From Subtercola boreus (GTDB lineage: Bacteria; Actinomycetota; Actinomycetes; Actinomycetales; Microbacteriaceae), in contig NZ_NBXA01000026.1 in NCBI RefSeq assembly GCF_003399625.1, positions 248,001 through 312,000 of the forward strand: a stretch of DNA of 64,000 bases, read 5' to 3'. Both the position numbers and the translations under genes were made by a program. Below, piece by piece: positions 1 through 64,000 of the stretch; the first letter of the stretch is position 1; each line of letters begins with the position of its first letter. The notes beneath the pieces were generated by a model. That model ran no database searches. It saw only the letters and a program-made list of their open reading frames with translations, and was not told the origin of the DNA.

Positions 1-1
1 C

Positions 2-145
2 GCCGAAGCCGAGCAGCGGAACGACGTGGTGCTCGTACCCGTCGAGGGGCTGGGTGAGCACACCAGCGCGCTGATCTGGGCCGACGAACGGGTTCCACGG
101 CCGGAGGTCGCGGACTTCACCAGGCTCGCTGCGGGCTTACGCTGA
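2..145 (+). CDS. C-terminal fragment, probable LysR-type regulator
   Basis: An open frame enters from the left edge and ends at TGA 143-145. The 47 visible residues end in a hydrophobic strand (VVLVPVEGL), then LIWADER and a terminal helix (VADFTRLAAGL). This is how the substrate-binding domain of LysR-type regulators usually ends. The DNA-binding half lies outside the window, so the family call rests on the tail only. The next gene starts 5 bp later and may be co-transcribed. Confidence 0.45.
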   Translation, partial: AEAEQRNDVVLVPVEGLGEHTSALIWADERVPRPEVADFTRLAAGLR

Positions 146-149
146 AACG

Positions 150-719
150 GTGACCACCGAACTTCCCACGCCCCGGCCCTTCCACTTCGAGCACGTCGCG
201 TGGGACGACCCGCGCGCGGTCGCTCTTCGTGCGCGCATGGATGTCGAGATGGGTGAGCGATACCACTCCGGCCTGCCGATGGACGCCGCCGTTGTGGCCG
301 CCCTCACGGTCGACCCGGGCACGGTGCGGGCGACCGTGCTGGTGGTCGACGGGGACGGCGGTGCGGATGCGGGCGGCACGGGTGCGCCTGCGGGCGGCAC
401 GGGTGGGGGCGACACTGCGGGCGGCACGCCGATCGGGCACGCGGCGCTCCGGCTCCTGCGCGGCGACTGGGAGGTCAAGCGGGTGATCGTCGACGGCGAC
501 CAGCGCGGGCGCGGGGTCGGCCGCGCCCTGATGAATGAACTGGAACGTTTTGTGCGGGAAACGGATCCGGCCGCTAGACGCCTCATCCTGCAGACCGGCG
601 ATCGGCAGCCCGACGCAGTCGCGCTGTACACGCGGCTCGGTTACACGCCCATCCCGACGTACGAACCGTACATCGAGGCCATCCCGAACTCGCTCTGCTT
701 CGAGCTGCCCCTCGGCTGA
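150..719 (+). CDS. GNAT-family N-acetyltransferase
   Basis: This 189-residue protein should transfer an acetyl group from acetyl-CoA to a small amine or protein substrate that cannot be predicted. The acetyl-CoA pyrophosphate-binding loop QRGRGVGRAL is at about residues 118-127, and the C-terminal VALYTRLGY segment is typical of GNAT motif B. The GTG start lies 5 bp after the preceding stop. Residues 68-92 are a Gly/Ala/Thr-rich insert encoded by three copies of a 12-bp unit (369-380, 390-401, 417-428), which probably forms a flexible loop rather than catalytic core. Confidence 0.85.
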   Translation: MTTELPTPRPFHFEHVAWDDPRAVALRARMDVEMGERYHSGLPMDAAVVAALTVDPGTVRATVLVVDGDGGADAGGTGAPAGGTGGGDTAGGTPIGHAALRLLRGDWEVKRVIVDGDQRGRGVGRALMNELERFVRETDPAARRLILQTGDRQPDAVALYTRLGYTPIPTYEPYIEAIPNSLCFELPLG

Positions 720-763
720 CGCCGGCCGACACGAACGGGCGAAGCTCGGGCGGCACACGCGAG

Positions 764-1318
764 TCAGGGGGCGATCGGGTGGCCGAGGCCGTCGACGACC
801 TCCACGCCGGAGATCGACGCGAGGGTGCTTCCGGCGAGAAGGAGTTTGGTGCGGCGAAGCCCAGATCCGACGACGATGAGTGGGGCATCCAGAACCGCCC
901 GGTCGACGAGGACCGGCCACCCCTCGGGAAGTCCGATGGGGGTGATGGCGCCGAACTCCATTCCGGTGAGCGAGACGGCGTCTTCGCGGGGCAGGAAGGA
1001 GGCCTTCCGCACGTCGAGCCGCCGCTTGACTACGTTGTTCACGTCGGCGCGGGTGGTCGCGAGCACCAGGCATGCCGCGATGCGTTGCTGACCCTCCCGC
1101 CGGCCGGCGACGATGACGCAATTCGCGAGGGCATCAGACGGGAGATCGTAGGCGGCCTGGGTCGCGGCGGTGTCGGAGAGCTCCGGATCGATCTCGACGA
1201 CGCCGACCCGGTCGCCGATCCCGAGTGCTTCGACCGCGGCGCCGACGCCGGGCGAGACGAGGTCGGGTCGCGTGCCGACCGGAACGGACCGGAGCGCGCC
1301 GAGCGTGAAGGTTCCCAT
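764..1318 (-). CDS. YbaK/aminoacyl-tRNA deacylase-like protein
   Basis: This protein of about 184 residues resembles the YbaK/ProX family, which hydrolyses misacylated tRNAs such as Cys-tRNA(Pro) in trans. Supporting features are the strand-rich C-terminal half and the segments ANCVIVAG, VKRRLDVRKASF and LTGMEFGAITPIGLP; the VRKASF Lys and the GAITPIG loop are family hallmarks. I place the start at ATG 1318 (MGTFTLG) because the upstream extension is a low-complexity Arg/Gly run. The gene stands alone between a convergent acetyltransferase and a palindrome. The substrate is not predictable. Confidence 0.75.
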   Translation of the reverse strand: MGTFTLGALRSVPVGTRPDLVSPGVGAAVEALGIGDRVGVVEIDPELSDTAATQAAYDLPSDALANCVIVAGRREGQQRIAACLVLATTRADVNNVVKRRLDVRKASFLPREDAVSLTGMEFGAITPIGLPEGWPVLVDRAVLDAPLIVVGSGLRRTKLLLAGSTLASISGVEVVDGLGHPIAP

Positions 1319-1428
1319 CCCCCCATTCTCTCCCCCACGTCTCGCGCTGCGCTCCCGCGGCTCCCGCGCCTCCCTGCGACTCCCGCGCCTCCCTGCGCCT
1401 CCCGCCTCCCGCGGATCCCGCGGCACTG

Positions 1429-1468
1429 TGTCGCTTCCGCGCCTGCGCGCCGGGGTGCGGAAGCGACA
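1429..1468. terminator. Intergenic palindrome with 12-bp arms
   Basis: Perfect 12-bp arms (TGTCGCTTCCGC and its complement) flank a 16-nt loop. It lies upstream of the YbaK-like gene and downstream of the YdeI-like gene, both on the minus strand. It probably terminates the YdeI-like transcript. It has the same build as the other long-armed palindromes in this window. Confidence 0.5.
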
Positions 1469-1520
1469 AACGACAGCGCAACCCGCCGTCGAGGGGTGGG
1501 AGGGTGGGAGGGGTGGGGGG

Positions 1521-2141
1521 TCAGTGGAGGGTCTCGCCGCGCTCGAGCATCTGCACGTACTGCGCGATCTTCCGCGCTCGCGTCTCGGGGCGCTTCACCG
1601 AACCGATGCGGAACAGGATCGCGTAGCGGTTCACACTCGAGAGCGTCTCGAAGAAGGCGGCGGCATCGGGGTTCTGAAGGAGGGCGGAGGCCAGGTCATC
1701 CGGAACCTCGATCGTCTTCGAACCGGCGTAAGCCCGCTCCCAGCGACCGTCGACTTTCGCGCGGTCGACCTCGGCGAGGCCCGCGGGCTGCATGCGTCCG
1801 GATGCGATGAGGACCATCGCCTTGTCACGGTTGATCTGCGACCAGATGCTGCGTGCGCGGCGGGGGCCGAAGTTCTGCAGGAAGTGGTGCTCGTCGAGGC
1901 GGTTCTTCTGACCGTCGATCCAGCCGACGCAGAGGGCCTCGTCGAGGGCTTCGGCATAGCTCACGCCCTCGTGGGCGCCACCCTTCTTCGCGATGGCGAG
2001 CCGGATTCCGTCACTCGAGCCCGCGTTCTGCCGGAGCCACACGCGCCAGTCTTCGGCGCTCGCGCAGTACACGATCTCGCGCTCGCCCGTCGCGCCCGGC
2101 CCGCCCGGCGTGCCCGTCGTGCCCGTCGTCCTGGTCGTCAT
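1521..2141 (-). CDS. YdeI/OmpD-associated family protein
   Basis: This 206-residue protein matches the YdeI/OmpD-associated layout. It has an N-terminal EDWRVWL helix, [42 protein letters not shown], and a C-terminal helical tail with the SVKRPETRARKIAQYVQML segment. The family is linked to peptide-antibiotic protection in some bacteria, but its biochemistry is not established. The first 20 residues are a Thr/Gly-rich extension, so a later start is possible. It is a single gene flanked by two palindromes. Confidence 0.75.
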   Translation of the reverse strand: MTTRTTGTTGTPGGPGATGEREIVYCASAEDWRVWLRQNAGSSDGIRLAIAKKGGAHEGVSYAEALDEALCVGWIDGQKNRLDEHHFLQNFGPRRARSIWSQINRDKAMVLIASGRMQPAGLAEVDRAKVDGRWERAYAGSKTIEVPDDLASALLQNPDAAAFFETLSSVNRYAILFRIGSVKRPETRARKIAQYVQMLERGETLH

Positions 2142-2162
2142 GCCCCCACCCTATTCCCCCAC

Positions 2163-2218
2163 CGAGTGGGCAGTTCGGGCCCTGAAACTCCGATCTCGGG
2201 GACGGAACTGCCCACTCG
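2163..2218. repeat. Intergenic palindrome sharing arms with 41482-41543
   Basis: Perfect 14-bp arms start CGAGTGGGCAGTTC at 2163 and return at 2205-2218, with a 28-nt loop. The first 13 bases of the arm recur in the palindrome at 41482-41543, so this is a dispersed element rather than a one-off terminator. It sits upstream of the YdeI-like gene and far downstream of the exporter gene. Confidence 0.6.
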
Positions 2219-2355
2219 ATCCAGCGCCGAGGCGGGGGGACGGAACGAGGCGGGGGGGACGGGACGAGGCGGGAGACGGGAGGCGAGAAGCGAGCGGCGA
2301 GAGACGGGCGGCAGAAGGCGAGCGTGGGAGGCGGGCGTGGCAGGCGAGGGTGGCC

Positions 2356-2494
2356 GCGGCCGGGCCTGACTGCGGCCGGGCCTGACTGCGGCCGGGCCTG
2401 ACTGCGGCCGGGCCTGACTGCGGCCGGGCCTGACTGCGGCCGGGCCTGACTGCGGCCGGGCCTGACTGCGGCCGGGCCTGACTGCGGCCGGGCG
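2356..2494. repeat. 16-bp tandem repeat, 8 full copies plus a partial
   Basis: The unit GCGGCCGGGCCTGACT repeats without mismatch from 2356 to 2483, and a partial ninth copy runs into the hairpin at 2485. The period is not a multiple of three and the reading frames across it are artefacts. It fills the gap downstream of the exporter gene. The rest of the 2142-2526 gap is GA/GC-rich low-complexity sequence with no gene visible. Perfect copy identity suggests recent slippage expansion. Confidence 0.9.
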
Positions 2495-2519
2495 GTCGGA
2501 GAACCCGACCGCCCGGCCG
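2485..2519 (-). terminator. Terminator hairpin of the exporter gene
   Basis: A perfect 15-bp GC-rich stem (2485-2499 with 2505-2519) has a 5-nt AGAAC loop, directly after the exporter stop codon on the minus strand. There is no clear U-tract, as is usual for actinobacterial terminators. The left arm is built from the last partial copy of the 16-bp repeat, so the repeat array may have grown from the hairpin. Confidence 0.65.
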
Positions 2520-2526
2520 GTGCGGG

Positions 2527-4131
2527 TTACTCGCGTCCGGTGGGGTTCTCGGATGCCGCGTGCACGGGCGCACCGGGCTTTCCCGCGGAGTCGCCGGACG
2601 CGCCTGCGCCGGGCTTGCCCGCGCCCGGAGCGCCGGGCGCGCCGCCGCCCCAGGTGGCGACGCGCTTCGGAAGGGCGAAGACCAGCAGGAAGGCGGCGAC
2701 GGCGAAGATCGCGCTGACCATCATCGCCGAGCCGGCGGCATGCGTGAAGCCGGTGGCCACGGCATCCTGCGAGGGGCCGGAGATGACGAGCGAACCGAAC
2801 AGCACGCTGCCGATGATCGCGATGCCGACGGCGCTTCCGATTCGCTGCACCGCCGAGATGACACCGCTGGCCGCGCCGGCGTCACGCTTGTCGACCGTGG
2901 CGACGATGAACTGGGCGTTCGGGGCGATGAAGAACCCGTTGCCGACGCCCGCGATGAACAGGGGTGCGATGAGCTCCCAGTTCGTGAGGTCGGAGGCCGG
3001 AGTGAGCACCAGCGCGAGCCAGAGCCAGATGAGCCCGATCGAGACCAGGGCGGTACCGATGGTGAGAACGGTGCGCCCGAGCTTCTGCGAGAGACGGTTG
3101 CTCTGCGACGAGCCGAGGATGCTGCCGATCGCGAAGGGGATCGAGACCGCACCCGACTCGAGTGCCGTGTGCCCGAGCCCGGACTGCCAGAGCAGCGAGA
3201 TCGTGAAGAAGATGCTGGTGAACGCGGCGAAGTAGACGAGGGCGAGGATCACTCCGCCGGTGAAGGCGGGGTGTTTGAACAGCGTTGGCGGAACCAGCGG
3301 GGACTTGCCACGCCGGGTGTACGAGACCTCCCACAGCCCGAACAGTGCGAGCAGGACGACCCCACCGGCGATGGTGACGTAGGTCCAGAGGGGCCAGCCC
3401 TCGTCCTGGCCCTGGATCAGGGGCACCAGGAGCGCCACGAACGCGCCGGAGACCAGCACGAGACCGATCCAGTCGATGCCGCCGCGCGGCTGGGCATCCG
3501 GAGCGCCGGCTGCGAGCTCGCGGCGTGCCGGGAGGAGGAACACCGCGGCGACCAGGGTGATGACACCGATCGGCAGGTTCACGAAGAACACTCCGCGCCA
3601 ACCGTTCTCCTCACCGAAGGCCTGGATGATCAGCCCACCGATGATGGGGCCGAGTGCCGACGAGACTCCGATGACGGCGCCCATGATGGCGAACGCCTTG
3701 CCGCGCGCCTGCGCCGGGAAGAGCAGCTGGATGAACGCGGTGACGGCCGGAACGAAGATACCGCCGGCGAGGCCCTGCACGACACGCGCGATGACGAGCT
3801 GCGTGTCGTTGGCTGCGAAGCCACAGGCGAAGCTCGCCATCGTGAAGAGGGCGATGCCCGTGAAGAACACCCACTTGTGTCCGATCCGGTCGCCGAGCCG
3901 GCCGGCCGGGATGAGGGCGAGGCCGAAGGCGAGGGCGTAGCCCGAGATGATCCACGACAGGGTCGACTCGCTGGCGCCGAGGGTCTGGCGGATGGTGGGC
4001 AGCGCGACGTTCACGATCGTGGTGTCGAGCAGGGCGATGCACATGCCGAGCAGCAGCACGACGAGCGCCTGCCAGGCACGCTTGGGAATGGCGGGCGCGG
4101 CCTGGGGCGCCCGCGCGGTGGTTTCAGACAT
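2527..4131 (-). CDS. DHA2-family MFS multidrug exporter
   Basis: This 534-residue inner-membrane protein has about 14 transmembrane segments, as expected for the EmrB/QacA (DHA2) proton-driven drug exporters. Visible hallmarks are LDTTIVNVALP in TM1, LGDRIGHKWVF in the loop after TM2, the motif-C-like SSALGPIIGG in TM5, and a Gly/Ala/Pro-rich C-terminal tail. I chose ATG 4131 because upstream sequence belongs to the PadR frame. The padR stop (4124-4126) lies inside this gene's first codons, so the two are translationally coupled. A co-transcribed PadR regulator suggests drug- or phenolic-responsive expression. The ligand is unknown. Confidence 0.93.
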   Translation of the reverse strand: MSETTARAPQAAPAIPKRAWQALVVLLLGMCIALLDTTIVNVALPTIRQTLGASESTLSWIISGYALAFGLALIPAGRLGDRIGHKWVFFTGIALFTMASFACGFAANDTQLVIARVVQGLAGGIFVPAVTAFIQLLFPAQARGKAFAIMGAVIGVSSALGPIIGGLIIQAFGEENGWRGVFFVNLPIGVITLVAAVFLLPARRELAAGAPDAQPRGGIDWIGLVLVSGAFVALLVPLIQGQDEGWPLWTYVTIAGGVVLLALFGLWEVSYTRRGKSPLVPPTLFKHPAFTGGVILALVYFAAFTSIFFTISLLWQSGLGHTALESGAVSIPFAIGSILGSSQSNRLSQKLGRTVLTIGTALVSIGLIWLWLALVLTPASDLTNWELIAPLFIAGVGNGFFIAPNAQFIVATVDKRDAGAASGVISAVQRIGSAVGIAIIGSVLFGSLVISGPSQDAVATGFTHAAGSAMMVSAIFAVAAFLLVFALPKRVATWGGGAPGAPGAGKPGAGASGDSAGKPGAPVHAASENPTGRE

Positions 4132-4819
4132 GAGTGGGGGCCTTTCCGGGCGGGGTGACGGTGTGGTGGTTCGGGTCGGTGAGGTGATCCGGCGCCGGGC
4201 CGGCCTGCGCCGTATGGTGCGAGTGCGAATGCGATCTCGTCGGCAGCGGCGGACGCCCCCCGGCGTTTCGTATCCGCTCGTCGGCGACGATGTCGGGCAC
4301 GCGGGCCTGGAGCTCGCGCAACCAGTCCAGTTCGGAACGGATGCGGTGCTCACGATGCTCCATGGCGAACGTCTCGCTGATGGTGAGGTACGGCTGGGCG
4401 CGGAGATTCGCTTCTTCCGTCTCTTCGAGCAGCACTTCGAGCGCGCGGATCCGGCTCTCGACGATGTGCGGAACGTCGTCGAGCCGGTCGCCGTCGAGCC
4501 GGGTGAGAGCGAGGTCGAACGGATCCGACCGGAACGTCAGGGTGCTCAACTGCTCGAGCCGGAGGCCCGCCAGCGCCTGGCGCCCCGCGTCGCTGATCTC
4601 GTAGATCTGGCGTTCGGGGAAGTTGCCCTCCCGTTCGACGCGCACGACGTCGATCAGACCCTCTGCGGCCAGCCGTTTGATGGCTCCGTAGAGGGCGCCG
4701 ACGCTGATGTCCGTCCAGAGGTGCACATGCTCCTCCTCGGCCAGGAGCCGCAGCTGGTGGCCGTGCATCTCACCGCGCTGCGCGAGCGAACCGAGAATGT
4801 AGAGACGGATGGAGGACAT
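4124..4819 (-). CDS. PadR-family transcriptional regulator
   Basis: Residues 1-90 form the PadR winged helix: LYILGSLAQRGEMHGHQL, then SVGALYGAIKRLAAEGLI, then the wing VEREGNFPERQIYEISDAG. The C-terminal half is the helical dimerisation region. PadR proteins usually repress a neighbouring exporter until ligand binds, which fits the overlapping DHA2 gene. The tail is unusually His-rich (HSHSHH, NHH), with unknown consequence. I chose ATG 4819 because an earlier in-frame ATG lies inside the palindrome at 4822-4843, the likely operator. It follows the glycosyltransferase stop by only 4 bp. Confidence 0.9.
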   Translation of the reverse strand: MSSIRLYILGSLAQRGEMHGHQLRLLAEEEHVHLWTDISVGALYGAIKRLAAEGLIDVVRVEREGNFPERQIYEISDAGRQALAGLRLEQLSTLTFRSDPFDLALTRLDGDRLDDVPHIVESRIRALEVLLEETEEANLRAQPYLTISETFAMEHREHRIRSELDWLRELQARVPDIVADERIRNAGGRPPLPTRSHSHSHHTAQAGPAPDHLTDPNHHTVTPPGKAPTHV

Positions 4820-4821
4820 GT

Positions 4822-4843
4822 GACTACTCTCGCAAAAGTAGTC
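4822..4843. promoter_or_regulatory. Candidate PadR operator overlapping a glycosyltransferase stop codon
   Basis: The inverted repeat GACTACT-N8-AGTAGTC ends 3 bp before the PadR start codon. This position suits autoregulation. It also covers the last codons and the TAG stop (4824-4826) of the upstream glycosyltransferase, so one stretch would serve both as coding sequence and as operator. Confidence 0.6.
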
Positions 4844-6848
4844 TTGCATTGTCAACCCCTGCGGGATCGGCGGTGCGAACGGCCGTTCTCTGCCAGATCC
4901 CGTCGACCAGCGTGATCGCCCCGGCCTCGGCGAACGCCGTCAGCCACCCCTCCATCGGCCACGACCCCCAGCGTTCCAGGTAGAGCGCCGCATTCCGCAG
5001 GATGTCGTCGAGATGCTGCCACGGAGGTGACGACGTCGGGTGGTACTGGTGGTAGGCGTGCGCTCCGCCCACCCACCGCAGCTCGATGGCCGACGAGCGG
5101 AGCCGTGCGGCGAAGTCGGTGTCCTCGGCCCCATAGCCCTCGTAGGCTTCGTCGAAACCGCCCGTTCGCTGCCAGAGCCGGGCCGTGCACGCGAAGGAGA
5201 GCGACCAGAACAAGTCGTACTCACCCTCCGTCGCCGCCCTGGTCTCGCCGGTCGGCAGGTTCGGTCGCGCGGCGTGCGGGGCCGTCTCGGCACGCAGCTG
5301 GTCCTGCGTGACCGGGTGGGTTCCCTCAGGCAGGTAGGTCACGGGCCCGCAGAGCACGGACTCCGGATGCCCGCCAGCAGCTTCAGCGTAGAGGCCGAGC
5401 AGATCGGAGCCGGGCACGCAGTCGGCGTCGAGGAAGACCAGCACCTCGGCACCTCCCTCGATCGCCGCGGCCGCACCGGCATTCCGGCCGCGGGCCAGCC
5501 GGAGTCCGTCGGCACCGGGCGGCTGGTGGAGGAGCGTGACCCCATCGATCGCCGGCGGGGGTTCCTCGTCGAGCCAGACCCCGATGACCCGGTCTGGTCG
5601 TTCGGATGGCGCAGCACCGGCCAGCCACGCGAACTGGGTGAGCGCGTGCTCGAGCCGGGCCGCCGAGAACAGGGTGACGACCGCGATGCGGGTGGAGGCC
5701 GGCGACGCGTCACCCTGCGCGGTGGAAGCGGCTACGCCAGCGTCGTTCATCGCGGCAGCGACAGGCACAGGGGCGCGGAGCCCGGCGACCTCGGCGATGA
5801 CCGCGGCGGCGCGGCGTGCGGCACCCGCAACCTCCCAGGCCGACCAGTCCGGCGTCGAGGCGCGGGCCCGGTCGAGGAGCTCGGGCCACTCCGAGGCCTC
5901 CGGCCACGACGGGACGACGATCGCGAGTCCTGCGGCCGCGAGCGCTTCCGCAGTCGCCTCCTGCTCGCCGAACGGGCGGGGCTGGCCGATCACGATGGCG
6001 CGAGCACCTATGGCAGCGAGGTCGGCGATGGCGTTCTGTCCGGCGAACGAGACCACGACATCCGCGGAGTGCAACAGCTCGAACGGATCGGCCTGCCATC
6101 CTGCCGACGAGACGTGCTCGGTGGCGGGCATGCCGAGCGCCAGCCACGAGCTCTGGAGGGGGCCCGACGAAGCGCCGATCGTCGCCACGGCTGCCGCCTC
6201 GACGTCGTCGGCGCCGACAGACGCTCCCCCGGCCCCGACGAGCAGCAGAACCGTCCCGGGCGACGCGGGGGTCGTGGGCCGTGGCCGCCCGTCGAACCGG
6301 CTGATGCCGCCGACATGACGCACCGCTCCGGCGAAGGGCTCGAGCGACCGGGGGGCGTACAGCGCCTTCGGCCAGGGCGCGATGATCCGCTCGGCGAGGG
6401 AGTAGGCCAGCTGGTGCGGGGCATCCGCCCTCTCCCCGGGCTGCGCCACGGTGACGACCGCTACTCCGAACAGGCGAACCAGGAGAGTGACCTCGACCGA
6501 GACATCCACGACGAAGCAGTCGAAGCGCTCAGACGCGAGGCGGGCCGCGATCGCGCCGAGCCGCGAGGCGTGCCCGCTGTGGCCGACGGGCGCCCAGTGC
6601 AGCGCTCCGCCGGCGGTCGGATCGGCGTCGACCGGATCGAGTCGGTCCCCGCCGGCCAGGCGCTCGGCCTCGTCATCTCTGTCGAGCATGACCCAGAGCG
6701 TGTGCTCGGGCACGACCGTCGGCGGCGGGAGCGTCGAGAACACAATGACATCGGCGTCGAGTTCACGCCGCACCGATTCGAAGCGGGTGCGGTGCCCGGC
6801 ACCCTGGTGGTGCAGGTACCAGCCGACGAGCGGGCGGCGCGCGGTCAT
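4824..6848 (-). CDS. Two-domain glycosyltransferase (GT-B plus GT2 fusion)
   Basis: The 674-residue protein carries two glycosyltransferase units. Residues 1 to about 355 are MurG/GT28-like: LHHQGAGHRTR near the start is the nucleotide-sugar family's glycine-rich loop, and VVSFAGQNAIADLAAIGARAIVIGQP is the donor-binding region. After a linker, residues 380-660 are GT2-like, with VLVFLDADCVPGSD (DAD metal motif), GGFDEAYEGYGAEDTDF and an HAYHQYHPT segment. Such a protein could add two sugars in turn. ATG 6848 overlaps the upstream gene's stop. It ends a three-gene operon with two other glycosyltransferases. Donor and acceptor are unknown. Confidence 0.85.
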   Translation of the reverse strand: MTARRPLVGWYLHHQGAGHRTRFESVRRELDADVIVFSTLPPPTVVPEHTLWVMLDRDDEAERLAGGDRLDPVDADPTAGGALHWAPVGHSGHASRLGAIAARLASERFDCFVVDVSVEVTLLVRLFGVAVVTVAQPGERADAPHQLAYSLAERIIAPWPKALYAPRSLEPFAGAVRHVGGISRFDGRPRPTTPASPGTVLLLVGAGGASVGADDVEAAAVATIGASSGPLQSSWLALGMPATEHVSSAGWQADPFELLHSADVVVSFAGQNAIADLAAIGARAIVIGQPRPFGEQEATAEALAAAGLAIVVPSWPEASEWPELLDRARASTPDWSAWEVAGAARRAAAVIAEVAGLRAPVPVAAAMNDAGVAASTAQGDASPASTRIAVVTLFSAARLEHALTQFAWLAGAAPSERPDRVIGVWLDEEPPPAIDGVTLLHQPPGADGLRLARGRNAGAAAAIEGGAEVLVFLDADCVPGSDLLGLYAEAAGGHPESVLCGPVTYLPEGTHPVTQDQLRAETAPHAARPNLPTGETRAATEGEYDLFWSLSFACTARLWQRTGGFDEAYEGYGAEDTDFAARLRSSAIELRWVGGAHAYHQYHPTSSPPWQHLDDILRNAALYLERWGSWPMEGWLTAFAEAGAITLVDGIWQRTAVRTADPAGVDNARLLLRE

Positions 6849-8119
6849 GCGAGGGTCCCCACCGGCTCGTCGGAGCCGGGAGGCGCCGCAGCAGTGCCCG
6901 GCCCCGCCCCCGCACGAGCAGAAGCGGCACCCGCACGAGCAGAGTCGGCAGCAGCCCCGAGTACCCCGGGTACCCCAACCACCCCGAGCGTCCCGTCCAG
7001 CGCGAGCTGGCGGTACATCGTCTCGAGCTCGAGAACCCGGGCGTCGAGAGAGAACCGCGCGACCGCTCCCGCCCGGGTGCGGCGCCGGATGCCCGCATCC
7101 GCCTCGCCGCGGGCGATCAGTTTTGCGGCCGCGGCTGCCAGGCCCGCGACGTCGCCCATCGGCACCAGCCGCGCCGACGACGAGCCGGCCCCAGCGGCCC
7201 TGGCCGCCCCGACGACCTCCGCGACGCCACCGGTCTCGAAGCACGCCACCGGGGTGCCGGTCATCATGGTCTCGGCGATGATGAGGCCGAACGGCTCCTG
7301 CCAGACCGGCGTCACCAGGGCACAGCTGCTCTGCCCCACGAGGCGTGCGAGCTCGTCGGGTCGGAGTTCGCCCACGTATTCCGCGTCGGGCCCGAGCAGG
7401 GGCTCGACCTCGTTCTCGAAGTAGTCGGGCTCGCCGATCCGTCCGGCCAGCACGATCCGCCGGCCGAGCAGTTGCGCCGCCCGGATCGCCAGGTGCGCCC
7501 CCTTCTCCTCCACAATGCGCCCGAACCAGACGAGATCGGGTCCGCCGGGGCCGAGCGGCCACCGATCGGCGTCGACCGCGTTGGGCACCACGGTCGAGGA
7601 GATGCCGGCGGGCATCCACTCCTCCGCAGTGTGCGTGCTCACAGCGGTGAACTGGCTCGTGGGCGCTGTGGAGCGGGCGTGCGCCTGCACGAGGTCGACG
7701 AGCACCGGAGTGTGCAGCGTCGACACCATCGGTACGCCGAGCCGCCCGGCCCAGGCGAGCGGAGTGCCGTGCAGGCTGTGGTTGTGCACCACGTCGAAGT
7801 CGCCGGAGTGCCGGGCGATGTGGGCCAGGGCCCGCTCCAGCGCCGGGAGCGCGCGCGCCTCGTAGCCGACCGGATAGTCGACGTCGTTGGGTTGCTCGTC
7901 GGAGCCCCAGACGACCGGGGGGAGCACGAATTCGGGTGGCCCGTCGTGCAGGAAGTCCGAGCCCTCGACCGCGGCGAGAACGACCCGGTGGCCCCGTCGG
8001 CGGAGGCTGTCGACCTGGTGCCAGATCGACGATTCCAGCCCGCCGGCGTGCGGCTCACGGATCGGGTAGCGGAGAGGTGCGATGACCGCGATGCGGAGGG
8101 GGTTCGCGGTGGGCTTCAT
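6845..8119 (-). CDS. GT4-family glycosyltransferase
   Basis: This 424-residue GT-B fold enzyme should be a retaining nucleotide-sugar transferase. Its N-terminal half has the acceptor-side PHAGGLESSIWHQVDSL and HNHSLHGTPLAW segments. Its C-terminal half has VWFGRIVEEKGAHLAIRAA and the E-x7-E-type donor motif in EPFGLIIAETMMTGTPV. The last 45 residues are an Ala/Gly-rich tail. ATG 8119 overlaps the stop of the gene before it (TCAT junction), and its own stop overlaps the next start. It is the middle gene of the minus-strand operon. Confidence 0.9.
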   Translation of the reverse strand: MKPTANPLRIAVIAPLRYPIREPHAGGLESSIWHQVDSLRRRGHRVVLAAVEGSDFLHDGPPEFVLPPVVWGSDEQPNDVDYPVGYEARALPALERALAHIARHSGDFDVVHNHSLHGTPLAWAGRLGVPMVSTLHTPVLVDLVQAHARSTAPTSQFTAVSTHTAEEWMPAGISSTVVPNAVDADRWPLGPGGPDLVWFGRIVEEKGAHLAIRAAQLLGRRIVLAGRIGEPDYFENEVEPLLGPDAEYVGELRPDELARLVGQSSCALVTPVWQEPFGLIIAETMMTGTPVACFETGGVAEVVGAARAAGAGSSSARLVPMGDVAGLAAAAAKLIARGEADAGIRRRTRAGAVARFSLDARVLELETMYRQLALDGTLGVVGVPGVLGAAADSARAGAASARAGAGPGTAAAPPGSDEPVGTLA

Positions 8120-9252
8120 ACGGCGACCGCCGCGAGCGCCCGGCGGTACACGGAGAGGTGCGCCCGGTGGATGTCGCGCTGCTGCCCGGCACGCCACGCC
8201 GACCGCTCGCGCACCAGCGTTGTGCGGCGCTCGGCGCCCGCCGCCTCGAGGGGCGTGATCAGCTGCAGCAGTGCCTGCACCATCGACGGGACGGAACCCG
8301 GCTGGAAGACCGCGACCTCGCCCCGACCTGTGTGCTGCTCGGAGAAGAAGCCGACGTCGGGTGCCGCGACGGCCACGCCGAGGTCCCAGCAGAGTTCGAG
8401 CCAGCCCGAGTGTGTTCCGTGCCGGTAGGGCAGCACCTCGACGTCGACCTGCGAGAGCGCTTCGGCCAGCTCGCTGTCGCTGAGCCGGGGATGCTCGCGG
8501 AGCTCCACCCCCGGCTCGCCTGCTGTTCGCCGGCGGAGCTCCTGCCGTACGTCTTCATCGCGAACCCGCTCATTCAGGTCGACGATCACCGCGAGGTCGA
8601 GCCCGCTCTCGCGGAGCACTCCCACGGCATCCAGAACCGTCTCGACCGTGCCGAGCGCGTCGATGTTGGGCCGGAGGTCGCGGAGGTGCACGCCGATGGT
8701 GATCGGGGATCTGCGGGGACGGTGCGCAGCCGTGCCCGGAGCGTTCGAAGTGGCCGCGGGTGCGGCGAGCATCGGATGCCCGATCACGACTGCCTCGCGC
8801 CCCCACCGCTCGCCGACCAGGGCCGCCGCGCCCGCCGTCAGCGTGATGAGCTCGTCGGCGGCCGGGACCAGCAGGTCGAGCTGTGCGAGATGCGGCCCCT
8901 GGTCGACGAGCTGCGGGTTCGTGAGGTCGTGCACGGTGAACACCAGCGGTCGGCCGGCGGTGTTCAGGGCATCCAGAACCGCCTGCAACTGCGGGAGGGT
9001 GAACGATTCGATGCCGAAATGGAGGTGCAGCAGGTCGAAGGTGTGCGCGTTCGCGCGGATCCACTCCGCCTCGAGCATCACGGGTGGCCACCACTGGCCG
9101 TGCAGAGCGCCCGGCGGAGTGGGATCGGGCAGCAGAACGATGCCGTCGCCTGGCCCGGCCGCGGGGTCGAGCAGGTGCTGGGCGTACGGATGACCGGCGG
9201 GTACGGCCGCGATGCGCAAGGGGTTCCCTGCTTCTGAATCGTGGAGTGACAT
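8116..9252 (-). CDS. Glycosyltransferase, GT4-like
   Basis: This 378-residue protein has a GT-B pattern: an N-terminal domain with HLHFGIESFTLPQL and FTVHDLTNP, then a C-terminal domain with GVHLRDLRPNIDALG, VEVLPYRHGTHSGWLELCWDLGV and a terminal helix. It is more divergent than its downstream partner, so the family call is less firm. ATG 9252 follows an AAGGAA ribosome-binding site. It is the first gene of the minus-strand glycosyltransferase operon and is divergent from the WcbI-like gene, with which it shares a 164-bp promoter region. Confidence 0.8.
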   Translation of the reverse strand: MSLHDSEAGNPLRIAAVPAGHPYAQHLLDPAAGPGDGIVLLPDPTPPGALHGQWWPPVMLEAEWIRANAHTFDLLHLHFGIESFTLPQLQAVLDALNTAGRPLVFTVHDLTNPQLVDQGPHLAQLDLLVPAADELITLTAGAAALVGERWGREAVVIGHPMLAAPAATSNAPGTAAHRPRRSPITIGVHLRDLRPNIDALGTVETVLDAVGVLRESGLDLAVIVDLNERVRDEDVRQELRRRTAGEPGVELREHPRLSDSELAEALSQVDVEVLPYRHGTHSGWLELCWDLGVAVAAPDVGFFSEQHTGRGEVAVFQPGSVPSMVQALLQLITPLEAAGAERRTTLVRERSAWRAGQQRDIHRAHLSVYRRALAAVAV

Positions 9253-9416
9253 GGCGGTAGGGTTCCTTAGCGGAAGTGGAGCCGAGGCGTGCGAATGCGG
9301 CGCAACGGGCGGTGAGTGAGGCCCGGCGTTCTCCAATGTATGACGTGGATCCTGTTCCCCCGAAAGGCAGATGGGGGGTTGACGAGAGGCAGATCCGCGC
9401 GAACCGGAAGGTGACT
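9253..9416. promoter_or_regulatory. Shared promoter region of the two glycosyltransferase operons
   Basis: This 164-bp gap separates the divergent starts 9252(-) and 9417(+). It is the only place from which both three-gene operons can be driven, so they are probably co-regulated. No convincing -10/-35 pair or operator could be picked out by eye. Confidence 0.45.
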
Positions 9417-10439
9417 ATGAGTGCGAGCGAACCACACCGGGGTGTACAGCAGGGGTCAACAGCGCGTCAGGTGCACTACGGCGAGTTCTACGGGCTCGTT
9501 CCCCTGCCGGATGACGCTCCCCTCGCGGTGGTCTCTGGCAACTGCCAGGCCGAATCGCTGCGGATCATGCTCGACGGTCCCGACCTCCGTACGGTGCGCA
9601 TCCCACCCGTGTTCGAACTGGTCGCCTCGGACCTGCCGCACCTCGCCCGCCTGCTCGCCCGAACCCGTTTCTTCGTCTCCCAGCCGGTGCACGACGACTA
9701 CCACGACCTGCCGCTCGGCACAGCCCAGCTCGCTGCACTGCTCCCGTCGGGTGCACGTGTGGTGCGGATGCCCGTGGTGCGGTTTGCGGGGCTGTATCCG
9801 TTCCACGCGATCGTTCGGCCGCCGTTCGACCTCTCGCTTGTGCCGCCGGTGGTGGAGTACCACGATCTCCGCACGGTGATGCGGGCGTGGCGGAGGCGGG
9901 AGGAGGGCGATGTGGGTGCTGGTTTAGGTGCGGGTGCTGGTGTCGGCGCGGGCGCTGATGCCGCCTCGGAGGTCGCAGCCGCGACCGTCGCAGAGGTCCG
10001 GGCCGTCGCACGGCAGTCGATTGCGGAGCTGTCGAAGCGGGAGGTGTTCCACGACACGGTCGTGCTGTCCGACCTGTTCGCCGCGCCGGACTTCGGTCTC
10101 ATGCGCACCATCAACCACCCGGGCAACGCGATCTGGTCGGCCGCGGCCAGCCGGGTGCGGTCGCGGCTCTCGCTCGCCGAGCATGCGCGCGACCCTGGCC
10201 GGCCGCTCCTGAACGCGGTGCACGCGCCGCGGGAGGCCGTCGTGATCGAGGCGTTCGGGCTCGAGACCGACCCGCAGCCGGACTGGATCGTCGACGGACA
10301 AACGGTCGCAGCCTCTGACGTCGTGGCGGCCCACCTCGACTGGTACGCACAGTACCCGGCGATCATCGACGCCGCGATCGCGCGCCATCGGGGCACGCTC
10401 GAGACGCTGGGGCTGCTGGCGGCGGGGGCGCCCGCGTGA
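9417..10439 (+). CDS. WcbI-like polysaccharide biosynthesis protein
   Basis: The 340-residue protein has the WcbI signature at its N-terminus: a strand ending in VVSGNCQAESL, then FVSQPVHDDY. WcbI is a capsule-biosynthesis protein of Burkholderia proposed to act on acyl or acetyl groups of the polysaccharide. The sequence supports the family but not a reaction. An Ala/Gly-rich insert lies near residues 165-185. I chose ATG 9417 because a GGAAGG site precedes it by about 6 bp; an upstream in-frame extension has no ribosome-binding site. Its stop overlaps the GTG of the next gene. Confidence 0.72.
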   Translation: MSASEPHRGVQQGSTARQVHYGEFYGLVPLPDDAPLAVVSGNCQAESLRIMLDGPDLRTVRIPPVFELVASDLPHLARLLARTRFFVSQPVHDDYHDLPLGTAQLAALLPSGARVVRMPVVRFAGLYPFHAIVRPPFDLSLVPPVVEYHDLRTVMRAWRRREEGDVGAGLGAGAGVGAGADAASEVAAATVAEVRAVARQSIAELSKREVFHDTVVLSDLFAAPDFGLMRTINHPGNAIWSAAASRVRSRLSLAEHARDPGRPLLNAVHAPREAVVIEAFGLETDPQPDWIVDGQTVAASDVVAAHLDWYAQYPAIIDAAIARHRGTLETLGLLAAGAPA

Positions 10440-11547
10440 GGGCGGGTGGCGGCGGAGGTGCCGGAGGTGCGGGAGGCGCCGTTCCCCGGCAACTCGTGCT
10501 CGGGTCGTTGCGGCATGCCGTGACGAGGTACGCGTCCGATCTGGCCGAAGCGGTCGATGCGCTCATGGGTGCCGCAGATTCCCCGCGAGCAGTGGCACCG
10601 GCAGTGGGCGCGGCAGGCAGCGCAGTGAGGGTCGAGACCGCCGGCGAGGTGATCGGAGCGGTGGCGGGCATCCACAACCTGCACCTGCAGTTCACCGACC
10701 GGCTCTTCGGCCAGGCACCCGAGCTCGCTGCCGACCTGGTGGAGGAGCTCGCCAGGAGCGCACGGGTCACCGTGACGCTCCACGACCTGCCGCAGCCGTC
10801 GGATGGGGCGAAGAACCTTCCCCGGCGCGCCGCCGCGTATGCCCGAGTGGCCGAGGCGGCAGCGGGAGTGGTGTGCAACAGCCGGCACGAGGCCCTGCTG
10901 CTCGCCGAGTACTCCGCGCCTCATCTGACGCGCGAGGTCGCCGTGATCCCGCTGCCCGTCGGGGCTGGTGGCAGCGCTATGGCGTCGGTGCCTGTGGCGA
11001 CCCCGATGCCGCTGCCGATGCCGTTGCCGCTGCGCGAGGAGGCCGCGATCCTCGGATTCTTCTACCCGGGTAAGGGGCACGCCGAACTCATCGACGCCGT
11101 CGCCCGGAGCGGGCTCGATGTCACCGTCACGGCCCTCGGCACCGCCGCGCCCGGGCACGAGGCCGAGCTCGCCGCTGTCTCTCTCTCGGCGAGAGAGGTC
11201 GGTGTGCGCTTCGAGTGCACCGGGTACCTCACCGACGCCGAACTGCTCGAACGATGCCACCGAATCGCCGTGCCGGTTGCGGCCCACCAGCACCTCTCTG
11301 CCTCCGCCTCGATCAACACCTGGATCGAGGCGGGCCGGCGTCCGCTCGTTCCGACTGGCCGTTACACCCGCGAGTTGGATGAGCTCCGCCCCGGCACAGT
11401 GACGCTGTACGACCCCGACCTGCTCCCCCTGGCTCTCGCCGTGGCGGCCGCCGAGCCGGCGTCGACCTGGATCGCGCCCGGAACGAGCATCCGCCCACAC
11501 CCGGCAGACACCGCCGAGCGGTACCTCGCGTGGTGGCAGGGCCTCGG

Positions 11548-11551
<4 letters not shown>
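10436..11551 (+). CDS. Putative glycosyltransferase (GT-B, divergent)
   Basis: This 371-residue protein has a GT4-like skeleton: IHNLHLQFTDRLFG and VTVTLHDLPQ in the N-terminal domain, AGVVCNSRHEALLL as the domain-linking region, then AILGFFYPGKGHAELIDAVA where GT4 enzymes usually carry a GR-x-x-x-KG segment. The final donor motif is weak (SASINTWIEAGRRPLV). The GTG start overlaps the preceding stop. The N-terminus is a Gly-rich run of about 15 residues. It is the middle gene of the plus-strand operon. Activity is likely but unproven. Confidence 0.7.
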
Positions 11552-14902
<3,351 letters not shown>

Positions 14903-14928
14903 CGCGCCCGCGGGGCCCGCACCGCGGG

Positions 14929-14982
14929 CACGTCTCGCGCCCTCGTCATCGCGGCCACGTCCCGCGCCCTCGTCACCGGGGC
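14929..14982. repeat. 27-bp tandem duplication downstream of sufU
   Basis: Two near-identical copies (14929 and 14956) contain CGCGCCCTCGTCA. They lie 26 bp after the sufU stop. The surrounding gap 14903-15254 holds this repeat, a palindrome and a 31-bp repeat; no gene is visible in it. Confidence 0.7.
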
Positions 14983-15001
14983 GCGCCCTCCTCGGCACGC
15001 T

Positions 15002-15065
15002 TACGGGAGGATCTGGGCCACCGCAGGGTCGCAGAGAGCACCACAGAGGCTCAGATCCTCCCGTA
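15002..15065. terminator. Palindrome between convergent genes, 14-bp arms
   Basis: Perfect arms starting TACGGGAGGATCTG (15002-15015) pair with 15052-15065 across a 36-nt loop. It lies between sufU (+) and an alpha/beta hydrolase (-) that converge, so a bidirectional terminator is the simplest reading. The loop is long for a classical intrinsic terminator. Confidence 0.55.
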
Positions 15066-15209
15066 GGGCGAAGACGAACCGCATCGGCCGCGCGCTCGAG
15101 CGCCGAGCGAATGCCCTGGCTCGATGATCGGAAAGGAACGTGGGGTCCGACACCCCGGATGATTCTTGGTGGATACGGGTGCCCTGGCAACGTCGTGTGG
15201 GCCCAGGGT

Positions 15210-15281
15210 CGGCGGCGCGGGCGTCAGCGAACGGCGGGCGCGGCGGCGCGGGCGTCAGCGCACGGCGGGCGCGGCGGCGCG
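15210..15281. repeat. 31-bp tandem repeat spanning a stop codon
   Basis: Copies at 15210-15240 and 15241-15271 differ at one base, and a 10-bp partial copy follows. The second copy contains the hydrolase stop codon (15255-15257) and its last codons, so the gene end, stop included, has been duplicated downstream. Confidence 0.8.
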
Positions 15282-15965
15282 CGCCAGCACCGCCGCGACC
15301 GTGCGCGGGTCGGCCAGCACGCGGAAGTGGCCGCCCGTGTCGAGCCGCACGTTCTCGGCTCCGGCGAGTGCGCTGCCCTCGGGGATGTGCGGGTCGAAGA
15401 CGCCGAACACAGAGACGATCCGCGCGTTCGCACTGAGGTCCCGGCCGAGGGCGGAGAGTCCGGCATCCGTCGCCCGGAACGCGCGGAGCGACCGCAACGG
15501 CAGGAACCGTGCGTAGCGGGATCCCCCGAACGGCGCCGCCACCGCGACCATCCCGTCGATGCGGGAGGCCGTCGACGGCTGCAACATGAGGCGCTTGCCG
15601 ACCAGCCCGCCCTTGCTGTGCGCCACGATCACCACCCCGCGGAGGTCGCGCGGGAGAAGGTAGTCGGCGACGATCCGTGCGGCCGCGTCGAGCGGTACCC
15701 GGTTGTTCTGCAGCGCCGTCACCACGTGCACCGGATGCCCGGCCGAGTGCAGCGCCTCGATCGTCGGCCGGAGGAACTGCCACGTCTCGAAGATGCCCGG
15801 AATCACGAGAACGGGTCGCGCGCTGCCGGTGAGGTACTGGCGCGGGTCGGCCCGCGAGATCGCAGCCCGCGCCTGCCACATCACCGCGTAGAGGTAGTCG
15901 AGCGCCCACCAGCGCGCCTCGGCAAGCACCCGCCCGCCCCGCGAGCCCCAGATGCGGCCGATCAC
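15255..15965 (-). CDS. Alpha/beta hydrolase, lipase-like
   Basis: The 236-residue protein looks like a lipase/PGAP1-type hydrolase: PVLVIPGIFETWQFL (oxyanion strand), VVIVAHSKGGLVGKRL with Ser in AHSKGG as nucleophile, and a C-terminal TGGHFRVLADP giving the likely His. The start is the GTG at 15965, preceded by a strong GAGGAGGA ribosome-binding site and overlapping the upstream hydrolase stop. The pair of hydrolases is probably one unit acting on esters or lipids; the substrate is unknown. Confidence 0.82.
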   Translation of the reverse strand: MIGRIWGSRGGRVLAEARWWALDYLYAVMWQARAAISRADPRQYLTGSARPVLVIPGIFETWQFLRPTIEALHSAGHPVHVVTALQNNRVPLDAAARIVADYLLPRDLRGVVIVAHSKGGLVGKRLMLQPSTASRIDGMVAVAAPFGGSRYARFLPLRSLRAFRATDAGLSALGRDLSANARIVSVFGVFDPHIPEGSALAGAENVRLDTGGHFRVLADPRTVAAVLARAAAPAVR

Positions 15966-16912
15966 CGGGATTCCTCCTCGGCAGGATGCGCACCCTCCAC
16001 ACCCGCGGCGCCCGCCGCGGTCGCGGCAGCGGCCACACGCGATGCACCCTCCGCTGTCGCCGCGGTCGCCGAACCGTCCGCAGCCTGCGCACCCGCCGCA
16101 GTCGCCACATCGGCCGCGGCCGGAATGCCCGCCCCGCCCCGCGACGCCCCCGCCCCGGGCGCCGTCGCCCGCACCAGGCCCAGGATCTGCGCCGCCACAC
16201 GGCGCGGCGCCGTGAGATGCACGACGTGGCGCTGCCCGCGCACTTCGACGAGCCGGGTACCCGGAACCGACCCCGCCACGGCGGCGCACCACTCGTGCCG
16301 GGCGATGGGATCATCCGTTCCGCGCACCACCAGCACCGGAACCCGCACCCCCGAGAGCCGCTCCCGCAGCGGGTAGGCGAGCATCGGCGACGTCTCCCGA
16401 AGGAACCACCGGAGGCCCGCCCGCGCGGTGTCGGCGAGGGCAATGCGCTTGACGAACAACGGCTCCCCGAGGCTGTCGCGCGCCAGAGCGGCGGCCTGTC
16501 GCAGCAGGGTGTCGCGAGACGGGTCGACGACCGGTGCGATGAGTACGAGGTGGGAGACGAGCTCCGGACGCTGCAGCGCCAACTCGGTCACGATCTGGGC
16601 ACCCATCGAGTGCCCGATCAGCACGGCATCCGCCAGGTGCAACGCGTCGAACACCCGTCCGATCATGCTCGCGTAGGCTTCGATGCTGAGCGGATGCCCG
16701 GGGGTTTGCATCCCGCCGAAGCCGGGCAGGTCGAGCGAGAGCGACTCCCCCGCCAGCGCGAGTTCGTCCTGCAGCCTTGTGCTGTACCGGTGCGAGGAGC
16801 CGATACCGTGCACGATGACGAACACCGGGCGGCTCATCCGCCCCTCGAGGCTGCTCTGCACCACCCGGAACTGCAGCCCACCGACGCTGAGCAGACGACC
16901 CGCTGCGATCAC
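15962..16912 (-). CDS. Alpha/beta hydrolase
   Basis: The 316-residue enzyme has a complete triad framework: HGIGSSHRYS (oxyanion loop), DLPGFGG, GHSMGAQIV with Ser nucleophile, VVRGTDDPIARH carrying the Asp, and RGQRHVVHL with the His. Residues 250-316 are an Ala-rich low-complexity tail outside the fold. The start is GTG 16912, 3 bp after the stop of the small acidic repeat protein, so all three genes (16916-17197, this one, and the next hydrolase) form one operon. Confidence 0.88.
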   Translation of the reverse strand: MIAAGRLLSVGGLQFRVVQSSLEGRMSRPVFVIVHGIGSSHRYSTRLQDELALAGESLSLDLPGFGGMQTPGHPLSIEAYASMIGRVFDALHLADAVLIGHSMGAQIVTELALQRPELVSHLVLIAPVVDPSRDTLLRQAAALARDSLGEPLFVKRIALADTARAGLRWFLRETSPMLAYPLRERLSGVRVPVLVVRGTDDPIARHEWCAAVAGSVPGTRLVEVRGQRHVVHLTAPRRVAAQILGLVRATAPGAGASRGGAGIPAAADVATAAGAQAADGSATAATAEGASRVAAAATAAGAAGVEGAHPAEEESR

Positions 16913-16915
16913 AGG

Positions 16916-17197
16916 TCAGCCGCCCGGGCGGTAGGGGGCGTCGTCGCGTACGTCGATGCGCTTCGTGTGCGGTGCCACCTCGGTGACGTCGATGCGCGGT
17001 ACCGCGTCGTGCTCGTCGGCCTTCGGCGCTGTCAGGAGTTGTTCGCGGCGCTCTGCGGCGAAGTCGGCATCGTCTGCGGCGAAGTCGGCATCGTCAGCGG
17101 CAGCGTTCTCGGCGTCTGTCGGGTTCTCGGCGTCTGTCGGGTTCTCGGCGTCTGTCGGGTTCTCGGCGTCTGTCGGATTCTCAGTGTCTGCGGGCAC
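16916..17197 (-). CDS. Small acidic repeat protein
   Basis: The 93 residues are very acidic. After a short start come four to five ENPTDA repeats, encoded by an 18-bp DNA repeat (17105-17176 and a decayed copy), then two DDADFAA repeats. The last 40 residues are not repetitive and end in KRIDVRDDAPYRPGG, which looks like the conserved part. The GTG start sits close behind a TAGCGT element and may be leaderless. It is the first gene of the hydrolase operon. No function can be assigned. Confidence 0.6.
   Translation of the reverse strand: MPADTENPTDAENPTDAENPTDAENPTDAENAAADDADFAADDADFAAERREQLLTAPKADEHDAVPRIDVTEVAPHTKRIDVRDDAPYRPGG
17105..17176. repeat. 18-bp coding tandem repeat, 4 copies
   Basis: The unit GTTCTCGGCGTCTGTCGG is repeated exactly four times, followed by a decayed fifth copy. 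The period keeps frame and encodes the ENPTDA repeats of the acidic protein on the minus strand. Confidence 0.9.
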
Positions 17198-17302
17198 GCA
17201 CCAACGCTAACCCGTGGAACGATTTCGCTGAGGGGGTTGCGCCTCGCGGGGCGGGCGTTCGTGAGGGCGCGATCCTCAGTCGTCTCGCCCCCTGCGGAGT
17301 CC

Positions 17303-17623
17303 CTACGAGTCCCCGCCCACAGCCGGCTCCCCTACGAACGTGTGCGCCTCGCCGGCGAGCTCCGGCCAGAGCTGCTGGTCGTCGACACGCACCCAGTCGC
17401 GGGCCGGGCTGCCGTCGGCGGCGTGCGCCCGGGCGATGCCGCGCTCCCGCAGGTCGGCGCCACGCGCGGCGGGCAGCTCGACGATGAGGTCGTCGCCGTC
17501 GAGGAACGCAAAGACCGTGCCGTGCACCGTGAGACCGTCGCCGGTCACGGCCACCCCCTCCTCATCGCGCATCAGAAGAGCGAGGTTCTCGTAGCTCTCG
17601 GTTGCCGCAACGGAACTGACCAT
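17303..17623 (-). CDS. Conserved hypothetical protein
   Basis: This 106-residue protein has an N-terminal helix pair (SYENLALLMRDE), strands (VTGDGLTVHGTVFAFLDGDDLIVELP), then RGADLRERGIA and a WVRVDD segment. The layout recalls the TfoX N-terminal or YjbR-like fold of small soluble proteins, but the similarity is general. I chose ATG 17623 because a GGGAGG site lies about 7 bp upstream. It is monocistronic, between the GntR gene and the acidic-protein operon. Confidence 0.65.
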   Translation of the reverse strand: MVSSVAATESYENLALLMRDEEGVAVTGDGLTVHGTVFAFLDGDDLIVELPAARGADLRERGIARAHAADGSPARDWVRVDDQQLWPELAGEAHTFVGEPAVGGDS

Positions 17624-17685
17624 GTCTCTGCCTCCCAGCAGCTCGAACGACGGCACCGCGGGAGTGCGCGGCGCCCTCCCACGCT

Positions 17686-17745
17686 AGAGCAGAACGGTCC
17701 AGAGCAGAACGGTCTGGAGCAGAACGGTCTAGAGCAGAACCGTCG
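17686..17745. repeat. 15-bp tandem repeat across the gntR stop codon
   Basis: Four copies of AGAGCAGAACGGTCC-like units run from 17686 to 17745. The fourth covers the last codons and the stop of the GntR gene, and the other three lie downstream. The stop-bearing 3' end has been amplified, as at 15210. Confidence 0.85.
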
Positions 17746-18448
17746 CCACCGGGAAGGTCACGCTGTCGGCGCGGTAGTACGAGAACGCGTACTCCTGCGG
17801 CAGGCCTCGCCCGTCGACCAGCACCTGTTCCCGCACCAGTACCGGCGAGCCGGTCGGGATGCCCAGCATCTTCGCCGTCGCCGCCTCGCAGGCGGTCGCG
17901 TCGATCACCGAGCGGATCTCCTTCAGCGGCGATCCGTACACGAATTCGAACGCCTCCGCGAGGCTCGGGAAGTGTTCCCAGGTGGCTGGCTGCTCGAACT
18001 CCCGTCGGAAGTAGGCGATGCGAACCCCGAACGGATCCCCGTCGTTGTAGAAGCAGTGCTCGACGAGGCCGACGTACTCCTCGTCGGTCTGGAGGTTCTC
18101 GGCGATCGTCGCGGTGGAGTGCACCGTGCGGTAGTCGGTGCGGATGACCGAGAACCGGTTCGACGACTTCCACGGCAGGATGTCGTCGACCGGGAGCTGC
18201 ATCACCGCGGCCGTGATCTTCGTGCCCGCCCGTCGCTGGCGGCTCACCCGGCCCTCGGCGGCCAGAAGCTGGAGGGCCTCCCGCACCGCGGTGCGGGTGA
18301 TGCCGAGCGAGCGGATGAGGGTGTCCTCCACCAGCTTCTCGTCGGCCACGATGTCACCCGAGCGGATCAGAGCCTTGATCTGGTCGTAGGCTCGCCTGGT
18401 CTGGTTGCTCGAGGCCGCGGTGCCCACAGGGGGTCGGGCGTCTGGCAT
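17729..18448 (-). CDS. GntR-family regulator with UTRA domain
   Basis: Residues 20-85 form the winged helix (RRAYDQIKALIRSGDI, then LGITRTAVREALQLLAAEGRV), and the rest is a UTRA-type ligand domain that ends in the strand pair VLVREQVLVDGRGLPQEYAF. ATG 18448 has a GGGAGG site close upstream; longer starts lack one. UTRA domains bind small metabolites and release DNA. The gene is the last of the minus-strand run of transporter and monooxygenase genes, 104 bp after the RutA-like gene, so it is the best candidate regulator of that operon. Confidence 0.88.
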   Translation of the reverse strand: MPDARPPVGTAASSNQTRRAYDQIKALIRSGDIVADEKLVEDTLIRSLGITRTAVREALQLLAAEGRVSRQRRAGTKITAAVMQLPVDDILPWKSSNRFSVIRTDYRTVHSTATIAENLQTDEEYVGLVEHCFYNDGDPFGVRIAYFRREFEQPATWEHFPSLAEAFEFVYGSPLKEIRSVIDATACEAATAKMLGIPTGSPVLVREQVLVDGRGLPQEYAFSYYRADSVTFPVATVLL

Positions 18449-18552
18449 GTACCCTCCCGACGATGAGACTGCCTGTGACGAATTCTGGGTCTGAGGGTAC
18501 CAATCTGTCGTTTCGAACATGTGACCGCGACCTGACAATGCGGCGGGCCCGC

Positions 18553-19644
18553 TCACGTCGTCGTCATGAGCGGCACGACCTTCTCGGCGAACCGCACGAC
18601 GTCGACCTCGTAGTCCGCGAAGGTGAGGGCGGCCAGCGTCACGCCGGCCTCGGTGTCGAGGGCGTCGAGGTAGGCCGCGATGCGCGCGTATGAACCGACG
18701 ATGTGTGGGGAGTACCAACAGGAACCCGAGAGATAGGTCGCCCGCTCCGGGTGTTCGAACACGATCTCGGGCACATCCTCCGTGCGGGAATCGTGCTGCT
18801 GGGCGGCAGCGGTTCCCGAGCGGTCGTTGCTGGCGGCGGCGAGCATGCCCGCGGCGGCCCCCAGATCGACGCCCGCCATGTAGTGCCGGGCCTGGACGAT
18901 GGCCTCCTCATCGGTCTCGGCCATGATGATGCCGAGCAGCACCGCGCTCTCGCACGTGCGACCGTTCAGGTCGAGCCGCTCCAGGAGCGCATCCCGGGCG
19001 ACCTTCAGCACCTCCTGCGGGCCGAGGATGAAGTTCACGTCGGCGTGGGCCGCGGCCACGTCGAGGCTCGCCGCCGACTGGCCGGGCACGACGACCGTGA
19101 TCGGGTGCGCCGGTTTCGGCTGCACGATGCAGTCGTCGAGGTCGAAGAACCGGCCGTGGTGGGTGACCCGCCCGGTGTCCCAGAGCTTGCGCATCACCTC
19201 CACGAATTCGCCGCTGTAGACGTAGCGGTCGCTGTAGTACTCGTCGCTCGGCCAGAGCCCCATCTGCTCGTACTCGAAACGGTTCCAGCCGGCCACGATG
19301 TTGACCCCGAACCGACCGTTCGACGCGTCGTCGAGCGTGGAGACGGTGCGGGCGATCATGGCGGGGTTCGCCGCGGGCACCCCCACCGACGCCCAGAGCT
19401 TGACGGTCGACGTCGCCTCGACGAGGGCGGCCATCAGCGCGGTCGACTCGACGGCGTGGTTCCAGAAGTCGGTCTCGCCGCCGAATCCACGATATTTCAC
19501 CATCGACAGCACGAAGTCGTAGCCGTGGGTCTCCGCATCGACGGTGATCTGCCGGTTCAGCGCATAGGTCGGCATGTACTGCGGCGAGTTCACCGAATAG
19601 ATGTACCCATTGTTCGTGGTGGGGAGGAACACTCCGCATTTCAT
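18553..19644 (-). CDS. RutA-like flavin-dependent monooxygenase
   Basis: The 363 residues follow the pyrimidine oxygenase RutA closely in order of motifs: GVFLPTTNNG, PQYMPTYALN, SMVKYRGFGG, FWNHAVES, GRFGVNIVAGW, YEQMGLWPSDEYY and VGSYARIA. RutA uses FMNH2 and O2 to open the uracil ring. No other rut gene (rutB-F) is nearby, so uracil may not be the substrate. It closes a run of luciferase-like monooxygenases. A separate flavin reductase would be needed and none is visible in the cluster. Confidence 0.85.
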   Translation of the reverse strand: MKCGVFLPTTNNGYIYSVNSPQYMPTYALNRQITVDAETHGYDFVLSMVKYRGFGGETDFWNHAVESTALMAALVEATSTVKLWASVGVPAANPAMIARTVSTLDDASNGRFGVNIVAGWNRFEYEQMGLWPSDEYYSDRYVYSGEFVEVMRKLWDTGRVTHHGRFFDLDDCIVQPKPAHPITVVVPGQSAASLDVAAAHADVNFILGPQEVLKVARDALLERLDLNGRTCESAVLLGIIMAETDEEAIVQARHYMAGVDLGAAAGMLAAASNDRSGTAAAQQHDSRTEDVPEIVFEHPERATYLSGSCWYSPHIVGSYARIAAYLDALDTEAGVTLAALTFADYEVDVVRFAEKVVPLMTTT

Positions 19645-19666
19645 GTGGCGCTCGATTCTGTCGGGT

Positions 19667-19722
19667 GGATGTCGCGGAGTGGATGTCGCGGGCCGGATGT
19701 CGCGGGCCGGATGTCGCGGGCC
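19667..19722. repeat. 14-bp tandem repeat between two monooxygenase genes
   Basis: Four copies of GGATGTCGCGGGCC, the first a variant, fill most of the 82-bp gap between the RutA-like gene and the preceding gene on the minus strand. They may disturb or set spacing for the RutA-like gene's translation, since its other neighbours overlap directly. Confidence 0.85.
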
Positions 19723-19726
19723 GGGC

Positions 19727-21061
19727 TCAGTGCTCGAGCAGGTTCTCGCGGAGCGTCGTCCCGGAATACCCGTCGCGGATCAGCCCCCGCCGCCGGAGCG
19801 CCGGCGCCAACCCGTCGGCGACCTCCGCCATGTTCCGCCTGGTCGTCGGCAGGTAGAACAGGAACCCGTCGCCGCCCACCTCGTCCATGATCTCGCCCAT
19901 CCTGGCCGCGACCGTGTCGGGGCTGCCGACCAGGCCGAGGTCGGTGATCTGGTACGACGTCGCCACGACTTCCCTGAGCGACAGATCGGCCGAGTTCTGG
20001 AAGATCGCCGCCACCGAGCTGTTCTCGCCGTTCTGCCGGCTGAAGTCGATGTCCCGGATGAGCGTATCGGGGTCGATCGCCCCGAAGTCGATGCGGCCAC
20101 CGCTGGTGTACGACATGTTCCAGAGGTTGTACTCGATCGAGGCGTCGCTGAGACGAGCGGCCGCCATGGCCTTCTTCTTCTCCTGGGCCTCGGCATCCGT
20201 CTCGGCGATCACCGGTGTGACGAGGAAGAGGAACTTCACCGCATCCGGGTCCCGACCATAGACGGCGACCCGGCGACGCATGTCGAGCCGGTACTCCTTC
20301 ATCTCCTCGACGCTCTTGCTGAGCGACATCATCGTGTCGTCGTAGCGGGCGGCGAGGTCGCGCCCGGCCTCGGATCCCCCGGCCGACGCGATCGGCGGCC
20401 GGCCCTGCGGCCCCGGGATCGTGTTCAGCGGACCGCGGGAGGAGAAGTACTTTCCGACGAAGTCGATCGGCTGCACCTTCGTGTGGTCGGCGTAGACCGC
20501 GTTCCAAACGTCGGCGAGCACCGCGCCGGGCTTCCACGAACCCTGCAACTGCTGTACGACATCCACCCATTCCTGAGCCATCAGGTAGCGCTCGTCGTGC
20601 TCGAAATGCTCGGCATACCCGTAGTTCTGCGCGACCCTGTCGGTGACACTGGTCACGACGTTCATCCCGACCCGCCCCTCGGTGAGGTGGTCGAGAGTTG
20701 CGAAGAGCCGGGCGGCGAGGTAGGGCGGGTACTGGATGACCGAGGCCGTCGGGATGATCCCGATGTGCTTGGTGCGCTGGGTCATCAGCGGCACCAACGG
20801 CATCGGGTCGTTCTTCGGGGCCATGAAGCCGCGCCGGAGCGAGGTCTCCGCGGTGCCCTGGTAGCTGTCCTCCACCATGGCCGTGTCTTCGATCAGGATG
20901 TAGTCGAAGCCCGCGCGCTCCATCGAGGTCGCGAGATCCACGTAGATGTCGGGCTTCATCCAGTCGGTGACGTTCGATCCGGTCCAGAGACCGTCACCGC
21001 CCTTCTCGCTCCAGGGCTGGATGCCGAAGCCTGCGCCGAGAAACCAGCCGAGGTGGATCAT
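19727..21061 (-). CDS. NtaA/SnaA/DszA-type flavin monooxygenase
   Basis: The 444-residue protein belongs to the bacterial luciferase-like superfamily, NtaA/SnaA/DszA branch. Motifs: HLGWFLGAGFG at the N-terminus, AGFDYILIEDT, GRVGMNVVTSVTD, the YFSSRGPLN and QGRPPIASAGGSEAGR region, and a C-terminal GGDGFLFYLP. These enzymes use reduced FMN from a partner reductase to oxygenate N- or S-containing or heterocyclic compounds. ATG 21061 overlaps the stop of the preceding gene. It is the second of three full-length members by position. Confidence 0.9.
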   Translation of the reverse strand: MIHLGWFLGAGFGIQPWSEKGGDGLWTGSNVTDWMKPDIYVDLATSMERAGFDYILIEDTAMVEDSYQGTAETSLRRGFMAPKNDPMPLVPLMTQRTKHIGIIPTASVIQYPPYLAARLFATLDHLTEGRVGMNVVTSVTDRVAQNYGYAEHFEHDERYLMAQEWVDVVQQLQGSWKPGAVLADVWNAVYADHTKVQPIDFVGKYFSSRGPLNTIPGPQGRPPIASAGGSEAGRDLAARYDDTMMSLSKSVEEMKEYRLDMRRRVAVYGRDPDAVKFLFLVTPVIAETDAEAQEKKKAMAAARLSDASIEYNLWNMSYTSGGRIDFGAIDPDTLIRDIDFSRQNGENSSVAAIFQNSADLSLREVVATSYQITDLGLVGSPDTVAARMGEIMDEVGGDGFLFYLPTTRRNMAEVADGLAPALRRRGLIRDGYSGTTLRENLLEH

Positions 21062-22365
21062 GTCGTGCTCCTGAGTGTGTCGTTCGTGAGTCGGTCGTGG
21101 AAGGTACCGGGGCCGTAGCCGCTCTGGGCGAGCCCCCGGCGTTGCAGTTCGGGTACGAGGCCGTCGAGCACGTCGTCGAGGTAGTGCCGGCTGATCAGCC
21201 CGCCGCCCCCGTGGAAGAGCAGGAAGCCGTCGCCGCCGACCTGGTCGATGGCCGCCTCCATCTCATCGGCGACGCTCTCCGGCGTACCGACGAGCCGGAG
21301 CGAGGTGGACTCCCCCTTGCCCGACATCGCCTCACGCAGTGATGACCCGCGGGTCATCTTCTTCATGCCCTCGAGGATGCTCTGGGCTCCGTTCGTCGTG
21401 GCGTCTTCGGGAATCGGCGCATCCAGGTCGTACTCGGCGAAGTCGATCTCGGCGATGTTCGACAGCTGCACCAGGCGCCGCAAAAAGTTGTCGCCCTCGG
21501 CCGAGTACATGCGCGCCTCCTTGTCCTCCGCCTCGGCGACGCTCTCCCCGAGGATCGGCGTCACCATGTACAGCACCTTCGTCGCATCCGGGTCGGTGCC
21601 GGCCGCCTCCGCGCGCCTCCGGATGCCGTCGCGGTAGGCCTTCATCGCATCGATTCCGCTCGGCACCGACACGATCAGGTCGGCCCATTTCGCCGCGAAG
21701 TCCATGCCCGACGACGAGCCGCCGGCCTGGCAGAGCACGGGACGGCGCTGAACCAGCGGGGTGGTGCCCGGGGCATCCAGCGCGAAGGAGCGGCCCTCGA
21801 AGACCGCCCGGCCCCGGGCATCCGGAACCGCGCCCGCCCGCCAGAGAGACGAGACCGCCCGCAGGTACTCATCGGCCCGGGCGTAGCGTTCGTCGTGTTC
21901 CCAGAGCGTGTCGAGGCCGATGTTGCGGGCGGCGAGATCCTCGAACGAGGTCACCACATTCCAGCCCGCACGCCCGTCGGAGAGCTGGTCGAGAGTCGCC
22001 TGCAGCTGGGCGATGCGGTGCGGCGGGTAGAGACTCGTCGACATCGTGGTGACGATGCCGAGCGAGGTGGTGGCCGCGGCGATCGCGGCGGCCAGGGGCA
22101 GAGGATCGTGTTTCGGCGCCTTCACTGTCGCCTTGAATTCGGCCTCCATCGTGCCGCCGAAGTTCTCGGGCACCACGCTCGAATCCTCGAGCATGATCAG
22201 GTCGATGGATGATCTCTCGAGCGCCCGCGCCATGTCGATGTAGAACTGGCCGTCGGTCCAGCCGGTCACGTTCGGGCCGGCCCAGGGCCGGTTCCAGGCG
22301 GTCGGCATGTAGTTGACGAACCAGCCGAGGATCATCCGCCTGCGGGCGGTGCTGTCGAGGCTCAT
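21058..22365 (-). CDS. NtaA/SnaA/DszA-type flavin monooxygenase
   Basis: This 435-residue enzyme has the same layout as its neighbours: ILGWFVNYMP, DLIMLEDSSVV, GRAGWNVVTSFEDLAARNIG, RRPVLCQAGGSSSG, and C-terminal GGDGFLLFHGGGG. It is only moderately alike in sequence to the other two full-length copies, so the copies have diverged to separate substrates or steps. It overlaps both flanking genes by 4 bp. Confidence 0.9.
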   Translation of the reverse strand: MSLDSTARRRMILGWFVNYMPTAWNRPWAGPNVTGWTDGQFYIDMARALERSSIDLIMLEDSSVVPENFGGTMEAEFKATVKAPKHDPLPLAAAIAAATTSLGIVTTMSTSLYPPHRIAQLQATLDQLSDGRAGWNVVTSFEDLAARNIGLDTLWEHDERYARADEYLRAVSSLWRAGAVPDARGRAVFEGRSFALDAPGTTPLVQRRPVLCQAGGSSSGMDFAAKWADLIVSVPSGIDAMKAYRDGIRRRAEAAGTDPDATKVLYMVTPILGESVAEAEDKEARMYSAEGDNFLRRLVQLSNIAEIDFAEYDLDAPIPEDATTNGAQSILEGMKKMTRGSSLREAMSGKGESTSLRLVGTPESVADEMEAAIDQVGGDGFLLFHGGGGLISRHYLDDVLDGLVPELQRRGLAQSGYGPGTFHDRLTNDTLRSTT

Positions 22366-23228
22366 GCGTTCTCTCCCGGTGTCCAGGCGAAGCGCGCCTC
22401 GGGAAGTCCGAGACGGTCGCGGAGCAGCGTGGCGGGGTCACGCGCCTCCACCAGCGCCGGCAGCACACCGTGGATCAGCTGGCCGGCGAGCGCGCCGTCG
22501 GCCACTCCCGTGACGAGATACCCGTCGGCGGCCGTGGGCGGCGGCGCGAGGGCAGCCTCTCCGCGCACCTCCAGCAGCACTCGGCACCCCGCCTCCTGTG
22601 CCCCGTCGACGTCAGCCTCGGTGGCGGCGATCACCACGTCGGCCACGGCTGCCGCGCCGCTGCCTGAGGCCGCGAACACGACGGGCCGGCCCTGCGGCGA
22701 GCGCGGCATGTTGAGCGGGCCGCGCACCGAGAAGAAGTCACCGCGGTGGTTCGTGACGTGCACCTTCGCCGGATCGACGTACTGGCCGCGCGCGACGTCG
22801 GCGACGAGGGCCCCGGGTTCCCACGAGTTCCAGAGCGCGAACACCGCGGCCAGGTAGTCGTCGGCCGCCTGTTCGAGGGCGAGATCATCGGTGACCCCCG
22901 ACGCGTTCCAGCGGTCGGTGTCGTCGGTCGAGCTGAACGTCGGCGCTGCGGTGTCGACGAACCAGCCCGCACGGCCCGAGGTGAGCGCGTCGAGCGTTCC
23001 GAGCGCCCGCGCGGTGTGGAACGGCGGCTGCAGCCACGGCATCAGAGTCGGCACGAGGCCGATCGACGGTGCGCGCCTGCTGGCCGCACCCGCGATGAGG
23101 ATGGGGTCGGGCGACGCGAGCGACTCGCAGGGCAGCAGTGCGGCATCCGCGCCGGCCGCGTCGAGCGCCGCGATGAGGTCGAGCTGGGCGCGCACGGGCG
23201 CCTGTTCGAGGCGCCAGGCGACGATCAC
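22362..23228 (-). CDS. Shortened luciferase-like monooxygenase homologue
   Basis: At 288 residues it is about 150 shorter than its three operon relatives. It keeps the barrel start (VAWRLEQAP), SGRAGWFVDTAAP, HRGDFFSVRGPLNMPRSPQGRP and a short end (DPATLLRDRLGLPEA), but lacks the long C-terminal insertion and GGDGF motif. The GTG start at 23228 overlaps the hydrolase stop. There is no frameshift; the gene is intact. It may be an inactive partner subunit or a minimal enzyme. Confidence 0.72.
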   Translation of the reverse strand: MIVAWRLEQAPVRAQLDLIAALDAAGADAALLPCESLASPDPILIAGAASRRAPSIGLVPTLMPWLQPPFHTARALGTLDALTSGRAGWFVDTAAPTFSSTDDTDRWNASGVTDDLALEQAADDYLAAVFALWNSWEPGALVADVARGQYVDPAKVHVTNHRGDFFSVRGPLNMPRSPQGRPVVFAASGSGAAAVADVVIAATEADVDGAQEAGCRVLLEVRGEAALAPPPTAADGYLVTGVADGALAGQLIHGVLPALVEARDPATLLRDRLGLPEARFAWTPGENA

Positions 23229-24037
23229 CGCGGCACCTGCTTGAGAAAGTCGAGGTAGGTGCCCGCGACCAGCTGTGGCTGCTGGTCGAGCACGTAGGCG
23301 CCCGCCGCCAGCTCGTGGTACCGGATGCCGGGGCGGGCGGCGAGCGTGGCGCCGGCGTAGGGGTGAAGCACGTCGGCCGTGCCGCTGAACAGCACCGCCG
23401 GGCATCCGGTTGCGGCCAGCTGCGAACCCAGGTCGGCGCCGAAGACGGCGAGGTACGCCTCGTGCCAGCGCTCCCCCGCGCCGAGCTTGTCCACCACCTC
23501 ACGCTGGCGGAGGGCGAGGCCCGGCGGGTAGGCGTCCGGGTCGCCGTCGATGGCCGCGACCTGCTGCCAGGCGATGCCGAGGTGGGAGCCCTCATCGTCG
23601 ACCGTCATGCCGTGCACGGAGGCGTGCCACCGCGCGGCCTCATCCTGGGAGAGCACGAGGCCGCCGATCATCCCGAGGCTCAGCACCCGGCCGGGGTCGG
23701 CTGCGGCCACCGCGATGGCGATGGCCGCGCCGGTGTGGTGCCCGAGGAGGTGGAATTCCCGGGCATCCACTGCCGAGGCCACGTCGAGCACGACGTCAGC
23801 CCACTCCCCGAAGCTGTAGGGCGCGGCGGGCGTGTACGAACTCCCGAAGCCCGGGGTGTCGAGAGCGACGAAACGGTAGGTCGCGAGCGGCGAGCCACCC
23901 AGTGCCTCCACGAACGACTCGAACATCGCCGACGACGCGGCCGTCTGGTGCAGCAGCAGCACGACCTCCTCCCCCGTGCCGGCCGTACGCACGTGCACCT
24001 GTCCGGCGCTCGTGTCGACGTACCCGCGGCGCATCAT
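23225..24037 (-). CDS. Alpha/beta hydrolase-fold protein with His at the nucleophile elbow
   Basis: The 270-residue protein has an alpha/beta-hydrolase layout: LLLHQTAASSAMF, ALDTPGFGSS, then LLGHHTGAAIAIA where the elbow G-x-S-x-G reads GHHTG (99-103), so His101 replaces Ser. FSGTADVLHP supplies the usual acid position, but the C-terminal His is not evident (HELAAGAYVLDQQP). It may be a cofactor-independent lyase or a non-hydrolytic member. ATG 24037 overlaps the stop of the upstream monooxygenase by one base. It lies inside the monooxygenase operon. Confidence 0.8.
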   Translation of the reverse strand: MMRRGYVDTSAGQVHVRTAGTGEEVVLLLHQTAASSAMFESFVEALGGSPLATYRFVALDTPGFGSSYTPAAPYSFGEWADVVLDVASAVDAREFHLLGHHTGAAIAIAVAAADPGRVLSLGMIGGLVLSQDEAARWHASVHGMTVDDEGSHLGIAWQQVAAIDGDPDAYPPGLALRQREVVDKLGAGERWHEAYLAVFGADLGSQLAATGCPAVLFSGTADVLHPYAGATLAARPGIRYHELAAGAYVLDQQPQLVAGTYLDFLKQVPR

Positions 24038-25344
24038 CAGAAGGAGTGCAGGTTCTCGAGCAGGGTCTTGTGCGAGTAGTCGTTCCGCATGAGACCGCGT
24101 CTCTGCAGCGCCGGAGCGACCCCGTCGGTCATCTCGGAGATGTACTGGCGGCTGATCGGCTGGCCGTAGATGAGAAACCCGTCGCCGCCCACCTCCTGCA
24201 TGAACTCGTCCATCTGGCTGGCGATCGCATCGGGCGTGCCGACCATCTCGGTCGTCTGCACGCGCATCCCACTGAACCCCTCGCGGATGGTCTTGCCACC
24301 GAGCTGCTTCCGCCAGATCTCGAACTGGCTCTGGTGACCGTTCGTCGAGAGGTCGTCGGGGATGGGCTGGTCGGGGTCGAACTGCGAGAAGTCGATCTCG
24401 GTGAGCGCGCCGAAGTGAGCCATCTGCACCTCGAAGTTCTGCTGCTTGCGGGCGTACCATGCCTCGTTCTTCGCCTGCGCGTCAGCCATCGTCTCGCCGA
24501 CGATCGGGTAGACCACCGAGAAGACCTTGATGTCGTCGGGGTTCCGGCCGAACGACTCGGCCCGGCGACGGATGTCGGCGCGGTACGCCTTCGCACCGGC
24601 GGCCTCATTCGGGATGGTCAGGATCACATCGGCGTACTGCGCGGCGAAGTCCCGGCCGCGGGGCGATCCACCGGCCTGGCAGATGACCGGGCCGCCGTTG
24701 GGGCCGGCTGGAAGGTTCAGCGGGCCGCGGGTCTTGTAGTACGTGCCCTCGTAGTTCACCGGGTTCACCTTCGTGAAGTCGGTGTAGTAGCCGCTCTCGG
24801 CGTCGGCGAGGATGGCGCCCTCCTCCCACGAGCCCCAGAGCGCCTTGGCCGCGAGCATGAACTCCTCGGCCATGTCGTAGCGGAGGTCGTGCTCGGGCAG
24901 CTTGTCCATCCCGTAGTTCTTCGCGGCGAGGTCTTCGCTCGACGTCACGACGTTCCAGCCGACGCGGCCGCCCGAGAGATTGTTGATCGTCGCGAACTGC
25001 CGGGCCAGCTGGTACGGGTGGTAGAACGTCGTCGAGGCGGTAGCGATGATGCCGATGTGCTGGGTGGCCTTCGCGAGCATCGCGGCCGTCGCCACCGGAT
25101 CCATCTTCGGCGCGTAGCGGGCGTGCTTCAGCTCGATCTCCGAGGTGCCCTGATAGATGTCCGACACCATCAGCGAGTCCTCGAGCATGATGAAGTCGAA
25201 ACCGGCGCGCTCGAGGTTTCGCACCATGTCGATGTGGAACGAGCCGTCGAACCAGGTCTTCGGGTCGTTGCCCGGGTAGGGCGACTTCCATTCGGGAGCG
25301 GTGAGGTTGGCGAACCAGCCGAGACGGAACGGGTCAGCAGACAT
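24037..25344 (-). CDS. NtaA/SnaA/DszA-type flavin monooxygenase
   Basis: This 435-residue member is the first monooxygenase after the transporter. Motifs: RLGWFANLTAPEW, FDFIMLEDSLMVSD, GRVGWNVVTSSEDLAAKNYG, GTYYKTRGPLNLPAGPNGGPV, and C-terminal GGDGFLIYGQP. ATG 25344 has an AAGGAAG ribosome-binding site. It follows the ATPase gene by 73 bp, the largest gap inside the transporter-monooxygenase run, so an extra promoter there is possible. Confidence 0.9.
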   Translation of the reverse strand: MSADPFRLGWFANLTAPEWKSPYPGNDPKTWFDGSFHIDMVRNLERAGFDFIMLEDSLMVSDIYQGTSEIELKHARYAPKMDPVATAAMLAKATQHIGIIATASTTFYHPYQLARQFATINNLSGGRVGWNVVTSSEDLAAKNYGMDKLPEHDLRYDMAEEFMLAAKALWGSWEEGAILADAESGYYTDFTKVNPVNYEGTYYKTRGPLNLPAGPNGGPVICQAGGSPRGRDFAAQYADVILTIPNEAAGAKAYRADIRRRAESFGRNPDDIKVFSVVYPIVGETMADAQAKNEAWYARKQQNFEVQMAHFGALTEIDFSQFDPDQPIPDDLSTNGHQSQFEIWRKQLGGKTIREGFSGMRVQTTEMVGTPDAIASQMDEFMQEVGGDGFLIYGQPISRQYISEMTDGVAPALQRRGLMRNDYSHKTLLENLHSF

Positions 25345-25417
25345 AGCGGTACTTCCTTAGGGTGTGGTGCGGGTGTTCTTTCGGTCAGGTTCGAAGGGCC
25401 GGATGCGCGGCCCGTGC

Positions 25418-26953
25418 TCACGCGGCCGCGGAGATCTCCGACGGGGCGGCCTCGCAGGCCTCCAGGAGCGCATGCTCGGTGAGGCCGCCGCTGCCCCGGG
25501 TGAGCTCGGCGATGACCTCACCGTGGTGGAGCACGATCACGCGGTGGCAGATCGCCGCGAGCTGTTCGTGGTCGCCCGAGAACACCACCACCGCGCTGCC
25601 GGCGGCTGCGGCATCCATCGCGTCGCCCAGCAACGCCTTCGCGGCGCCCGGATCGACGCCCTGGGTGGGCTCGTCGAGCAGCAGCACGCCGGGGTTCAGC
25701 TGCAACCACTTCGCGAAGACGATCTTCTGCTGGTTGCCGCCGCTGAATGCCGCGAGCGCGTAGTCGGGGCGGTTCGGGGTGACCTGCACGTTGCCCATCA
25801 GCTCGGTGGCGCGCTTCCGGAGTGCCGGGCCGCGGATGCCGAAGAGGGCTGAGAACGACCCGATCACCGGAAGAGTGACGTTCTCCTCGGCGGTGCCCGC
25901 GATCCAGACCCCGTCGCGGAGCCGGTTGCCGGGCACCAGGGCCACACCGGCCGCGATCGCCGCCGACGGGGTGCTGAACTCGGCTCGGCTGCCGTCGATG
26001 GAATAGCCACCGGCGGTCGCCTTCTGTTCACCGCACAGCAGGAACGGCAGTTCCTCCTGGCCCATGCCGGCGAGTCCCGTGACGCCGACCACTTCGCCGC
26101 CGTGGGCTGTGAAGCTCACATTCGATACCCGGTCGCCGCTCAGGCCCTCGACGCTCAGCCGGGTGGGGCCGCCCGCAAAGGCCGGGGGCACGGGGAAGAA
26201 GTCGTCCATCCGGCGGCCGAGCATATGGGCGACCAGCTCGGCGCGACTGGTGTCGGAGATCGCCACGTGCACGACATCCCGGCCGGCGCGCATCACGGTG
26301 GCGCGGTCGCAGACGTCCATCACCTCGGAGAGGCGATGGCTCACGAAGATGACACCGGCACCGAGGTCGGCGACCCGGCGCATCAGCACCAGCAGCCGGT
26401 CGGCCTCGGGCTTCGAGAGCGCGGCGGTCGGTTCATCCAGAATGAAGAGCTGCTTGTCGCTCTCGGTGTCCATCAGGCGCATCGCCCGGGCCACGGCGAG
26501 CAGCGCGCGCTCGGCGGGGCTGAGGGTGGAGACCTCGGCGTCGAGGTCGAAGCGCACGCCCAGCCGCTCCATCAGCTCCTCGTAGATCGCCTTCTCACGT
26601 CTCACGTTCACCGGGGCGAGCAACCGGGTGCCGTAGCGGGCATTGATGCCGAGGTTCTCGAGCACGGTCATCGATTCGACCAGGCCGATGTCCTGGTGGA
26701 TGACCGCGATACCGCGGGTGTGCGGGTCGATCGTCGGCATCGCGAGCGGTTCACCGAACACGTCGACACTCCCGCTGTCGGGTACGACCACTCCGGTCAG
26801 GCTCTTCACGAGCGTGCTCTTGCCGCAGCCGTTCTGGCCGAGCAGGGCGTGCACCTCACCGGCCCGCACCGTGAGCGAGACGTCTTCGAGGGCGACCGAG
26901 CCACCGTACGACTTCGCGAGATTCCGCACCTCGAGGGCGAAAGGGGCGCTCAC
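25418..26953 (-). CDS. Ribose-type ABC importer ATPase
   Basis: The 511-residue protein has two ABC units, as in RbsA. The first has Walker A GQNGCGKST (39-47), a weak signature (LSPAERALLAVA) and Walker B LFILDEPTAAL. The second has a degenerate Walker A (GLAGMGQEE) but an intact signature FSGGNQQK and Walker B VLLLDEPTQGVD. This asymmetry is normal in the family. The GTG start at 26953 overlaps the permease stop. Together with the permease and binding protein it forms a complete importer feeding the monooxygenases. Confidence 0.94.
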   Translation of the reverse strand: MSAPFALEVRNLAKSYGGSVALEDVSLTVRAGEVHALLGQNGCGKSTLVKSLTGVVVPDSGSVDVFGEPLAMPTIDPHTRGIAVIHQDIGLVESMTVLENLGINARYGTRLLAPVNVRREKAIYEELMERLGVRFDLDAEVSTLSPAERALLAVARAMRLMDTESDKQLFILDEPTAALSKPEADRLLVLMRRVADLGAGVIFVSHRLSEVMDVCDRATVMRAGRDVVHVAISDTSRAELVAHMLGRRMDDFFPVPPAFAGGPTRLSVEGLSGDRVSNVSFTAHGGEVVGVTGLAGMGQEELPFLLCGEQKATAGGYSIDGSRAEFSTPSAAIAAGVALVPGNRLRDGVWIAGTAEENVTLPVIGSFSALFGIRGPALRKRATELMGNVQVTPNRPDYALAAFSGGNQQKIVFAKWLQLNPGVLLLDEPTQGVDPGAAKALLGDAMDAAAAGSAVVVFSGDHEQLAAICHRVIVLHHGEVIAELTRGSGGLTEHALLEACEAAPSEISAAA

Positions 26954-27981
26954 TTCGCCTGACCTCCGCCGCGCCGGCTGCCCGCGATCTTCGCGGCGGT
27001 CACCGCGACCATCAGCGCCACGCCGTAGAAGACGTTCGAGACCCAGGTCTGTGCTCCGAGGAGCTGCAGGGCGGTGATGCCCACGGTCAGCAGGTAGAGC
27101 GCTGCGACTGTGCCGAAGGCGTTGAACCGGCCGACCGAGATGGCCGTTGCCCCCAGGAAGGCTGCGGCGAACGGCTGCAGCATGTACTGGCCGCCCACAC
27201 TCGGGTCGACCGCGCCGAAGTAGCCGATGAAGCAGATGCCGATGAACGACGCCAGGAGTCCGGAGACGATGTACGCGCCGGCACGGATGCGGTTGACCGG
27301 CACTCCCGAGAGACGGGCCGCGTTGCGATTGCCGCCGATGAAGAGCGTGTAACGGCCGAGCGGTGTGCGCTGGTAGACGTACCAGAGCACGATCACGAGG
27401 ATCCAGGCGTACCAGGTGATCAGCGGGATGCCGAGCAGCTGCGAGCGGGCGAAGTCCACGAAGCCGTCGGGGATGCCCGAGATGATCCGGCTGTTCGTGA
27501 TGAGGTACGACAGGCCGCTGAGTGCGGTGAACGAACCGAGCGTCGCGACGAACGAGTCCACGCCGATCCTGACCACCAGCAGCGCGTTGATGAGGCCGAC
27601 GATCACGCCGAGGGCGAGCCCGGCGAGGATGGCCAGCGGTGCCGGGACGCCGAGCTTCACCAGCTGCGCCACGATGGCGCCCGTGGCGACCATGGTCTGG
27701 GCGATCGAGAGGTCGAAGTCGCCGAGGCGCAGGATGACCGTGGCGGTGAGCCCGAGAAGGAGCACGAGCGACTGCGCGTTCACCATCGTGGTGAACAGTG
27801 ACGCCGTGCGGAACTGCGGGAAGATGATGATGCAGGCAATCACCAGCACGGCGAGTCCCCCCACGAGGGCCCAGCGTTCGGTGAAGCCGGCCCACGAGAA
27901 CTGCGACTTCGGCGGTGCGGTGAAGTCGTGTTTCAGCGGCGGCGGGTTCGTGGCTGTCGGCGTGGCGGTTGAAGCGCTCAT
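26950..27981 (-). CDS. Ribose-type ABC importer permease
   Basis: This 343-residue inner-membrane protein has 8-10 hydrophobic segments and the RbsC-type signature: GDFDLSIAQTMVATGAIVAQL, LINALLVVRIGVDSFVATLG, and GRYTLFIGGNRNAARLSGVPVNRIRAGAYIVSG (the EAA-like loop). ATG 27981 was chosen over a longer low-complexity start. Its stop overlaps the ATPase start. One permease gene suggests a homodimer. Confidence 0.94.
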   Translation of the reverse strand: MSASTATPTATNPPPLKHDFTAPPKSQFSWAGFTERWALVGGLAVLVIACIIIFPQFRTASLFTTMVNAQSLVLLLGLTATVILRLGDFDLSIAQTMVATGAIVAQLVKLGVPAPLAILAGLALGVIVGLINALLVVRIGVDSFVATLGSFTALSGLSYLITNSRIISGIPDGFVDFARSQLLGIPLITWYAWILVIVLWYVYQRTPLGRYTLFIGGNRNAARLSGVPVNRIRAGAYIVSGLLASFIGICFIGYFGAVDPSVGGQYMLQPFAAAFLGATAISVGRFNAFGTVAALYLLTVGITALQLLGAQTWVSNVFYGVALMVAVTAAKIAGSRRGGGQAK

Positions 27982-28100
27982 GCGTGCGGCTCTCTCCTGG
28001 TGATGGTTGGGGTGCGAACGACGGGAGGGTGCGGGGGGGGTGTGGTGTGGCCGGGCGACCTGTTCGGGATGATCGCATCGCCCGGCCACAGCGGTGCTGC

Positions 28101-29243
28101 CTAGCTCTTCCAGGCGGTGGTGAACGCGTCGGCGTACCCGTCGTACTCAGGGAAGGTCGATGAGGCCGAACCGTCACCGACATTGGTCGAGTCGATCATC
28201 CGGGTCGGGATCACGTAGTCGAGCAGGGCCGAGCCGGTCATCTCGCGGGCGATGTCGTCGAAGGCCGCCCAGCCGATCCAGGCGGTGGGAGGCATTGCCG
28301 TCGTCATGGCCTGGTCGCCGGCCACGATCGCGTCGAGGTTGACCTGGAGGCCGTCACGACTCAGCACTTTGGCCTTGGAGTTGGCCGCGGCGAGCACGGG
28401 TGCCACGAACGGGGTCGCGCTGTCCCACACGGGGTAGACGTAGTTCACGTTCTGGTCCTTCTGCAGGGCCGTTCCGAGCTGGCTGCCGATGTCGGTGGAG
28501 ACGTTCGCCACGTCGACGTTCAGGCCCGTGAACGTGCAGTCCTCGGGGCAGTACTCGTCGAACACGCTCTTGGCACCGTCGTACATCTTCTGCCACACGC
28601 CGACCGAGCTGGAGTAGAGCGAGACGATGTCGGCCGTGCATCCGGAGTCCACCAGGGCCCACTTGGCGGCGTTCTCGCCGTCCTTCGTGAAGTCGGAGGT
28701 GAAGTTGTCGTACATGCCCGCGGGAACGGGGTCGCTCGGGTCGCTGTTCAGGGTGTTCTGGATGGGGATGCCCGCAGCGGTCGCCTCCTGCAGGGCCGAG
28801 CTCACCACGGCGGGATCGATACCGACGAGGATGATGCCGCCGGCGTTCTGGGCGATCGCCTGCTGGATGCCCTCGTTGAAGCGGTTCGCGGCGCCCTGGC
28901 CGTCGTAGGTGACGATCTTCACGCCCGCCGCGTCGGCAGCAGCCTGCACACCCGTGGCCATGTCGGTCGAGAACTGGTTCATGCTGACGGTGATGAACCA
29001 CACGGTCTTGCCGGAGAGCTTTGCCAGGTCGAGCGGTGCGGTGGGTGCGACCAGCGCGGTGACGGCGGTCGAGGCCTCGACATCGGCCTTGACGGCGGCG
29101 ACGCAGGCCGTCTGCGCTGAGGTGAGCTCCGCTGTCGCGGTGCTCGCCGCAGAGGAGGATCCAGTGGCTGAGGTGCACGCAGCAAGCGAGACCGACACCC
29201 CCACGACGAGCACGAGGCTCGCGGCCAGTTTCGGGAATTTCAT
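28101..29243 (-). CDS. ABC importer substrate-binding lipoprotein
   Basis: The 380-residue protein has a lipoprotein signal (MKFPKL, hydrophobic core, LAAC lipobox at about residues 20-23), then a type-1 periplasmic-binding fold: KLSGKTVWFITVSMNQF, NRFNEGIQQAIAQNAGGIILVGIDP, and a C-terminal half with WIGWAAFDDIAREMTG. RbsB-like proteins bind sugars, nucleosides and related compounds. A group of cysteines (GCTAD, YCPEDCTF) may form a disulfide. ATG 29243 has a GGAG site. It is the first gene of the catabolic operon and sets its substrate range. Confidence 0.93.
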   Translation of the reverse strand: MKFPKLAASLVLVVGVSVSLAACTSATGSSSAASTATAELTSAQTACVAAVKADVEASTAVTALVAPTAPLDLAKLSGKTVWFITVSMNQFSTDMATGVQAAADAAGVKIVTYDGQGAANRFNEGIQQAIAQNAGGIILVGIDPAVVSSALQEATAAGIPIQNTLNSDPSDPVPAGMYDNFTSDFTKDGENAAKWALVDSGCTADIVSLYSSSVGVWQKMYDGAKSVFDEYCPEDCTFTGLNVDVANVSTDIGSQLGTALQKDQNVNYVYPVWDSATPFVAPVLAAANSKAKVLSRDGLQVNLDAIVAGDQAMTTAMPPTAWIGWAAFDDIAREMTGSALLDYVIPTRMIDSTNVGDGSASSTFPEYDGYADAFTTAWKS

Positions 29244-29490
29244 TCGGAACTCCAAGAGAGTAAGAGGTGCTCGGGTAGTTGTTCCAGTGAAGTGGGGCCC
29301 GGTTTCCCCGCAGTATCTACCCGATTAAGTGCCTATTACGCAGCGACCCCCGTGTTTCCAACAGCGCACTCCGAGAAGAAGGGCCGGTCAGGGGGCGGTT
29401 TCGGCGGCGTTGTTCGTACCGTGCTGGCGGGTCGGCCGAATAACGCGGCTCACCGTGGGGAAAACGCGGTGGGCGGCGTGCGCCGGAGAG
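29244..29490 (-). promoter_or_regulatory. Leader and probable promoter of the transporter-monooxygenase operon
   Basis: This 247-bp gap precedes the binding-protein gene and holds no gene. A TAGATACT element at 29312-29319 (minus strand) could act as a -10 box, which would give a leader of about 60 nt. No clear GntR inverted repeat was found by eye. The left part also receives the end of the response-regulator gene, whose terminator is not obvious. Confidence 0.35.
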
Positions 29491-30162
29491 TCAGGATTCG
29501 AAGCGCTCGAGCCGCTGCCGGTCATCCGGCCCGATCAGCCCACTGCGGATCGCCTCCTCGCGGAGTGCCACTTTCGTGCCGACGTCGATTCCCGCCAGCC
29601 GGTACTTCCGGCGGATCCGTTTGAGGTGCGACTTCGCGGTCTCCTCGCTGATGTGCAGCAGCGTCGCGATCCGTTTCGCCGAGTCTCCCGAACTGTAGAG
29701 GGCCATCACCCGCCGTTCCTGCGCCGACAGCCGCGACGCGTCGTCGCCCGCCTCGAGGTGCGGGACCAACCGGGCAGACACGAAGGTCGCACCGGAGTGG
29801 GCAGCATGCACGGCCAGCACGATGTTCTCGGCCTGCTCGCTCTTCACGAGGTAGCCGAGGGCGCCGGCGGCGAGCGCTTCACGCACGACAGCCGGCTTGG
29901 AGTAGGTGCTCATCACCACCGTCCTGACGCCGACGGTGCAGAGGGCCCGGAGTTTGACCGAGATCGGCAGGTTGTCGCGCAGGTCGAGGTCGAGCAGTAC
30001 GACATCCACCGGGAACTGCGGATGCGCCAGCAGATCGGGCCAGCTGCTCACCGCGGCGACGAGCTCGATGTCGGTGGTCGCGGCCCTGATCCACTCGCCG
30101 AGGGCGGTCAGGAGCATCCGGTGGTCATCGACGATCGCGAGTCGGATTCCCGTTGCTGCCAT
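29491..30162 (-). CDS. LuxR/NarL-type response regulator
   Basis: The 223-residue protein has a receiver domain with acidic pair DD (12-13), phospho-acceptor D58 (VVLLDLDLRD), the Thr/Ser of VVMST and a Lys in LVKSE. A C-terminal LuxR helix-turn-helix follows (ALYSSGDSAKRIATLLHISEETAKSHLKRI). ATG 30162 was chosen because the receiver begins there. It is divergent from the histidine kinase at 30281, 118 bp away, so the pair is probably a two-component system sharing a promoter region. Confidence 0.9.
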   Translation of the reverse strand: MAATGIRLAIVDDHRMLLTALGEWIRAATTDIELVAAVSSWPDLLAHPQFPVDVVLLDLDLRDNLPISVKLRALCTVGVRTVVMSTYSKPAVVREALAAGALGYLVKSEQAENIVLAVHAAHSGATFVSARLVPHLEAGDDASRLSAQERRVMALYSSGDSAKRIATLLHISEETAKSHLKRIRRKYRLAGIDVGTKVALREEAIRSGLIGPDDRQRLERFES

Positions 30163-30280
30163 ACAGGCATCCTGCCAGATCGGCGGGAGCCATCCTGTCG
30201 GAACGACACCCGGAAGGGGGGCGCGGGCGGGCGACGACCGCCACCGTGCGCTCCGGGTTCCCCCGGAGTAGATTTCAGAG

Positions 30281-31540
30281 GTGACGACACGTTCTGGGGC
30301 CAGCCGTCGCCCGGCGTCCCCCGAAGAGGCCCCCTCTCCGGGTTTTCGACTCGGAGCTGTCTGTGCGCGGGGATTCGGCGTGGTCTTCTCTCTCTCCGCG
30401 ATGCTCAACCTGGTGGTGCCGCAGCTGGACCGGGCGGGATCGTTCGCCCCCGCTCTGCTCGGGATCGCCCTCATGATCGCGGGCTTCGTGGTTCTCGGCA
30501 GCCGCCAGACCGCCGTGCGCGTGGCACTGGTCTACGGCGCCGGTCTGGCCACACTGGCGGCCTTCCTCCTGCCCGGCGTGAGCATCGACTCCCCGGCGAC
30601 ACTCGCCACGGTGACCGCCCTCTCCTCGATGGCCGTTCCGTCATTGCTCGTGGCCGTCGCCGATCGTCGCTCACTACCGGTCGTCGCGCTTGCCTCCTTC
30701 GTGCCCGTGCTCGTTCTCGCCGTCGTTGTGACCGCACCCTCCGGCCGCGCGCCCTTCGTCGCGGTGGCCGTGGTGGGCGGCTGGATGGCGATGACCTTCG
30801 CCGGGTTGTGGCTCGCACGGAGCGTCCGTCGTGCCGACACCGGCGTCGATCGACTGAGGGAGGGCTACGCCGCCGAGCGCCGCTCCACCGAGACGGAGGC
30901 GGAACTCCGCTATGGAGCACGGATGCTGCACGACACGGTGCTCGCAACGCTCACGGTCATCGCTCATTCCGGCGTCGGGGTGCGTCCGGCTGCGCTTCGC
31001 GAACAGGCTGCCGCCGACAGCGCTCTGCTCGCGCAGCTCCGCACGGCGGGCACTCTCGCGGTTCCCATGCCGGTGAGGCCGGAGTCGGAGGATCTGCCGG
31101 AGTCGCTGGACTCGCAGGAGGCGCTGGGGGCGCTGGACTCGCTGGACTCGCTGGCTGAGCATCCACAGAGTGCGCTCCACGCGGCGGTCGAGACGTGGTG
31201 CGCCGCCCGCGACTTCAGCGTGACCTGGTACGGCCGGGCCCGGTTGGCTGCGACATCCGGCCAGCTCGACGCCCTGACCCTGGCCGTCATCCAGTGCCTC
31301 GAGAACGTGCGCCGACACTCGGGCGAGACCGTCGCCGAGATCACCGTCAGCGAGGATGAGGCGCTCGTGCGTGTGGTCGTGACAGACACCGGCACGGGCT
31401 TCGAGCGGGCCCTCGTTCCCGCGGGTCGCCTGGGGCTGGCCGAATCGGTCGAGGCCAGGATCGCCGCCGCCGGCGGAGTCGCGCGGGTGTTCTCCTCCCC
31501 TGGCCGGGGCACGACGGTGCTCCTGGAGGTTCCGCGATGA
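30281..31540 (+). CDS. Sensor histidine kinase (NarL-partner type)
   Basis: The 419-residue membrane kinase has about five hydrophobic segments (30-175), then a dimerisation helix with the likely phospho-acceptor His in ARMLHDTVLATL (H217). The HATPase region has IQCLENVRRHS (N-box), VVTDTGTGFE (G1) and FSSPGRGTTV (G2). A Glu/Leu/Asp-rich insert lies near residues 265-290. The GTG start is divergent from the response regulator. The stop overlaps the next gene's ATG. Confidence 0.87.
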   Translation: MTTRSGASRRPASPEEAPSPGFRLGAVCARGFGVVFSLSAMLNLVVPQLDRAGSFAPALLGIALMIAGFVVLGSRQTAVRVALVYGAGLATLAAFLLPGVSIDSPATLATVTALSSMAVPSLLVAVADRRSLPVVALASFVPVLVLAVVVTAPSGRAPFVAVAVVGGWMAMTFAGLWLARSVRRADTGVDRLREGYAAERRSTETEAELRYGARMLHDTVLATLTVIAHSGVGVRPAALREQAAADSALLAQLRTAGTLAVPMPVRPESEDLPESLDSQEALGALDSLDSLAEHPQSALHAAVETWCAARDFSVTWYGRARLAATSGQLDALTLAVIQCLENVRRHSGETVAEITVSEDEALVRVVVTDTGTGFERALVPAGRLGLAESVEARIAAAGGVARVFSSPGRGTTVLLEVPR

Positions 31541-32793
31541 GTACGCGGTTCGACCGGGCGCCCTCTGCGACGTCGGACCCGTCCCCGTCTTCGTCCCCGT
31601 CCTCCGTGCCCGACGCGACCAGCACCCTGTCGCAGCTCATCGCGGCGACCAGCGGTGGGCCGGCGGCGATCAGCCGGCTGCGCGCCCGCATCCGCCAGGA
31701 CGGCAACGTGAGCGCGGGCTATCTGGGCCTCGGTTTCGTGGTTCTCGGCGGGCTGTTGATGGTTCGCGGACTCGCCTCCCTGGCGTGGTCATGGTCGGGC
31801 GGACCCTTCCGCTGGTTGACGCTTCTCGCCTGGGGGCTGCTCATCGTGCTCTTCGTCGGTTCAGTGCTGGCAGCGAAGCGGAACGGGGGAATCATCCCCG
31901 GGCGCCTCTCGCGGCTCCTCACCGGCACCGGGGTGCTGTGCATCGCTCTCGACCTCGCGGCCTTCACCGTCGACGGCGGCACCACAGCCCTCTACCCCAC
32001 GACGATGATCGGCTTCGGGGCGTGCCTGCTCGCCTGCCTCCCCCTGCAGCTGCTCCGGCGGAGCGTCTTCGGCGCCGTCTGCCTGGCCGTCGGCGGTGGC
32101 GGCGCACTGGTGGTCGGCTACCTCTTCGACCCGTCCAGTCTCTCCGCCGGGGTGACCGGCCTCCTCCTCGGACTCACACCCGTCGTGGCGGGAATCTCGA
32201 TGATCGGTGCCTCGGATCGGTATCTCGGGCGGAAGATCGACCGCGCGGTCACGGAGAGTCTCGTCACCGCCTCCGCCGTGGGCCACGGAATGGGTTCGGT
32301 CTCGGAACTCCGACGACTCGACAGCGCGGCGGAGAGTCTCCTGGCCTCTGTGTCGCGGTTGCCGGTCGACCATCCCATCGATGCCGACACGGCCGCGAGA
32401 GCCGAGCTCCTCGGCGACGATCTCCGGCTCGCTCTGCTCTCCGACCACGAGCAGACCTGGCTCCAGATCGCGGTGACGGAATCGGAACGCCTCAGTCGAT
32501 CGGTCTCGATCGACGACCCCGGATTGCTCGCGGCGACTCTCGAACCCGGTCGTCGCGGGAACCTGCTCGCCCTGACCTGGCTCTGCGCAGCCACCGCGAC
32601 CGCGCCCGTGCTCGAACTGGCCTTCTCCGGATCAGCCGGGGGCGGCGTTGCTCCCGTGACCGTGGTGTTCGCCCTCACCGACACGCGACGGCGGGGAATC
32701 GATCCGGCGGTGTGGCCACTGTTCGACCGGCTCGGCCGGTACACCATGGAGGTGGGGGCCGACCGGGCGCTTGTCAGGGTCGATCTCGGCTGA
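31537..32793 (+). CDS. Membrane partner protein of the sensor kinase
   Basis: The 418-residue protein has a Ser/Pro-rich N-terminus, about six hydrophobic segments between 60 and 215 (with GLGFVVLGGLLMVRGLASL as the first), and a soluble C-terminal half of 200 residues. That half has the size and spacing of a kinase core, but I see no His-box, N-box or ATP-lid motif. It overlaps the kinase gene by 4 bp, so it is probably a third component, such as an accessory or degenerate sensor. No named family recognised. Confidence 0.7.
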   Translation: MSTRFDRAPSATSDPSPSSSPSSVPDATSTLSQLIAATSGGPAAISRLRARIRQDGNVSAGYLGLGFVVLGGLLMVRGLASLAWSWSGGPFRWLTLLAWGLLIVLFVGSVLAAKRNGGIIPGRLSRLLTGTGVLCIALDLAAFTVDGGTTALYPTTMIGFGACLLACLPLQLLRRSVFGAVCLAVGGGGALVVGYLFDPSSLSAGVTGLLLGLTPVVAGISMIGASDRYLGRKIDRAVTESLVTASAVGHGMGSVSELRRLDSAAESLLASVSRLPVDHPIDADTAARAELLGDDLRLALLSDHEQTWLQIAVTESERLSRSVSIDDPGLLAATLEPGRRGNLLALTWLCAATATAPVLELAFSGSAGGGVAPVTVVFALTDTRRRGIDPAVWPLFDRLGRYTMEVGADRALVRVDLG

Positions 32794-32863
32794 CGCGGCT
32801 ACGGCTACGGCTTCGGCTTCGGCCACAGCCGGCAGGGCATCCGAGCCCCGAACCGTCGTCCTG

Positions 32864-33106
32864 TCAGTGCGCCTCGAGGAACGGCACGCAGAACCCGCCG
32901 ACCGTCACCACGACCATCCCGATTCCGACGGCGATGCCGGTGTGCAGCCGCTTCCGCCCCGATTCACCGCGGGTCGTCCCCCACATGTAGGCGCTGACAT
33001 GCACCCGATGGGCCTCATCGACGAGTTGCTGGGTGCCGGGAAGGCTGAGATCGAGCGACCCGCTCGCGACCTGCGCCTCGATGCGGGTCGCCTCCTCCAG
33101 CGTCAT
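32864..33106 (-). CDS. Small single-pass membrane protein
   Basis: About 80 residues: a helical soluble part (MTLEEATRIEAQV, LPGTQQLVDEAHRVH) and one C-terminal hydrophobic segment (GIAVGIGMVVVTVGGF). I used ATG 33106; a TTG at 33130 would add eight residues. No family recognised. It stands alone between the sensor-partner gene and lysG. Confidence 0.5.
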   Translation of the reverse strand: MTLEEATRIEAQVASGSLDLSLPGTQQLVDEAHRVHVSAYMWGTTRGESGRKRLHTGIAVGIGMVVVTVGGFCVPFLEAH

Positions 33107-33220
33107 CAGTTCGTTCCTGCTGCGCTTCAAACCCTCACCGCCCGTTCCGGATGCCCACCCTCAGCCTAGGCACACCAGGAGCCGAGGCACCACCCCCCGG
33201 CCGTGCCCCGAGCATCCTCG

Positions 33221-34135
33221 TCACCCGGGGCGGAGGCTCGACGCCGCCGCCCTCCGCACAGCGACGGTCAGGGCATCCAGCAGCGTCGACTCCAGGTTCC
33301 ACCGCTGCCAGAACAGGGGCACGTCCGTCGGCCGTCGTGGAGCCAGCTCGACGAGGTCACCGCGGGTGAGTTCGGCCTCGCACTGCTGCTCGGGGAGCAT
33401 CCCCCAGCCGAGCCCGGCCACGATGGAACGCGCGAAGTCTGCCGAGGTCGGCACGAAGTGCCGGGGAGCAGCACCGGCCCGGTCATCCGGAACCAGCTGG
33501 CGGAGGAACCCGCTCTGCAGCTCGTCGCGCCTGTCGAAATCGATGTGCGGCGCGGTCGGCAACCACGAAGCGAGTTCGCCGGCAACGCCCCGCCATCGCC
33601 CGATATACGACGGGCTCGCCACCGCCCGGTAGCGCATCACGCCGAGCGGCGTCACCGAGCATCCCTGTACCGGCTCGGGATTCGACGTGACCGCAGCCAT
33701 CACGGAACCGGACCGGAGCATGGCCGTCGTGTACCCCTGGTCGTCGCGCCGCACGTCGAAGACGACATCGAGGCGCCCGGCCGCCTCGGCCAGGGCCGGC
33801 AGGAACCACGTCGCAAGGCTGTCGGCGTTCACCGCGACCGGGATCACCGGCCACTTAGCGCCCGGGCCCGCTCCCGCCTGGCCGAGCTCGGCGAGCGCCT
33901 CCGCCTCGACCAGCTGCACCTGGCGGGCGAGCCTCAGCACCACATCCCCCGCCGATGTCGGCCTCACCGGATTGCTGCGCTCGACGAGGATCTGGCCCGC
34001 CCGCTGCTCCATCGCCTTCACCCGCTGCGAGACCGCCGATGCGGTGATGTGCAGACGAGCTGCGGCAGCCTCGAACGTCCCCTCGTCGACCAACACGATG
34101 AGGGTCGCCAGCTGCTCTCGGGCGAATCCATTCAT
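33221..34135 (-). CDS. lysG: LysG/ArgP-type LysR regulator
   Basis: The 304-residue regulator has an N-terminal LysR helix-turn-helix (EGTFEAAAARLHITASAVSQRVKAME, then RPTSAGDVVLRLA) and a substrate-binding domain. The EAAAARLHITASAVSQR segment and divergent placement next to a LysE exporter identify the LysG/ArgP subgroup, which activates the exporter when basic amino acids accumulate. The start 34135 is 68 bp from the lysE GTG. Confidence 0.88.
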   Translation of the reverse strand: MNGFAREQLATLIVLVDEGTFEAAAARLHITASAVSQRVKAMEQRAGQILVERSNPVRPTSAGDVVLRLARQVQLVEAEALAELGQAGAGPGAKWPVIPVAVNADSLATWFLPALAEAAGRLDVVFDVRRDDQGYTTAMLRSGSVMAAVTSNPEPVQGCSVTPLGVMRYRAVASPSYIGRWRGVAGELASWLPTAPHIDFDRRDELQSGFLRQLVPDDRAGAAPRHFVPTSADFARSIVAGLGWGMLPEQQCEAELTRGDLVELAPRRPTDVPLFWQRWNLESTLLDALTVAVRRAAASSLRPG

Positions 34136-34203
34136 AAGCTCAGCTTAGGTTCACTGAAAATCTTTAGCTGGATTCATTCTGTGGAGGACCCTAGTGTCGG
34201 ACC
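34136..34203. promoter_or_regulatory. lysG-lysE divergent promoter region
   Basis: This is a 68-bp, relatively AT-rich gap (AAAATCTTTAGCTGG in its middle) between divergent starts. LysG-type activators bind such gaps to drive the exporter. The lysE GTG has no clear ribosome-binding site upstream, so its transcript may be leaderless or nearly so. Confidence 0.5.
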
Positions 34204-34836
34204 GTGCCCGCTTCCGAGACCCTCCTGCCCGCGCTGCTCGGCCTCCTCACCGGCCTGTCGCTGATCATTGCCATCGGCGCCCAGAACGCCTTCGTGCTGC
34301 GGCTCGGCATCGAGGGGCGGGGCCGGATGATCGCCGTCGTCGTCTCGATCTGCGCTCTCTCCGACGCCGTCCTCATCGTCGCCGGAACCCTCGGCATCGG
34401 AGCGCTGATCTCGGCCGCACCCCTCGTTCTCGTGATCATCCGTATCGTCGGATCGGGGTTCCTCATCGTCTACGGACTCTTCGCGGCCTACCGGGCCTTC
34501 CACCCGAAAGCGCTCGACCCCTCAGCCGACGGCCGGCCTGCGACACGCCTCTCCACCGCCGCCGTCACAGCCCTCGCCCTCACCTGGCTGAACCCGCACG
34601 TCTACCTCGACACCGTGATCTTCCTCGGCTCCGTTGCCAACCAGCAGGGTGCGACCGAGCGCTGGTGGTGGGTGGGCGGGGCCATCCTCGCGAGCTTCCT
34701 CTGGTTCTTCGGCCTCGGCTTCGGCGCTCGCCTCCTCCGCCCGGTCTTCGCCCGCCCCGGAGCGTGGCGCGTGCTCGACGCCCTCATCGCCGCAGTGATG
34801 CTGGCGCTCGGCCTCCGCATGGCGCTCGGCGCCTGA
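34204..34836 (+). CDS. lysE: LysE/ArgO-family amino-acid exporter
   Basis: The 210-residue membrane protein has five to six hydrophobic segments and the LysE signature GLSLIIAIGAQNAFVLRLGIEG near the N-terminus, plus TWLNPHVYLDTVIFLGS in the middle. Members expel lysine or arginine by proton antiport. It starts at GTG 34204, divergent from lysG. Confidence 0.92.
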   Translation: MPASETLLPALLGLLTGLSLIIAIGAQNAFVLRLGIEGRGRMIAVVVSICALSDAVLIVAGTLGIGALISAAPLVLVIIRIVGSGFLIVYGLFAAYRAFHPKALDPSADGRPATRLSTAAVTALALTWLNPHVYLDTVIFLGSVANQQGATERWWWVGGAILASFLWFFGLGFGARLLRPVFARPGAWRVLDALIAAVMLALGLRMALGA

Positions 34837-34853
34837 CCACTCCGCGCCAGCGT

Positions 34854-35525
34854 TCACGGCCTCTCTGCAGCAACCTCACCGACGCGGCACTGGTCACGCA
34901 CCCACGTCTCAGCGGCAGGGTCCATGAGACCGATCAGCCGGAAGCAGTCGTCGCGTCGCGCGATATGGGCGATTGGCCATACAGGTTCATGGTGGGCGAT
35001 ACGGTTTCGCAGCGAAAAAAGAGGTACAACTAGCTGGCGGAGATTCGCCATATCGTCATTCGTGTCACGCTTCAATGTGGGCAGGTGGCGCATGACTGCG
35101 GAACCATGGATCCTCTCGTAACGCACATCGAGAAGCCTCCGCCAGAAGCTCAGATTGAGTTCCGCGATGATGCGTCCCCGATCTCGTACAGCGCCCTCGG
35201 CGGTCGCCGCCTGAACCCGGGACGTAGCGTTGAGAATTGCGTTCGAAGCACTGGAGGTGAATTCGCCATGCTTGTCATCCAGCCAGTCACCATCTCACTT
35301 CTTGAAGCGGTGGCGCTCAGTCAAAGTCTTGTCGAGCAAGTTCCGGAGCATGATTTCGAAGTGACCTAGCGTTTCGAACAAAGCCCCCGAAATGCGAGAA
35401 TTCCACGCGTAGAGCCTCAGTGCAGCGAACGGGTTGTGGCCGCATTCATTGAGGTAGGGCTGCAGACGAGACCGCGGGAGCGCGTTGTAAACGGCTTTGA
35501 GATGGCTCTGCTCGCCGTCTGTCAT
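34854..35525 (-). pseudogene. Abi/HEPN-like gene interrupted by one in-frame TGA
   Basis: In a single minus-strand frame, two blocks are split only by TGA at 35295-35297. The upstream block has FAALRLYAWNSRISGALFE and HFEIMLRNLLDKTL. After the TGA the frame goes on with DGDWLDDKHGEF, IIAELNLSFWRRLLDVRY and ends with SLRNRIAHHEPVW. This order is typical of Abi-type phage-abortive-infection proteins, and RNRIAH fits the HEPN RNase R-x4-6-H motif. No frameshift is needed to restore it. ATG 35525 is used, though the frame stays open upstream. The region is visibly more AT-rich than its surroundings, which suggests transfer. Confidence 0.72.
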
Positions 35526-35678
35526 GTGCACGAGTTCGCCTCTCAGTGCTCGGCCGGAAAACCTCAGATGTCCTTCGTCGAAAGATAGTAAGCTCATCGC
35601 GTAAGCCGAGGAACAAGCGGTGTCGCAGGCTTCGGTCGGGCACATCGTCTGAGGCAGATTGTCTTTCCGTGTGGAAAC

Positions 35679-35710
35679 CAAAAGGGAACAGCTTCGGTTG
35701 TTCCCTTTTG
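35679..35710. terminator. Intrinsic terminator hairpin with UUCG tetraloop
   Basis: A perfect 12-bp stem (35679-35690 with 35699-35710) is extended by a G-T and a C-G pair closing a TTCG loop. The stem is A-rich then T-rich, so it can work on both strands; TGTTTT follows on the plus strand. No gene reads into it from either side within several hundred bases, so the transcript it ends is unknown. It insulates the MBL-fold gene downstream. Confidence 0.75.
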
Positions 35711-35852
35711 TGTTTTCCTGCGACAGCAGCAGTCACAATTCCAACGGAGAATGCGGCGCGCGCAGAACCCCGGGCGTGTCTTCGTCGGCTTCGCCACCGA
35801 GAGGATGAAACCTCGGGGGCGGCGCGGCGCGGCGCGCGCTAGCGTGAAGGGC

Positions 35853-36857
35853 ATGCAGCCCACGAGCCCGATCCAGTACGCCGCATCCGAGAGCGGCACG
35901 GTGCCGCCGCTCGAGCAGGTCCGCGAGGGGATCTGGGCCCTGCCCCAGGCCATGCCGAACCCGCAGCTGCCGTACACACTGAGCTATCTGATCGTCGACG
36001 CGGATAACCGGGTGCACATCATCGACCCGGCCTGGGATTCCGACGATAACTTCGCCGTACTCGAACACGGCCTCGCCGAGATCGGCAGCAGCGTCGGCCG
36101 CATCGCGAGCGCGACGATGACCCACATGCACATCGACCACATCGGCCTTGCCGGGCGCCTCCAGACGGCGTTCGGGGCGCGGATCGGCCTCAGCCGCATC
36201 GATCAGGAGGCCATCGCCGACCAATCGCTGGTGCCGGCCACGACCTACGGCGACGACGACTTCGACCGCTGGGGTGCGCCCGACGATGAGCGCGCGAGGC
36301 TCCGCGAGACGTTCCTCTCCGATGCCGCCGTGGTCGACATCCGTGCCGACCTGCTGCTGGAGCCCAGCGACACTCTCGACATCCCCGGCCGCACGATCCG
36401 CGTGCTCGCCACCCCGGGCCACACGGCCGGCAGCGTCTGCTTCGTCGACGAGGATGCCCGGCTGGTGTTCACCGGTGACCACGTTCTGCCGATGATCTTC
36501 CCCGGCATCGGACTCGGCGGCCGGATGCCCGGCAATCCGGTCTCGACCTACCTCGACTCGCTCGGCAGCCTCGCGCCGTTCGACGACTGGGAGGTGCTGC
36601 CCGGCCACGGCTACCGGTTCACCGGGCTCGGCGAACGCCGCCGGGAGTCGGCCGAACACCACGACCGCCGCACGCGGGAGACCGCGGCCGTGCTGGCCGG
36701 GCATCCGGAAGCCAGCGTGTGGCAGGTCGCGGAACAGCTGCACTGGACGGCCGGCTGGGACGGCCTGAAGGGCGCGTACCGCCGTTCCGCCCTCGCGCAG
36801 ACCGAGATGCACTCGGACCGCGTGCGGAACGGCGACTGGGCGAGCTACATCGGCTGA
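35853..36857 (+). CDS. Metallo-beta-lactamase-fold hydrolase
   Basis: The 334-residue protein has the MBL metal motif THMHIDHIGLAG (H91, H93, D95, H96), later ATPGHTAGSVCF (His), TGDHVLP (Asp) and LPGHGYRF (His), so both metal sites look complete. A C-terminal winged-helix-like tail is present (ETAAVLAGHPEASVWQVAEQL), as in the LACTB2-like branch. ATG 35853 has a GAAGG site about 4 bp upstream. The substrate is probably a thioester or lactone but cannot be stated. Confidence 0.88.
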   Translation: MQPTSPIQYAASESGTVPPLEQVREGIWALPQAMPNPQLPYTLSYLIVDADNRVHIIDPAWDSDDNFAVLEHGLAEIGSSVGRIASATMTHMHIDHIGLAGRLQTAFGARIGLSRIDQEAIADQSLVPATTYGDDDFDRWGAPDDERARLRETFLSDAAVVDIRADLLLEPSDTLDIPGRTIRVLATPGHTAGSVCFVDEDARLVFTGDHVLPMIFPGIGLGGRMPGNPVSTYLDSLGSLAPFDDWEVLPGHGYRFTGLGERRRESAEHHDRRTRETAAVLAGHPEASVWQVAEQLHWTAGWDGLKGAYRRSALAQTEMHSDRVRNGDWASYIG

Positions 36858-36903
36858 GCGATCCGGATGCCCCCATCCTCGCCCCACTCCCCCCCAACTC
36901 AAT

Positions 36904-36960
36904 CGATCCACCGAATTCTGTCGCTCACAGCCTTGCAGAGCGACAGAATTCGGCGGATCG
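36904..36960. terminator. Palindrome between convergent genes, 15+6-bp arms
   Basis: Arms CGATCC and CCGAATTCTGTCGCT pair across one mismatch with 36939-36960; the loop is about 13 nt. It lies between the MBL gene (+) and prpC (-), which converge, so it can end both transcripts. The rest of the gap is G-rich low-complexity sequence. Confidence 0.65.
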
Positions 36961-37036
36961 ACGGTGGGGGGCGGAGGCGGTGGGGGCCGGAGGTGGGGTG
37001 GGGGTGGGGAGGGGGCGGAGGAGGGGGACGCGCGCG

Positions 37037-38179
37037 CTACACCTCGAGGTGACGCTCATCGACGCCGTTGTAGGCGCTGAGGGGGCGGATGAGCGAGTTG
37101 GCCGCGAGCTGCTCTGCGATGTGGGCGGTCCAGCCCGTGATGCGCGCCGCGACGAACAGCGGGGTGAACGTCGGGGTGTCGAATCCCATCAGGTGATACG
37201 CCGGTCCCGAGGGGTAGTCGAGGTTCGGCTTGATGTTCTTGCCGCCGGTCATCGCCTGTTCGAGAGTGTCGTAGAGCTCCGCGAGGTCGGGGCGTTCGTA
37301 GTACTCGACCAGGGTGTCGAGCGACGCCTTCATGGTGGGCACCCGCGAGTCGCCGTTCTTGTAGACCCGGTGGCCGAAGCCCATGATCTTGCGCTTCTGG
37401 GCCAGGGCATCCGCGAGCCAGCCGGCCGCCTTGTCGGCCGTGCCGATCTCGTCGAAGATGTGCATGACCGCCTCGTTCGCGCCGCCGTGCAGAGGGCCCT
37501 TGAGCGCACCGATGCCGCCGACGACGGCCGAATACAAATCGGAGAGCGTGGACGTGATGACCCGCGCCGTGAACGTCGACGCGTTGAAGGAGTGCTCGGC
37601 ATAGAGGATGAGCGACACGTTGAACGCGTCGACCACAACCTTCTCGGGCACCTCGCCGAACGTGATGTAGAGGAAGTTCTCGGCGTAGCTGAGCTCGTCG
37701 TTCGGCTCGATGATGTCGAGGCCGTGGCGGCGACGCTGGTCGTAGGCGACCACTGCCGGGATCTGCGCGAACAGCTGCACCGACTTCGCGAGGTTCGACT
37801 CGACGCTCGAGTCGTCGGCATGCGGATCGAGCGCGCCGATGGCGCTCACCGCGGTACGGAGCACATCCATCGGGTGGGCGCTGGTCGGCAGGATGTCGAT
37901 GACCTGCTTGATCTCGGGGTCGAGCGAACGGAACGACCGCTCGACGTGCTGAAGCTCTTCGAGCTCCGCGTCTGTCGGCAGTTCGCCGTGCCAGAGCAGG
38001 TAGGCGACCTGCTCGAATGAGCAGTTCGCCGCGAGCTCCTGCACCGGGTAGCCCCGGTACAGCAGCGAGTTCGTCTCGGCATTGACCTTCGAGACAGCGG
38101 TGTAGTCGGCGTAGACGCCGGCAAGGCCCTTGCGGATCTCCGGCTCAGCAGTGGTGGATACAGCAGTGGTGTCGCCCAT
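37037..38179 (-). CDS. prpC: 2-Methylcitrate synthase PrpC
   Basis: This enzyme condenses propionyl-CoA with oxaloacetate in the methylcitrate cycle. The 380 residues carry the citrate-synthase motifs: LLYRGYPVQELA, GGIGALKGPLHGGANEAVM (catalytic His region) and KIMGFGHRVYKNGDSR (second His and Arg), with a later YPSGPAYHLMG. The short bacterial length and position after prpD and prpB favour methylcitrate over citrate synthase, though both activities can overlap. It follows prpB by 29 bp. Confidence 0.93.
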   Translation of the reverse strand: MGDTTAVSTTAEPEIRKGLAGVYADYTAVSKVNAETNSLLYRGYPVQELAANCSFEQVAYLLWHGELPTDAELEELQHVERSFRSLDPEIKQVIDILPTSAHPMDVLRTAVSAIGALDPHADDSSVESNLAKSVQLFAQIPAVVAYDQRRRHGLDIIEPNDELSYAENFLYITFGEVPEKVVVDAFNVSLILYAEHSFNASTFTARVITSTLSDLYSAVVGGIGALKGPLHGGANEAVMHIFDEIGTADKAAGWLADALAQKRKIMGFGHRVYKNGDSRVPTMKASLDTLVEYYERPDLAELYDTLEQAMTGGKNIKPNLDYPSGPAYHLMGFDTPTFTPLFVAARITGWTAHIAEQLAANSLIRPLSAYNGVDERHLEV

Positions 38180-38208
38180 GACAGTTCCTTCGGTGTGTGG
38201 TGCGCGGG

Positions 38209-39108
38209 TCAGCGCTGGATCTGGAAGTTGAAGACCGACGAGTCGAACGAATTGTACGATTCGTAGTCGAGCAGTTCGTAGAGGTCGGCGCGGTGCTGCA
38301 TCTCGCCGACCACGCTGTTCAGCGAACCCTCGGCGTTCAGCACGTCGAGCGCCCGGTCGGCCGCACCCATCGCGAGCCGCAGCAGCGACACCGGGTAGAT
38401 GACGATGTTGATGCCGACACTCTCGAGCTGCGTGGTCGTGAACAACTCACTCTTGCCGAATTCGGTCATGTTCGCCAGCACGGGAACGTCGACGACCGCG
38501 CGGATCGCTTCGAACTCGGTCAGGTCGGCCATGGCCTCGGGGAAGATGGCGTCGGCTCCGGCATCCACCAGGGCGCGGGCGCGGTCCTGCGCGGCGGCGA
38601 GACCCTCGATCGCCCGCACATCGGTTCGCGCCATGATGAGCAGGTTGGGGTCGCGGCGGGCGTCGGCTGCGGCGCGAATGCGCTTCAACGCGACATCCAG
38701 CTCCACCACGGCCTTGCCGTCGAGGTGACCGCAGCGTTTCGGGTTGACCTGGTCCTCGATGTGCAGGCCCGCCACACCGGCGTCTTCCAGGGTCTGGATG
38801 CTGCGGGCCACGTTCATGGGTTCGCCGAAGCCGGTGTCGGCGTCGACGAGCGCGGGCAGGTCGGTCATCCGCGCGATCTGCTGGGTGCGGCCTGCGACCT
38901 CGGTGAGCGTGGTGAGCCCGATGTCGGGGAGCCCGAGGTCGGCGCTGAGCACGGCGCCCGAGACGTAGACGCCCTCGAAGCCCTTGGCCTGGATCATCTT
39001 GGCACTGAGCGGGTTGAAGGCGCCGGGCAGGCGGTGGAGCTTCCCCGTCGCGAGCGATGCGCGGAAGTCTTTGCGCTTGTCGGCAGAGGTCTTGGTGGCG
39101 TACAGCAT
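38209..39108 (-). CDS. prpB: Methylisocitrate lyase PrpB
   Basis: This enzyme splits 2-methylisocitrate to pyruvate and succinate. The 299 residues show LPGAFNPLSAKMIQAKGFEGVYVSGA, DADTGFGEP (metal-binding acids), HIEDQVNPKRCGHLDGK (catalytic KRCGH loop) and ARTDVRAIEG. ATG 39108 overlaps the prpD stop by one base. All expected active-site residues are present. Confidence 0.95.
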   Translation of the reverse strand: MLYATKTSADKRKDFRASLATGKLHRLPGAFNPLSAKMIQAKGFEGVYVSGAVLSADLGLPDIGLTTLTEVAGRTQQIARMTDLPALVDADTGFGEPMNVARSIQTLEDAGVAGLHIEDQVNPKRCGHLDGKAVVELDVALKRIRAAADARRDPNLLIMARTDVRAIEGLAAAQDRARALVDAGADAIFPEAMADLTEFEAIRAVVDVPVLANMTEFGKSELFTTTQLESVGINIVIYPVSLLRLAMGAADRALDVLNAEGSLNSVVGEMQHRADLYELLDYESYNSFDSSVFNFQIQR

Positions 39109-40625
39109 CAGAACAGTCCCTTCGGGGTCTCGACAGAAGCCAGCAGGCCGGGCTTCGCGACGATGGTGAGCTGGCGCACTTCGTCGGCGGTCAGCTCGTA
39201 GGTGCGCTCGGCGAGCGCGAGGAACCGCTCGATCTCGGTCTCTTCCAGCACGCCCGCGGCGAGGGTTCGGAACTTGTGGATGTAGTCGGCACGCTGGAAC
39301 GGCCGGGCACCGAGCGGGTGGGCATCCGCCACGGCGATCTCGTCGACGATGCGTTCGCCGTTCGCGAGCTCGATCTCGACGCGGCCGCCGAAGGCCTTCT
39401 CGGCGACGTCGTTCGAGTGGTAGCGGCGGGTCCACTCGGCGTCCTCGACCGTGGTGACCCTGTTCCAGAGCTCGACCGTGTCGGCCCGGGCCGCGCGCGA
39501 CGGGAGATACGACGCCTCGTGGTTCCACGTGCCGTCCTGCAGCGCGACCGTGAAGATGTACGGGATCGAGTGGTCGAGCGTCTCGCGCGACGCGGTGGGG
39601 TCGTACTTCTGCGGGTCGCCGGCACCCGATCCGATCACGTAGTGCGTGTGGTGCGAGGTGTGCAGCACGATCCGCGTGACGTTCGCCGGGTCGACGAGAT
39701 CCGGATGCTCGGAGTGGAGCTTCCGGGCGAGGTCGATCCACGCCTGCGCCTGGTACTCGGCCGAGTGCTCCTTCGTGTAGCTGTCGAGGATGGCGCGCTT
39801 GGCCTCGCCCGGGGCGGGGAGGGCGACGTCGTAGACGCGGTCGGGGCCGCCGAGCAGCCACGCGATCACGCCGTCCTCACCTTCGTAGATGGGGGTCGGG
39901 CTGGTCTCGCCGCGCATCGCCCGGTCCATGGCCTCGACCGCCATCTTGCCGGCGAATGCCGGGGCGTGGGCCTTCCAGCTGGAGATCTCGCCCTTTCGGG
40001 ACTGGCGGGTGGCGGTGGTCACGTGGAGGGCCTGGCCGACGGCCTGGAAGATGGTCTCCACGTCGAGGCCGAGCAGCGTGCCGATTCCGGCCGCGGCACT
40101 CGGGCCGAGGTGCGCGACATGGTCGATCTTGAATTCGTGCAGGCTGATCGCCTTCACGAGGTCGATCTGGATCTCGTACCCGGTCGCGATGCCGCGCACG
40201 AGGTCGGCCCCGGTCTTGCCGGCGTGCTGCGCCACGGCGAGGATCGGCGGGATGTTGTCGCCCGGGTGCGAGTACTCCGCGGCGAGGAACGTGTCGTGGA
40301 AGTCGAGCTCGCGCACGGCCACACCGTTCGCCCACGCGGCCCACTCGGGGCTCGCGGTCTGGTCGGCGGGGAGGCCGAACACGGTCGATCCGGGAGTGTA
40401 GGGGTGAGCCTCGGCCTGCGACCGGGCGGAGACGACGGGCCTCCGGGTGAGGGAGGCGGCTGCGACGCTGGCGTTGTCGATGATGCGGTTGATCACCATG
40501 TCGATCACCTCGGGTGTGACCTCGACGGGGTCGGCGGCGACCCGTGCGATGCGGTGGGCGAGCTGGTTCTCGCGGGGCAGGTCTTCGTCGCTCTTGTAGG
40601 TGCGCACGTTCAGGTGTTCGACCAC
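39108..40625 (-). CDS. prpD: 2-Methylcitrate dehydratase PrpD
   Basis: This 505-residue MmgE/PrpD-family enzyme dehydrates 2-methylcitrate. Visible motifs are [48 protein letters not shown], and [19 protein letters not shown]. The GTG start at 40625 has an AAAGGA ribosome-binding site; more upstream sequence is Pro-rich and implausible. It lies 16 bp after the GntR gene, making gntR-prpD-prpB-prpC one transcript. Confidence 0.95.
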
Positions 40626-40641
40626 AGGTGGGTCCTTTCGG

Positions 40642-41310
40642 TCAGGATGTTGCGGGGGTGCGGGAGGCGGGGGTACGGGAGGTGGAGAGGATTGCCTGCA
40701 GCGACTTGTGCAGGTGCACATGGGTGGCGTGGGCCGCCAGGTCGCCGTCGCCGCCCAGGATGGCCTCGACGATCATCCGGTGCTCGCCCGCTGCTTCGAG
40801 GAGGCGTTCCGGGTTGTCCTTGGAGAGGCGGCGCACCCGCGCGAGGTGGATGCGCAGGTTCGCGAGGGCCGAGACCAGGTAGGAGCTCTGCACGGCCCCA
40901 TCGACGGCGCGGTCGAATTCGCGTACGAGCTCGAAGTAGTCGTGGCGTCCGGGATCGTCGGCGGCGAGGAGCGCCGGCGCCGTGCGGAACCGCGCCAGGA
41001 GATCGGCGAAGACCGTCTCATCGCGGCGGGCGGCGGCGAGACGCGCCGCCTGCTGCTCGAGCGCCTGGCGCAGTTCGAACAGCTCGGCCACGTTGTCGGT
41101 CGAGACGGCGGTGACGATCAGTCCCCGGCCGGACTCGGCGAGCAGCCCGTCGGCCTGCAGACGGCCGAGCGCTTCACGGAGCGGGGTACGGGAGATGCCG
41201 AGGCGGGCGGCCGTCTCGACCTCGCCGAGGGTGGTGCCGGGGTGCAGCTGCCACTCGAGGATCTCGTCGCGGAGCATCTCGTAGGCCCGGTCGCTCGCGC
41301 GTGATGCCAC
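40642..41310 (-). CDS. GntR/FCD-type regulator of the prp operon
   Basis: The 222-residue protein has an N-terminal GntR winged helix ([20 protein letters not shown], then [21 protein letters not shown]) and a C-terminal all-helical FCD domain with metal-ligand-type residues (E-F-D around EFDRAVDG, and EHRMIVEAI and HATHVHLH). FCD domains sense small organic acids. As first gene of the prp operon it likely autoregulates and responds to a propionate-derived acid. Confidence 0.9.
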
Positions 41311-41349
41311 CGTCGCCTCCCTCGCCGTTCGTCACTCTCTCCTATCGAA

Positions 41350-41436
41350 TGTACACACTGAGAGCCGAGGAGGCCAGCTTTGCGCAGTAAATCACCTCAA
41401 CCGGCCCCCAATGTACACACACCGCGGGATGTGTAC
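41350..41436. promoter_or_regulatory. Candidate GntR operator cluster upstream of the prp operon
   Basis: TGTACACA occurs at 41350-41357 and 41412-41419, and its inverse TGTGTAC at 41430-41436. The last two form a 7-bp inverted repeat with a 10-bp spacer. They lie 40-126 bp upstream of the GntR start at 41310, where an autoregulator would bind. No other gene start is in reach. Confidence 0.5.
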
Positions 41437-41481
41437 GCCGTTCGCGCGCCCTCCCAGACGCGGAGCGCCCCCAGAATGCCG

Positions 41482-41543
41482 CATCGAGTGGGCAGTTTGG
41501 GCCCCATCCTGGCGGATTAGAGGCCCAAACTGCCCACTCGATG
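41482..41543. repeat. Intergenic palindrome, perfect 22-bp arms
   Basis: Arms 41482-41503 and 41522-41543 pair perfectly over 22 bp around an 18-nt loop. The first bases (CGAGTGGGCAGTT) are the same as in the palindrome at 2163-2218. It is directly downstream of carD on the minus strand and may be its terminator. Confidence 0.7.
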
Positions 41544-41579
41544 AAAGGGAGGGGGGGAGGTGGGGGGCGGGGGGCGGGG

Positions 41580-42068
41580 TTACTTGACGGCGGCCAGCAC
41601 GTCGTCGAGCAGCAGCGACGCCTTCTCGTCGCTGAGCGACTGCGCCAGCGCCAGCTCGGAGACCAGGATCTGCCGCGCCTTCTCGAGCATGCGCTTCTCT
41701 CCGGCCGACACGCCCTTGTCTTCGTTCCGGCGCCAGAGGTCGCGCACGACCTCACCGACGCGGTTCACGTCACCGGAGGCCATCTTCTCCTGGTTGGCCT
41801 TGTACCGGCGCGACCAGTTTCCCGGCTCCTCGACGAACGGGTTCTGCAGCACGTCGTACACAGCCTGCACCCCGGCGTCGTCGATGACGTCGCGAACACC
41901 GACCAGGTCGATGTTGTCGACCGGGATCTTGATGGTGAGCTCACTGGTGTGCACGTTCAGCGTGATGAACCGCTTCTGCTCGCCCTTGACGTCGCGGGAC
42001 TCGATGGCCGTGATGGTGACCGCGCCGTGGTGGGGGTAGACGAGTGTCTCGCCGACTTCAATCTTCAA
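41580..42068 (-). CDS. carD: CarD-family RNA polymerase-binding regulator
   Basis: CarD binds the beta subunit and stabilises open complexes, chiefly at rRNA promoters. The 162 residues include the N-terminal Tudor-like domain (FEVGE-type start [18 protein letters not shown], then [21 protein letters not shown]) and the helical DNA-binding half with [17 protein letters not shown], whose Trp is the known minor-groove wedge. The length is normal. It is essential in mycobacteria. Confidence 0.96.
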
Positions 42069-42175
42069 TTACGACTGCCTCTGTTCAAATCGTCTCGGCC
42101 CACCCAGCAGATCCTCTCGACGAGAATCCCTGTGATGCCAGCAGAAAAGGCATGGCACGGTGAGCACAGAGTGCT

Positions 42176-42181
42176 ATTCTA
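42176..42181 (-). promoter_or_regulatory. Possible carD -10 element
   Basis: TAGAAT on the minus strand, preceded by GGG, matches the TAnnnT rule and would give a leader of about 100 nt for carD. No -35 box is evident. The gap 42069-42216 has no gene. Confidence 0.3.
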
Positions 42182-42216
42182 CCCGACCGCAGCCCCCGCT
42201 CACGCCGCCTGCCACA

Positions 42217-42567
42217 TCAGTGGTTCTGGGCTCTCTCCGGCTGCCAGCCGTGCTCCCCGAGCATCCGCCAGACCGTCTTCGTGAGGTCGGGGTGCTGCAA
42301 CGCGATCTGGCGGAGCACCCGGTACTCCCGGGCCCCGGATGCCCGTTGGCCCCCATTCGCCTCGATGGCCTCGGCTCGGAGCAGGTACACGACGAGCTCA
42401 TCCACTGTCGGAAGCTCCTCCATGAACTGCCACGGATCCTCCCCGCCCAACAGGCGTTCGTGCACCACGGTGTCGAGCTCCTCGCGCGCCTCGGCCCGGA
42501 GCACCTCGAGGCTCGCGCCGCCGAAGGGCTGGCTGCTGAACGGTCGGCCGTCGGTGTCCCTGTTCAC
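42217..42567 (-). CDS. Conserved hypothetical protein
   Basis: The 116-residue soluble protein is helical: LRAEAREELDTVVHERLLGG, WQFMEELPTVDELVVYLLRAEAIE, YRVLRQIALQHPDLTKTVW. I used the GTG at 42567; the upstream frame overlaps the next gene. It lies between the dienelactone-hydrolase-type gene and carD, all on the minus strand. No family recognised. Confidence 0.55.
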   Translation of the reverse strand: MNRDTDGRPFSSQPFGGASLEVLRAEAREELDTVVHERLLGGEDPWQFMEELPTVDELVVYLLRAEAIEANGGQRASGAREYRVLRQIALQHPDLTKTVWRMLGEHGWQPERAQNH

Positions 42568-42586
42568 ACGACGATCCTGATCCTCG

Positions 42587-43360
42587 TCACGCGAAGATCT
42601 CGTCGAAGAAGGCGCGCATGGCCACCCAGGACCGCGCGTTAGCCGTGGCATCGAACATGGCGCCCTGGTCCGGGGCGTTCGTGTCGGGCATCGTGAACGC
42701 GTGCATTGCACCGCTGTAGCTGACGACCTGCCAGTCGGGTGCGTCGGCGGCCCGCAGCTCGTTCTCGAAGTCGACGACCTGGTCGTCGGGAACCACGGGG
42801 TCTGCCGCGCCGGTCAACACGAGGAGGGGGGCGGTGATCGCTCCGTTCCCGGCCGGGGCCTCTGTCGCGAGCCGGCCGTGGAACGACACGGCACCGGCGA
42901 TGTCCGCGCCGGAACGGGCGAGTTCGAGAGCGCCGGATCCGCCGAAGCAGTAGCCCATCACGGCGATGCGCTCGGGGTCGACACCCGGCTCCGCGCGCAG
43001 TCGCTCGAGGTTGGATTCGAGATGCGCCCGGAACAGGTCGGTGTCGGCGTAGAACTTTCCTGCCAGCGCGGGCGCCTCGTCTTGCCCGACTTCGCGGCCG
43101 TCGCCGTAGACGTCGCCGGCGAGAGCGATGTAGCCGAGCCGCGCGAGCATCTCCGCGCGCACCCGGGCGTGATTGTTCAGCCCGGACCAGTCGCTGATGA
43201 TGAGCACCGCGGGGCGGGCATCCACTGCCGAAGGCTTGGCCAGGAACCCGCCGAACTCCCCGAAGGTGACAGCGGTGGTCTCGACGGCTCCCGTCTCCTC
43301 CACGGTGGCGAGCAGGGTTTCGAGTGCAGGGGTGAGCGGGCTGGGGTACACGGTTGTCAT
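42587..43360 (-). CDS. Dienelactone-hydrolase-family protein
   Basis: The 257-residue alpha/beta hydrolase has the dienelactone-hydrolase layout with cysteine nucleophile in VMGYCFGGSGAL, the acid in LTGAADPVVPDDQ, and the His in YSGAMHAFTMP. It should hydrolyse lactones or esters, substrate unknown. ATG 43360 was chosen by family start. It is divergent from the CEOS-like gene at 43418, 57 bp away. Confidence 0.87.
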   Translation of the reverse strand: MTTVYPSPLTPALETLLATVEETGAVETTAVTFGEFGGFLAKPSAVDARPAVLIISDWSGLNNHARVRAEMLARLGYIALAGDVYGDGREVGQDEAPALAGKFYADTDLFRAHLESNLERLRAEPGVDPERIAVMGYCFGGSGALELARSGADIAGAVSFHGRLATEAPAGNGAITAPLLVLTGAADPVVPDDQVVDFENELRAADAPDWQVVSYSGAMHAFTMPDTNAPDQGAMFDATANARSWVAMRAFFDEIFA

Positions 43361-43417
43361 GGGTACAAGCCTACGCACGGAAACCCGGCAACGAGCTACG
43401 TGGCGTAGCCTCAGCCC

Positions 43418-44617
43418 ATGTCACCGACAGCTTCTGACCTCTCGTCCACAGGCTCCGCATCTCCCTCACAGCTCCTCCGGCTGGGAGTTCTGCACAGTTC
43501 ACGGAAAGTCGACGAGAAGCGGCTGCCGCTTCATCCCGCGCACCTGGAGCGCATCGACGAAGACGTCCGCGCGAACATCCTGCTGGAGTACGGCTACGGA
43601 GAACGCTTCGGAATCGCGGATGCCGAACTGTCGCCGCTCGTCGGAACGATGGGCACGCGCGAAAAGATCATCGCGGAGGCCGATGTTCTGCTGCTGCCGA
43701 AACCGCAGGTGAGCGACCTCGAAGACCTCCGCGACGGGCAGACGCTCTGGGGCTGGCCGCACTGCGTGCAGGACAGAGGGATCACCCAGCTGGCGATCGA
43801 CAAGAACCTCACCCTGATCGCGTGGGAGGCCATGAACCACTGGAACAGCGACGGCAGCTACGGCTTGCACGTGTTCCACAAGAACAACGAACTCGCCGGG
43901 TACTGCTCGGTGTTGCACTCGCTGCAGCTCTGCGGATCGACCGGCGACTACGGTCGCCGCCTCACCGCGATCGTGATCGGGTTCGGCGCCACCGCCCGGG
44001 GCGCCGTGACGGCATTGAACGCCCACGGAATCCATGACGTGCAGGTGCTGACCAACCGCAGCATCGCGGCCGTCGGGTCGCCGATACCGTCGGTCGACAT
44101 CATCCAGTTCGAGCACAACGACGAAGCACCCTATGAGAGCATCGTGAACTCGGCCGACGGCCCTGTGCTGCTCGCGCCGTTCCTCGCCGAGCGCGACATC
44201 GTCGTGAACTGCACCCTGCAGGACCCGAATGCGCCGCTCACCTACCTGCGTCTCGAAGACCTCGACGCGTTCCGGCCCGGCAGTCTGATCGTGGATGTCT
44301 CGGTCGATGAGGGCATGGGTTTCAGCTGGGCACGCCCGACGACCTTCGCCGAACCGATGGTCACCGTCGGACGGGCGACGAACTACTACGCCGTCGACCA
44401 CAGCCCGTCGTTCCTCTGGAACTCCACCACCTGGGAGATCAGCGAGGCCCTGATGCCGTTCCTCCGGCCAGTGATGTCGGGGCGGGCGGCCTGGGCGGAG
44501 TCGGACACGATCACCCGGGCCATCGAGATCGACGGTGGGCACATCCGGAACGAGGCGATCCTCGAGTTCCAGGGCCGCTCGCCCGAGTACCCGTACCTGC
44601 CGCTGGCGCAACGGTGA
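43418..44617 (+). CDS. N5-(carboxyethyl)ornithine synthase-like dehydrogenase
   Basis: The 399-residue protein has the alanine dehydrogenase/PNT fold: GVLHSSRKVDEKRLPLHPAH with the substrate-side KR, ILLEYGYGERFGI, LAGYCSVLHSLQLCG, and the NAD(P)-binding AIVIGFGATARGAVTAL. The sequence order matches N5-(carboxyethyl)ornithine synthase, which reductively joins pyruvate to ornithine, more than alanine dehydrogenase. The actual amino-acid partner is not predictable. It is monocistronic and convergent with lipA. Confidence 0.72.
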   Translation: MSPTASDLSSTGSASPSQLLRLGVLHSSRKVDEKRLPLHPAHLERIDEDVRANILLEYGYGERFGIADAELSPLVGTMGTREKIIAEADVLLLPKPQVSDLEDLRDGQTLWGWPHCVQDRGITQLAIDKNLTLIAWEAMNHWNSDGSYGLHVFHKNNELAGYCSVLHSLQLCGSTGDYGRRLTAIVIGFGATARGAVTALNAHGIHDVQVLTNRSIAAVGSPIPSVDIIQFEHNDEAPYESIVNSADGPVLLAPFLAERDIVVNCTLQDPNAPLTYLRLEDLDAFRPGSLIVDVSVDEGMGFSWARPTTFAEPMVTVGRATNYYAVDHSPSFLWNSTTWEISEALMPFLRPVMSGRAAWAESDTITRAIEIDGGHIRNEAILEFQGRSPEYPYLPLAQR

Positions 44618-44635
44618 GCATCGGCGTTCGAGCGA

Positions 44636-45625
44636 TCAGACGGCCTGCAGGAACGAGGCCGGCTCCTCGGCGAAGTGCGCCAGCGCGGGCGGCATCGCCC
44701 ACCCCTTCGCACGCATCGACTGTGCCCAGAGGCGACCCGCCCGGTACGACGAGCGCACCAGCGGACCGGCCAGCACCCCGAGGAACCCGATCTCTTCAGC
44801 CTCCTGCTTCAGCTCGACGAACTCCGACGGGTGCACCCAGCGCGCGACCGGCAGGTGCCGGGGTGAGGGCCGGAGGTACTGGGTCAGCGTGATGATGTCG
44901 GTACCCGCGTCGTGGAGATCGTGCAGTGCCTGGCTGATCTCCGCGCGCTCCTCTCCCATCCCGAGGATCAGGTTCGACTTCGTGATGAGCGCCGCCGCTC
45001 GGGCCTGGCTGAGCACGTCGAGAGAGCGCTCGTACCGGAACGCCGGTCTGATGCGCTTGAAGATCCGCGGCACCGTCTCCACATTGTGCGCGAACACCTC
45101 GGGCCGCGACGAGAACACCTCGGCAAGCAACGCGGGGTTCCCGGAGAAGTCGGTGGCGAGGATCTCGACCCCGGTCCCCGGGTTCGCCCCGTGGATCCGC
45201 CGAACCGTCTCGGCATGCAGCCACGCGCCTTCGTCGGGCAGGTCGTCGCGCGCCACACCCGTGATCGTCGCGTAGCGCAGGTTCATGGCGGAGACGGATG
45301 CCGCGACCCGGCGCGGCTCGTCGGTGTCGTAGTCCGCGGGCTTGCCGGTGTCGATCTGGCAGAAGTCGCAGCGGCGCGTGCACTGCGACCCGCCGATGAG
45401 GAAGGTCGCCTCCCGGTCCTCCCAGCACTCGAAGATATTGGGGCAGCCGGCCTCCTGGCAGACGGTGTGAAGGTCTTCGCTCTTCACAAGCTCCTGCAGC
45501 TGCCGGTACTCGGGGCCGAACCTGGCCTTCGTCTTGATCCAGTCGGGCTTCTTCTCGATCGGGGTGGTCGCGTTCCGCACCTCGAGGCGCAGGAGCTTCC
45601 GACCCGCGGGCGCCTCGGCGCTCAC
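44636..45625 (-). CDS. lipA: Lipoyl synthase LipA
   Basis: This radical-SAM enzyme inserts two sulfurs into octanoyl groups. Both clusters are present: the auxiliary-cluster cysteines C56, C61, C67 ([15 protein letters not shown]) and the radical-SAM CX3CX2C at C82, C86, C89 ([11 protein letters not shown]). The C-terminal RSSYRAG serine, which ligates the auxiliary cluster, is visible. The GTG start at 45625 overlaps the lipB stop. Confidence 0.97.
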
Positions 45626-46350
45626 GCGGCCACCCCCGCGCTGGCGACGGCCGCGCGGGCGGCCACGGCGGCTGCCGCCCGATCGCGCACGAGACGCTCG
45701 GCCGCGGCCCGGACATCCACCCACCGCTCGAAGAGCTGGGCGAGCCGTTCCTCGACGAACGGCAGCGCCTCGGCCGGCGTCACCTCGCGCCCCACGACCC
45801 GTGAGATCGTGGTCACGCCGGCGTCACGGATGCCGCACGCCACGATTCGTGCGTAGGCGTCGAGGCTGTTGCTGCAGTTGAGCGCGAAACCGTGCATCGC
45901 AACGCCGTCGGCGACCCGGATGCCGATGGCCGCGATCTTGTCCTCGGCTCCGGGCTCGCCCACCCAGGCACCGGATCGGCCCGCGACCCGCCGGGCGTCG
46001 ACGCCGAGGTCGGCGAGCACCGCGATCAGCACGGATTCGAGGTCCCGCACGTACTGGACGACATCGACAGGCTCCGGCAATCTGACGATCGGATAGCCGA
46101 CGAGCTGGCCGGGGCCGTGCCAGGTGATCTTGCCGCCGCGGTCGACGTCGATCACCGGTGTGCCGTCGTCTGGCCGCTCCGACGCGTCGGTGCGCTTGCC
46201 GGCGGTGTACACCGACGGATGCTCGAGCAGCAGCACCGTGCCGCCCGTCTCGCCGGCCACGACGCTCGCGTGCGTGCTGCGCTGCAGCGCCAGCGCCTCC
46301 GTGTACGGCACGAGTTCGTGCCCGACGCCCAGTTCCCGAATGTCCACCAT
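45622..46350 (-). CDS. lipB: Lipoyl(octanoyl) transferase LipB
   Basis: LipB moves octanoyl from acyl carrier protein to lipoyl domains. The 242 residues include [30 protein letters not shown], the catalytic Lys in [12 protein letters not shown] and Cys in [15 protein letters not shown] region. An Ala-rich tail follows the fold. It is first in lipB-lipA and divergent from the hydrolase-PPOX fusion. Confidence 0.95.
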
Positions 46351-46369
46351 GGAGCGAGTATAGCTTTAC

Positions 46370-46382
46370 TGGACCGAGTCCA
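46370..46382. promoter_or_regulatory. Candidate operator between lipB and the hydrolase fusion
   Basis: The inverted repeat TGGAC-CGA-GTCCA lies in the 111-bp divergent gap and resembles TetR-type half-sites. It is centred 25 bp upstream of the lipB start. No TetR gene is adjacent, so any regulator is encoded elsewhere. Confidence 0.4.
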
Positions 46383-46461
46383 ACAATAATGCCCGGGAGG
46401 GAGACATCCGTTTCCCGCAGTGCCCCGTATCATCGGGAAGACACCAGCAGGAGGAGTGCAG

Positions 46462-47817
46462 ATGTCGATCTCGATGGCCGTGACCCGGATGCTGCTCCGA
46501 ACGAGACCGGTCGGCACGAAAGATGCCGCCACGGTGCTCGACCGGCTCGCCGACCGGAAGCCCGCCGCCCCGATCCCGCGGGCCATCCACCGCCTCGCCA
46601 CCGTCCGGGAGCTGAGCGTCGAAGGTCGGCGTGTCGTGCAGCTCACACCCCGAGCCGGCACAGGCGGCGCTCACCTCATCTACACGCACGGCGGAGCATA
46701 CGTCTACCCGTTGGTCGCCCCGCACTGGCAGATCATCGCCGCACTCATCGCCTCGAGCGGAGCGGTCGTCACGGTACCGTTCTACGGCCTCGCACCCGAT
46801 CATCACGTGGACGAGGCGTACACCCTGCTCGACGCCGTCTACGCCGCAGCCGTCGAGACCCACGGCGACCGGGTGTTCCTCGCCGGCGACTCGGCCGGCG
46901 GTGCGCTGGCACTCGGGCAGGCGATCCGGTACCGGGATGCCGGGCTCACCCCTCCCGCGGCCGTCATCCTGTTCTCGCCCTGGCTCGACATCACGCTCTC
47001 GAATGCCGACATCCCCGCGGCGGCGAAGCTCGACCCGATGCTCGCCCGGGACGGACTGGTCGCCGCCGGCCAGTGGTGGGCGGATGACACAGACCCCCGG
47101 TCCCCGCTTCTCAGCCCGCTCTTCGCGGACCTCGGCGGCCTGCCTCCGGTCTACGTCTACCAGGGTGCGCGCGATCTGCTGGCGCCGGATGCGAAGGTGC
47201 TGGCCACCAGGGTCGCAGCGGCCGGAGGGAGGATCGAGTTGAGGCTCTACAGCGGGGCGTTCCACGTCTTCGTGGGAGCCCCGTGGACCCCGGAAGCCCG
47301 GCGCGCACTCGGTCACGCCGGCAGTGTGCTGAGCGGTGCGGCCGCACCGGTGGACCGTAAGCTCAGGATCATGACCTCCTCCGGCGTGCCCGCTGCCACG
47401 CCCTCCCCCGCGCCCGGCACCCCGCTCGCCCTGTCGGACGAGTCGTTCATCTCGCTGACGACGTTCCGGAAGACCGGTGTGGCGGTGTCGACGCCCGTGT
47501 GGGTCGCCCGCGACGGCGACGCAGTGCTGGTGGTCACGCCGTCGGACAGCGGAAAGGTGAAGCGCCTCCGCAACAACGCGCGTGTGGAGCTCCGGGCCTC
47601 TGACCGTCGCGGACGGGTCGCCGAGGGCGCGGAGACCGTCGCGGGCGAAGCCCGGATCGTCGCCGACCCTGCGGAGGTGGAGCGCCTGACGGCCGCGTTC
47701 CGGGCGAAGTACGGCTTCGAGTACCGGGTCTTCATGCTCGTCGAGCGCATCGTCGCCCGCCGCAGGAAGCCGCGCGTGATGCTGCGCATCACCGCCCCCG
47801 CACCCACCCCCGCGTAG
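46462..47817 (+). CDS. Alpha/beta hydrolase fused to a PPOX-class oxidoreductase
   Basis: Residues 1-295 are an HSL-type hydrolase: THGGAY oxyanion motif (76-78), GDSAGGAL with Ser144, the acid in GARDLLAPD (D238) and SGAFHVF with H268. Residues 322-451 match the PPOX class of F420/flavin split-barrel proteins (SLTTFRKTGVAVSTPVWVAR, SGKVKRLRNNARVELR). They are normally separate proteins. An internal ATG at 47371 marks where the second would start, but no stop intervenes. ATG 46462 has an AGGAGG site. Confidence 0.82.
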   Translation: MSISMAVTRMLLRTRPVGTKDAATVLDRLADRKPAAPIPRAIHRLATVRELSVEGRRVVQLTPRAGTGGAHLIYTHGGAYVYPLVAPHWQIIAALIASSGAVVTVPFYGLAPDHHVDEAYTLLDAVYAAAVETHGDRVFLAGDSAGGALALGQAIRYRDAGLTPPAAVILFSPWLDITLSNADIPAAAKLDPMLARDGLVAAGQWWADDTDPRSPLLSPLFADLGGLPPVYVYQGARDLLAPDAKVLATRVAAAGGRIELRLYSGAFHVFVGAPWTPEARRALGHAGSVLSGAAAPVDRKLRIMTSSGVPAATPSPAPGTPLALSDESFISLTTFRKTGVAVSTPVWVARDGDAVLVVTPSDSGKVKRLRNNARVELRASDRRGRVAEGAETVAGEARIVADPAEVERLTAAFRAKYGFEYRVFMLVERIVARRRKPRVMLRITAPAPTPA

Positions 47818-47849
47818 CCCCCACACCCACCCCCGCGTAGCCACCCCGC

Positions 47850-47905
47850 CGACTTTCTCGTTTGCGCGGCAGCGCGTGCGTTTCGCTGCACAAAAGGGAA
47901 AGTCG
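47850..47905. terminator. Imperfect palindrome between convergent genes
   Basis: Arms beginning CGACTTTC pair with 47888-47905 with a few mismatches. The left arm closely matches that of the element at 63203-63258. It sits between the fusion gene (+) and the ABC permease (-), consistent with two-way termination. Confidence 0.6.
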
Positions 47906-47931
47906 ACAGAGGGGTTGGACGGGGGCAGGTG

Positions 47932-49068
47932 TCAGCCGCGGAGCGCGTCCCGGAGTTTCACGCGGGCGCCCGTGCGCAGTAGCGAGTTCGCGTAGATGCG
48001 GGATCCGAGCACGATGACCCCGGCCGTCACGACCACCAGCACTACGAGGGAGATGAGCGGCTCCCACCACTCAGCAGTGCCGAGGAACAGCCGCATGGGC
48101 ATCCCGACCGGCGCCGAGAACGGCACATACGACATGATGCCGAGCACCAGCGCATTGTCGTTGAAGAAGATCACCAGGAAGTACGGGATCATCACGAGCA
48201 TCATCACCGGCGAGGTCACCGATCCGATGTCTTCCTGCCGGGACACGAGCGCAGCGGTCGCCGCGAAGAGCGACGCGAGCAGCACGAACCCGAAGACGAA
48301 GAACACCACGAACCAGATGATCGACGGCCCGAGGCTTCCGAGGAGCGCGGTCTGGCCGCTGATGAGCAGCCCGATGCCGGCCAGGATGGCGATCGCAGCG
48401 ATCTGCCCGAAAGCGAGCAGGCTGTTGCCGAGAACCTTTCCGGCGAGGAGCGCCCGCGCGGAGATGGTCGACAGCAGGATCTCGACGACGCGGGTCTGCT
48501 TCTCCTCCACCACGCTCTGCGCGATGGTTGTTCCAAAGGTGATTGCCGACATGAAGAAGACGAGCCCGAACGCCAGCGCCACGAAGTAGACGATCAGCGG
48601 GTTCTGGTCGCTCGGTTCGAGCAGTTGCACCGTCGGCGCAACGCTCAGCGCCTGTACGACTGCCGTCGGGGCGGAATCCAGTGCGACGACAGTGAACGGC
48701 GAGGCTCCGGATGCTCCAGCCCCCGTATCGGCGCCGAGCACGGCCGCGTCGACGGTGCCGTCGCGAACAAGCGCTTCCGCGGCATCCGTCGACGGCGCGA
48801 CCCGCACATCGAGACCCTGGATGGCCTGCACGGTGCTCGCCACGCTCGACCCTTCGACGACACTCACCTTCGGCGCCGAACTCATGCCCCCGACGAGGCC
48901 GCCGATGACGACGGATGCGAGCACGGCCAGCATCAGGATCCCTGTCGAGATCAGGAACGCCTTGCTGCGGAGCTTCATGGACATCTCGCGCTGGGCGACG
49001 AGCCAGACGCTCTGCGAGAACCGCGGGGCGGGAAAGCGCGGCGCTGCGGCCGGGCGGGTGGCAGTCAT
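47932..49068 (-). CDS. ABC-2-type exporter permease
   Basis: The 378-residue membrane protein has one N-terminal segment, a long extracytoplasmic loop (residues 65-160), then five C-terminal segments. VEEKQTRVVEILLSTISARALLAGKVLG is the hallmark of the NatB-like ABC-2 permeases. Its ATG overlaps the ATPase stop. The substrate is unknown; such pairs export ions, lipids or antibiotics. Confidence 0.9.
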   Translation of the reverse strand: MTATRPAAAPRFPAPRFSQSVWLVAQREMSMKLRSKAFLISTGILMLAVLASVVIGGLVGGMSSAPKVSVVEGSSVASTVQAIQGLDVRVAPSTDAAEALVRDGTVDAAVLGADTGAGASGASPFTVVALDSAPTAVVQALSVAPTVQLLEPSDQNPLIVYFVALAFGLVFFMSAITFGTTIAQSVVEEKQTRVVEILLSTISARALLAGKVLGNSLLAFGQIAAIAILAGIGLLISGQTALLGSLGPSIIWFVVFFVFGFVLLASLFAATAALVSRQEDIGSVTSPVMMLVMIPYFLVIFFNDNALVLGIMSYVPFSAPVGMPMRLFLGTAEWWEPLISLVVLVVVTAGVIVLGSRIYANSLLRTGARVKLRDALRG

Positions 49069-49958
49069 CGGATGACCTCCTTGAAGATCTGGGTGAGTGA
49101 GAGGTGTTCGGGGGCGAAGCGTCGCACGGCGCCGTGCTGGAGGGCTTCGGCGAGAACGCGCTGGACAACGGCATCCGCTTGGCCACCCTGGACCTCGAAC
49201 AGCGCGTAGCCGCCGTCGAAGTCGACGACAGTGACTCCGTCGACGTCGCGCAGCCAGCCGGCATCGTCGGACAGCTCGATCTCGTAGCGTGAGCCGCCAT
49301 GCCGGGACTGCAGCTCCTCCTTCGAGCCACTGGCCCGCACCGAGCCTCCCGCGATCACGACGAGGTCGTCGCAGATCCGTTCCACGATGTCGAGCTGGTG
49401 GGAGGAGAACAGCACAGGCACCCCGCGGGCTGCGTACTCGACGAGCACACCCTGCACCGTCTCGACCGCGATCGGATCGAGTCCTGAGAACGGTTCATCG
49501 AGCACCAGCACCTCCGGTTCGTGCACCAGCGCCGCAGCGATCTGGGCGCGCTGCTGGTTCCCGAGGGAGAGGCTCTCGACGGTGTCGCCGGCGCGCTCGC
49601 CGAGTTCGAGGCTGTCGAGCAGGCGTTCGGTGTTCGTCGTGGCTGCTGCCCGTGACATCCCGTGCAGTCTGCCCAGATAGACGATCTGCTCGGCGACCTT
49701 CATCTTCGGATACAGTCCCCGCTCCTCGGGCATGTACCCGAACAGCGCGCGGTCGGCGGGGGTGAGAGCGCGGCCGTCGAGCGAGACCGAACCTGCGTCA
49801 CTCGAGAGCACCCCGAGGATGATTCGCATGGTGGTCGTCTTACCGGCACCGTTGCCGCCGACGAACCCGGTCATCCGGCCGTCGCCGACCGTGAAGCTGA
49901 CGTCGTCGAGAGCACGGCGGCCCCCGAACGACCTGGACACATTTGCGACTTCGAGCAT
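49065..49958 (-). CDS. ABC exporter ATPase
   Basis: The 297-residue NatA-like ATPase has Walker A GGNGAGKTT, Q-loop region, signature LSLGNQQRAQIAAAL, Walker B VLVLDEPFSGLD and switch His in SSHQLD. The C-terminal extension is typical of the DrrA/NatA branch. ATG 49958 follows a GGAG site. It is coupled to the permease by a 4-bp overlap and follows the two-component system by 79 bp, which may control it. Confidence 0.93.
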   Translation of the reverse strand: MLEVANVSRSFGGRRALDDVSFTVGDGRMTGFVGGNGAGKTTTMRIILGVLSSDAGSVSLDGRALTPADRALFGYMPEERGLYPKMKVAEQIVYLGRLHGMSRAAATTNTERLLDSLELGERAGDTVESLSLGNQQRAQIAAALVHEPEVLVLDEPFSGLDPIAVETVQGVLVEYAARGVPVLFSSHQLDIVERICDDLVVIAGGSVRASGSKEELQSRHGGSRYEIELSDDAGWLRDVDGVTVVDFDGGYALFEVQGGQADAVVQRVLAEALQHGAVRRFAPEHLSLTQIFKEVIR

Positions 49959-50037
49959 GCTGTCTCCGATCTCTCGTGGTACTTCCACGCTACGAAACCT
50001 GGCACCGCGAGCGCATCCGCCGCGAGACGGGCGTGTC

Positions 50038-50739
50038 TCACCCGGCAGGCGGAACCCCGGGCACGACGATCCCGTTCTCGTAGCCGAAGACCACAGCCTG
50101 GATGCGGTCGCGAAGGCCCAGCTTCGAGAGGATCTTCGAAACGTGTGTCTTCACCGTCGCTTCACCGAGGTAGAGTTCCCGCGCGATCTCGGCATTCGAC
50201 CGCCCGGCTGCCAGCAGCCCCAGCACCTCCCGTTCGCGCTCGGTGAGATCGTGGAGCTGGGGCACCTCGGCGGGAGGGCGGCCGGGGCTGCGCGGGCCGG
50301 CGGCGGTACCGCCGACCAGATGTTCGATCACGGTGCGGGTCACCTCGGTCGACAGCAGCGCCTCCCCCCGCGCAACCACCTGCACGGCCTCGACGATGCT
50401 CTCGGGCGTCGCATTCTTCAGCACGAATCCGCTCGCCCCGGCCTTCAGGGCGTCGAACAGATAGTCGTCACGGTTGAATGTCGTCAGCACCAGGATGCCC
50501 GCGGCCGAGCCGCTCGCCACGATCCGTCTGGTCGCTTCGAGCCCGTCCATTCCCGGCATCTGCAGGTCCATGCAGATCACATCCGGGGCCAGCTCGGACG
50601 CGAGCGCGAGTGCAGCCGTGCCGTCCGCGGCCTCGCCGACAACCTCGATGCCCTCCTCGGTCTCGAGGATCATCCGGAGCCCCACGCGCACCAACTCCTG
50701 GTCGTCGACGAGCAGGACGCGAATTGGATCGGAGATCAT
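50038..50739 (-). CDS. NarL-type response regulator
   Basis: The 233-residue protein has a receiver domain (DD at 12-13, phospho-acceptor D58 in CMDLQMPGMDG, VLTTF, LKNATPE) and a LuxR DNA-binding domain (LTEREREVLGLLAAGRSNAEIARELYLGEATVKTHVSKIL). ATG 50739 overlaps the kinase stop by one base; GTG 50742 is an alternative. It pairs with the kinase gene before it, in the DesK/DesR arrangement. Confidence 0.94.
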   Translation of the reverse strand: MISDPIRVLLVDDQELVRVGLRMILETEEGIEVVGEAADGTAALALASELAPDVICMDLQMPGMDGLEATRRIVASGSAAGILVLTTFNRDDYLFDALKAGASGFVLKNATPESIVEAVQVVARGEALLSTEVTRTVIEHLVGGTAAGPRSPGRPPAEVPQLHDLTEREREVLGLLAAGRSNAEIARELYLGEATVKTHVSKILSKLGLRDRIQAVVFGYENGIVVPGVPPAG

Positions 50740-52070
50740 CACGCCGCCACCTCCGCTGGAACGAGGGGCAGACGCGCGCGCACAATATATCCCCCGCGGG
50801 CTTTGGGACCCGTTTCGAGGATGCCTCCAGCGGCATCCACTCGTTCGCGCATCCCGACGAGCCCGAGCCCCCGAGGCCCCGAAGCGGCCGAGGCAATGGG
50901 CGTGCTCGACCCGCGACCGTCATCGCCCACCTCGATCTCGATGGCGTCGTCGAGATAGCGGAGGCGTGCATCCACCCGCACTGCACTGCCCGCGTGTTTG
51001 CGGCAGTTGGTCAGAGCCTCTTGAGCGATGCGATAGACGTTCAGGCCGGTGGCGGGAGAGACGGGCCGGGGCGTGCCCACGATGGAGAAGTCCACGGCCA
51101 GGCCTGCGAGGCGGGACGAGTCGATGAGCGCGGGGAGCTGCTCGATTCCGTGCGTGGTGGCGTCCTCGGCGACAGGGATCCCGCTTGCGCCCGGCTGGCG
51201 GAGGGCACCGAGAAGGTGGTGGAGGTCATCCACCGCCTGTCTGGCGTTCTGCTCGATGACGGAAACAGCCGCCACCGCCTTGGCCAGTTGCGCCGGATCC
51301 GCAGCGCCATTTCCCCGCACAGTGGCGAGCACACGCCTGGCGGCGCCCGCCTGCACTCCCATCACCGAGACGTGATGTGCCACGACATCGTGCAATTCCC
51401 GAGCGATGCGCACCCGCTCCAGCACAAGCGCCTGCGCTTGGCTGATCTCACGCTCCGCCTGCAGTTCACTCGTGCGCATCTCGAGCTGGCGCCGATGCAG
51501 CGCCGACGACCAGGCGCTGTTTCCGAAGTGATAGGCCGCGGCGAAATAGAGGAGGTTCTGCATCACCTGGAACGCCGCGAACGCGACGAACGGATCCAGC
51601 ACCCCGTGGCCGCCCACCGGGCCGAGGTACGACGGGGTCGACGCCTTCAGCAGCAGAAAGGAGAACAACCAGAGGAACATGCCGACGATGATCACCACGC
51701 GGACGATGGTCGCGACTCTGCGGTTCACCCCCCACGCGCCGAGGGAATAGATGGCGAGGTAGAGGCAGATGTTACTGAAGAGCACTTCTGGAACGACCAT
51801 CAGCTGGCCGGCCAGGAACGCACCCGACACCACGACCGCCACGAGAGCAGGGAACCGCCGGCGCGCGGCCAGGGATCCGGCGATCACGATCGCCCACGGC
51901 ACCGTCACCCACCAGGTTGCGGGTTCAGTCGTGACGATGGAGGCGTAGATGAACGCGCTGGCCGCCGTCGCCAGCACGAGAAGGCCAGCCACGAACACAT
52001 CTCGCCGGAGCGCCTGCGCGGACGGACGGGGGCGTTCCCAGGTACCGAAACTCACGGTGCGTACAGCCAT
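50739..52070 (-). CDS. DesK-type sensor histidine kinase
   Basis: The 443-residue kinase has about six hydrophobic segments (25-185), the His-box ARELHDVVAHHVSVMG (H227), N-box AQEALTNCRKHA and ATP-lid GDDGRG and GLGLVGMRERV motifs. It is divergent from the acyl-CoA synthetase and upstream of its response regulator. The gap between the divergent genes is 148 bp. The signal is unknown. Confidence 0.93.
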   Translation of the reverse strand: MAVRTVSFGTWERPRPSAQALRRDVFVAGLLVLATAASAFIYASIVTTEPATWWVTVPWAIVIAGSLAARRRFPALVAVVVSGAFLAGQLMVVPEVLFSNICLYLAIYSLGAWGVNRRVATIVRVVIIVGMFLWLFSFLLLKASTPSYLGPVGGHGVLDPFVAFAAFQVMQNLLYFAAAYHFGNSAWSSALHRRQLEMRTSELQAEREISQAQALVLERVRIARELHDVVAHHVSVMGVQAGAARRVLATVRGNGAADPAQLAKAVAAVSVIEQNARQAVDDLHHLLGALRQPGASGIPVAEDATTHGIEQLPALIDSSRLAGLAVDFSIVGTPRPVSPATGLNVYRIAQEALTNCRKHAGSAVRVDARLRYLDDAIEIEVGDDGRGSSTPIASAASGPRGLGLVGMRERVDAAGGILETGPKARGGYIVRARLPLVPAEVAA

Positions 52071-52218
52071 ATCGCCACGCTAGCAAGCACGAGGCCTCTG
52101 AACATCCCTCTGCAGGCAGAGCTGTACGCACGGCAGTCGTACACTGAGGCTGGCCGGGCGCGTCTGACGAGACGGGACGCCGCACCGCCGCTCTTTTGTA
52201 CTTCTGAGGAGATGACGC

Positions 52219-53952
52219 ATGAGCGAGACCCGGAACACCCGGAACATCCGCGCCGCACGGGACCAGCTGATCGAACTCGCGAACGACTACGACCGTGCCG
52301 TCGCCGAGTTCCGCTGGCCGGAGATCGGGCCCACCTTCAACTGGGCGAGCGAATGGTTCGACGTCATCGCCCAGGGCAACGACCGGCCCGCCCTCTGGAT
52401 CGTCGAAGAAGACGGCACCGAGGCGATCTTCAGTTTCGCCGAGCTCTCCGAACGCTCCGACCGGGTCGCCGGCTGGCTGGCCGCCCAGGGAATCGTGCAG
52501 GGCGATCGGGTGATGGTGATGCTCGGAAACCAGGTCGAGCTCTGGGAGAGCGTGCTCGCCCTCAGCAAGCTCGGGGCCGTCATCGTGCCCGGCGCAACCG
52601 CGCTCGGCCCGAGCGAACTCGTCGACCGGATCGCGCGCGGTCGGATCGTCCACGTTCTGACGAACCGCGCAGACACCGGCAAGTTCGACGGCGTCGACGG
52701 CGACTACACCCGCATCGCGGTGGGCGCCGGGGCTCCGCTGGAGGGGTGGTTGGACTACGGCGACGCTCTGGATGGCGGGGGTGCGTCATTCGGCTTCCCG
52801 CGCGCGGAGCCCGCCTCCGGCGACCCGCTGCTCGTCTACTTCACCTCCGGAACGACCAGCAAGCCGAAGATGGTCGAGCACACCCAGACCTCCTACCCGG
52901 TCGGTCACCTCTCCACCATGTACTGGCTGGGTATGCGGCCGGGCGATGTGCACCTCGCGATCAGTTCGCCGGGCTGGGCCAAGCACGCCTGGAGCCTCAT
53001 CTTCGCCCCCTGGATCGCCGAAGCCACGGTGTTCGTGTACAACTACGCGAAGTTCGACGCCGTGAAGCTGACCGCCGAACTCGACCGCGCCGGGGTCACG
53101 ACCTTCTGCGCGCCACCGACCGTCTGGCGCATGCTCATCCAGACTCCGGATGCCGTCAGGCCGCACGCCCTCCGCGAAGTGCTCTCGGCGGGCGAGCCGC
53201 TGAACCCCGAGGTGATCAGCCGGATCGAGGCACGCTGGGGGCTGACCATCCGCGACGGCTACGGCCAGACGGAGATGACGGCTGCGGTCGCCAACACCCC
53301 CGGCAGCCCGGTGAAGCCCGGCTCGATGGGGCGCCCACTCCCCGGCGTTCCAGTGGTGCTGGTGGATCCCGTCTCGGGCGAGCCCTCCGACGAGGGCGAG
53401 CTCTGCCTCGACCTCGCCGAGAGTCCGTTCACCCTGATGACGCGGTACCTCGACGACCCCGAACGAAACGCCGAGGTCACGCTGGGCGGGTACTACCACA
53501 CGGGCGACGTCGCCTCGCGGGACGCCGACGGCCACATCACCTACATCGGCCGCACCGACGACGTCTTCAAGTCGTCGGACTACAAGGTGTCGCCGTTCGA
53601 GGTCGAGAGCCTGCTGATCGAGCATCCGGCCGTGGTGGAGGCGGCAGTCGTGCCCGCCCCCCACGCGACGAGGCTCACCACCCCGAAGGCGTATGTCGTG
53701 CTCGCCGACGGCTGGGCTCCGGATGCCGAAACCGCGCGTGCGCTGTTCGTGCACAGCGCCTCGGCCATGCCGTCGTACATGCGGGTGCGCCGGATCGAGT
53801 TCGCCGAGCTGCCGAAGACGATCTCGGGCAAGATCCGCAGGGTCGATCTCCGGATGCTCGAGGTCGAGGCCGACCGCGTCGGCGAACGGCGGGGTGGCGA
53901 GTTCCGAGAAGAGGACTTCGCCGGCCTGCTCGACGGCGTGACGCGCCGGTGA
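52219..53952 (+). CDS. AMP-dependent acyl-CoA synthetase
   Basis: The 577-residue enzyme activates a carboxylic acid via an adenylate to a CoA thioester. Motifs: YFTSGTTSKPKMV (P-loop), DGYGQTEMT, YYHTGDVASRDADGHITYIGR, and the catalytic Lys in LPKTISGKIRR. The length and FNWASEWFD N-terminus match the medium-chain/acetyl-CoA-synthetase-like group. Start ATG 52219 has GGAG upstream. It heads a plus-strand run with two DUF202 genes and a thioesterase. Confidence 0.92.
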   Translation: MSETRNTRNIRAARDQLIELANDYDRAVAEFRWPEIGPTFNWASEWFDVIAQGNDRPALWIVEEDGTEAIFSFAELSERSDRVAGWLAAQGIVQGDRVMVMLGNQVELWESVLALSKLGAVIVPGATALGPSELVDRIARGRIVHVLTNRADTGKFDGVDGDYTRIAVGAGAPLEGWLDYGDALDGGGASFGFPRAEPASGDPLLVYFTSGTTSKPKMVEHTQTSYPVGHLSTMYWLGMRPGDVHLAISSPGWAKHAWSLIFAPWIAEATVFVYNYAKFDAVKLTAELDRAGVTTFCAPPTVWRMLIQTPDAVRPHALREVLSAGEPLNPEVISRIEARWGLTIRDGYGQTEMTAAVANTPGSPVKPGSMGRPLPGVPVVLVDPVSGEPSDEGELCLDLAESPFTLMTRYLDDPERNAEVTLGGYYHTGDVASRDADGHITYIGRTDDVFKSSDYKVSPFEVESLLIEHPAVVEAAVVPAPHATRLTTPKAYVVLADGWAPDAETARALFVHSASAMPSYMRVRRIEFAELPKTISGKIRRVDLRMLEVEADRVGERRGGEFREEDFAGLLDGVTRR

Positions 53953-53959
53953 TCGCGAC

Positions 53960-54331
53960 ATGAGCGGCGAGGCTCGCGGTCGGTTTCCGCGTCGCGTGTT
54001 CGGCCGGGGATCCGAACCCGATCCGCGATTCACTCTGGCGAACGAGCGCACGTTCCTGGCGTGGATCCGCACCTCGCTGGCCCTCATCGCCGGCGGAGTG
54101 GCCCTCGAAGCACTCGGTCTGCCGATGCAGCCGGGGCTGCGGCTGGCGGCCTCACTCGTGCTGGTGCTCGCCGGCATCCTCGCGCCTCTGCAGGCGTGGT
54201 TCGGCTGGGCACGGGTCGAACAGGCGATGCGTCTTGGTCGCGCCCTGCCCGGGTCGGTGCTGACGGCGCCGCTCGCGGTCGTGGTCAGCGTGGTCGGTGT
54301 GCTGCTCCTGCTCGGGTACGCGCTGAGATGA
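53960..54331 (+). CDS. DUF202 membrane protein
   Basis: This 123-residue protein with three hydrophobic segments carries the DUF202 signature DPRFTLANERTFLAWIRTSLALIAGG. The family includes YidH-like proteins of unknown role. It starts 8 bp after the synthetase stop and precedes a second, different DUF202 gene. Confidence 0.87.
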   Translation: MSGEARGRFPRRVFGRGSEPDPRFTLANERTFLAWIRTSLALIAGGVALEALGLPMQPGLRLAASLVLVLAGILAPLQAWFGWARVEQAMRLGRALPGSVLTAPLAVVVSVVGVLLLLGYALR

Positions 54332-54377
54332 GGGGCGGCGATCGGATGACCGGCTCCGGTCACACGAGGGCTCACGG

Positions 54378-54815
54378 ATGACCGGCGGAGCCACCCCGGA
54401 TCCCCCCAGCCGAGAACGGTTCGACGACGGCCTCCAGGTCGAGCGCACCGCGCTCTCCTGGCAGCGCACCGGACTCGCCATCACGGCCGGTTCGCTCGTG
54501 GGCGCGCGCCTCCTCGCTCCCGGTACCGGCTGGTGGGGCATCGGGCTCGGAGTCGCCGGCGCCCTGCTCGGGCTGTTCGTGCTCGTGAGGTCGGGCATCC
54601 GGCACCGGCACGTGCACCGCGTGCTGACCACTCGGCTGAGCACTGCGCCGCACGCCGTCCCGCTTGACGTCGCCACAGCATCCGCCTCCGCGCCGACCCA
54701 GCTGCCCGGTGCGGTGCTGCCGGCCGTGGTCGCCGCCGCCGTGCTCATCGCGGGTCTCGTCGCGCTCGGGTACGTCATCGCTGCTGCCACTGCCGCCGCC
54801 GCTTCTGCCGGGTAG
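54378..54815 (+). CDS. Second DUF202 membrane protein
   Basis: The 145-residue protein has the shorter DUF202 motif DGLQVERTALSWQRTGLAITAGS and three hydrophobic segments. It differs from its neighbour, matching the two-gene DUF202 pairs common in actinobacteria, and the two may work as a heteromer. ATG 54378 used; no strong ribosome-binding site. Confidence 0.82.
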   Translation: MTGGATPDPPSRERFDDGLQVERTALSWQRTGLAITAGSLVGARLLAPGTGWWGIGLGVAGALLGLFVLVRSGIRHRHVHRVLTTRLSTAPHAVPLDVATASASAPTQLPGAVLPAVVAAAVLIAGLVALGYVIAAATAAAASAG

Positions 54816-54824
54816 AGTTTCGAC

Positions 54825-55232
54825 GTGAACAGCATCAGCCGCCCCTTCGCCACCCGTTGGAACGACAACGACGTCTTCGGTCACCTCAACAACACGGTCT
54901 ACTACACCGCCATGGACACCACGATCACCGGCTGGCTCGTGTCGGAGGGTCACTTCGACATCGGGACGTCCGATGTGCTTGCCTTCTGCGTCTCGTCGTC
55001 GTGCCGGTTCATCGAGCCTGCCGCGTTCCCCGACACGCTGGATGTCACGCTGCGGGCCGGAAGGATCGGCACGACGAGCATCGCCTGGGTGCTCGACATG
55101 TTCCGCGCGAGCGACGGTGCGCAGGTTGCGACCGGCGAGTTCGTGCACGTGTTCGTCGGGCGGGATTCACACCGCCCCGTGCCGATCCCGGAGTCGCTCC
55201 GCGCCGCGGTCGAGACCGAGCTCGTCGGCTGA
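54825..55232 (+). CDS. Hotdog-fold acyl-CoA thioesterase
   Basis: The 135-residue 4HBT-type protein has the motif RWNDNDVFGHLNNTVYYTAMD, whose Asp and following residues form the active site. It hydrolyses acyl-CoA esters. The GTG start lies 10 bp after the DUF202 stop, and the acyl-CoA synthetase is in the same run, so the two could act on one pool. Confidence 0.9.
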   Translation: MNSISRPFATRWNDNDVFGHLNNTVYYTAMDTTITGWLVSEGHFDIGTSDVLAFCVSSSCRFIEPAAFPDTLDVTLRAGRIGTTSIAWVLDMFRASDGAQVATGEFVHVFVGRDSHRPVPIPESLRAAVETELVG

Positions 55233-55244
55233 CGGGAGACGTCC

Positions 55245-56432
55245 GTGACGAGCATCCTCGGCCGACTCGACCTGCGGCCCGTGCGGCCCCGGGACAAGAA
55301 CGAGCCTCATCGCGTCGCTTCGACGCTGGAACTGTTCTTCGACCTGGTGTTCGTGGTCGCCGTGTCACTCGCCGCCCAGACCCTCCACCATCTCGAGACC
55401 GAGCAGCACGTCGCGGTCGGGGTGGGCGCGTACCTGATGGTGTTCTTCGCCATCTGGTGGGCGTGGATGAACTTCACGTGGTTCGCCACAGCCTTCGACA
55501 ACGACGACTGGCTGTACCGGGTCACGACGATCGCGCAGATGGCAGGCGTGCTCGTGCTGGCAGCGGGCGTCGAGGCCGCCATGGTGCACAGCGACTTCAC
55601 GGCAGTGACGTGGGGCTACGTGATCATGCGGCTCGCGATGGTGAGCCAGTGGCTGCGGGCCGCCGCGAACTCGCCGGAGTATCGACAGACCGCCCTCCGC
55701 TACGCCGCCGGCATCACGCTCGTGCAGGCGGCCTGGCTGCTGAGACTGCTGCTGCCCGTGGAGACCGGGGTGATCAGCTTCGTCGTGCTGGCGGTCGCGG
55801 AGGTCTGCGTGCCCGTCTGGGCGGAACACCGGCAGGTCACCCCGTTCCACAATCACCACATCGCCGAGCGGTTCGGCCTCTTCACCCTGGTCGTGCTCGG
55901 TGAGGGGCTGCTCGGATCGGCCAACGCCATCATCGACTCCCTGAAGGACACCGAGCACATTGTTCCGCTGGTCGCCCTAGCGGGCTGCTCGCTGGTGATC
56001 GTCGCCGCGATGTGGTGGCTGTACTTCGCCACCCCCCTGCACAGCCGGTTCGGCACGCTCCGACAGTCCCTCACGCTGGGCTACGCGCACTACGTGATCT
56101 TCGCTGCCGCCGCCGCGATGTCGGCAGGCATCGAAGTGCTGGTCGACTTCTACGGCCAGGAGACCGAGCTGCCTGCGGCACAGTCGGCTGCCACGCTCAC
56201 CGTGCCGGTCGCCGTCTTCGTCCTGGCGGTGTGGCTGACCGCTGTGCGGCCCTCGGCCACCAGGGTGGCAAATGTGATCATCCCCCTCGCCGGGCTGGCG
56301 ATTGCGGCCAGCGCGCTGCTCCCTGCTGCGGAGATCTTCACGGCGGGGCTGCTCGTGGTCATCGTCGCTACGCTGGTGGTGACCGGCCATGACAGCAGCC
56401 ACCACTCTGCCGGGTCCATCACGAAGGAGTGA
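55245..56432 (+). CDS. LtrA-family (low-temperature requirement) membrane protein
   Basis: The 395-residue protein has about ten hydrophobic segments and the LtrA motifs STLELFFDLVFVVAVS near the N-terminus, WWAWMNFTWFATAFDNDD, and HHIAERFGLFTLVVLGEGLLG. Its function is not known; listerial mutants fail to grow in the cold. The GTG start follows a GGGAG site. Confidence 0.9.
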   Translation: MTSILGRLDLRPVRPRDKNEPHRVASTLELFFDLVFVVAVSLAAQTLHHLETEQHVAVGVGAYLMVFFAIWWAWMNFTWFATAFDNDDWLYRVTTIAQMAGVLVLAAGVEAAMVHSDFTAVTWGYVIMRLAMVSQWLRAAANSPEYRQTALRYAAGITLVQAAWLLRLLLPVETGVISFVVLAVAEVCVPVWAEHRQVTPFHNHHIAERFGLFTLVVLGEGLLGSANAIIDSLKDTEHIVPLVALAGCSLVIVAAMWWLYFATPLHSRFGTLRQSLTLGYAHYVIFAAAAAMSAGIEVLVDFYGQETELPAAQSAATLTVPVAVFVLAVWLTAVRPSATRVANVIIPLAGLAIAASALLPAAEIFTAGLLVVIVATLVVTGHDSSHHSAGSITKE

Positions 56433-56434
56433 GC

Positions 56435-57484
56435 ATGCGGCTCGGCATCACCATCGACTACGCCGAAGACTTCGCGGGCGCCGCCACAGAGGTGCGCGAC
56501 TTCGAGCGCGCGGGTGCCGACGTGATCGCCGTCTCCGAGGCCTATTCGTTCGACGCCGTCAGCCGCCTCGGCTACCTCGCCGCCGTCACGAGCACGGCGA
56601 CGCTGATGTCGTCGATCCTGCCGATCTACTCGCGCACGCCGGCCCTTCTCGCCATGACGGCCGCCGGCCTCGACTCCGTCTCCGGAGGGCGCTTCGAGCT
56701 CGGGCTCGGCAGCTCCGGCCCGCAGGTCATCGAAGGCTTCCACGGGGTGCCCTTCGAGCGGCCGCTCGGGCACCTTCGGGAGACGGTCGAGATCTGCCGT
56801 TCCGTCTGGCGCCGTGAGCCCCTCGAGCACTCGGGGCGCAACTACACAGTGCCGCTCGCCGAGGGGCAGGGCTCGGGGCTCGGAAAACCCCTGAAGCTGA
56901 TCAATCGGCCGGTTCGGGCATCCATTCCCGTCGCAATCGCAGCACTGGCCCCGCGCGCCGTGCAGCAGGCGGCGGAGATCGCCGACGGCTGGCTCCCGTT
57001 CCTCTACCACCCCGAACGTGCTGCCGATGCCTGGGGCGAGGCGCTGGCTGCGGGCGCGGCACTCCGCGACCCTGCCCTCGGCCCGCTCGACGTCATCGTG
57101 GGCCTGCCCCTCTACGTCGGCGACGACGGCGACCGGATGCTCGAGGCCTACCGCCAGCGCATGGCCCTCTACCTCGGCGGGATGGGCGCCCGCGGGGCCA
57201 ACTTCTACAATGATCTGGCCGTGCGCTACGGCTACGCCGACGATGCCGCGCGAGTGCAGGAACTGTACCTCGCGGGCGAGAAGGCGGCGGCAGCGGATGC
57301 CGTGCCCGAGGATCTGGTGCTCGCATCGTCCCTCATCGGCACCGAGTCGCGGGTGCGCGAGCGTCTCGCCGCTCTCGCCGCCTCGGGCGTGACGACCGTG
57401 GTGGCGCAGCCGCTCGCGCCCTCCGCCGCCGGCCGGCTCGCCTCGTTCGAGGCCGCGCGCGCCGCGCTCCCGCCGGCGCGCTGA
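56435..57484 (+). CDS. LLM-class F420-dependent oxidoreductase
   Basis: The 349-residue protein starts MRLGITIDYAED, followed by ADVIAVSEAYSFDAVSRLGYLAA, GRFELGLGSSGPQVIEGFHG and IPVAIAALAPRAVQQAAEIADGW. These fit the F420-dependent branch more than the FMNH2 branch of the luciferase-like family. I chose ATG 56435, preceded by AAGGAG, over a GTG at 56429. It is last in the plus-strand run from the acyl-CoA synthetase. Confidence 0.86.
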   Translation: MRLGITIDYAEDFAGAATEVRDFERAGADVIAVSEAYSFDAVSRLGYLAAVTSTATLMSSILPIYSRTPALLAMTAAGLDSVSGGRFELGLGSSGPQVIEGFHGVPFERPLGHLRETVEICRSVWRREPLEHSGRNYTVPLAEGQGSGLGKPLKLINRPVRASIPVAIAALAPRAVQQAAEIADGWLPFLYHPERAADAWGEALAAGAALRDPALGPLDVIVGLPLYVGDDGDRMLEAYRQRMALYLGGMGARGANFYNDLAVRYGYADDAARVQELYLAGEKAAAADAVPEDLVLASSLIGTESRVRERLAALAASGVTTVVAQPLAPSAAGRLASFEAARAALPPAR

Positions 57485-57530
57485 CGCCCGCCCTCCCGAC
57501 TGCGCGCTGACGCCCACCCTCTCTCTCGAG

Positions 57531-57598
57531 CGTAAAAGAGGATCAGCCCTATCGACGCGTGCGTCTGTGAGCCATCGCCGCTCCCATCCTCTTTTACG
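57531..57598. terminator. Palindrome between convergent genes, 13-bp arms
   Basis: Perfect arms CGTAAAAGAGGAT (57531-57543) pair with 57586-57598 across a 42-nt loop. It separates the LLM gene (+) from the NTase-like gene (-) and probably ends both. The rest of the gap 57485-57697 is G-rich low-complexity DNA without a gene. Confidence 0.6.
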
Positions 57599-57697
57599 GA
57601 GGGGGCGAGACAGCGGGGGCGGGCGGCGGGGGCGGGGGCGACGGGGGCGGGGGCGACGGGGGGCGGCACGGGCGGGCGGAGGAGCGGCGGGGGCGGG

Positions 57698-58645
57698 TCA
57701 GCGGTCGAAAGTCGCGAAAGCCTGGCCGAAGAGGGCGGCGAGCCGGGCATCCACCACAGCACGGTCGTCGTCGAGGTAGGCGTTGACGGCGGCACGGGCA
57801 TCCACCGCGGCCCGATCAATGGGACCCTGAGCCTCGATGCGCCGGCCGAGGGTCTCCGCCGCACGGACCTTCTGCACCTGCGACGGACTCGACAGGTCGG
57901 GCAGGTTCACCAGATCGTCGTGGGCGAGCTGCTCGAAGGCCCAGCAGAGATCCCAGAGCAGGTTGAACGACGGCTGCCGGAGGGCCTGCAGAACGACCGC
58001 GGTCTCGAGGTAGTACGACGACACGGGCACACGGTTGACGTGCTTCCAGACGAGCAGGAGCCGGATCAGCGACCGGAGGTGCGAGTCGTCGATCCGGTCG
58101 ATCAGCTGCTCGCGGGCGCCGGGCCGGTTGAGCACCCACCGCCTGGCGGCGTCGGGGACGACGACCACTGCGCTGCCGGCGTCGCCCGGCGCCTCGACCG
58201 CGGGGATGAGTCGCAACCGGACCGGGGGCGCGGCGGAATCGTCTTCGAACTCGCCCTCCGCCGGAGCCTCCGCGGGCGCGGGCGCGTCTACCAGCACCGA
58301 GTCGGATGTCGCGGTGACGACCAGGTCGGGCAGTGCATCCTGAACAGCCGAGCGGATGCTCGCGAGCGCTCGCCCGAGGGACTTCGGCCGCGCGCCGCCC
58401 AGCACGACGAACGCATCGAACCTGCTTGCACCCCGAACCGCGGTGCCGTGCCGGAACGACCCCGCATCGACGAGCCGCAGCACCGTGGGCGAGGCGCCGC
58501 TGCCGCCGGGTCCGCCAGATCTCCCGCCGCGCCCCACCAGCGCACCGGCAACCCGATCGCGCACCGCCGCATTCTCTCGCACATCGTCTGCCGTGACTCC
58601 GGCCGCGGCGGCGAACCGCTCGAGAACCTCTTCGATCCCGTCCAC
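57698..58645 (-). CDS. Degenerate nucleotidyltransferase-like (CD-NTase-type) protein
   Basis: The 315-residue protein has the OAS/CD-NTase layout: DAGSFRHGTAVRG (GS/GT signature, 62-68), a following strand SRFDAFVVLGG, a third-strand VRLRLIPAV, then the helical half with SLIRLLLVWKHVNRVPVSSYYLE. Active relatives have Asp-x-Asp on the first strand and Asp on the third. Here the first Asp is R75 and the third is Arg/Leu, so only D77 remains. It should bind but probably not polymerise nucleotides. The GTG start has GGAG upstream. No effector gene adjoins it. Confidence 0.6.
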   Translation of the reverse strand: MDGIEEVLERFAAAAGVTADDVRENAAVRDRVAGALVGRGGRSGGPGGSGASPTVLRLVDAGSFRHGTAVRGASRFDAFVVLGGARPKSLGRALASIRSAVQDALPDLVVTATSDSVLVDAPAPAEAPAEGEFEDDSAAPPVRLRLIPAVEAPGDAGSAVVVVPDAARRWVLNRPGAREQLIDRIDDSHLRSLIRLLLVWKHVNRVPVSSYYLETAVVLQALRQPSFNLLWDLCWAFEQLAHDDLVNLPDLSSPSQVQKVRAAETLGRRIEAQGPIDRAAVDARAAVNAYLDDDRAVVDARLAALFGQAFATFDR

Positions 58646-58720
58646 ACGTGCTCCAGACCTTGCCCGCCCCTGAGCCTACGAGACCAGGGCCGCGCCGTCA
58701 CCCCCGGTGTTCGCTGCCTG

Positions 58721-59125
58721 TCATTCCGGAACGTACTCCTGGCGGAACCCGGGGCCCACAGCGTCGGCGATGTGACCGAAGTCACGATCCGAGTTCAGGA
58801 CGATCGCGTCATTCCTCATGGCGTACGCAGCGATGAGGCAGTCGAAGGCGGCCGCGGCCCGCACGCGGCCGATCATCCAGAGCGCTTGCTGGATGACCAG
58901 TGCGTCACTCTCACTCGGATGATCGATGGCCGGGAAGAGGACTTCCATATGAGATCTCAGCAGCAGATAGTCAGCTCGATTTCGAGCAGAATGACAGTAT
59001 TCGAGCACTTGCGGCGGGCATGTCATGACGAGATGCTGAGTGGATACATCCCGCAGCCGCCTCGTGATGCGGGTACTCCGAGCGGCCTTCTGCCAGATGC
59101 TGTTGTCTACGAGATAGGTGCTCAC
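58721..59125 (-). CDS. vapC: VapC-type PIN-domain toxin
   Basis: This 134-residue RNase toxin has the PIN acids: D7 in YLVDNSIW, E42 in VLEYCHS, D95 in AAFDCLIAAYA and D113/D115 in NSDRDFG. The GTG start overlaps the vapB stop (GTGA), as usual for a toxin made after its antitoxin. The length is normal and all catalytic positions are kept, so it looks functional. Confidence 0.92.
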   Translation of the reverse strand: MSTYLVDNSIWQKAARSTRITRRLRDVSTQHLVMTCPPQVLEYCHSARNRADYLLLRSHMEVLFPAIDHPSESDALVIQQALWMIGRVRAAAAFDCLIAAYAMRNDAIVLNSDRDFGHIADAVGPGFRQEYVPE

Positions 59126-59346
59126 GCGACAGAAGCGTACGGCCCCTCCGGTTCGATCGTGGGAGCGTCGATCTGATCTGTGGAGAACTCGTACGCAATG
59201 ATCTGCTCGATGACCTCTGGCTGGCGCTGCATGGCGATCAGGGTCTTCAATGCTCGGTCGACGGTGTCCCTGTTGCTCGCAGCACCGATGAGGGTCCGAG
59301 CCGTCGAGAGCAGATCCGGGTCGATATCGATGGACGTCACGGTCAT
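59122..59346 (-). CDS. vapB: VapB-type antitoxin
   Basis: The 74-residue protein starts MTVTSIDIDPDLLSTARTLIG, the ribbon-helix-helix type of DNA-binding N-terminus, followed by a helix and a flexible tail that should wrap the toxin (EFSTDQIDAPTIEPEG). ATG 59346 has a GGGAGG site 5 bp away. It is first in the vapBC operon. Confidence 0.88.
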   Translation of the reverse strand: MTVTSIDIDPDLLSTARTLIGAASNRDTVDRALKTLIAMQRQPEVIEQIIAYEFSTDQIDAPTIEPEGPYASVA

Positions 59347-59374
59347 GATCGCCTCCCTTTTGCTTATACAACGC

Positions 59375-59403
59375 AATATATACACGAACCCAAGTCGCCA
59401 CAA
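59375..59403 (-). promoter_or_regulatory. vapBC promoter
   Basis: On the minus strand TTGTGG (59398-59403) and TATATT (59375-59380) are separated by 17 bp, a good sigma-70-type pair in a locally AT-rich stretch. It would start vapBC about 20 nt before its ribosome-binding site. Antitoxin autorepression probably acts here. Confidence 0.6.
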
Positions 59404-59424
59404 GAGGCTAGGATTCCAGCCAGA

Positions 59425-60147
59425 ATGCAGCCGATTCGGGCGAGGCGGCACCCGGTCGATAGGTTGGAGGGGTTCCCGACACGCCAACGAGAGGCCCCGA
59501 TCACGTTCTCCGCCGCACGCCCCCGCACCCTCGCCGCCACCACCCTCGGGCTGGCGGCCCTCCTGCTGATCTCCGGATGCTCGGGGGGCCTGTCTGCTCG
59601 GGAGGAGTCCCTCGGCGGGCCGTCACCGGCTCCCGCCACCGGCATGCCCGATCCGTCGGCGCTCACCCCGGCCGGCAGCGTGGTTCCCTCTGACACGTGG
59701 GCTGTCGTGCAGATCGCGGATGACTCGGGTGAGGGTGCGAAATCCACCCTCGCGTTGAAGGCCGGCCTGCTGCGCGTGGGCGACGCCGACGATCTCAAGG
59801 ATCTGAAGGTGATGAACGGCACCAGCAACACCGCCGTAGGCACTCCTTACTACATCAACTACGCCTGGGTAGTCCTCGAAGGTTCGGAGAACGCCAGCCC
59901 CGTGCAGTCGATCACGGCGGTCGACTCGGCCAGCGGGGAGACCGGCAACACCCTGCTCGTTCCGGCCGAGTACGAGAAGTGCTCCGACCCGGTGACCGGC
60001 CAGTTCGGCGGAACGAAGGTCGTGAATGTGGAGTGCTCGGTGGACGTGTTCCCGGGCGAGGTCATGCCAGATCGCCTGGTGTTCGACGGCGATCCCGCCG
60101 ACTACAAGGGCACCAGCGCGGTGCAGCTCGCCATCCCGAAGGCCTGA
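59425..60147 (+). CDS. Secreted lipoprotein of unknown function
   Basis: The 240-residue protein has a signal ending in a lipobox (LLLISGCSGG), a Ser/Pro/Ala-rich linker, then a mature domain with WAVVQIADDS, TPYYINYAWVVLEG and two cysteines (EKCSDP, VECSVD) likely forming a disulfide. ATG 59425 gives a long N-terminus before the signal; no better ATG/GTG is available and a later start is possible. No family recognised. Confidence 0.65.
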   Translation: MQPIRARRHPVDRLEGFPTRQREAPITFSAARPRTLAATTLGLAALLLISGCSGGLSAREESLGGPSPAPATGMPDPSALTPAGSVVPSDTWAVVQIADDSGEGAKSTLALKAGLLRVGDADDLKDLKVMNGTSNTAVGTPYYINYAWVVLEGSENASPVQSITAVDSASGETGNTLLVPAEYEKCSDPVTGQFGGTKVVNVECSVDVFPGEVMPDRLVFDGDPADYKGTSAVQLAIPKA

Positions 60148-60188
60148 CCGCGTACGCGGAGCGACCCTCGTGTGCGCAACGCGGAGTG

Positions 60189-62282
60189 CTACATCAGGGC
60201 CCCGATATAGGAGTACTTGACGAAGACCTCGGCCGCGATACCGGCCTCGTCGAGCACACCCTGCAGGGCGGTGAGCATGTACTTCGAATCCCAGCCCATG
60301 TAGAGGTAGTGCGACTCGTCGAGGGCATCCCAGTGGCCGTTCCATGCCTGGGCCTCGTAGATCGGACCACCGCGATCGGCGCTGAAGGCGATGACGCTCG
60401 GCCGGGCATCCGCCCACAGCCGCTTGAAGATGCGGTTGAAGAGGTATTTGACGTCGTAGACCTCCCAGTGCTCGCCGCGGTATTCGACGTACTCGAACTC
60501 CCGTTCCCAGCCACGCGGCCAACCCCGCCGCCGCTCGGCGTCGAGGATGGGCGTGAGGCCGTCGTCGTCGATCCCGACGGTGGCCGGCCGCGCCCAGACG
60601 TCGAGGAACACCTCCGTGAGCCGGGCGGTGCGCCGGGCGATGGCCGCCGTGCCCCACTCGCTCACCTCGGCGAGTTCCGTCGTGGTCGCGATGCCGCTGG
60701 ACTCGTAGAGCGCGCGCTTCGCCGGGAACGACCGGTCGACGGCCCGCTCGGCGAGGCTCTGTTCGAGGAGGGCGAGGTTGCCGAGCGTCTGAGCCAGAGC
60801 GCGGTGGCTGTTCTGCTCGTCGTCGGTGTAGTCGGCCCACTGTCTCACGCCGTCACCACTCCACGAGTCGGAGGGTGCGAGCGGGAAGATGTTCTCGACG
60901 TCGAGCCCGGCGAGCCCGTCGAGCCCGTTGAGCCCGGTCGGTCCTGCCCCCGCGACATCCGTCCCCCGTCCGGTGCGATCGGCGATGCGCCCCAGAACGT
61001 AGCCGGGGTGCGGAAGGTCGCTGAACTTCAATGCGACGCGAACGCGCGCGTCTGACGGGGTGATGCGCGCAATCGCCAGCCTGAGGGCGTCGGGGCCCAG
61101 CTCGCGTGCGCGGCAGAGCCTCGCGACGAGCCGATCCGTCGCCACTCCCACCACGGTTCGCCGCAGCACCAGCGACTGCAGGTGCTCGAGCCCGCCGATG
61201 AGCGTCTCGGCGGTGATGTCTCCCCGCGACCAGTCCCGGTACGCGCGGAGGGCGAGCGGATACATCCCCCTGCCGAACGTGTTCAGGAACGCGAGCTGGC
61301 GGGCGACCTCACCGTCGGGAGCCCGGGACGGCTCGAGAAGCACGCGGTAGTCGGCCGAGAGGTCCCGCCACTCTGCCGCCCGCGCGCGGAGAGTGGCGAC
61401 ATCGAGCCGCGGGAACTGCTGGCGGAAGGCGTCGTACACCCCGCGCCCACCGGTGACGGCGACCTCGCGACCGGTGATCATGACCAGGTAGTGGCGCCAG
61501 AAGCTCGCGATCGACTCGCCCGTGTTCTGTTCGATCGGCAGCCAGAACGAATCCTCGATCTCGTTCTGTTCGGCGTGCGAGAGCCCCATCAGCACATAGT
61601 TGTGGATGAGTTCGTGGTCACGGAGCGGCTCGCCCGTGGAGTTCAGACTCTCGAAGATCTGCTGGGCATTCGCGTCGGCACCCAGGGTGATCGCCACGTG
61701 TTCGAGTCTCCGGAGCCCCCGCCAGATGCGCGGAACCTCTTCGGCGAGAACCTGGCTGCGAAAGAAGGCGTAGTTGTCGTCGAATCGCGAATCGCGAAGC
61801 TGGTCGCCCGGCGCGCGACGGTCGAGCACGACGCTCTCGAACACGTCGGCCCAGGCACGGTGCGGTCGGAGCTTGGTGCGGTCGGGATCGGATGCCCGCA
61901 CGAGCACGGCCTCGAGTTCACGGGCCAGCCCCGACCCCTCTGGGCCCTGCTGCAGCACAGTGTGGTGAAGCGCCGCCACGAGCAGCATGAGCGTCGTGAT
62001 GCGCTGCTGCCCGTCGATCAGCACGAGCTCCTCCGGCGAAGCGGCCGCACCGGAGCCCGGGGCATCCTCGCCCGCGGCTGTCGAGAGGATCGATCCGATG
62101 AAGTGCCTGTGGCGATCATCCGAATCGGCCACCGCACGGATGTCGCCGAGCAACTGTTCGCAGCCGCCGATGTCCCACCGGTACTGGCGCTGGTAGACCG
62201 GAACGACGATCGACGTCTGGGGGGCGGAGAGCCACTCGACAGTGTTGACCGCCGTGGCTTCGACGTTGGTGGCGCTGGACAT
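60189..62282 (-). CDS. DUF262/DUF1524-type (GmrSD-like) protein with degenerate HNH motif
   Basis: The 697-residue protein starts with a DUF262 domain: VPVYQRQYRW and the nucleotide-hydrolysis motif LIDGQQRITTL (D90-R94). In the C-terminal part the DUF1524 landmarks appear, but the HxxP reads NIFP (N464-P467) after a GLNGLDGLAGLD repeat; TLGNLALL and FPAKRALYESS follow. The usual asparagine after GNL is missing. GmrSD cuts modified phage DNA; here the nuclease looks impaired, so it may be an ATP/GTP-driven sensor. ATG 62282 used. Confidence 0.82.
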   Translation of the reverse strand: MSSATNVEATAVNTVEWLSAPQTSIVVPVYQRQYRWDIGGCEQLLGDIRAVADSDDRHRHFIGSILSTAAGEDAPGSGAAASPEELVLIDGQQRITTLMLLVAALHHTVLQQGPEGSGLARELEAVLVRASDPDRTKLRPHRAWADVFESVVLDRRAPGDQLRDSRFDDNYAFFRSQVLAEEVPRIWRGLRRLEHVAITLGADANAQQIFESLNSTGEPLRDHELIHNYVLMGLSHAEQNEIEDSFWLPIEQNTGESIASFWRHYLVMITGREVAVTGGRGVYDAFRQQFPRLDVATLRARAAEWRDLSADYRVLLEPSRAPDGEVARQLAFLNTFGRGMYPLALRAYRDWSRGDITAETLIGGLEHLQSLVLRRTVVGVATDRLVARLCRARELGPDALRLAIARITPSDARVRVALKFSDLPHPGYVLGRIADRTGRGTDVAGAGPTGLNGLDGLAGLDVENIFPLAPSDSWSGDGVRQWADYTDDEQNSHRALAQTLGNLALLEQSLAERAVDRSFPAKRALYESSGIATTTELAEVSEWGTAAIARRTARLTEVFLDVWARPATVGIDDDGLTPILDAERRRGWPRGWEREFEYVEYRGEHWEVYDVKYLFNRIFKRLWADARPSVIAFSADRGGPIYEAQAWNGHWDALDESHYLYMGWDSKYMLTALQGVLDEAGIAAEVFVKYSYIGALM

Positions 62283-62347
62283 GGTTCCGATCGTACAGAC
62301 ACGTGCAGACACGTTGCGGCGGCCATGGCCCGCACAGGGGCCGGATG

Positions 62348-62366
62348 TTAGGCTGACCTAACCTGG
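62348..62366. promoter_or_regulatory. IdeR/DtxR-type iron box
   Basis: TTAGGCTGACCTAACCTGG matches the actinobacterial iron-box pattern with the core TTAGG-N5-CTAAC. It includes a TAGGCT -10-like element 64 bp before the next start. Bound Fe(II)-IdeR would block transcription. The divergent DUF262 gene starts 66 bp to the left and might also be affected. Confidence 0.7.
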
Positions 62367-62412
62367 ACCTGTTAAAACGTGCTGGTCCAAGACGAAAGGG
62401 CAAGATCTCACC

Positions 62413-63186
62413 ATGGGATACATCACATCTGCCGCTCTGGAAGAAACTGGCTACGTAGTGCTCGACCGCTACAACCAGCAACTCGACCCCACTGAGTGGC
62501 TCGACATCGAGTACAACGACTGGAAGTCGTCGGGCGACACCCGCTTCGCTCCCCTCGCCAGCGCCTTCGGGGCGATCGAGTGCAACGGCTTCTGGAACCA
62601 CAAGCCGCCGCGCACCGACAAGGACGGCGTCTGGATCGACTCCCAGATCGAGAAGGCACCCAACCTCACGCGTCGCGCGCAGGAGCCGGGTGCGAACGTC
62701 GGTCGCTGCCGCGTGATCGAGCTGCAGCCGAACGAGTACGCCGACACCCTCTACAACCTCCACCAGGACGACAACAACCGCCTGAACCCCGATGGCACCG
62801 GCTGGGTCGTCCGCGGCTTCTTCAACCTCACGGATGACGCCACCAGCTTCTTCGTGTTGCGGGAGAACCGCACCGACCCGCAGGGTGAGACACGCATCGC
62901 GCTGCCCGCCGGTGCGCAGCTGATCGTCGACACCCAGCGTCTCTGGCACGCCGCCACCCACCCCGGCCCCGACCCGCGCTACTGCCTCATCACGTCGTGG
63001 GAGTCGGGCCCCGAGCTCGACGCCTACATCGAGAAGTACAACGGTGTGAACCATGTCGAGAGCGTCGAGGTTCCGCAGGACGTGCTCGACGCAGGCCAGG
63101 CCGAGCAGGCCCGCCGTCTCGCCGCCCGTGCCGCCGCCCTCGCCGCCCGCGGCCAGCGCGAGCAGGCCGTGATGAGCGAGGCCTAA
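62413..63186 (+). CDS. Putative iron-regulated Fe(II)/2-oxoglutarate oxygenase
   Basis: The 257-residue protein is soluble. NLHQDDNN (H117, D119), DTQRLWHAATH (H179 or H183) and R189 give the H-x-D...H...R pattern of Fe/2OG dioxygenases, with FFNLTDDATSFFVL and ALPAGAQLIVD as strands between. Neither family nor substrate is certain. It lies directly behind an IdeR box, so it is expected in iron starvation. A helical Ala/Arg-rich tail follows. A siderophore link is possible but no siderophore gene is in view. Confidence 0.6.
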   Translation: MGYITSAALEETGYVVLDRYNQQLDPTEWLDIEYNDWKSSGDTRFAPLASAFGAIECNGFWNHKPPRTDKDGVWIDSQIEKAPNLTRRAQEPGANVGRCRVIELQPNEYADTLYNLHQDDNNRLNPDGTGWVVRGFFNLTDDATSFFVLRENRTDPQGETRIALPAGAQLIVDTQRLWHAATHPGPDPRYCLITSWESGPELDAYIEKYNGVNHVESVEVPQDVLDAGQAEQARRLAARAAALAARGQREQAVMSEA

Positions 63187-63202
63187 GCCTCACTCCCGCT
63201 GC

Positions 63203-63258
63203 CGACTTTCCCGTTTGCGCTCCGGAATGCCCGGATCACCGCGCAAACGGGAAAGTCG
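63203..63258. terminator. Palindrome, 18-bp arms, with inner hairpin
   Basis: Arms 63203-63220 and 63241-63258 pair perfectly over 18 bp; the loop holds a second TCCGG/CCGGA hairpin. Arms resemble the element at 47850-47905. It lies between convergent genes and can end both. Confidence 0.7.
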
Positions 63259-63282
63259 ACGGGTGTCACGCGCGCGAGCGAG

Positions 63283-64000
63283 CTACTTCACGAAGGCGAT
63301 TCCGACGGCTGCCGCGGTGCGCTTGGCCGCGTGGTGCCGCTGGCCCCGGATCGTCACGATCCCCACGACGGCGACCCACGCCAGGAACGGGAACGTCGCG
63401 AGGGCGGTCACTGCCCCGCCGCCGGCGGAGAACGGATCGGTCGCGCTGGTGCCGTTGAACATCGCCGGCACCGTGACCAGGTTGGAGGCCGCGACCGCGA
63501 ACGCGAACCAGCCTGTCCAGCGGGGTAGGACATCCGAGGCGAACGTCACGTAGCCGGCGGCAGCGACGACCAGCGCCGTCAGCACGCAACCGATCGATCC
63601 GAACATCACGATGTGGCCCTCGGTGAGGGCGCGGATGACCGTTCCGCTGGCCGGCTGCTTCACGGCGTCGAGCGCGGCTCCGGCATCCATCGCATCGCCC
63701 ACCAGAGTGATCGCCACGAACACCAGGCCCGCGCCGTAGCCGAGGTCGGCCACCCACTGCATGTCGTGCCGGGTATGCGTGATCAGCTGGCGGAAGCTCG
63801 CGAGGAACACGATCAGCGCCGCCATCAGGAACGTGTCGAGGAGGATCACGAACAGAGTGGGATTCGCCGCTGCCGTCATGAACTCGGCGAGGGCACCCTC
63901 CTGGGAGAGCTCGGGGCGCGTGCCGACCGTGGTCACCTGCGTCACGAACTCGGCCGCCATCAGGGCCGCGACCGCTATCGCAGAGATGCCTGTCCACCGG
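63283..64000 (-). CDS. Multi-pass membrane protein, 5' end outside the window
   Basis: The frame is open to the right edge, with hydrophobic sequence (GISAIAVAAL) before the internal ATG at 63960, so the true start is outside. Visible segments include NPTLFVILLDTFLMAALIVFL, GAGLVFVAITLVG, GSIGCVLTALVVAAAGYV and WFAFAVAASNLVTV, five or six membrane spans in all. No family recognised. Confidence 0.65.
   Translation of the reverse strand, partial: RWTGISAIAVAALMAAEFVTQVTTVGTRPELSQEGALAEFMTAAANPTLFVILLDTFLMAALIVFLASFRQLITHTRHDMQWVADLGYGAGLVFVAITLVGDAMDAGAALDAVKQPASGTVIRALTEGHIVMFGSIGCVLTALVVAAAGYVTFASDVLPRWTGWFAFAVAASNLVTVPAMFNGTSATDPFSAGGGAVTALATFPFLAWVAVVGIVTIRGQRHHAAKRTAAAVGIAFVK

Follow-up and report, generated by a model that had tools for sequence, protein, structure and literature searches.

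A run of ten genes on the minus strand, at 17729-29243 of the window, i.e., the whole 64,000-nucleotide stretch of DNA analysed, appears to be a rare, conserved and horizontally spread catabolic operon. As a whole, it is best explained by the FMNH2-dependent stepwise breakdown of an imported N-heterocycle, an explanation that we give about even chances of being right. The substrate is probably an N-heterocycle, pyrimidine-like or another cyclic amide. The observed basis is the gene content, its conservation, the pocket residues, the loss of an Asn in the gene product short, the missing Ser and His of the hydrolase abh, and the gene neighbourhood in Rhodococcus sp. HM1.

Layout and conservation of the run

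The ten genes and their families were confirmed by ORF positions and family-profile matches (Table 1). The sequence-only reading had described one minus-strand run with a ribose-type importer (CUT2 class) and a GntR/UTRA regulator, and this description holds. It had also noted overlaps of 1-4 bp at many of the junctions; such overlaps were found at four junctions and, by choice of the abh start, at llmA/abh. The 82-bp and 104-bp gaps make it possible that rutA-like and gntR are separate units.

Table 1. Features of the run in order of transcription, with the junction to the following gene (negative values, overlap)
Feature	Description	Position	Strand	Match	Junction
GCGTAATAGGCACTTAATCG	conserved block upstream of sbp, candidate promoter or operator	29322..29341	-		
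sbp	lipoprotein-like CUT2 substrate-binding protein, 380 aa	28101..29243	-	PF13407, E 7.6e-26	119 bp
perm	CUT2 permease, 343 aa	26950..27981	-	PF02653, E 2.2e-32	-4 bp
atp	tandem ABC ATPase, 511 aa, GTG start	25418..26953	-	two PF00005 stretches	73 bp
llmA	NtaA/DszA-type FMNH2 monooxygenase, 435 aa	24037..25344	-	TIGR03860, 412 bits, passes	+2, or -1 with ATG at 24037 as abh start
abh	alpha/beta-hydrolase-fold protein, 269 aa (270 with ATG at 24037)	23225..24034	-	PF00561	-4 bp
short	shortened NtaA-type homologue, 288 aa, GTG start	22362..23228	-	TIGR03860, 142 bits, under cut-off	-4 bp
llmC	NtaA-type monooxygenase, 435 aa	21058..22365	-	TIGR03860, 303 bits, passes	-4 bp
llmD	NtaA-type monooxygenase, 444 aa	19727..21061	-	TIGR03860, 358 bits, passes	82 bp
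rutA-like	RutA-family enzyme, 363 aa	18553..19644	-	TIGR03612, 332 bits, cut-off 498.3	104 bp
gntR	GntR/UTRA regulator, 239 aa, start uncertain	17729..18448	-	PF00392 and PF07702	

A comparison of neighbourhoods in other Microbacteriaceae had been proposed with the sequence-only reading. Orthologous clusters were found in four other genomes: one from the genus of the window, two from elsewhere in the Microbacteriaceae, and that of Rhodococcus sp. HM1. With the window this makes five clusters; nine of the ten genes stay together in each of them, and all ten do so in four. The perm/atp and short/llmC overlaps are present in every cluster. The dN/dS values over the ten genes were 0.06-0.27 between the window and genome G679, with llmD lowest (0.064), and 0.03-0.18 between Ac-2854 and Ac-2855. 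Two starts used for dN/dS and overlaps, those of G679 llmC and Ac-2854 gntR, are not start codons; with an ATG start, short and llmC of G679 overlap by 4 bp instead of 7 bp. All ten genes are under purifying selection. Because both overlaps are kept in all five clusters and dN/dS is low, the run is not a chance arrangement.

By family matches of the ten proteins, no flavin reductase, ribokinase or RutB-F was found over cut-off, as the sequence-only reading had said. A PF01613 search of the window genome gave two flavin reductases, both on other contigs. Searches of open-licence papers listed none on the cluster or on CUT2-RutA neighbourhoods, and one of them gave only the genome announcement of the VKM strains (PMC7498432).

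The importer, the regulator and the RutA neighbourhood

The importer consists of a Peripla_BP_4 binding protein, a BPD_transp_2 permease and a tandem ATPase, which places it in the CUT2 class. In the other four clusters, orthologues of sbp were 59-79% and those of perm 73-88% identical. The best NCBIfam match of atp was AraG, with 340 bits under a cut-off of 689 (best 25 of 188 matches). NCBIfam equivalogs assigned no sugar to the importer, as no cut-off was reached among the matches listed (for the ATPase, the best 25 of 188). CUT2 importers are classically sugar carriers, which counts against an N-heterocyclic substrate.

The gntR relatives in the other four clusters were 53-74% identical, and in VKM and HM1 the gene lies upstream of sbp. 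A block similar to GCGTAATAGGCACTTAATCG was found upstream of sbp in all four Microbacteriaceae clusters and not in HM1. It is the single window site at up to 3 mismatches, against a chance mean of 0.01; the pattern was drawn from the same loci, so this value is no independent test. The operator pattern of HutC-type GntR regulators is GTNTANAC, and it had zero matches in 16 stretches.

In HM1, on one draft contig, the orthologues share contig and strand with a genuine RutA (623 bits), a CN-hydrolase, an amidase with the AtzE family as best match (under cut-off), and an isochorismatase-fold hydrolase with 42 bits for RutB (under cut-off). A second CUT2 importer is contiguous with the cluster, and an SsuE-like reductase, a PF01613 reductase and RibBA are placed downstream on the same strand. 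An orthologue of rutA-like is absent from HM1, where the one whole-genome match at E <= 1e-30 is the RutA, at 41%; this absence, and the restriction of the HM1 link to a single draft contig, also count against the N-heterocycle reading. The RutA module is not universal, because neither the window genome nor G679 has a RutA over cut-off.

A CUT2 permease and binding protein were found near 10 of the 12 actinobacterial RutA loci over cut-off, or in 6 of 7 genus-level groups (the loci are not independent), which counts for the N-heterocycle reading. Among 23 comparison loci, the permease was near two and the binding protein near none. All nine class-wide matches were scored; G512, known from a 5-kb contig only, fell under the cut-off and was placed with the comparison loci, and the G568 RutA was read with one in-frame TAG. 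The two RutA loci with no CUT2 importer, G497 and G588, are a further observation that counts against the N-heterocycle reading. The window sbp was 26-29% identical to the two RutA-linked binding proteins compared.

The sequence-only reading had proposed the breakdown of an imported nucleoside- or ribityl-type heterocycle. Import and FMNH2-dependent oxidation of an N-heterocycle are retained from the comparison with HM1. The nucleoside or ribityl part has the ribose-type importer as its sole basis; importers of this type also adjoin RutA, whose substrates are uracil and thymine.

The NtaA-type, short and RutA-like enzymes

Three full-length NtaA-type enzymes and a shortened homologue had been recognized from the sequence, and the profile scores agree: llmA, llmC and llmD pass the TIGR03860 (NtaA/DmoA FMN monooxygenase) cut-off of 279.7 bits, and short stays under it. 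This membership is shared with the DszA/DmoA/CmoJ/NtaA group, whereas the window run holds three such enzymes and a degenerate fourth, together with a CUT2 importer and a RutA-like enzyme. Comparison with solved sequences left llmA, llmC and llmD as NtaA/DszA-type and not close to RcaE. The best solved relatives were 5tlc, named dibenzothiophene desulfurization enzyme A, for llmA; 7e36_B for llmC; and 6ak1, named dimethyl-sulfide monooxygenase, for llmD. The C-S compounds in the names of the nearest solved relatives, for both llmA and llmD, count against the N-heterocycle reading.

These two relatives would fit organosulfur scavenging, in which the NtaA-type enzymes cleave the C-S bond of an imported thio-compound, as DszA and DmoA do, and free sulfite. 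In HM1, reading by eye also places an NtaA-type gene and genes for an Ssu-like importer further downstream, on the other strand. However, the importer of the run is of CUT2 and not of Ssu type, the regulator is GntR/UTRA, a RutA pyrimidine module adjoins the HM1 cluster, and TIGR03860 likeness cannot separate C-S from C-N or ring cleavage. We consider organosulfur scavenging unlikely.

The N5-peroxyflavin pocket (T/S105, N134, V136) was found in rutA-like, llmA, llmC and llmD, and not in short. Aligned to L65, T105, N134, V136 and F224 of RutA, llmA has M, T, N, V, L and rutA-like has L, S, N, V, F. According to PMC7662398, RutA acts on uracil and thymine, its T105S variant retains about 80% of activity, and the other tested changes at T105, N134 and V136 abolish activity.

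The RutA-like enzyme of the sequence-only reading stands at the family level. With 332 bits for TIGR03612 (331 in the genome search), under the cut-off of 498.3, rutA-like is a RutA-family enzyme and not RutA; it is 41% identical to E. coli RutA. In a tree of 18 rows, the four rutA-like proteins formed their own clade with support of 100/100. This tree leaves out x_L017 and x_L020 as too short, x_L019 and Ac-2855 L074 for their long branches, and also x_L024 to x_L027. Thirty-six alignment columns are constant across ten RutA sequences and changed in each of the four rutA-like proteins, at two columns to a gap. The fifth LLM was thus rejected as a RutA by its score and its separate clade. The run shares with the Rut pathway of E. 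coli a RutA-family enzyme with the N5-oxygen pocket, whereas this enzyme scores under the RutA cut-off, rutB-F are missing, and an ABC importer and three NtaA-type enzymes are present in addition.

In the product of short, the Asn134 position is Phe in all five clusters. Its profile score against 7e36_A was 103 bits, the 5th match by profile and 6th by single sequence, not the best. This chain is probably NtfO1, as R156 and Y163 named in PMC8027225 are present in it at those positions. That paper describes NtfO1/NtfO2 (7E36) as a solved heterodimer with NtfO1 as the small partner, overlapping stmO1/stmO2 genes, and NgnO1 or NgnO2 as inactive alone. The short and llmC genes overlap as well and are related to 7e36_A and 7e36_B, i.e., small and large subunits. 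Shared with StmO1-StmO2 and NtfO1-NtfO2 are a small subunit whose pocket has Val (7e36_A) or Phe (short) in place of Asn, an NtaA-type large subunit, and overlapping genes (in the paper, stmO1/stmO2). In contrast, the NtfO1-NtfO2-type pair is biosynthetic and hydroxylates a polyketide-type intermediate, whereas the window setting looks catabolic. Because the Asn is lost in all five clusters, the gene overlaps llmC and the protein resembles NtfO1, short is probably a partner subunit, proposed to be non-catalytic, with llmC as the proposed catalytic partner. Its predicted single-chain structure was poor (pLDDT 51.7).

The sequence-only reading had named flavin or riboflavin breakdown as a candidate, and lumichrome is considered here along with it. 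RcaE is likewise an actinobacterial LLM, and the importer is ribose-type. However, the riboflavin lyase 5w48 ranked only 9th for llmA, 11th for llmC and 10th for llmD among the distinct solved sequences (189, 117 and 157 bits, against 256, 194 and 215 for the best relative). The known lumichrome pathway (PMC12746152) includes P450, hydrolases, a thiamin-dependent decarboxylase, xanthine oxidase and a Rieske dioxygenase; of these types the ten proteins include a hydrolase-fold protein only. The run therefore shares with RcaE and the Lum pathway an LLM class enzyme and actinobacterial catabolism, whereas it has no close RcaE relative, P450, Rieske or xanthine-oxidase gene. The RibBA gene next to the cluster in HM1 is readable either way, and a cluster carrying a flavin-making gene argues against breakdown. 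Because of the lyase rank, the missing pathway genes and this HM1 gene, flavin breakdown is disfavoured and was judged very improbable.

The hydrolase and the proposed pathway

The odd alpha/beta hydrolase was borne out as a PF00561 protein that, by alignment, lacks two residues of the classical Ser-His-Asp triad, the Ser and the His. The elbow GHHTG is found in all five clusters. Among 12 aligned relatives, the position of the nucleophile Ser is His in nine and Lys in three, and none has the catalytic His at the usual place, as judged from the alignment; those of Streptomyces and Shinella have a His a few residues on. The RutD match was weak (32.5 bits, cut-off 238.5). The predicted structure was moderate (pLDDT 64.4, pTM 0.70), and Foldseek with this model gave 1409 matches at E <= 0.001, of which the best 50 were varied alpha/beta-hydrolase-fold proteins with TM of about 0.6. 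The E-2AMS hydrolase 3kxp was one of two profile matches at E <= 1e-12. This enzyme of vitamin B6 breakdown works after flavin-dependent ring opening. It shares the fold with abh, whereas abh has neither the Ser nucleophile nor the catalytic His at the usual place.

In the N-heterocycle breakdown that we prefer, the CUT2 importer would take up a small N-heterocyclic compound. With FMNH2 and O2, llmA, llmD and llmC would act in turn, presumably in this order, as N5-peroxyflavin enzymes of the DszA/RutA kind, stripping substituents or cutting ring bonds; llmC would pair with short, a half-subunit presumed catalytically dead, in a putative heterodimer. The rutA-like enzyme would open a ring at an amide-type bond, and abh might process the opened intermediate (an amide, enamide or carbamate). 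The GntR/UTRA protein would sense the substrate or an intermediate. FMNH2 would come from reductases encoded elsewhere, or in HM1 beside the cluster.

A bolder proposal, which we put forward as doubtful, is that actinobacteria have a new pathway that oxidises a modified, pyrimidine-like heterocycle, with CUT2 'sugar' importers turned into nucleobase importers, three NtaA-type N5-peroxyflavin oxygenases in series (one dimeric with a pocket-dead half-subunit), and a His/Lys abh cleaving the product. If true, it would widen flavin-N5 chemistry from single enzymes, i.e., RutA and DszA, to a multi-step pathway. It would also point to a role of CUT2 importers in carrying nucleobase-like compounds in actinobacteria, and would define a partly LLM-linked alpha/beta-hydrolase subfamily that has no classical triad.

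LLM-LLM-abh modules with a different importer were found in G007, G248 and G116, and the window genome has 26 PF00296 matches. Both would suit an island for broad-range detoxification or nutrient scavenging, put together from independent LLM modules that do not serve one common pathway substrate. Such an island is improbable, as the genes of the run stay together across the five clusters.

Composition and distribution of the operon

Ten genes and their families had been proposed in the sequence-only reading, and all of them were found in the window. On the minus strand, 5' to 3', they are sbp, perm, and atp (CUT2 importer), llmA (NtaA/DszA-type luciferase-like monooxygenase, LLM), abh (alpha/beta-hydrolase-fold protein), short (shortened LLM homologue), llmC and llmD (NtaA/DszA-type LLMs), rutA-like (RutA-family enzyme), and gntR (GntR/UTRA regulator). 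The overlapping junctions were also recovered, i.e., four overlap by 4 bp, and starting abh at the first ATG makes it overlap llmA by 1 bp. Gaps of 73-119 bp lie at four junctions. A single transcript is plausible from sbp through llmD and unproven for rutA-like and gntR. In the clusters of two other Microbacteriaceae, VKM Ac-2854 and VKM Ac-2855, joint transcription is favoured because a second GntR gene between llmD and rutA-like overlaps them by 1 bp and 4 bp, respectively.

The dN/dS values of the ten genes were 0.06-0.27 between the window and G679, a genome of the same genus, and 0.03-0.18 between the two VKM strains. The highest belonged to short (0.26, 0.15) and abh (0.27, 0.18), which are both still constrained; short is therefore not decaying. 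The operon is real, rare, and conserved, and is catabolic as judged by its make-up. What makes it notable is the way its genes are combined, together with the two unusual proteins short and abh. Methylcitrate-cycle-like genes, named by eye from translations, lie about 8 kb away, and the 4.1-Mb window genome has 26 PF00296 matches.

Positions of the features
Feature	Sequence	Position
Ten-gene operon, minus strand	window	17729-29243
Flanks compared with G679	window	5001-17600; 29301-42000
Methylcitrate-cycle-like genes (PrpC, PrpB, PrpD)	window	37037-40625
Second cluster with a RutA-family protein	L058 (G000:C3), window genome	5434-12847
NtaA-type LLM and Ssu-like importer genes	L061, Rhodococcus sp. 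HM1	16887-20634

The short gene was present in 2 of 12 genomes of the genus (E <= 1e-40), and the window genome alone had it out of 396 sampled from the order. A scan of GTDB contigs based on the hydrolase alignment yielded four loci. Three were clusters (VKM Ac-2855, VKM Ac-2854, and Rhodococcus sp. HM1), and the fourth (Roseobacter) held no cluster, just a hydrolase relative at 30%. Counting the window and G679, the clusters total five, by a scan that needs exact peptide patterns, so that more diverged clusters can escape it. Protein identity to the window was 63-92% in G679, 53-78% in the VKM strains, and 52-81% in HM1, whose cluster lies on a single 41-kb draft contig. The HM1 genome lacks rutA-like, and a whole-genome search at E <= 1e-30 matched only its RutA (41%).

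About 8 kb of G679 flanks (4.6 kb left, 3.7 kb right) matched neither the window flanks nor their 22 proteins, whereas the operon itself matched; the neighbours therefore differ between two species of one genus. Horizontal spread of the operon is suggested by this difference and by llmA, which is 81% identical between a Rhodococcus and a member of the Microbacteriaceae. Simple Microbacteriaceae contamination of HM1 is disfavoured because the HM1 RutA is nearest to those of G497 and G588 (78-79%; Microbacteriaceae RutA 64-65%).

Four clusters share an 18-bp block, GCGYAATAGGCRCTTAAT, placed 98-137 bp before sbp; it was not found in HM1. It occurs once each in the compared loci L045, L059, and L060 (<=4 mismatches), and its 20-bp form once in the window (<=3 mismatches). 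The block may be a promoter or operator.

RutA-family genes and the substrate

The rutA-like protein shares 41% identity with E. coli RutA, against 58-65% for nine actinobacterial RutA proteins. Of the columns invariant in ten RutA sequences, the four rutA-like proteins all keep 90; at 36 they differ, two of these being gaps. The name RutA was rejected for this enzyme. The four rutA-like proteins form one set on a long stem (100/100 support), which was not placed relative to RutA because the deeper forks lack resolution. The enzyme likely acts on a ring other than that of RutA. Both VKM genomes and G116 have RutA over the cut-off (498.3 bits, TIGR03612) at another place; the window genome and G679 have none.

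A module of CUT2 importer, RutA, CN-hydrolase, amidase, MFS, and isochorismatase-fold hydrolase recurs in the actinobacterial loci L073, L075, and L076, and was also noted in L069. CUT2 permease and binding protein, and also CN-hydrolase, were present at 10 of the 12 RutA loci over the cut-off known to this analysis (stretches of ~19 kb), and in six of seven genus-level groups. The 23 comparison loci had two permeases, no binding protein, and no CN-hydrolase. The Fisher tests (permease, p = 2e-5; binding protein, p = 4e-7) serve as a guide only, because several loci come from sister species, L069 also contains the cluster, and the comparison loci had been collected for other purposes. CUT2 importers thus appear often to serve RutA-type pathways in actinobacteria, and the window importer probably carries a heterocycle related to that of such pathways. 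N-heterocycle breakdown is favoured, with organosulfur use as its main rival; riboflavin breakdown, which the sequence-only reading had offered as a candidate, is disfavoured.

In HM1, one strand carries a LacI-type gene, RutA (623 bits), CN-hydrolase, amidase (best match AtzE family, under cut-off), MFS, isochorismatase-fold hydrolase, CUT2 importer 1, llmD upstream of two GntR genes, CUT2 importer 2, llmA, abh, short, llmC, SsuE-like reductase, PF01613 reductase, and RibBA. The LacI gene and importer-1 ATPase were named by eye. RibBA and the two reductases would fit a high FMNH2 demand. The LLM and Ssu-like genes of L061, read by eye, come after the cluster on the opposite strand.

Two further clusters were noted. 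L058 encodes a RutA-family protein that is 36% identical to the one in the window and scores 271 bits for RutA, together with an isochorismatase and an NtaA-type LLM; an MFS protein and an NMT1-type importer were named there by eye. L074, ~100 kb from the Ac-2855 cluster, has multiple LLMs, NMT1-type binding protein, RutA-family protein, oligopeptide-type importer (by eye), and an adenosine-deaminase-family gene.

The short and abh proteins

RutA puts O2 at flavin N5 using five residues, and of the changes tested at T105, N134, and V136 only T105S left activity, at about 80% (PMC7662398, section 7).

Residues aligned with the RutA oxygen pocket
Protein	L65	T105	N134	V136	F224
rutA-like	L	S	N	V	F
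llmA	M	T	N	V	L
llmC	M	T	N	V	V
llmD	L	T	N	V	M
short	L	T	F	D	I

The Asn of short is Phe in all five clusters, and its Val position reads D, V, D, D, S. NtfO1 (7e36_A), the small partner of the NtfO1-NtfO2 heterodimer, has Val where Asn stands in RutA, and 7e36_B is the best solved relative of llmC. As described in PMC8027225, stmO1 and stmO2 overlap in part and are both required in vivo, and NgnO1 or NgnO2 singly is without effect. 7e36_A aligns over the longest stretch of short in sequence and profile comparison alike. Because it is not the top match of short (rank 6 by sequence, 5 by profile), short is only a proposed partner of llmC.

The abh elbow is GHHTG in 5/5 clusters. An alignment of 12 relatives, counting these five, shows His at the Ser position in nine and Lys in three; the usual His is missing, with a His a few residues on in two. 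Outside the five clusters, 13 loci with abh relatives were examined, leaving out the plasmid matches H4 and H5. LLM genes adjoin the relative or lie within ~5 kb in five (G007, G248, G116, Streptomyces NBC_01643, and Novosphingobium SA1); the link is therefore recurrent, not general. G089 has a weak RutA-family match ~7 kb from its abh relative. The loci of G007, G248, and G116 (L046, L047, and L049) hold a smaller relative of the cluster, i.e., a pair of NtaA-type LLMs, one 54-57% and the other 44-46% identical to llmA, an abh relative with a GMKTG elbow and, by eye, an oligopeptide-type importer and a flavin-reductase-like protein (the single one scanned gave no NCBIfam match).
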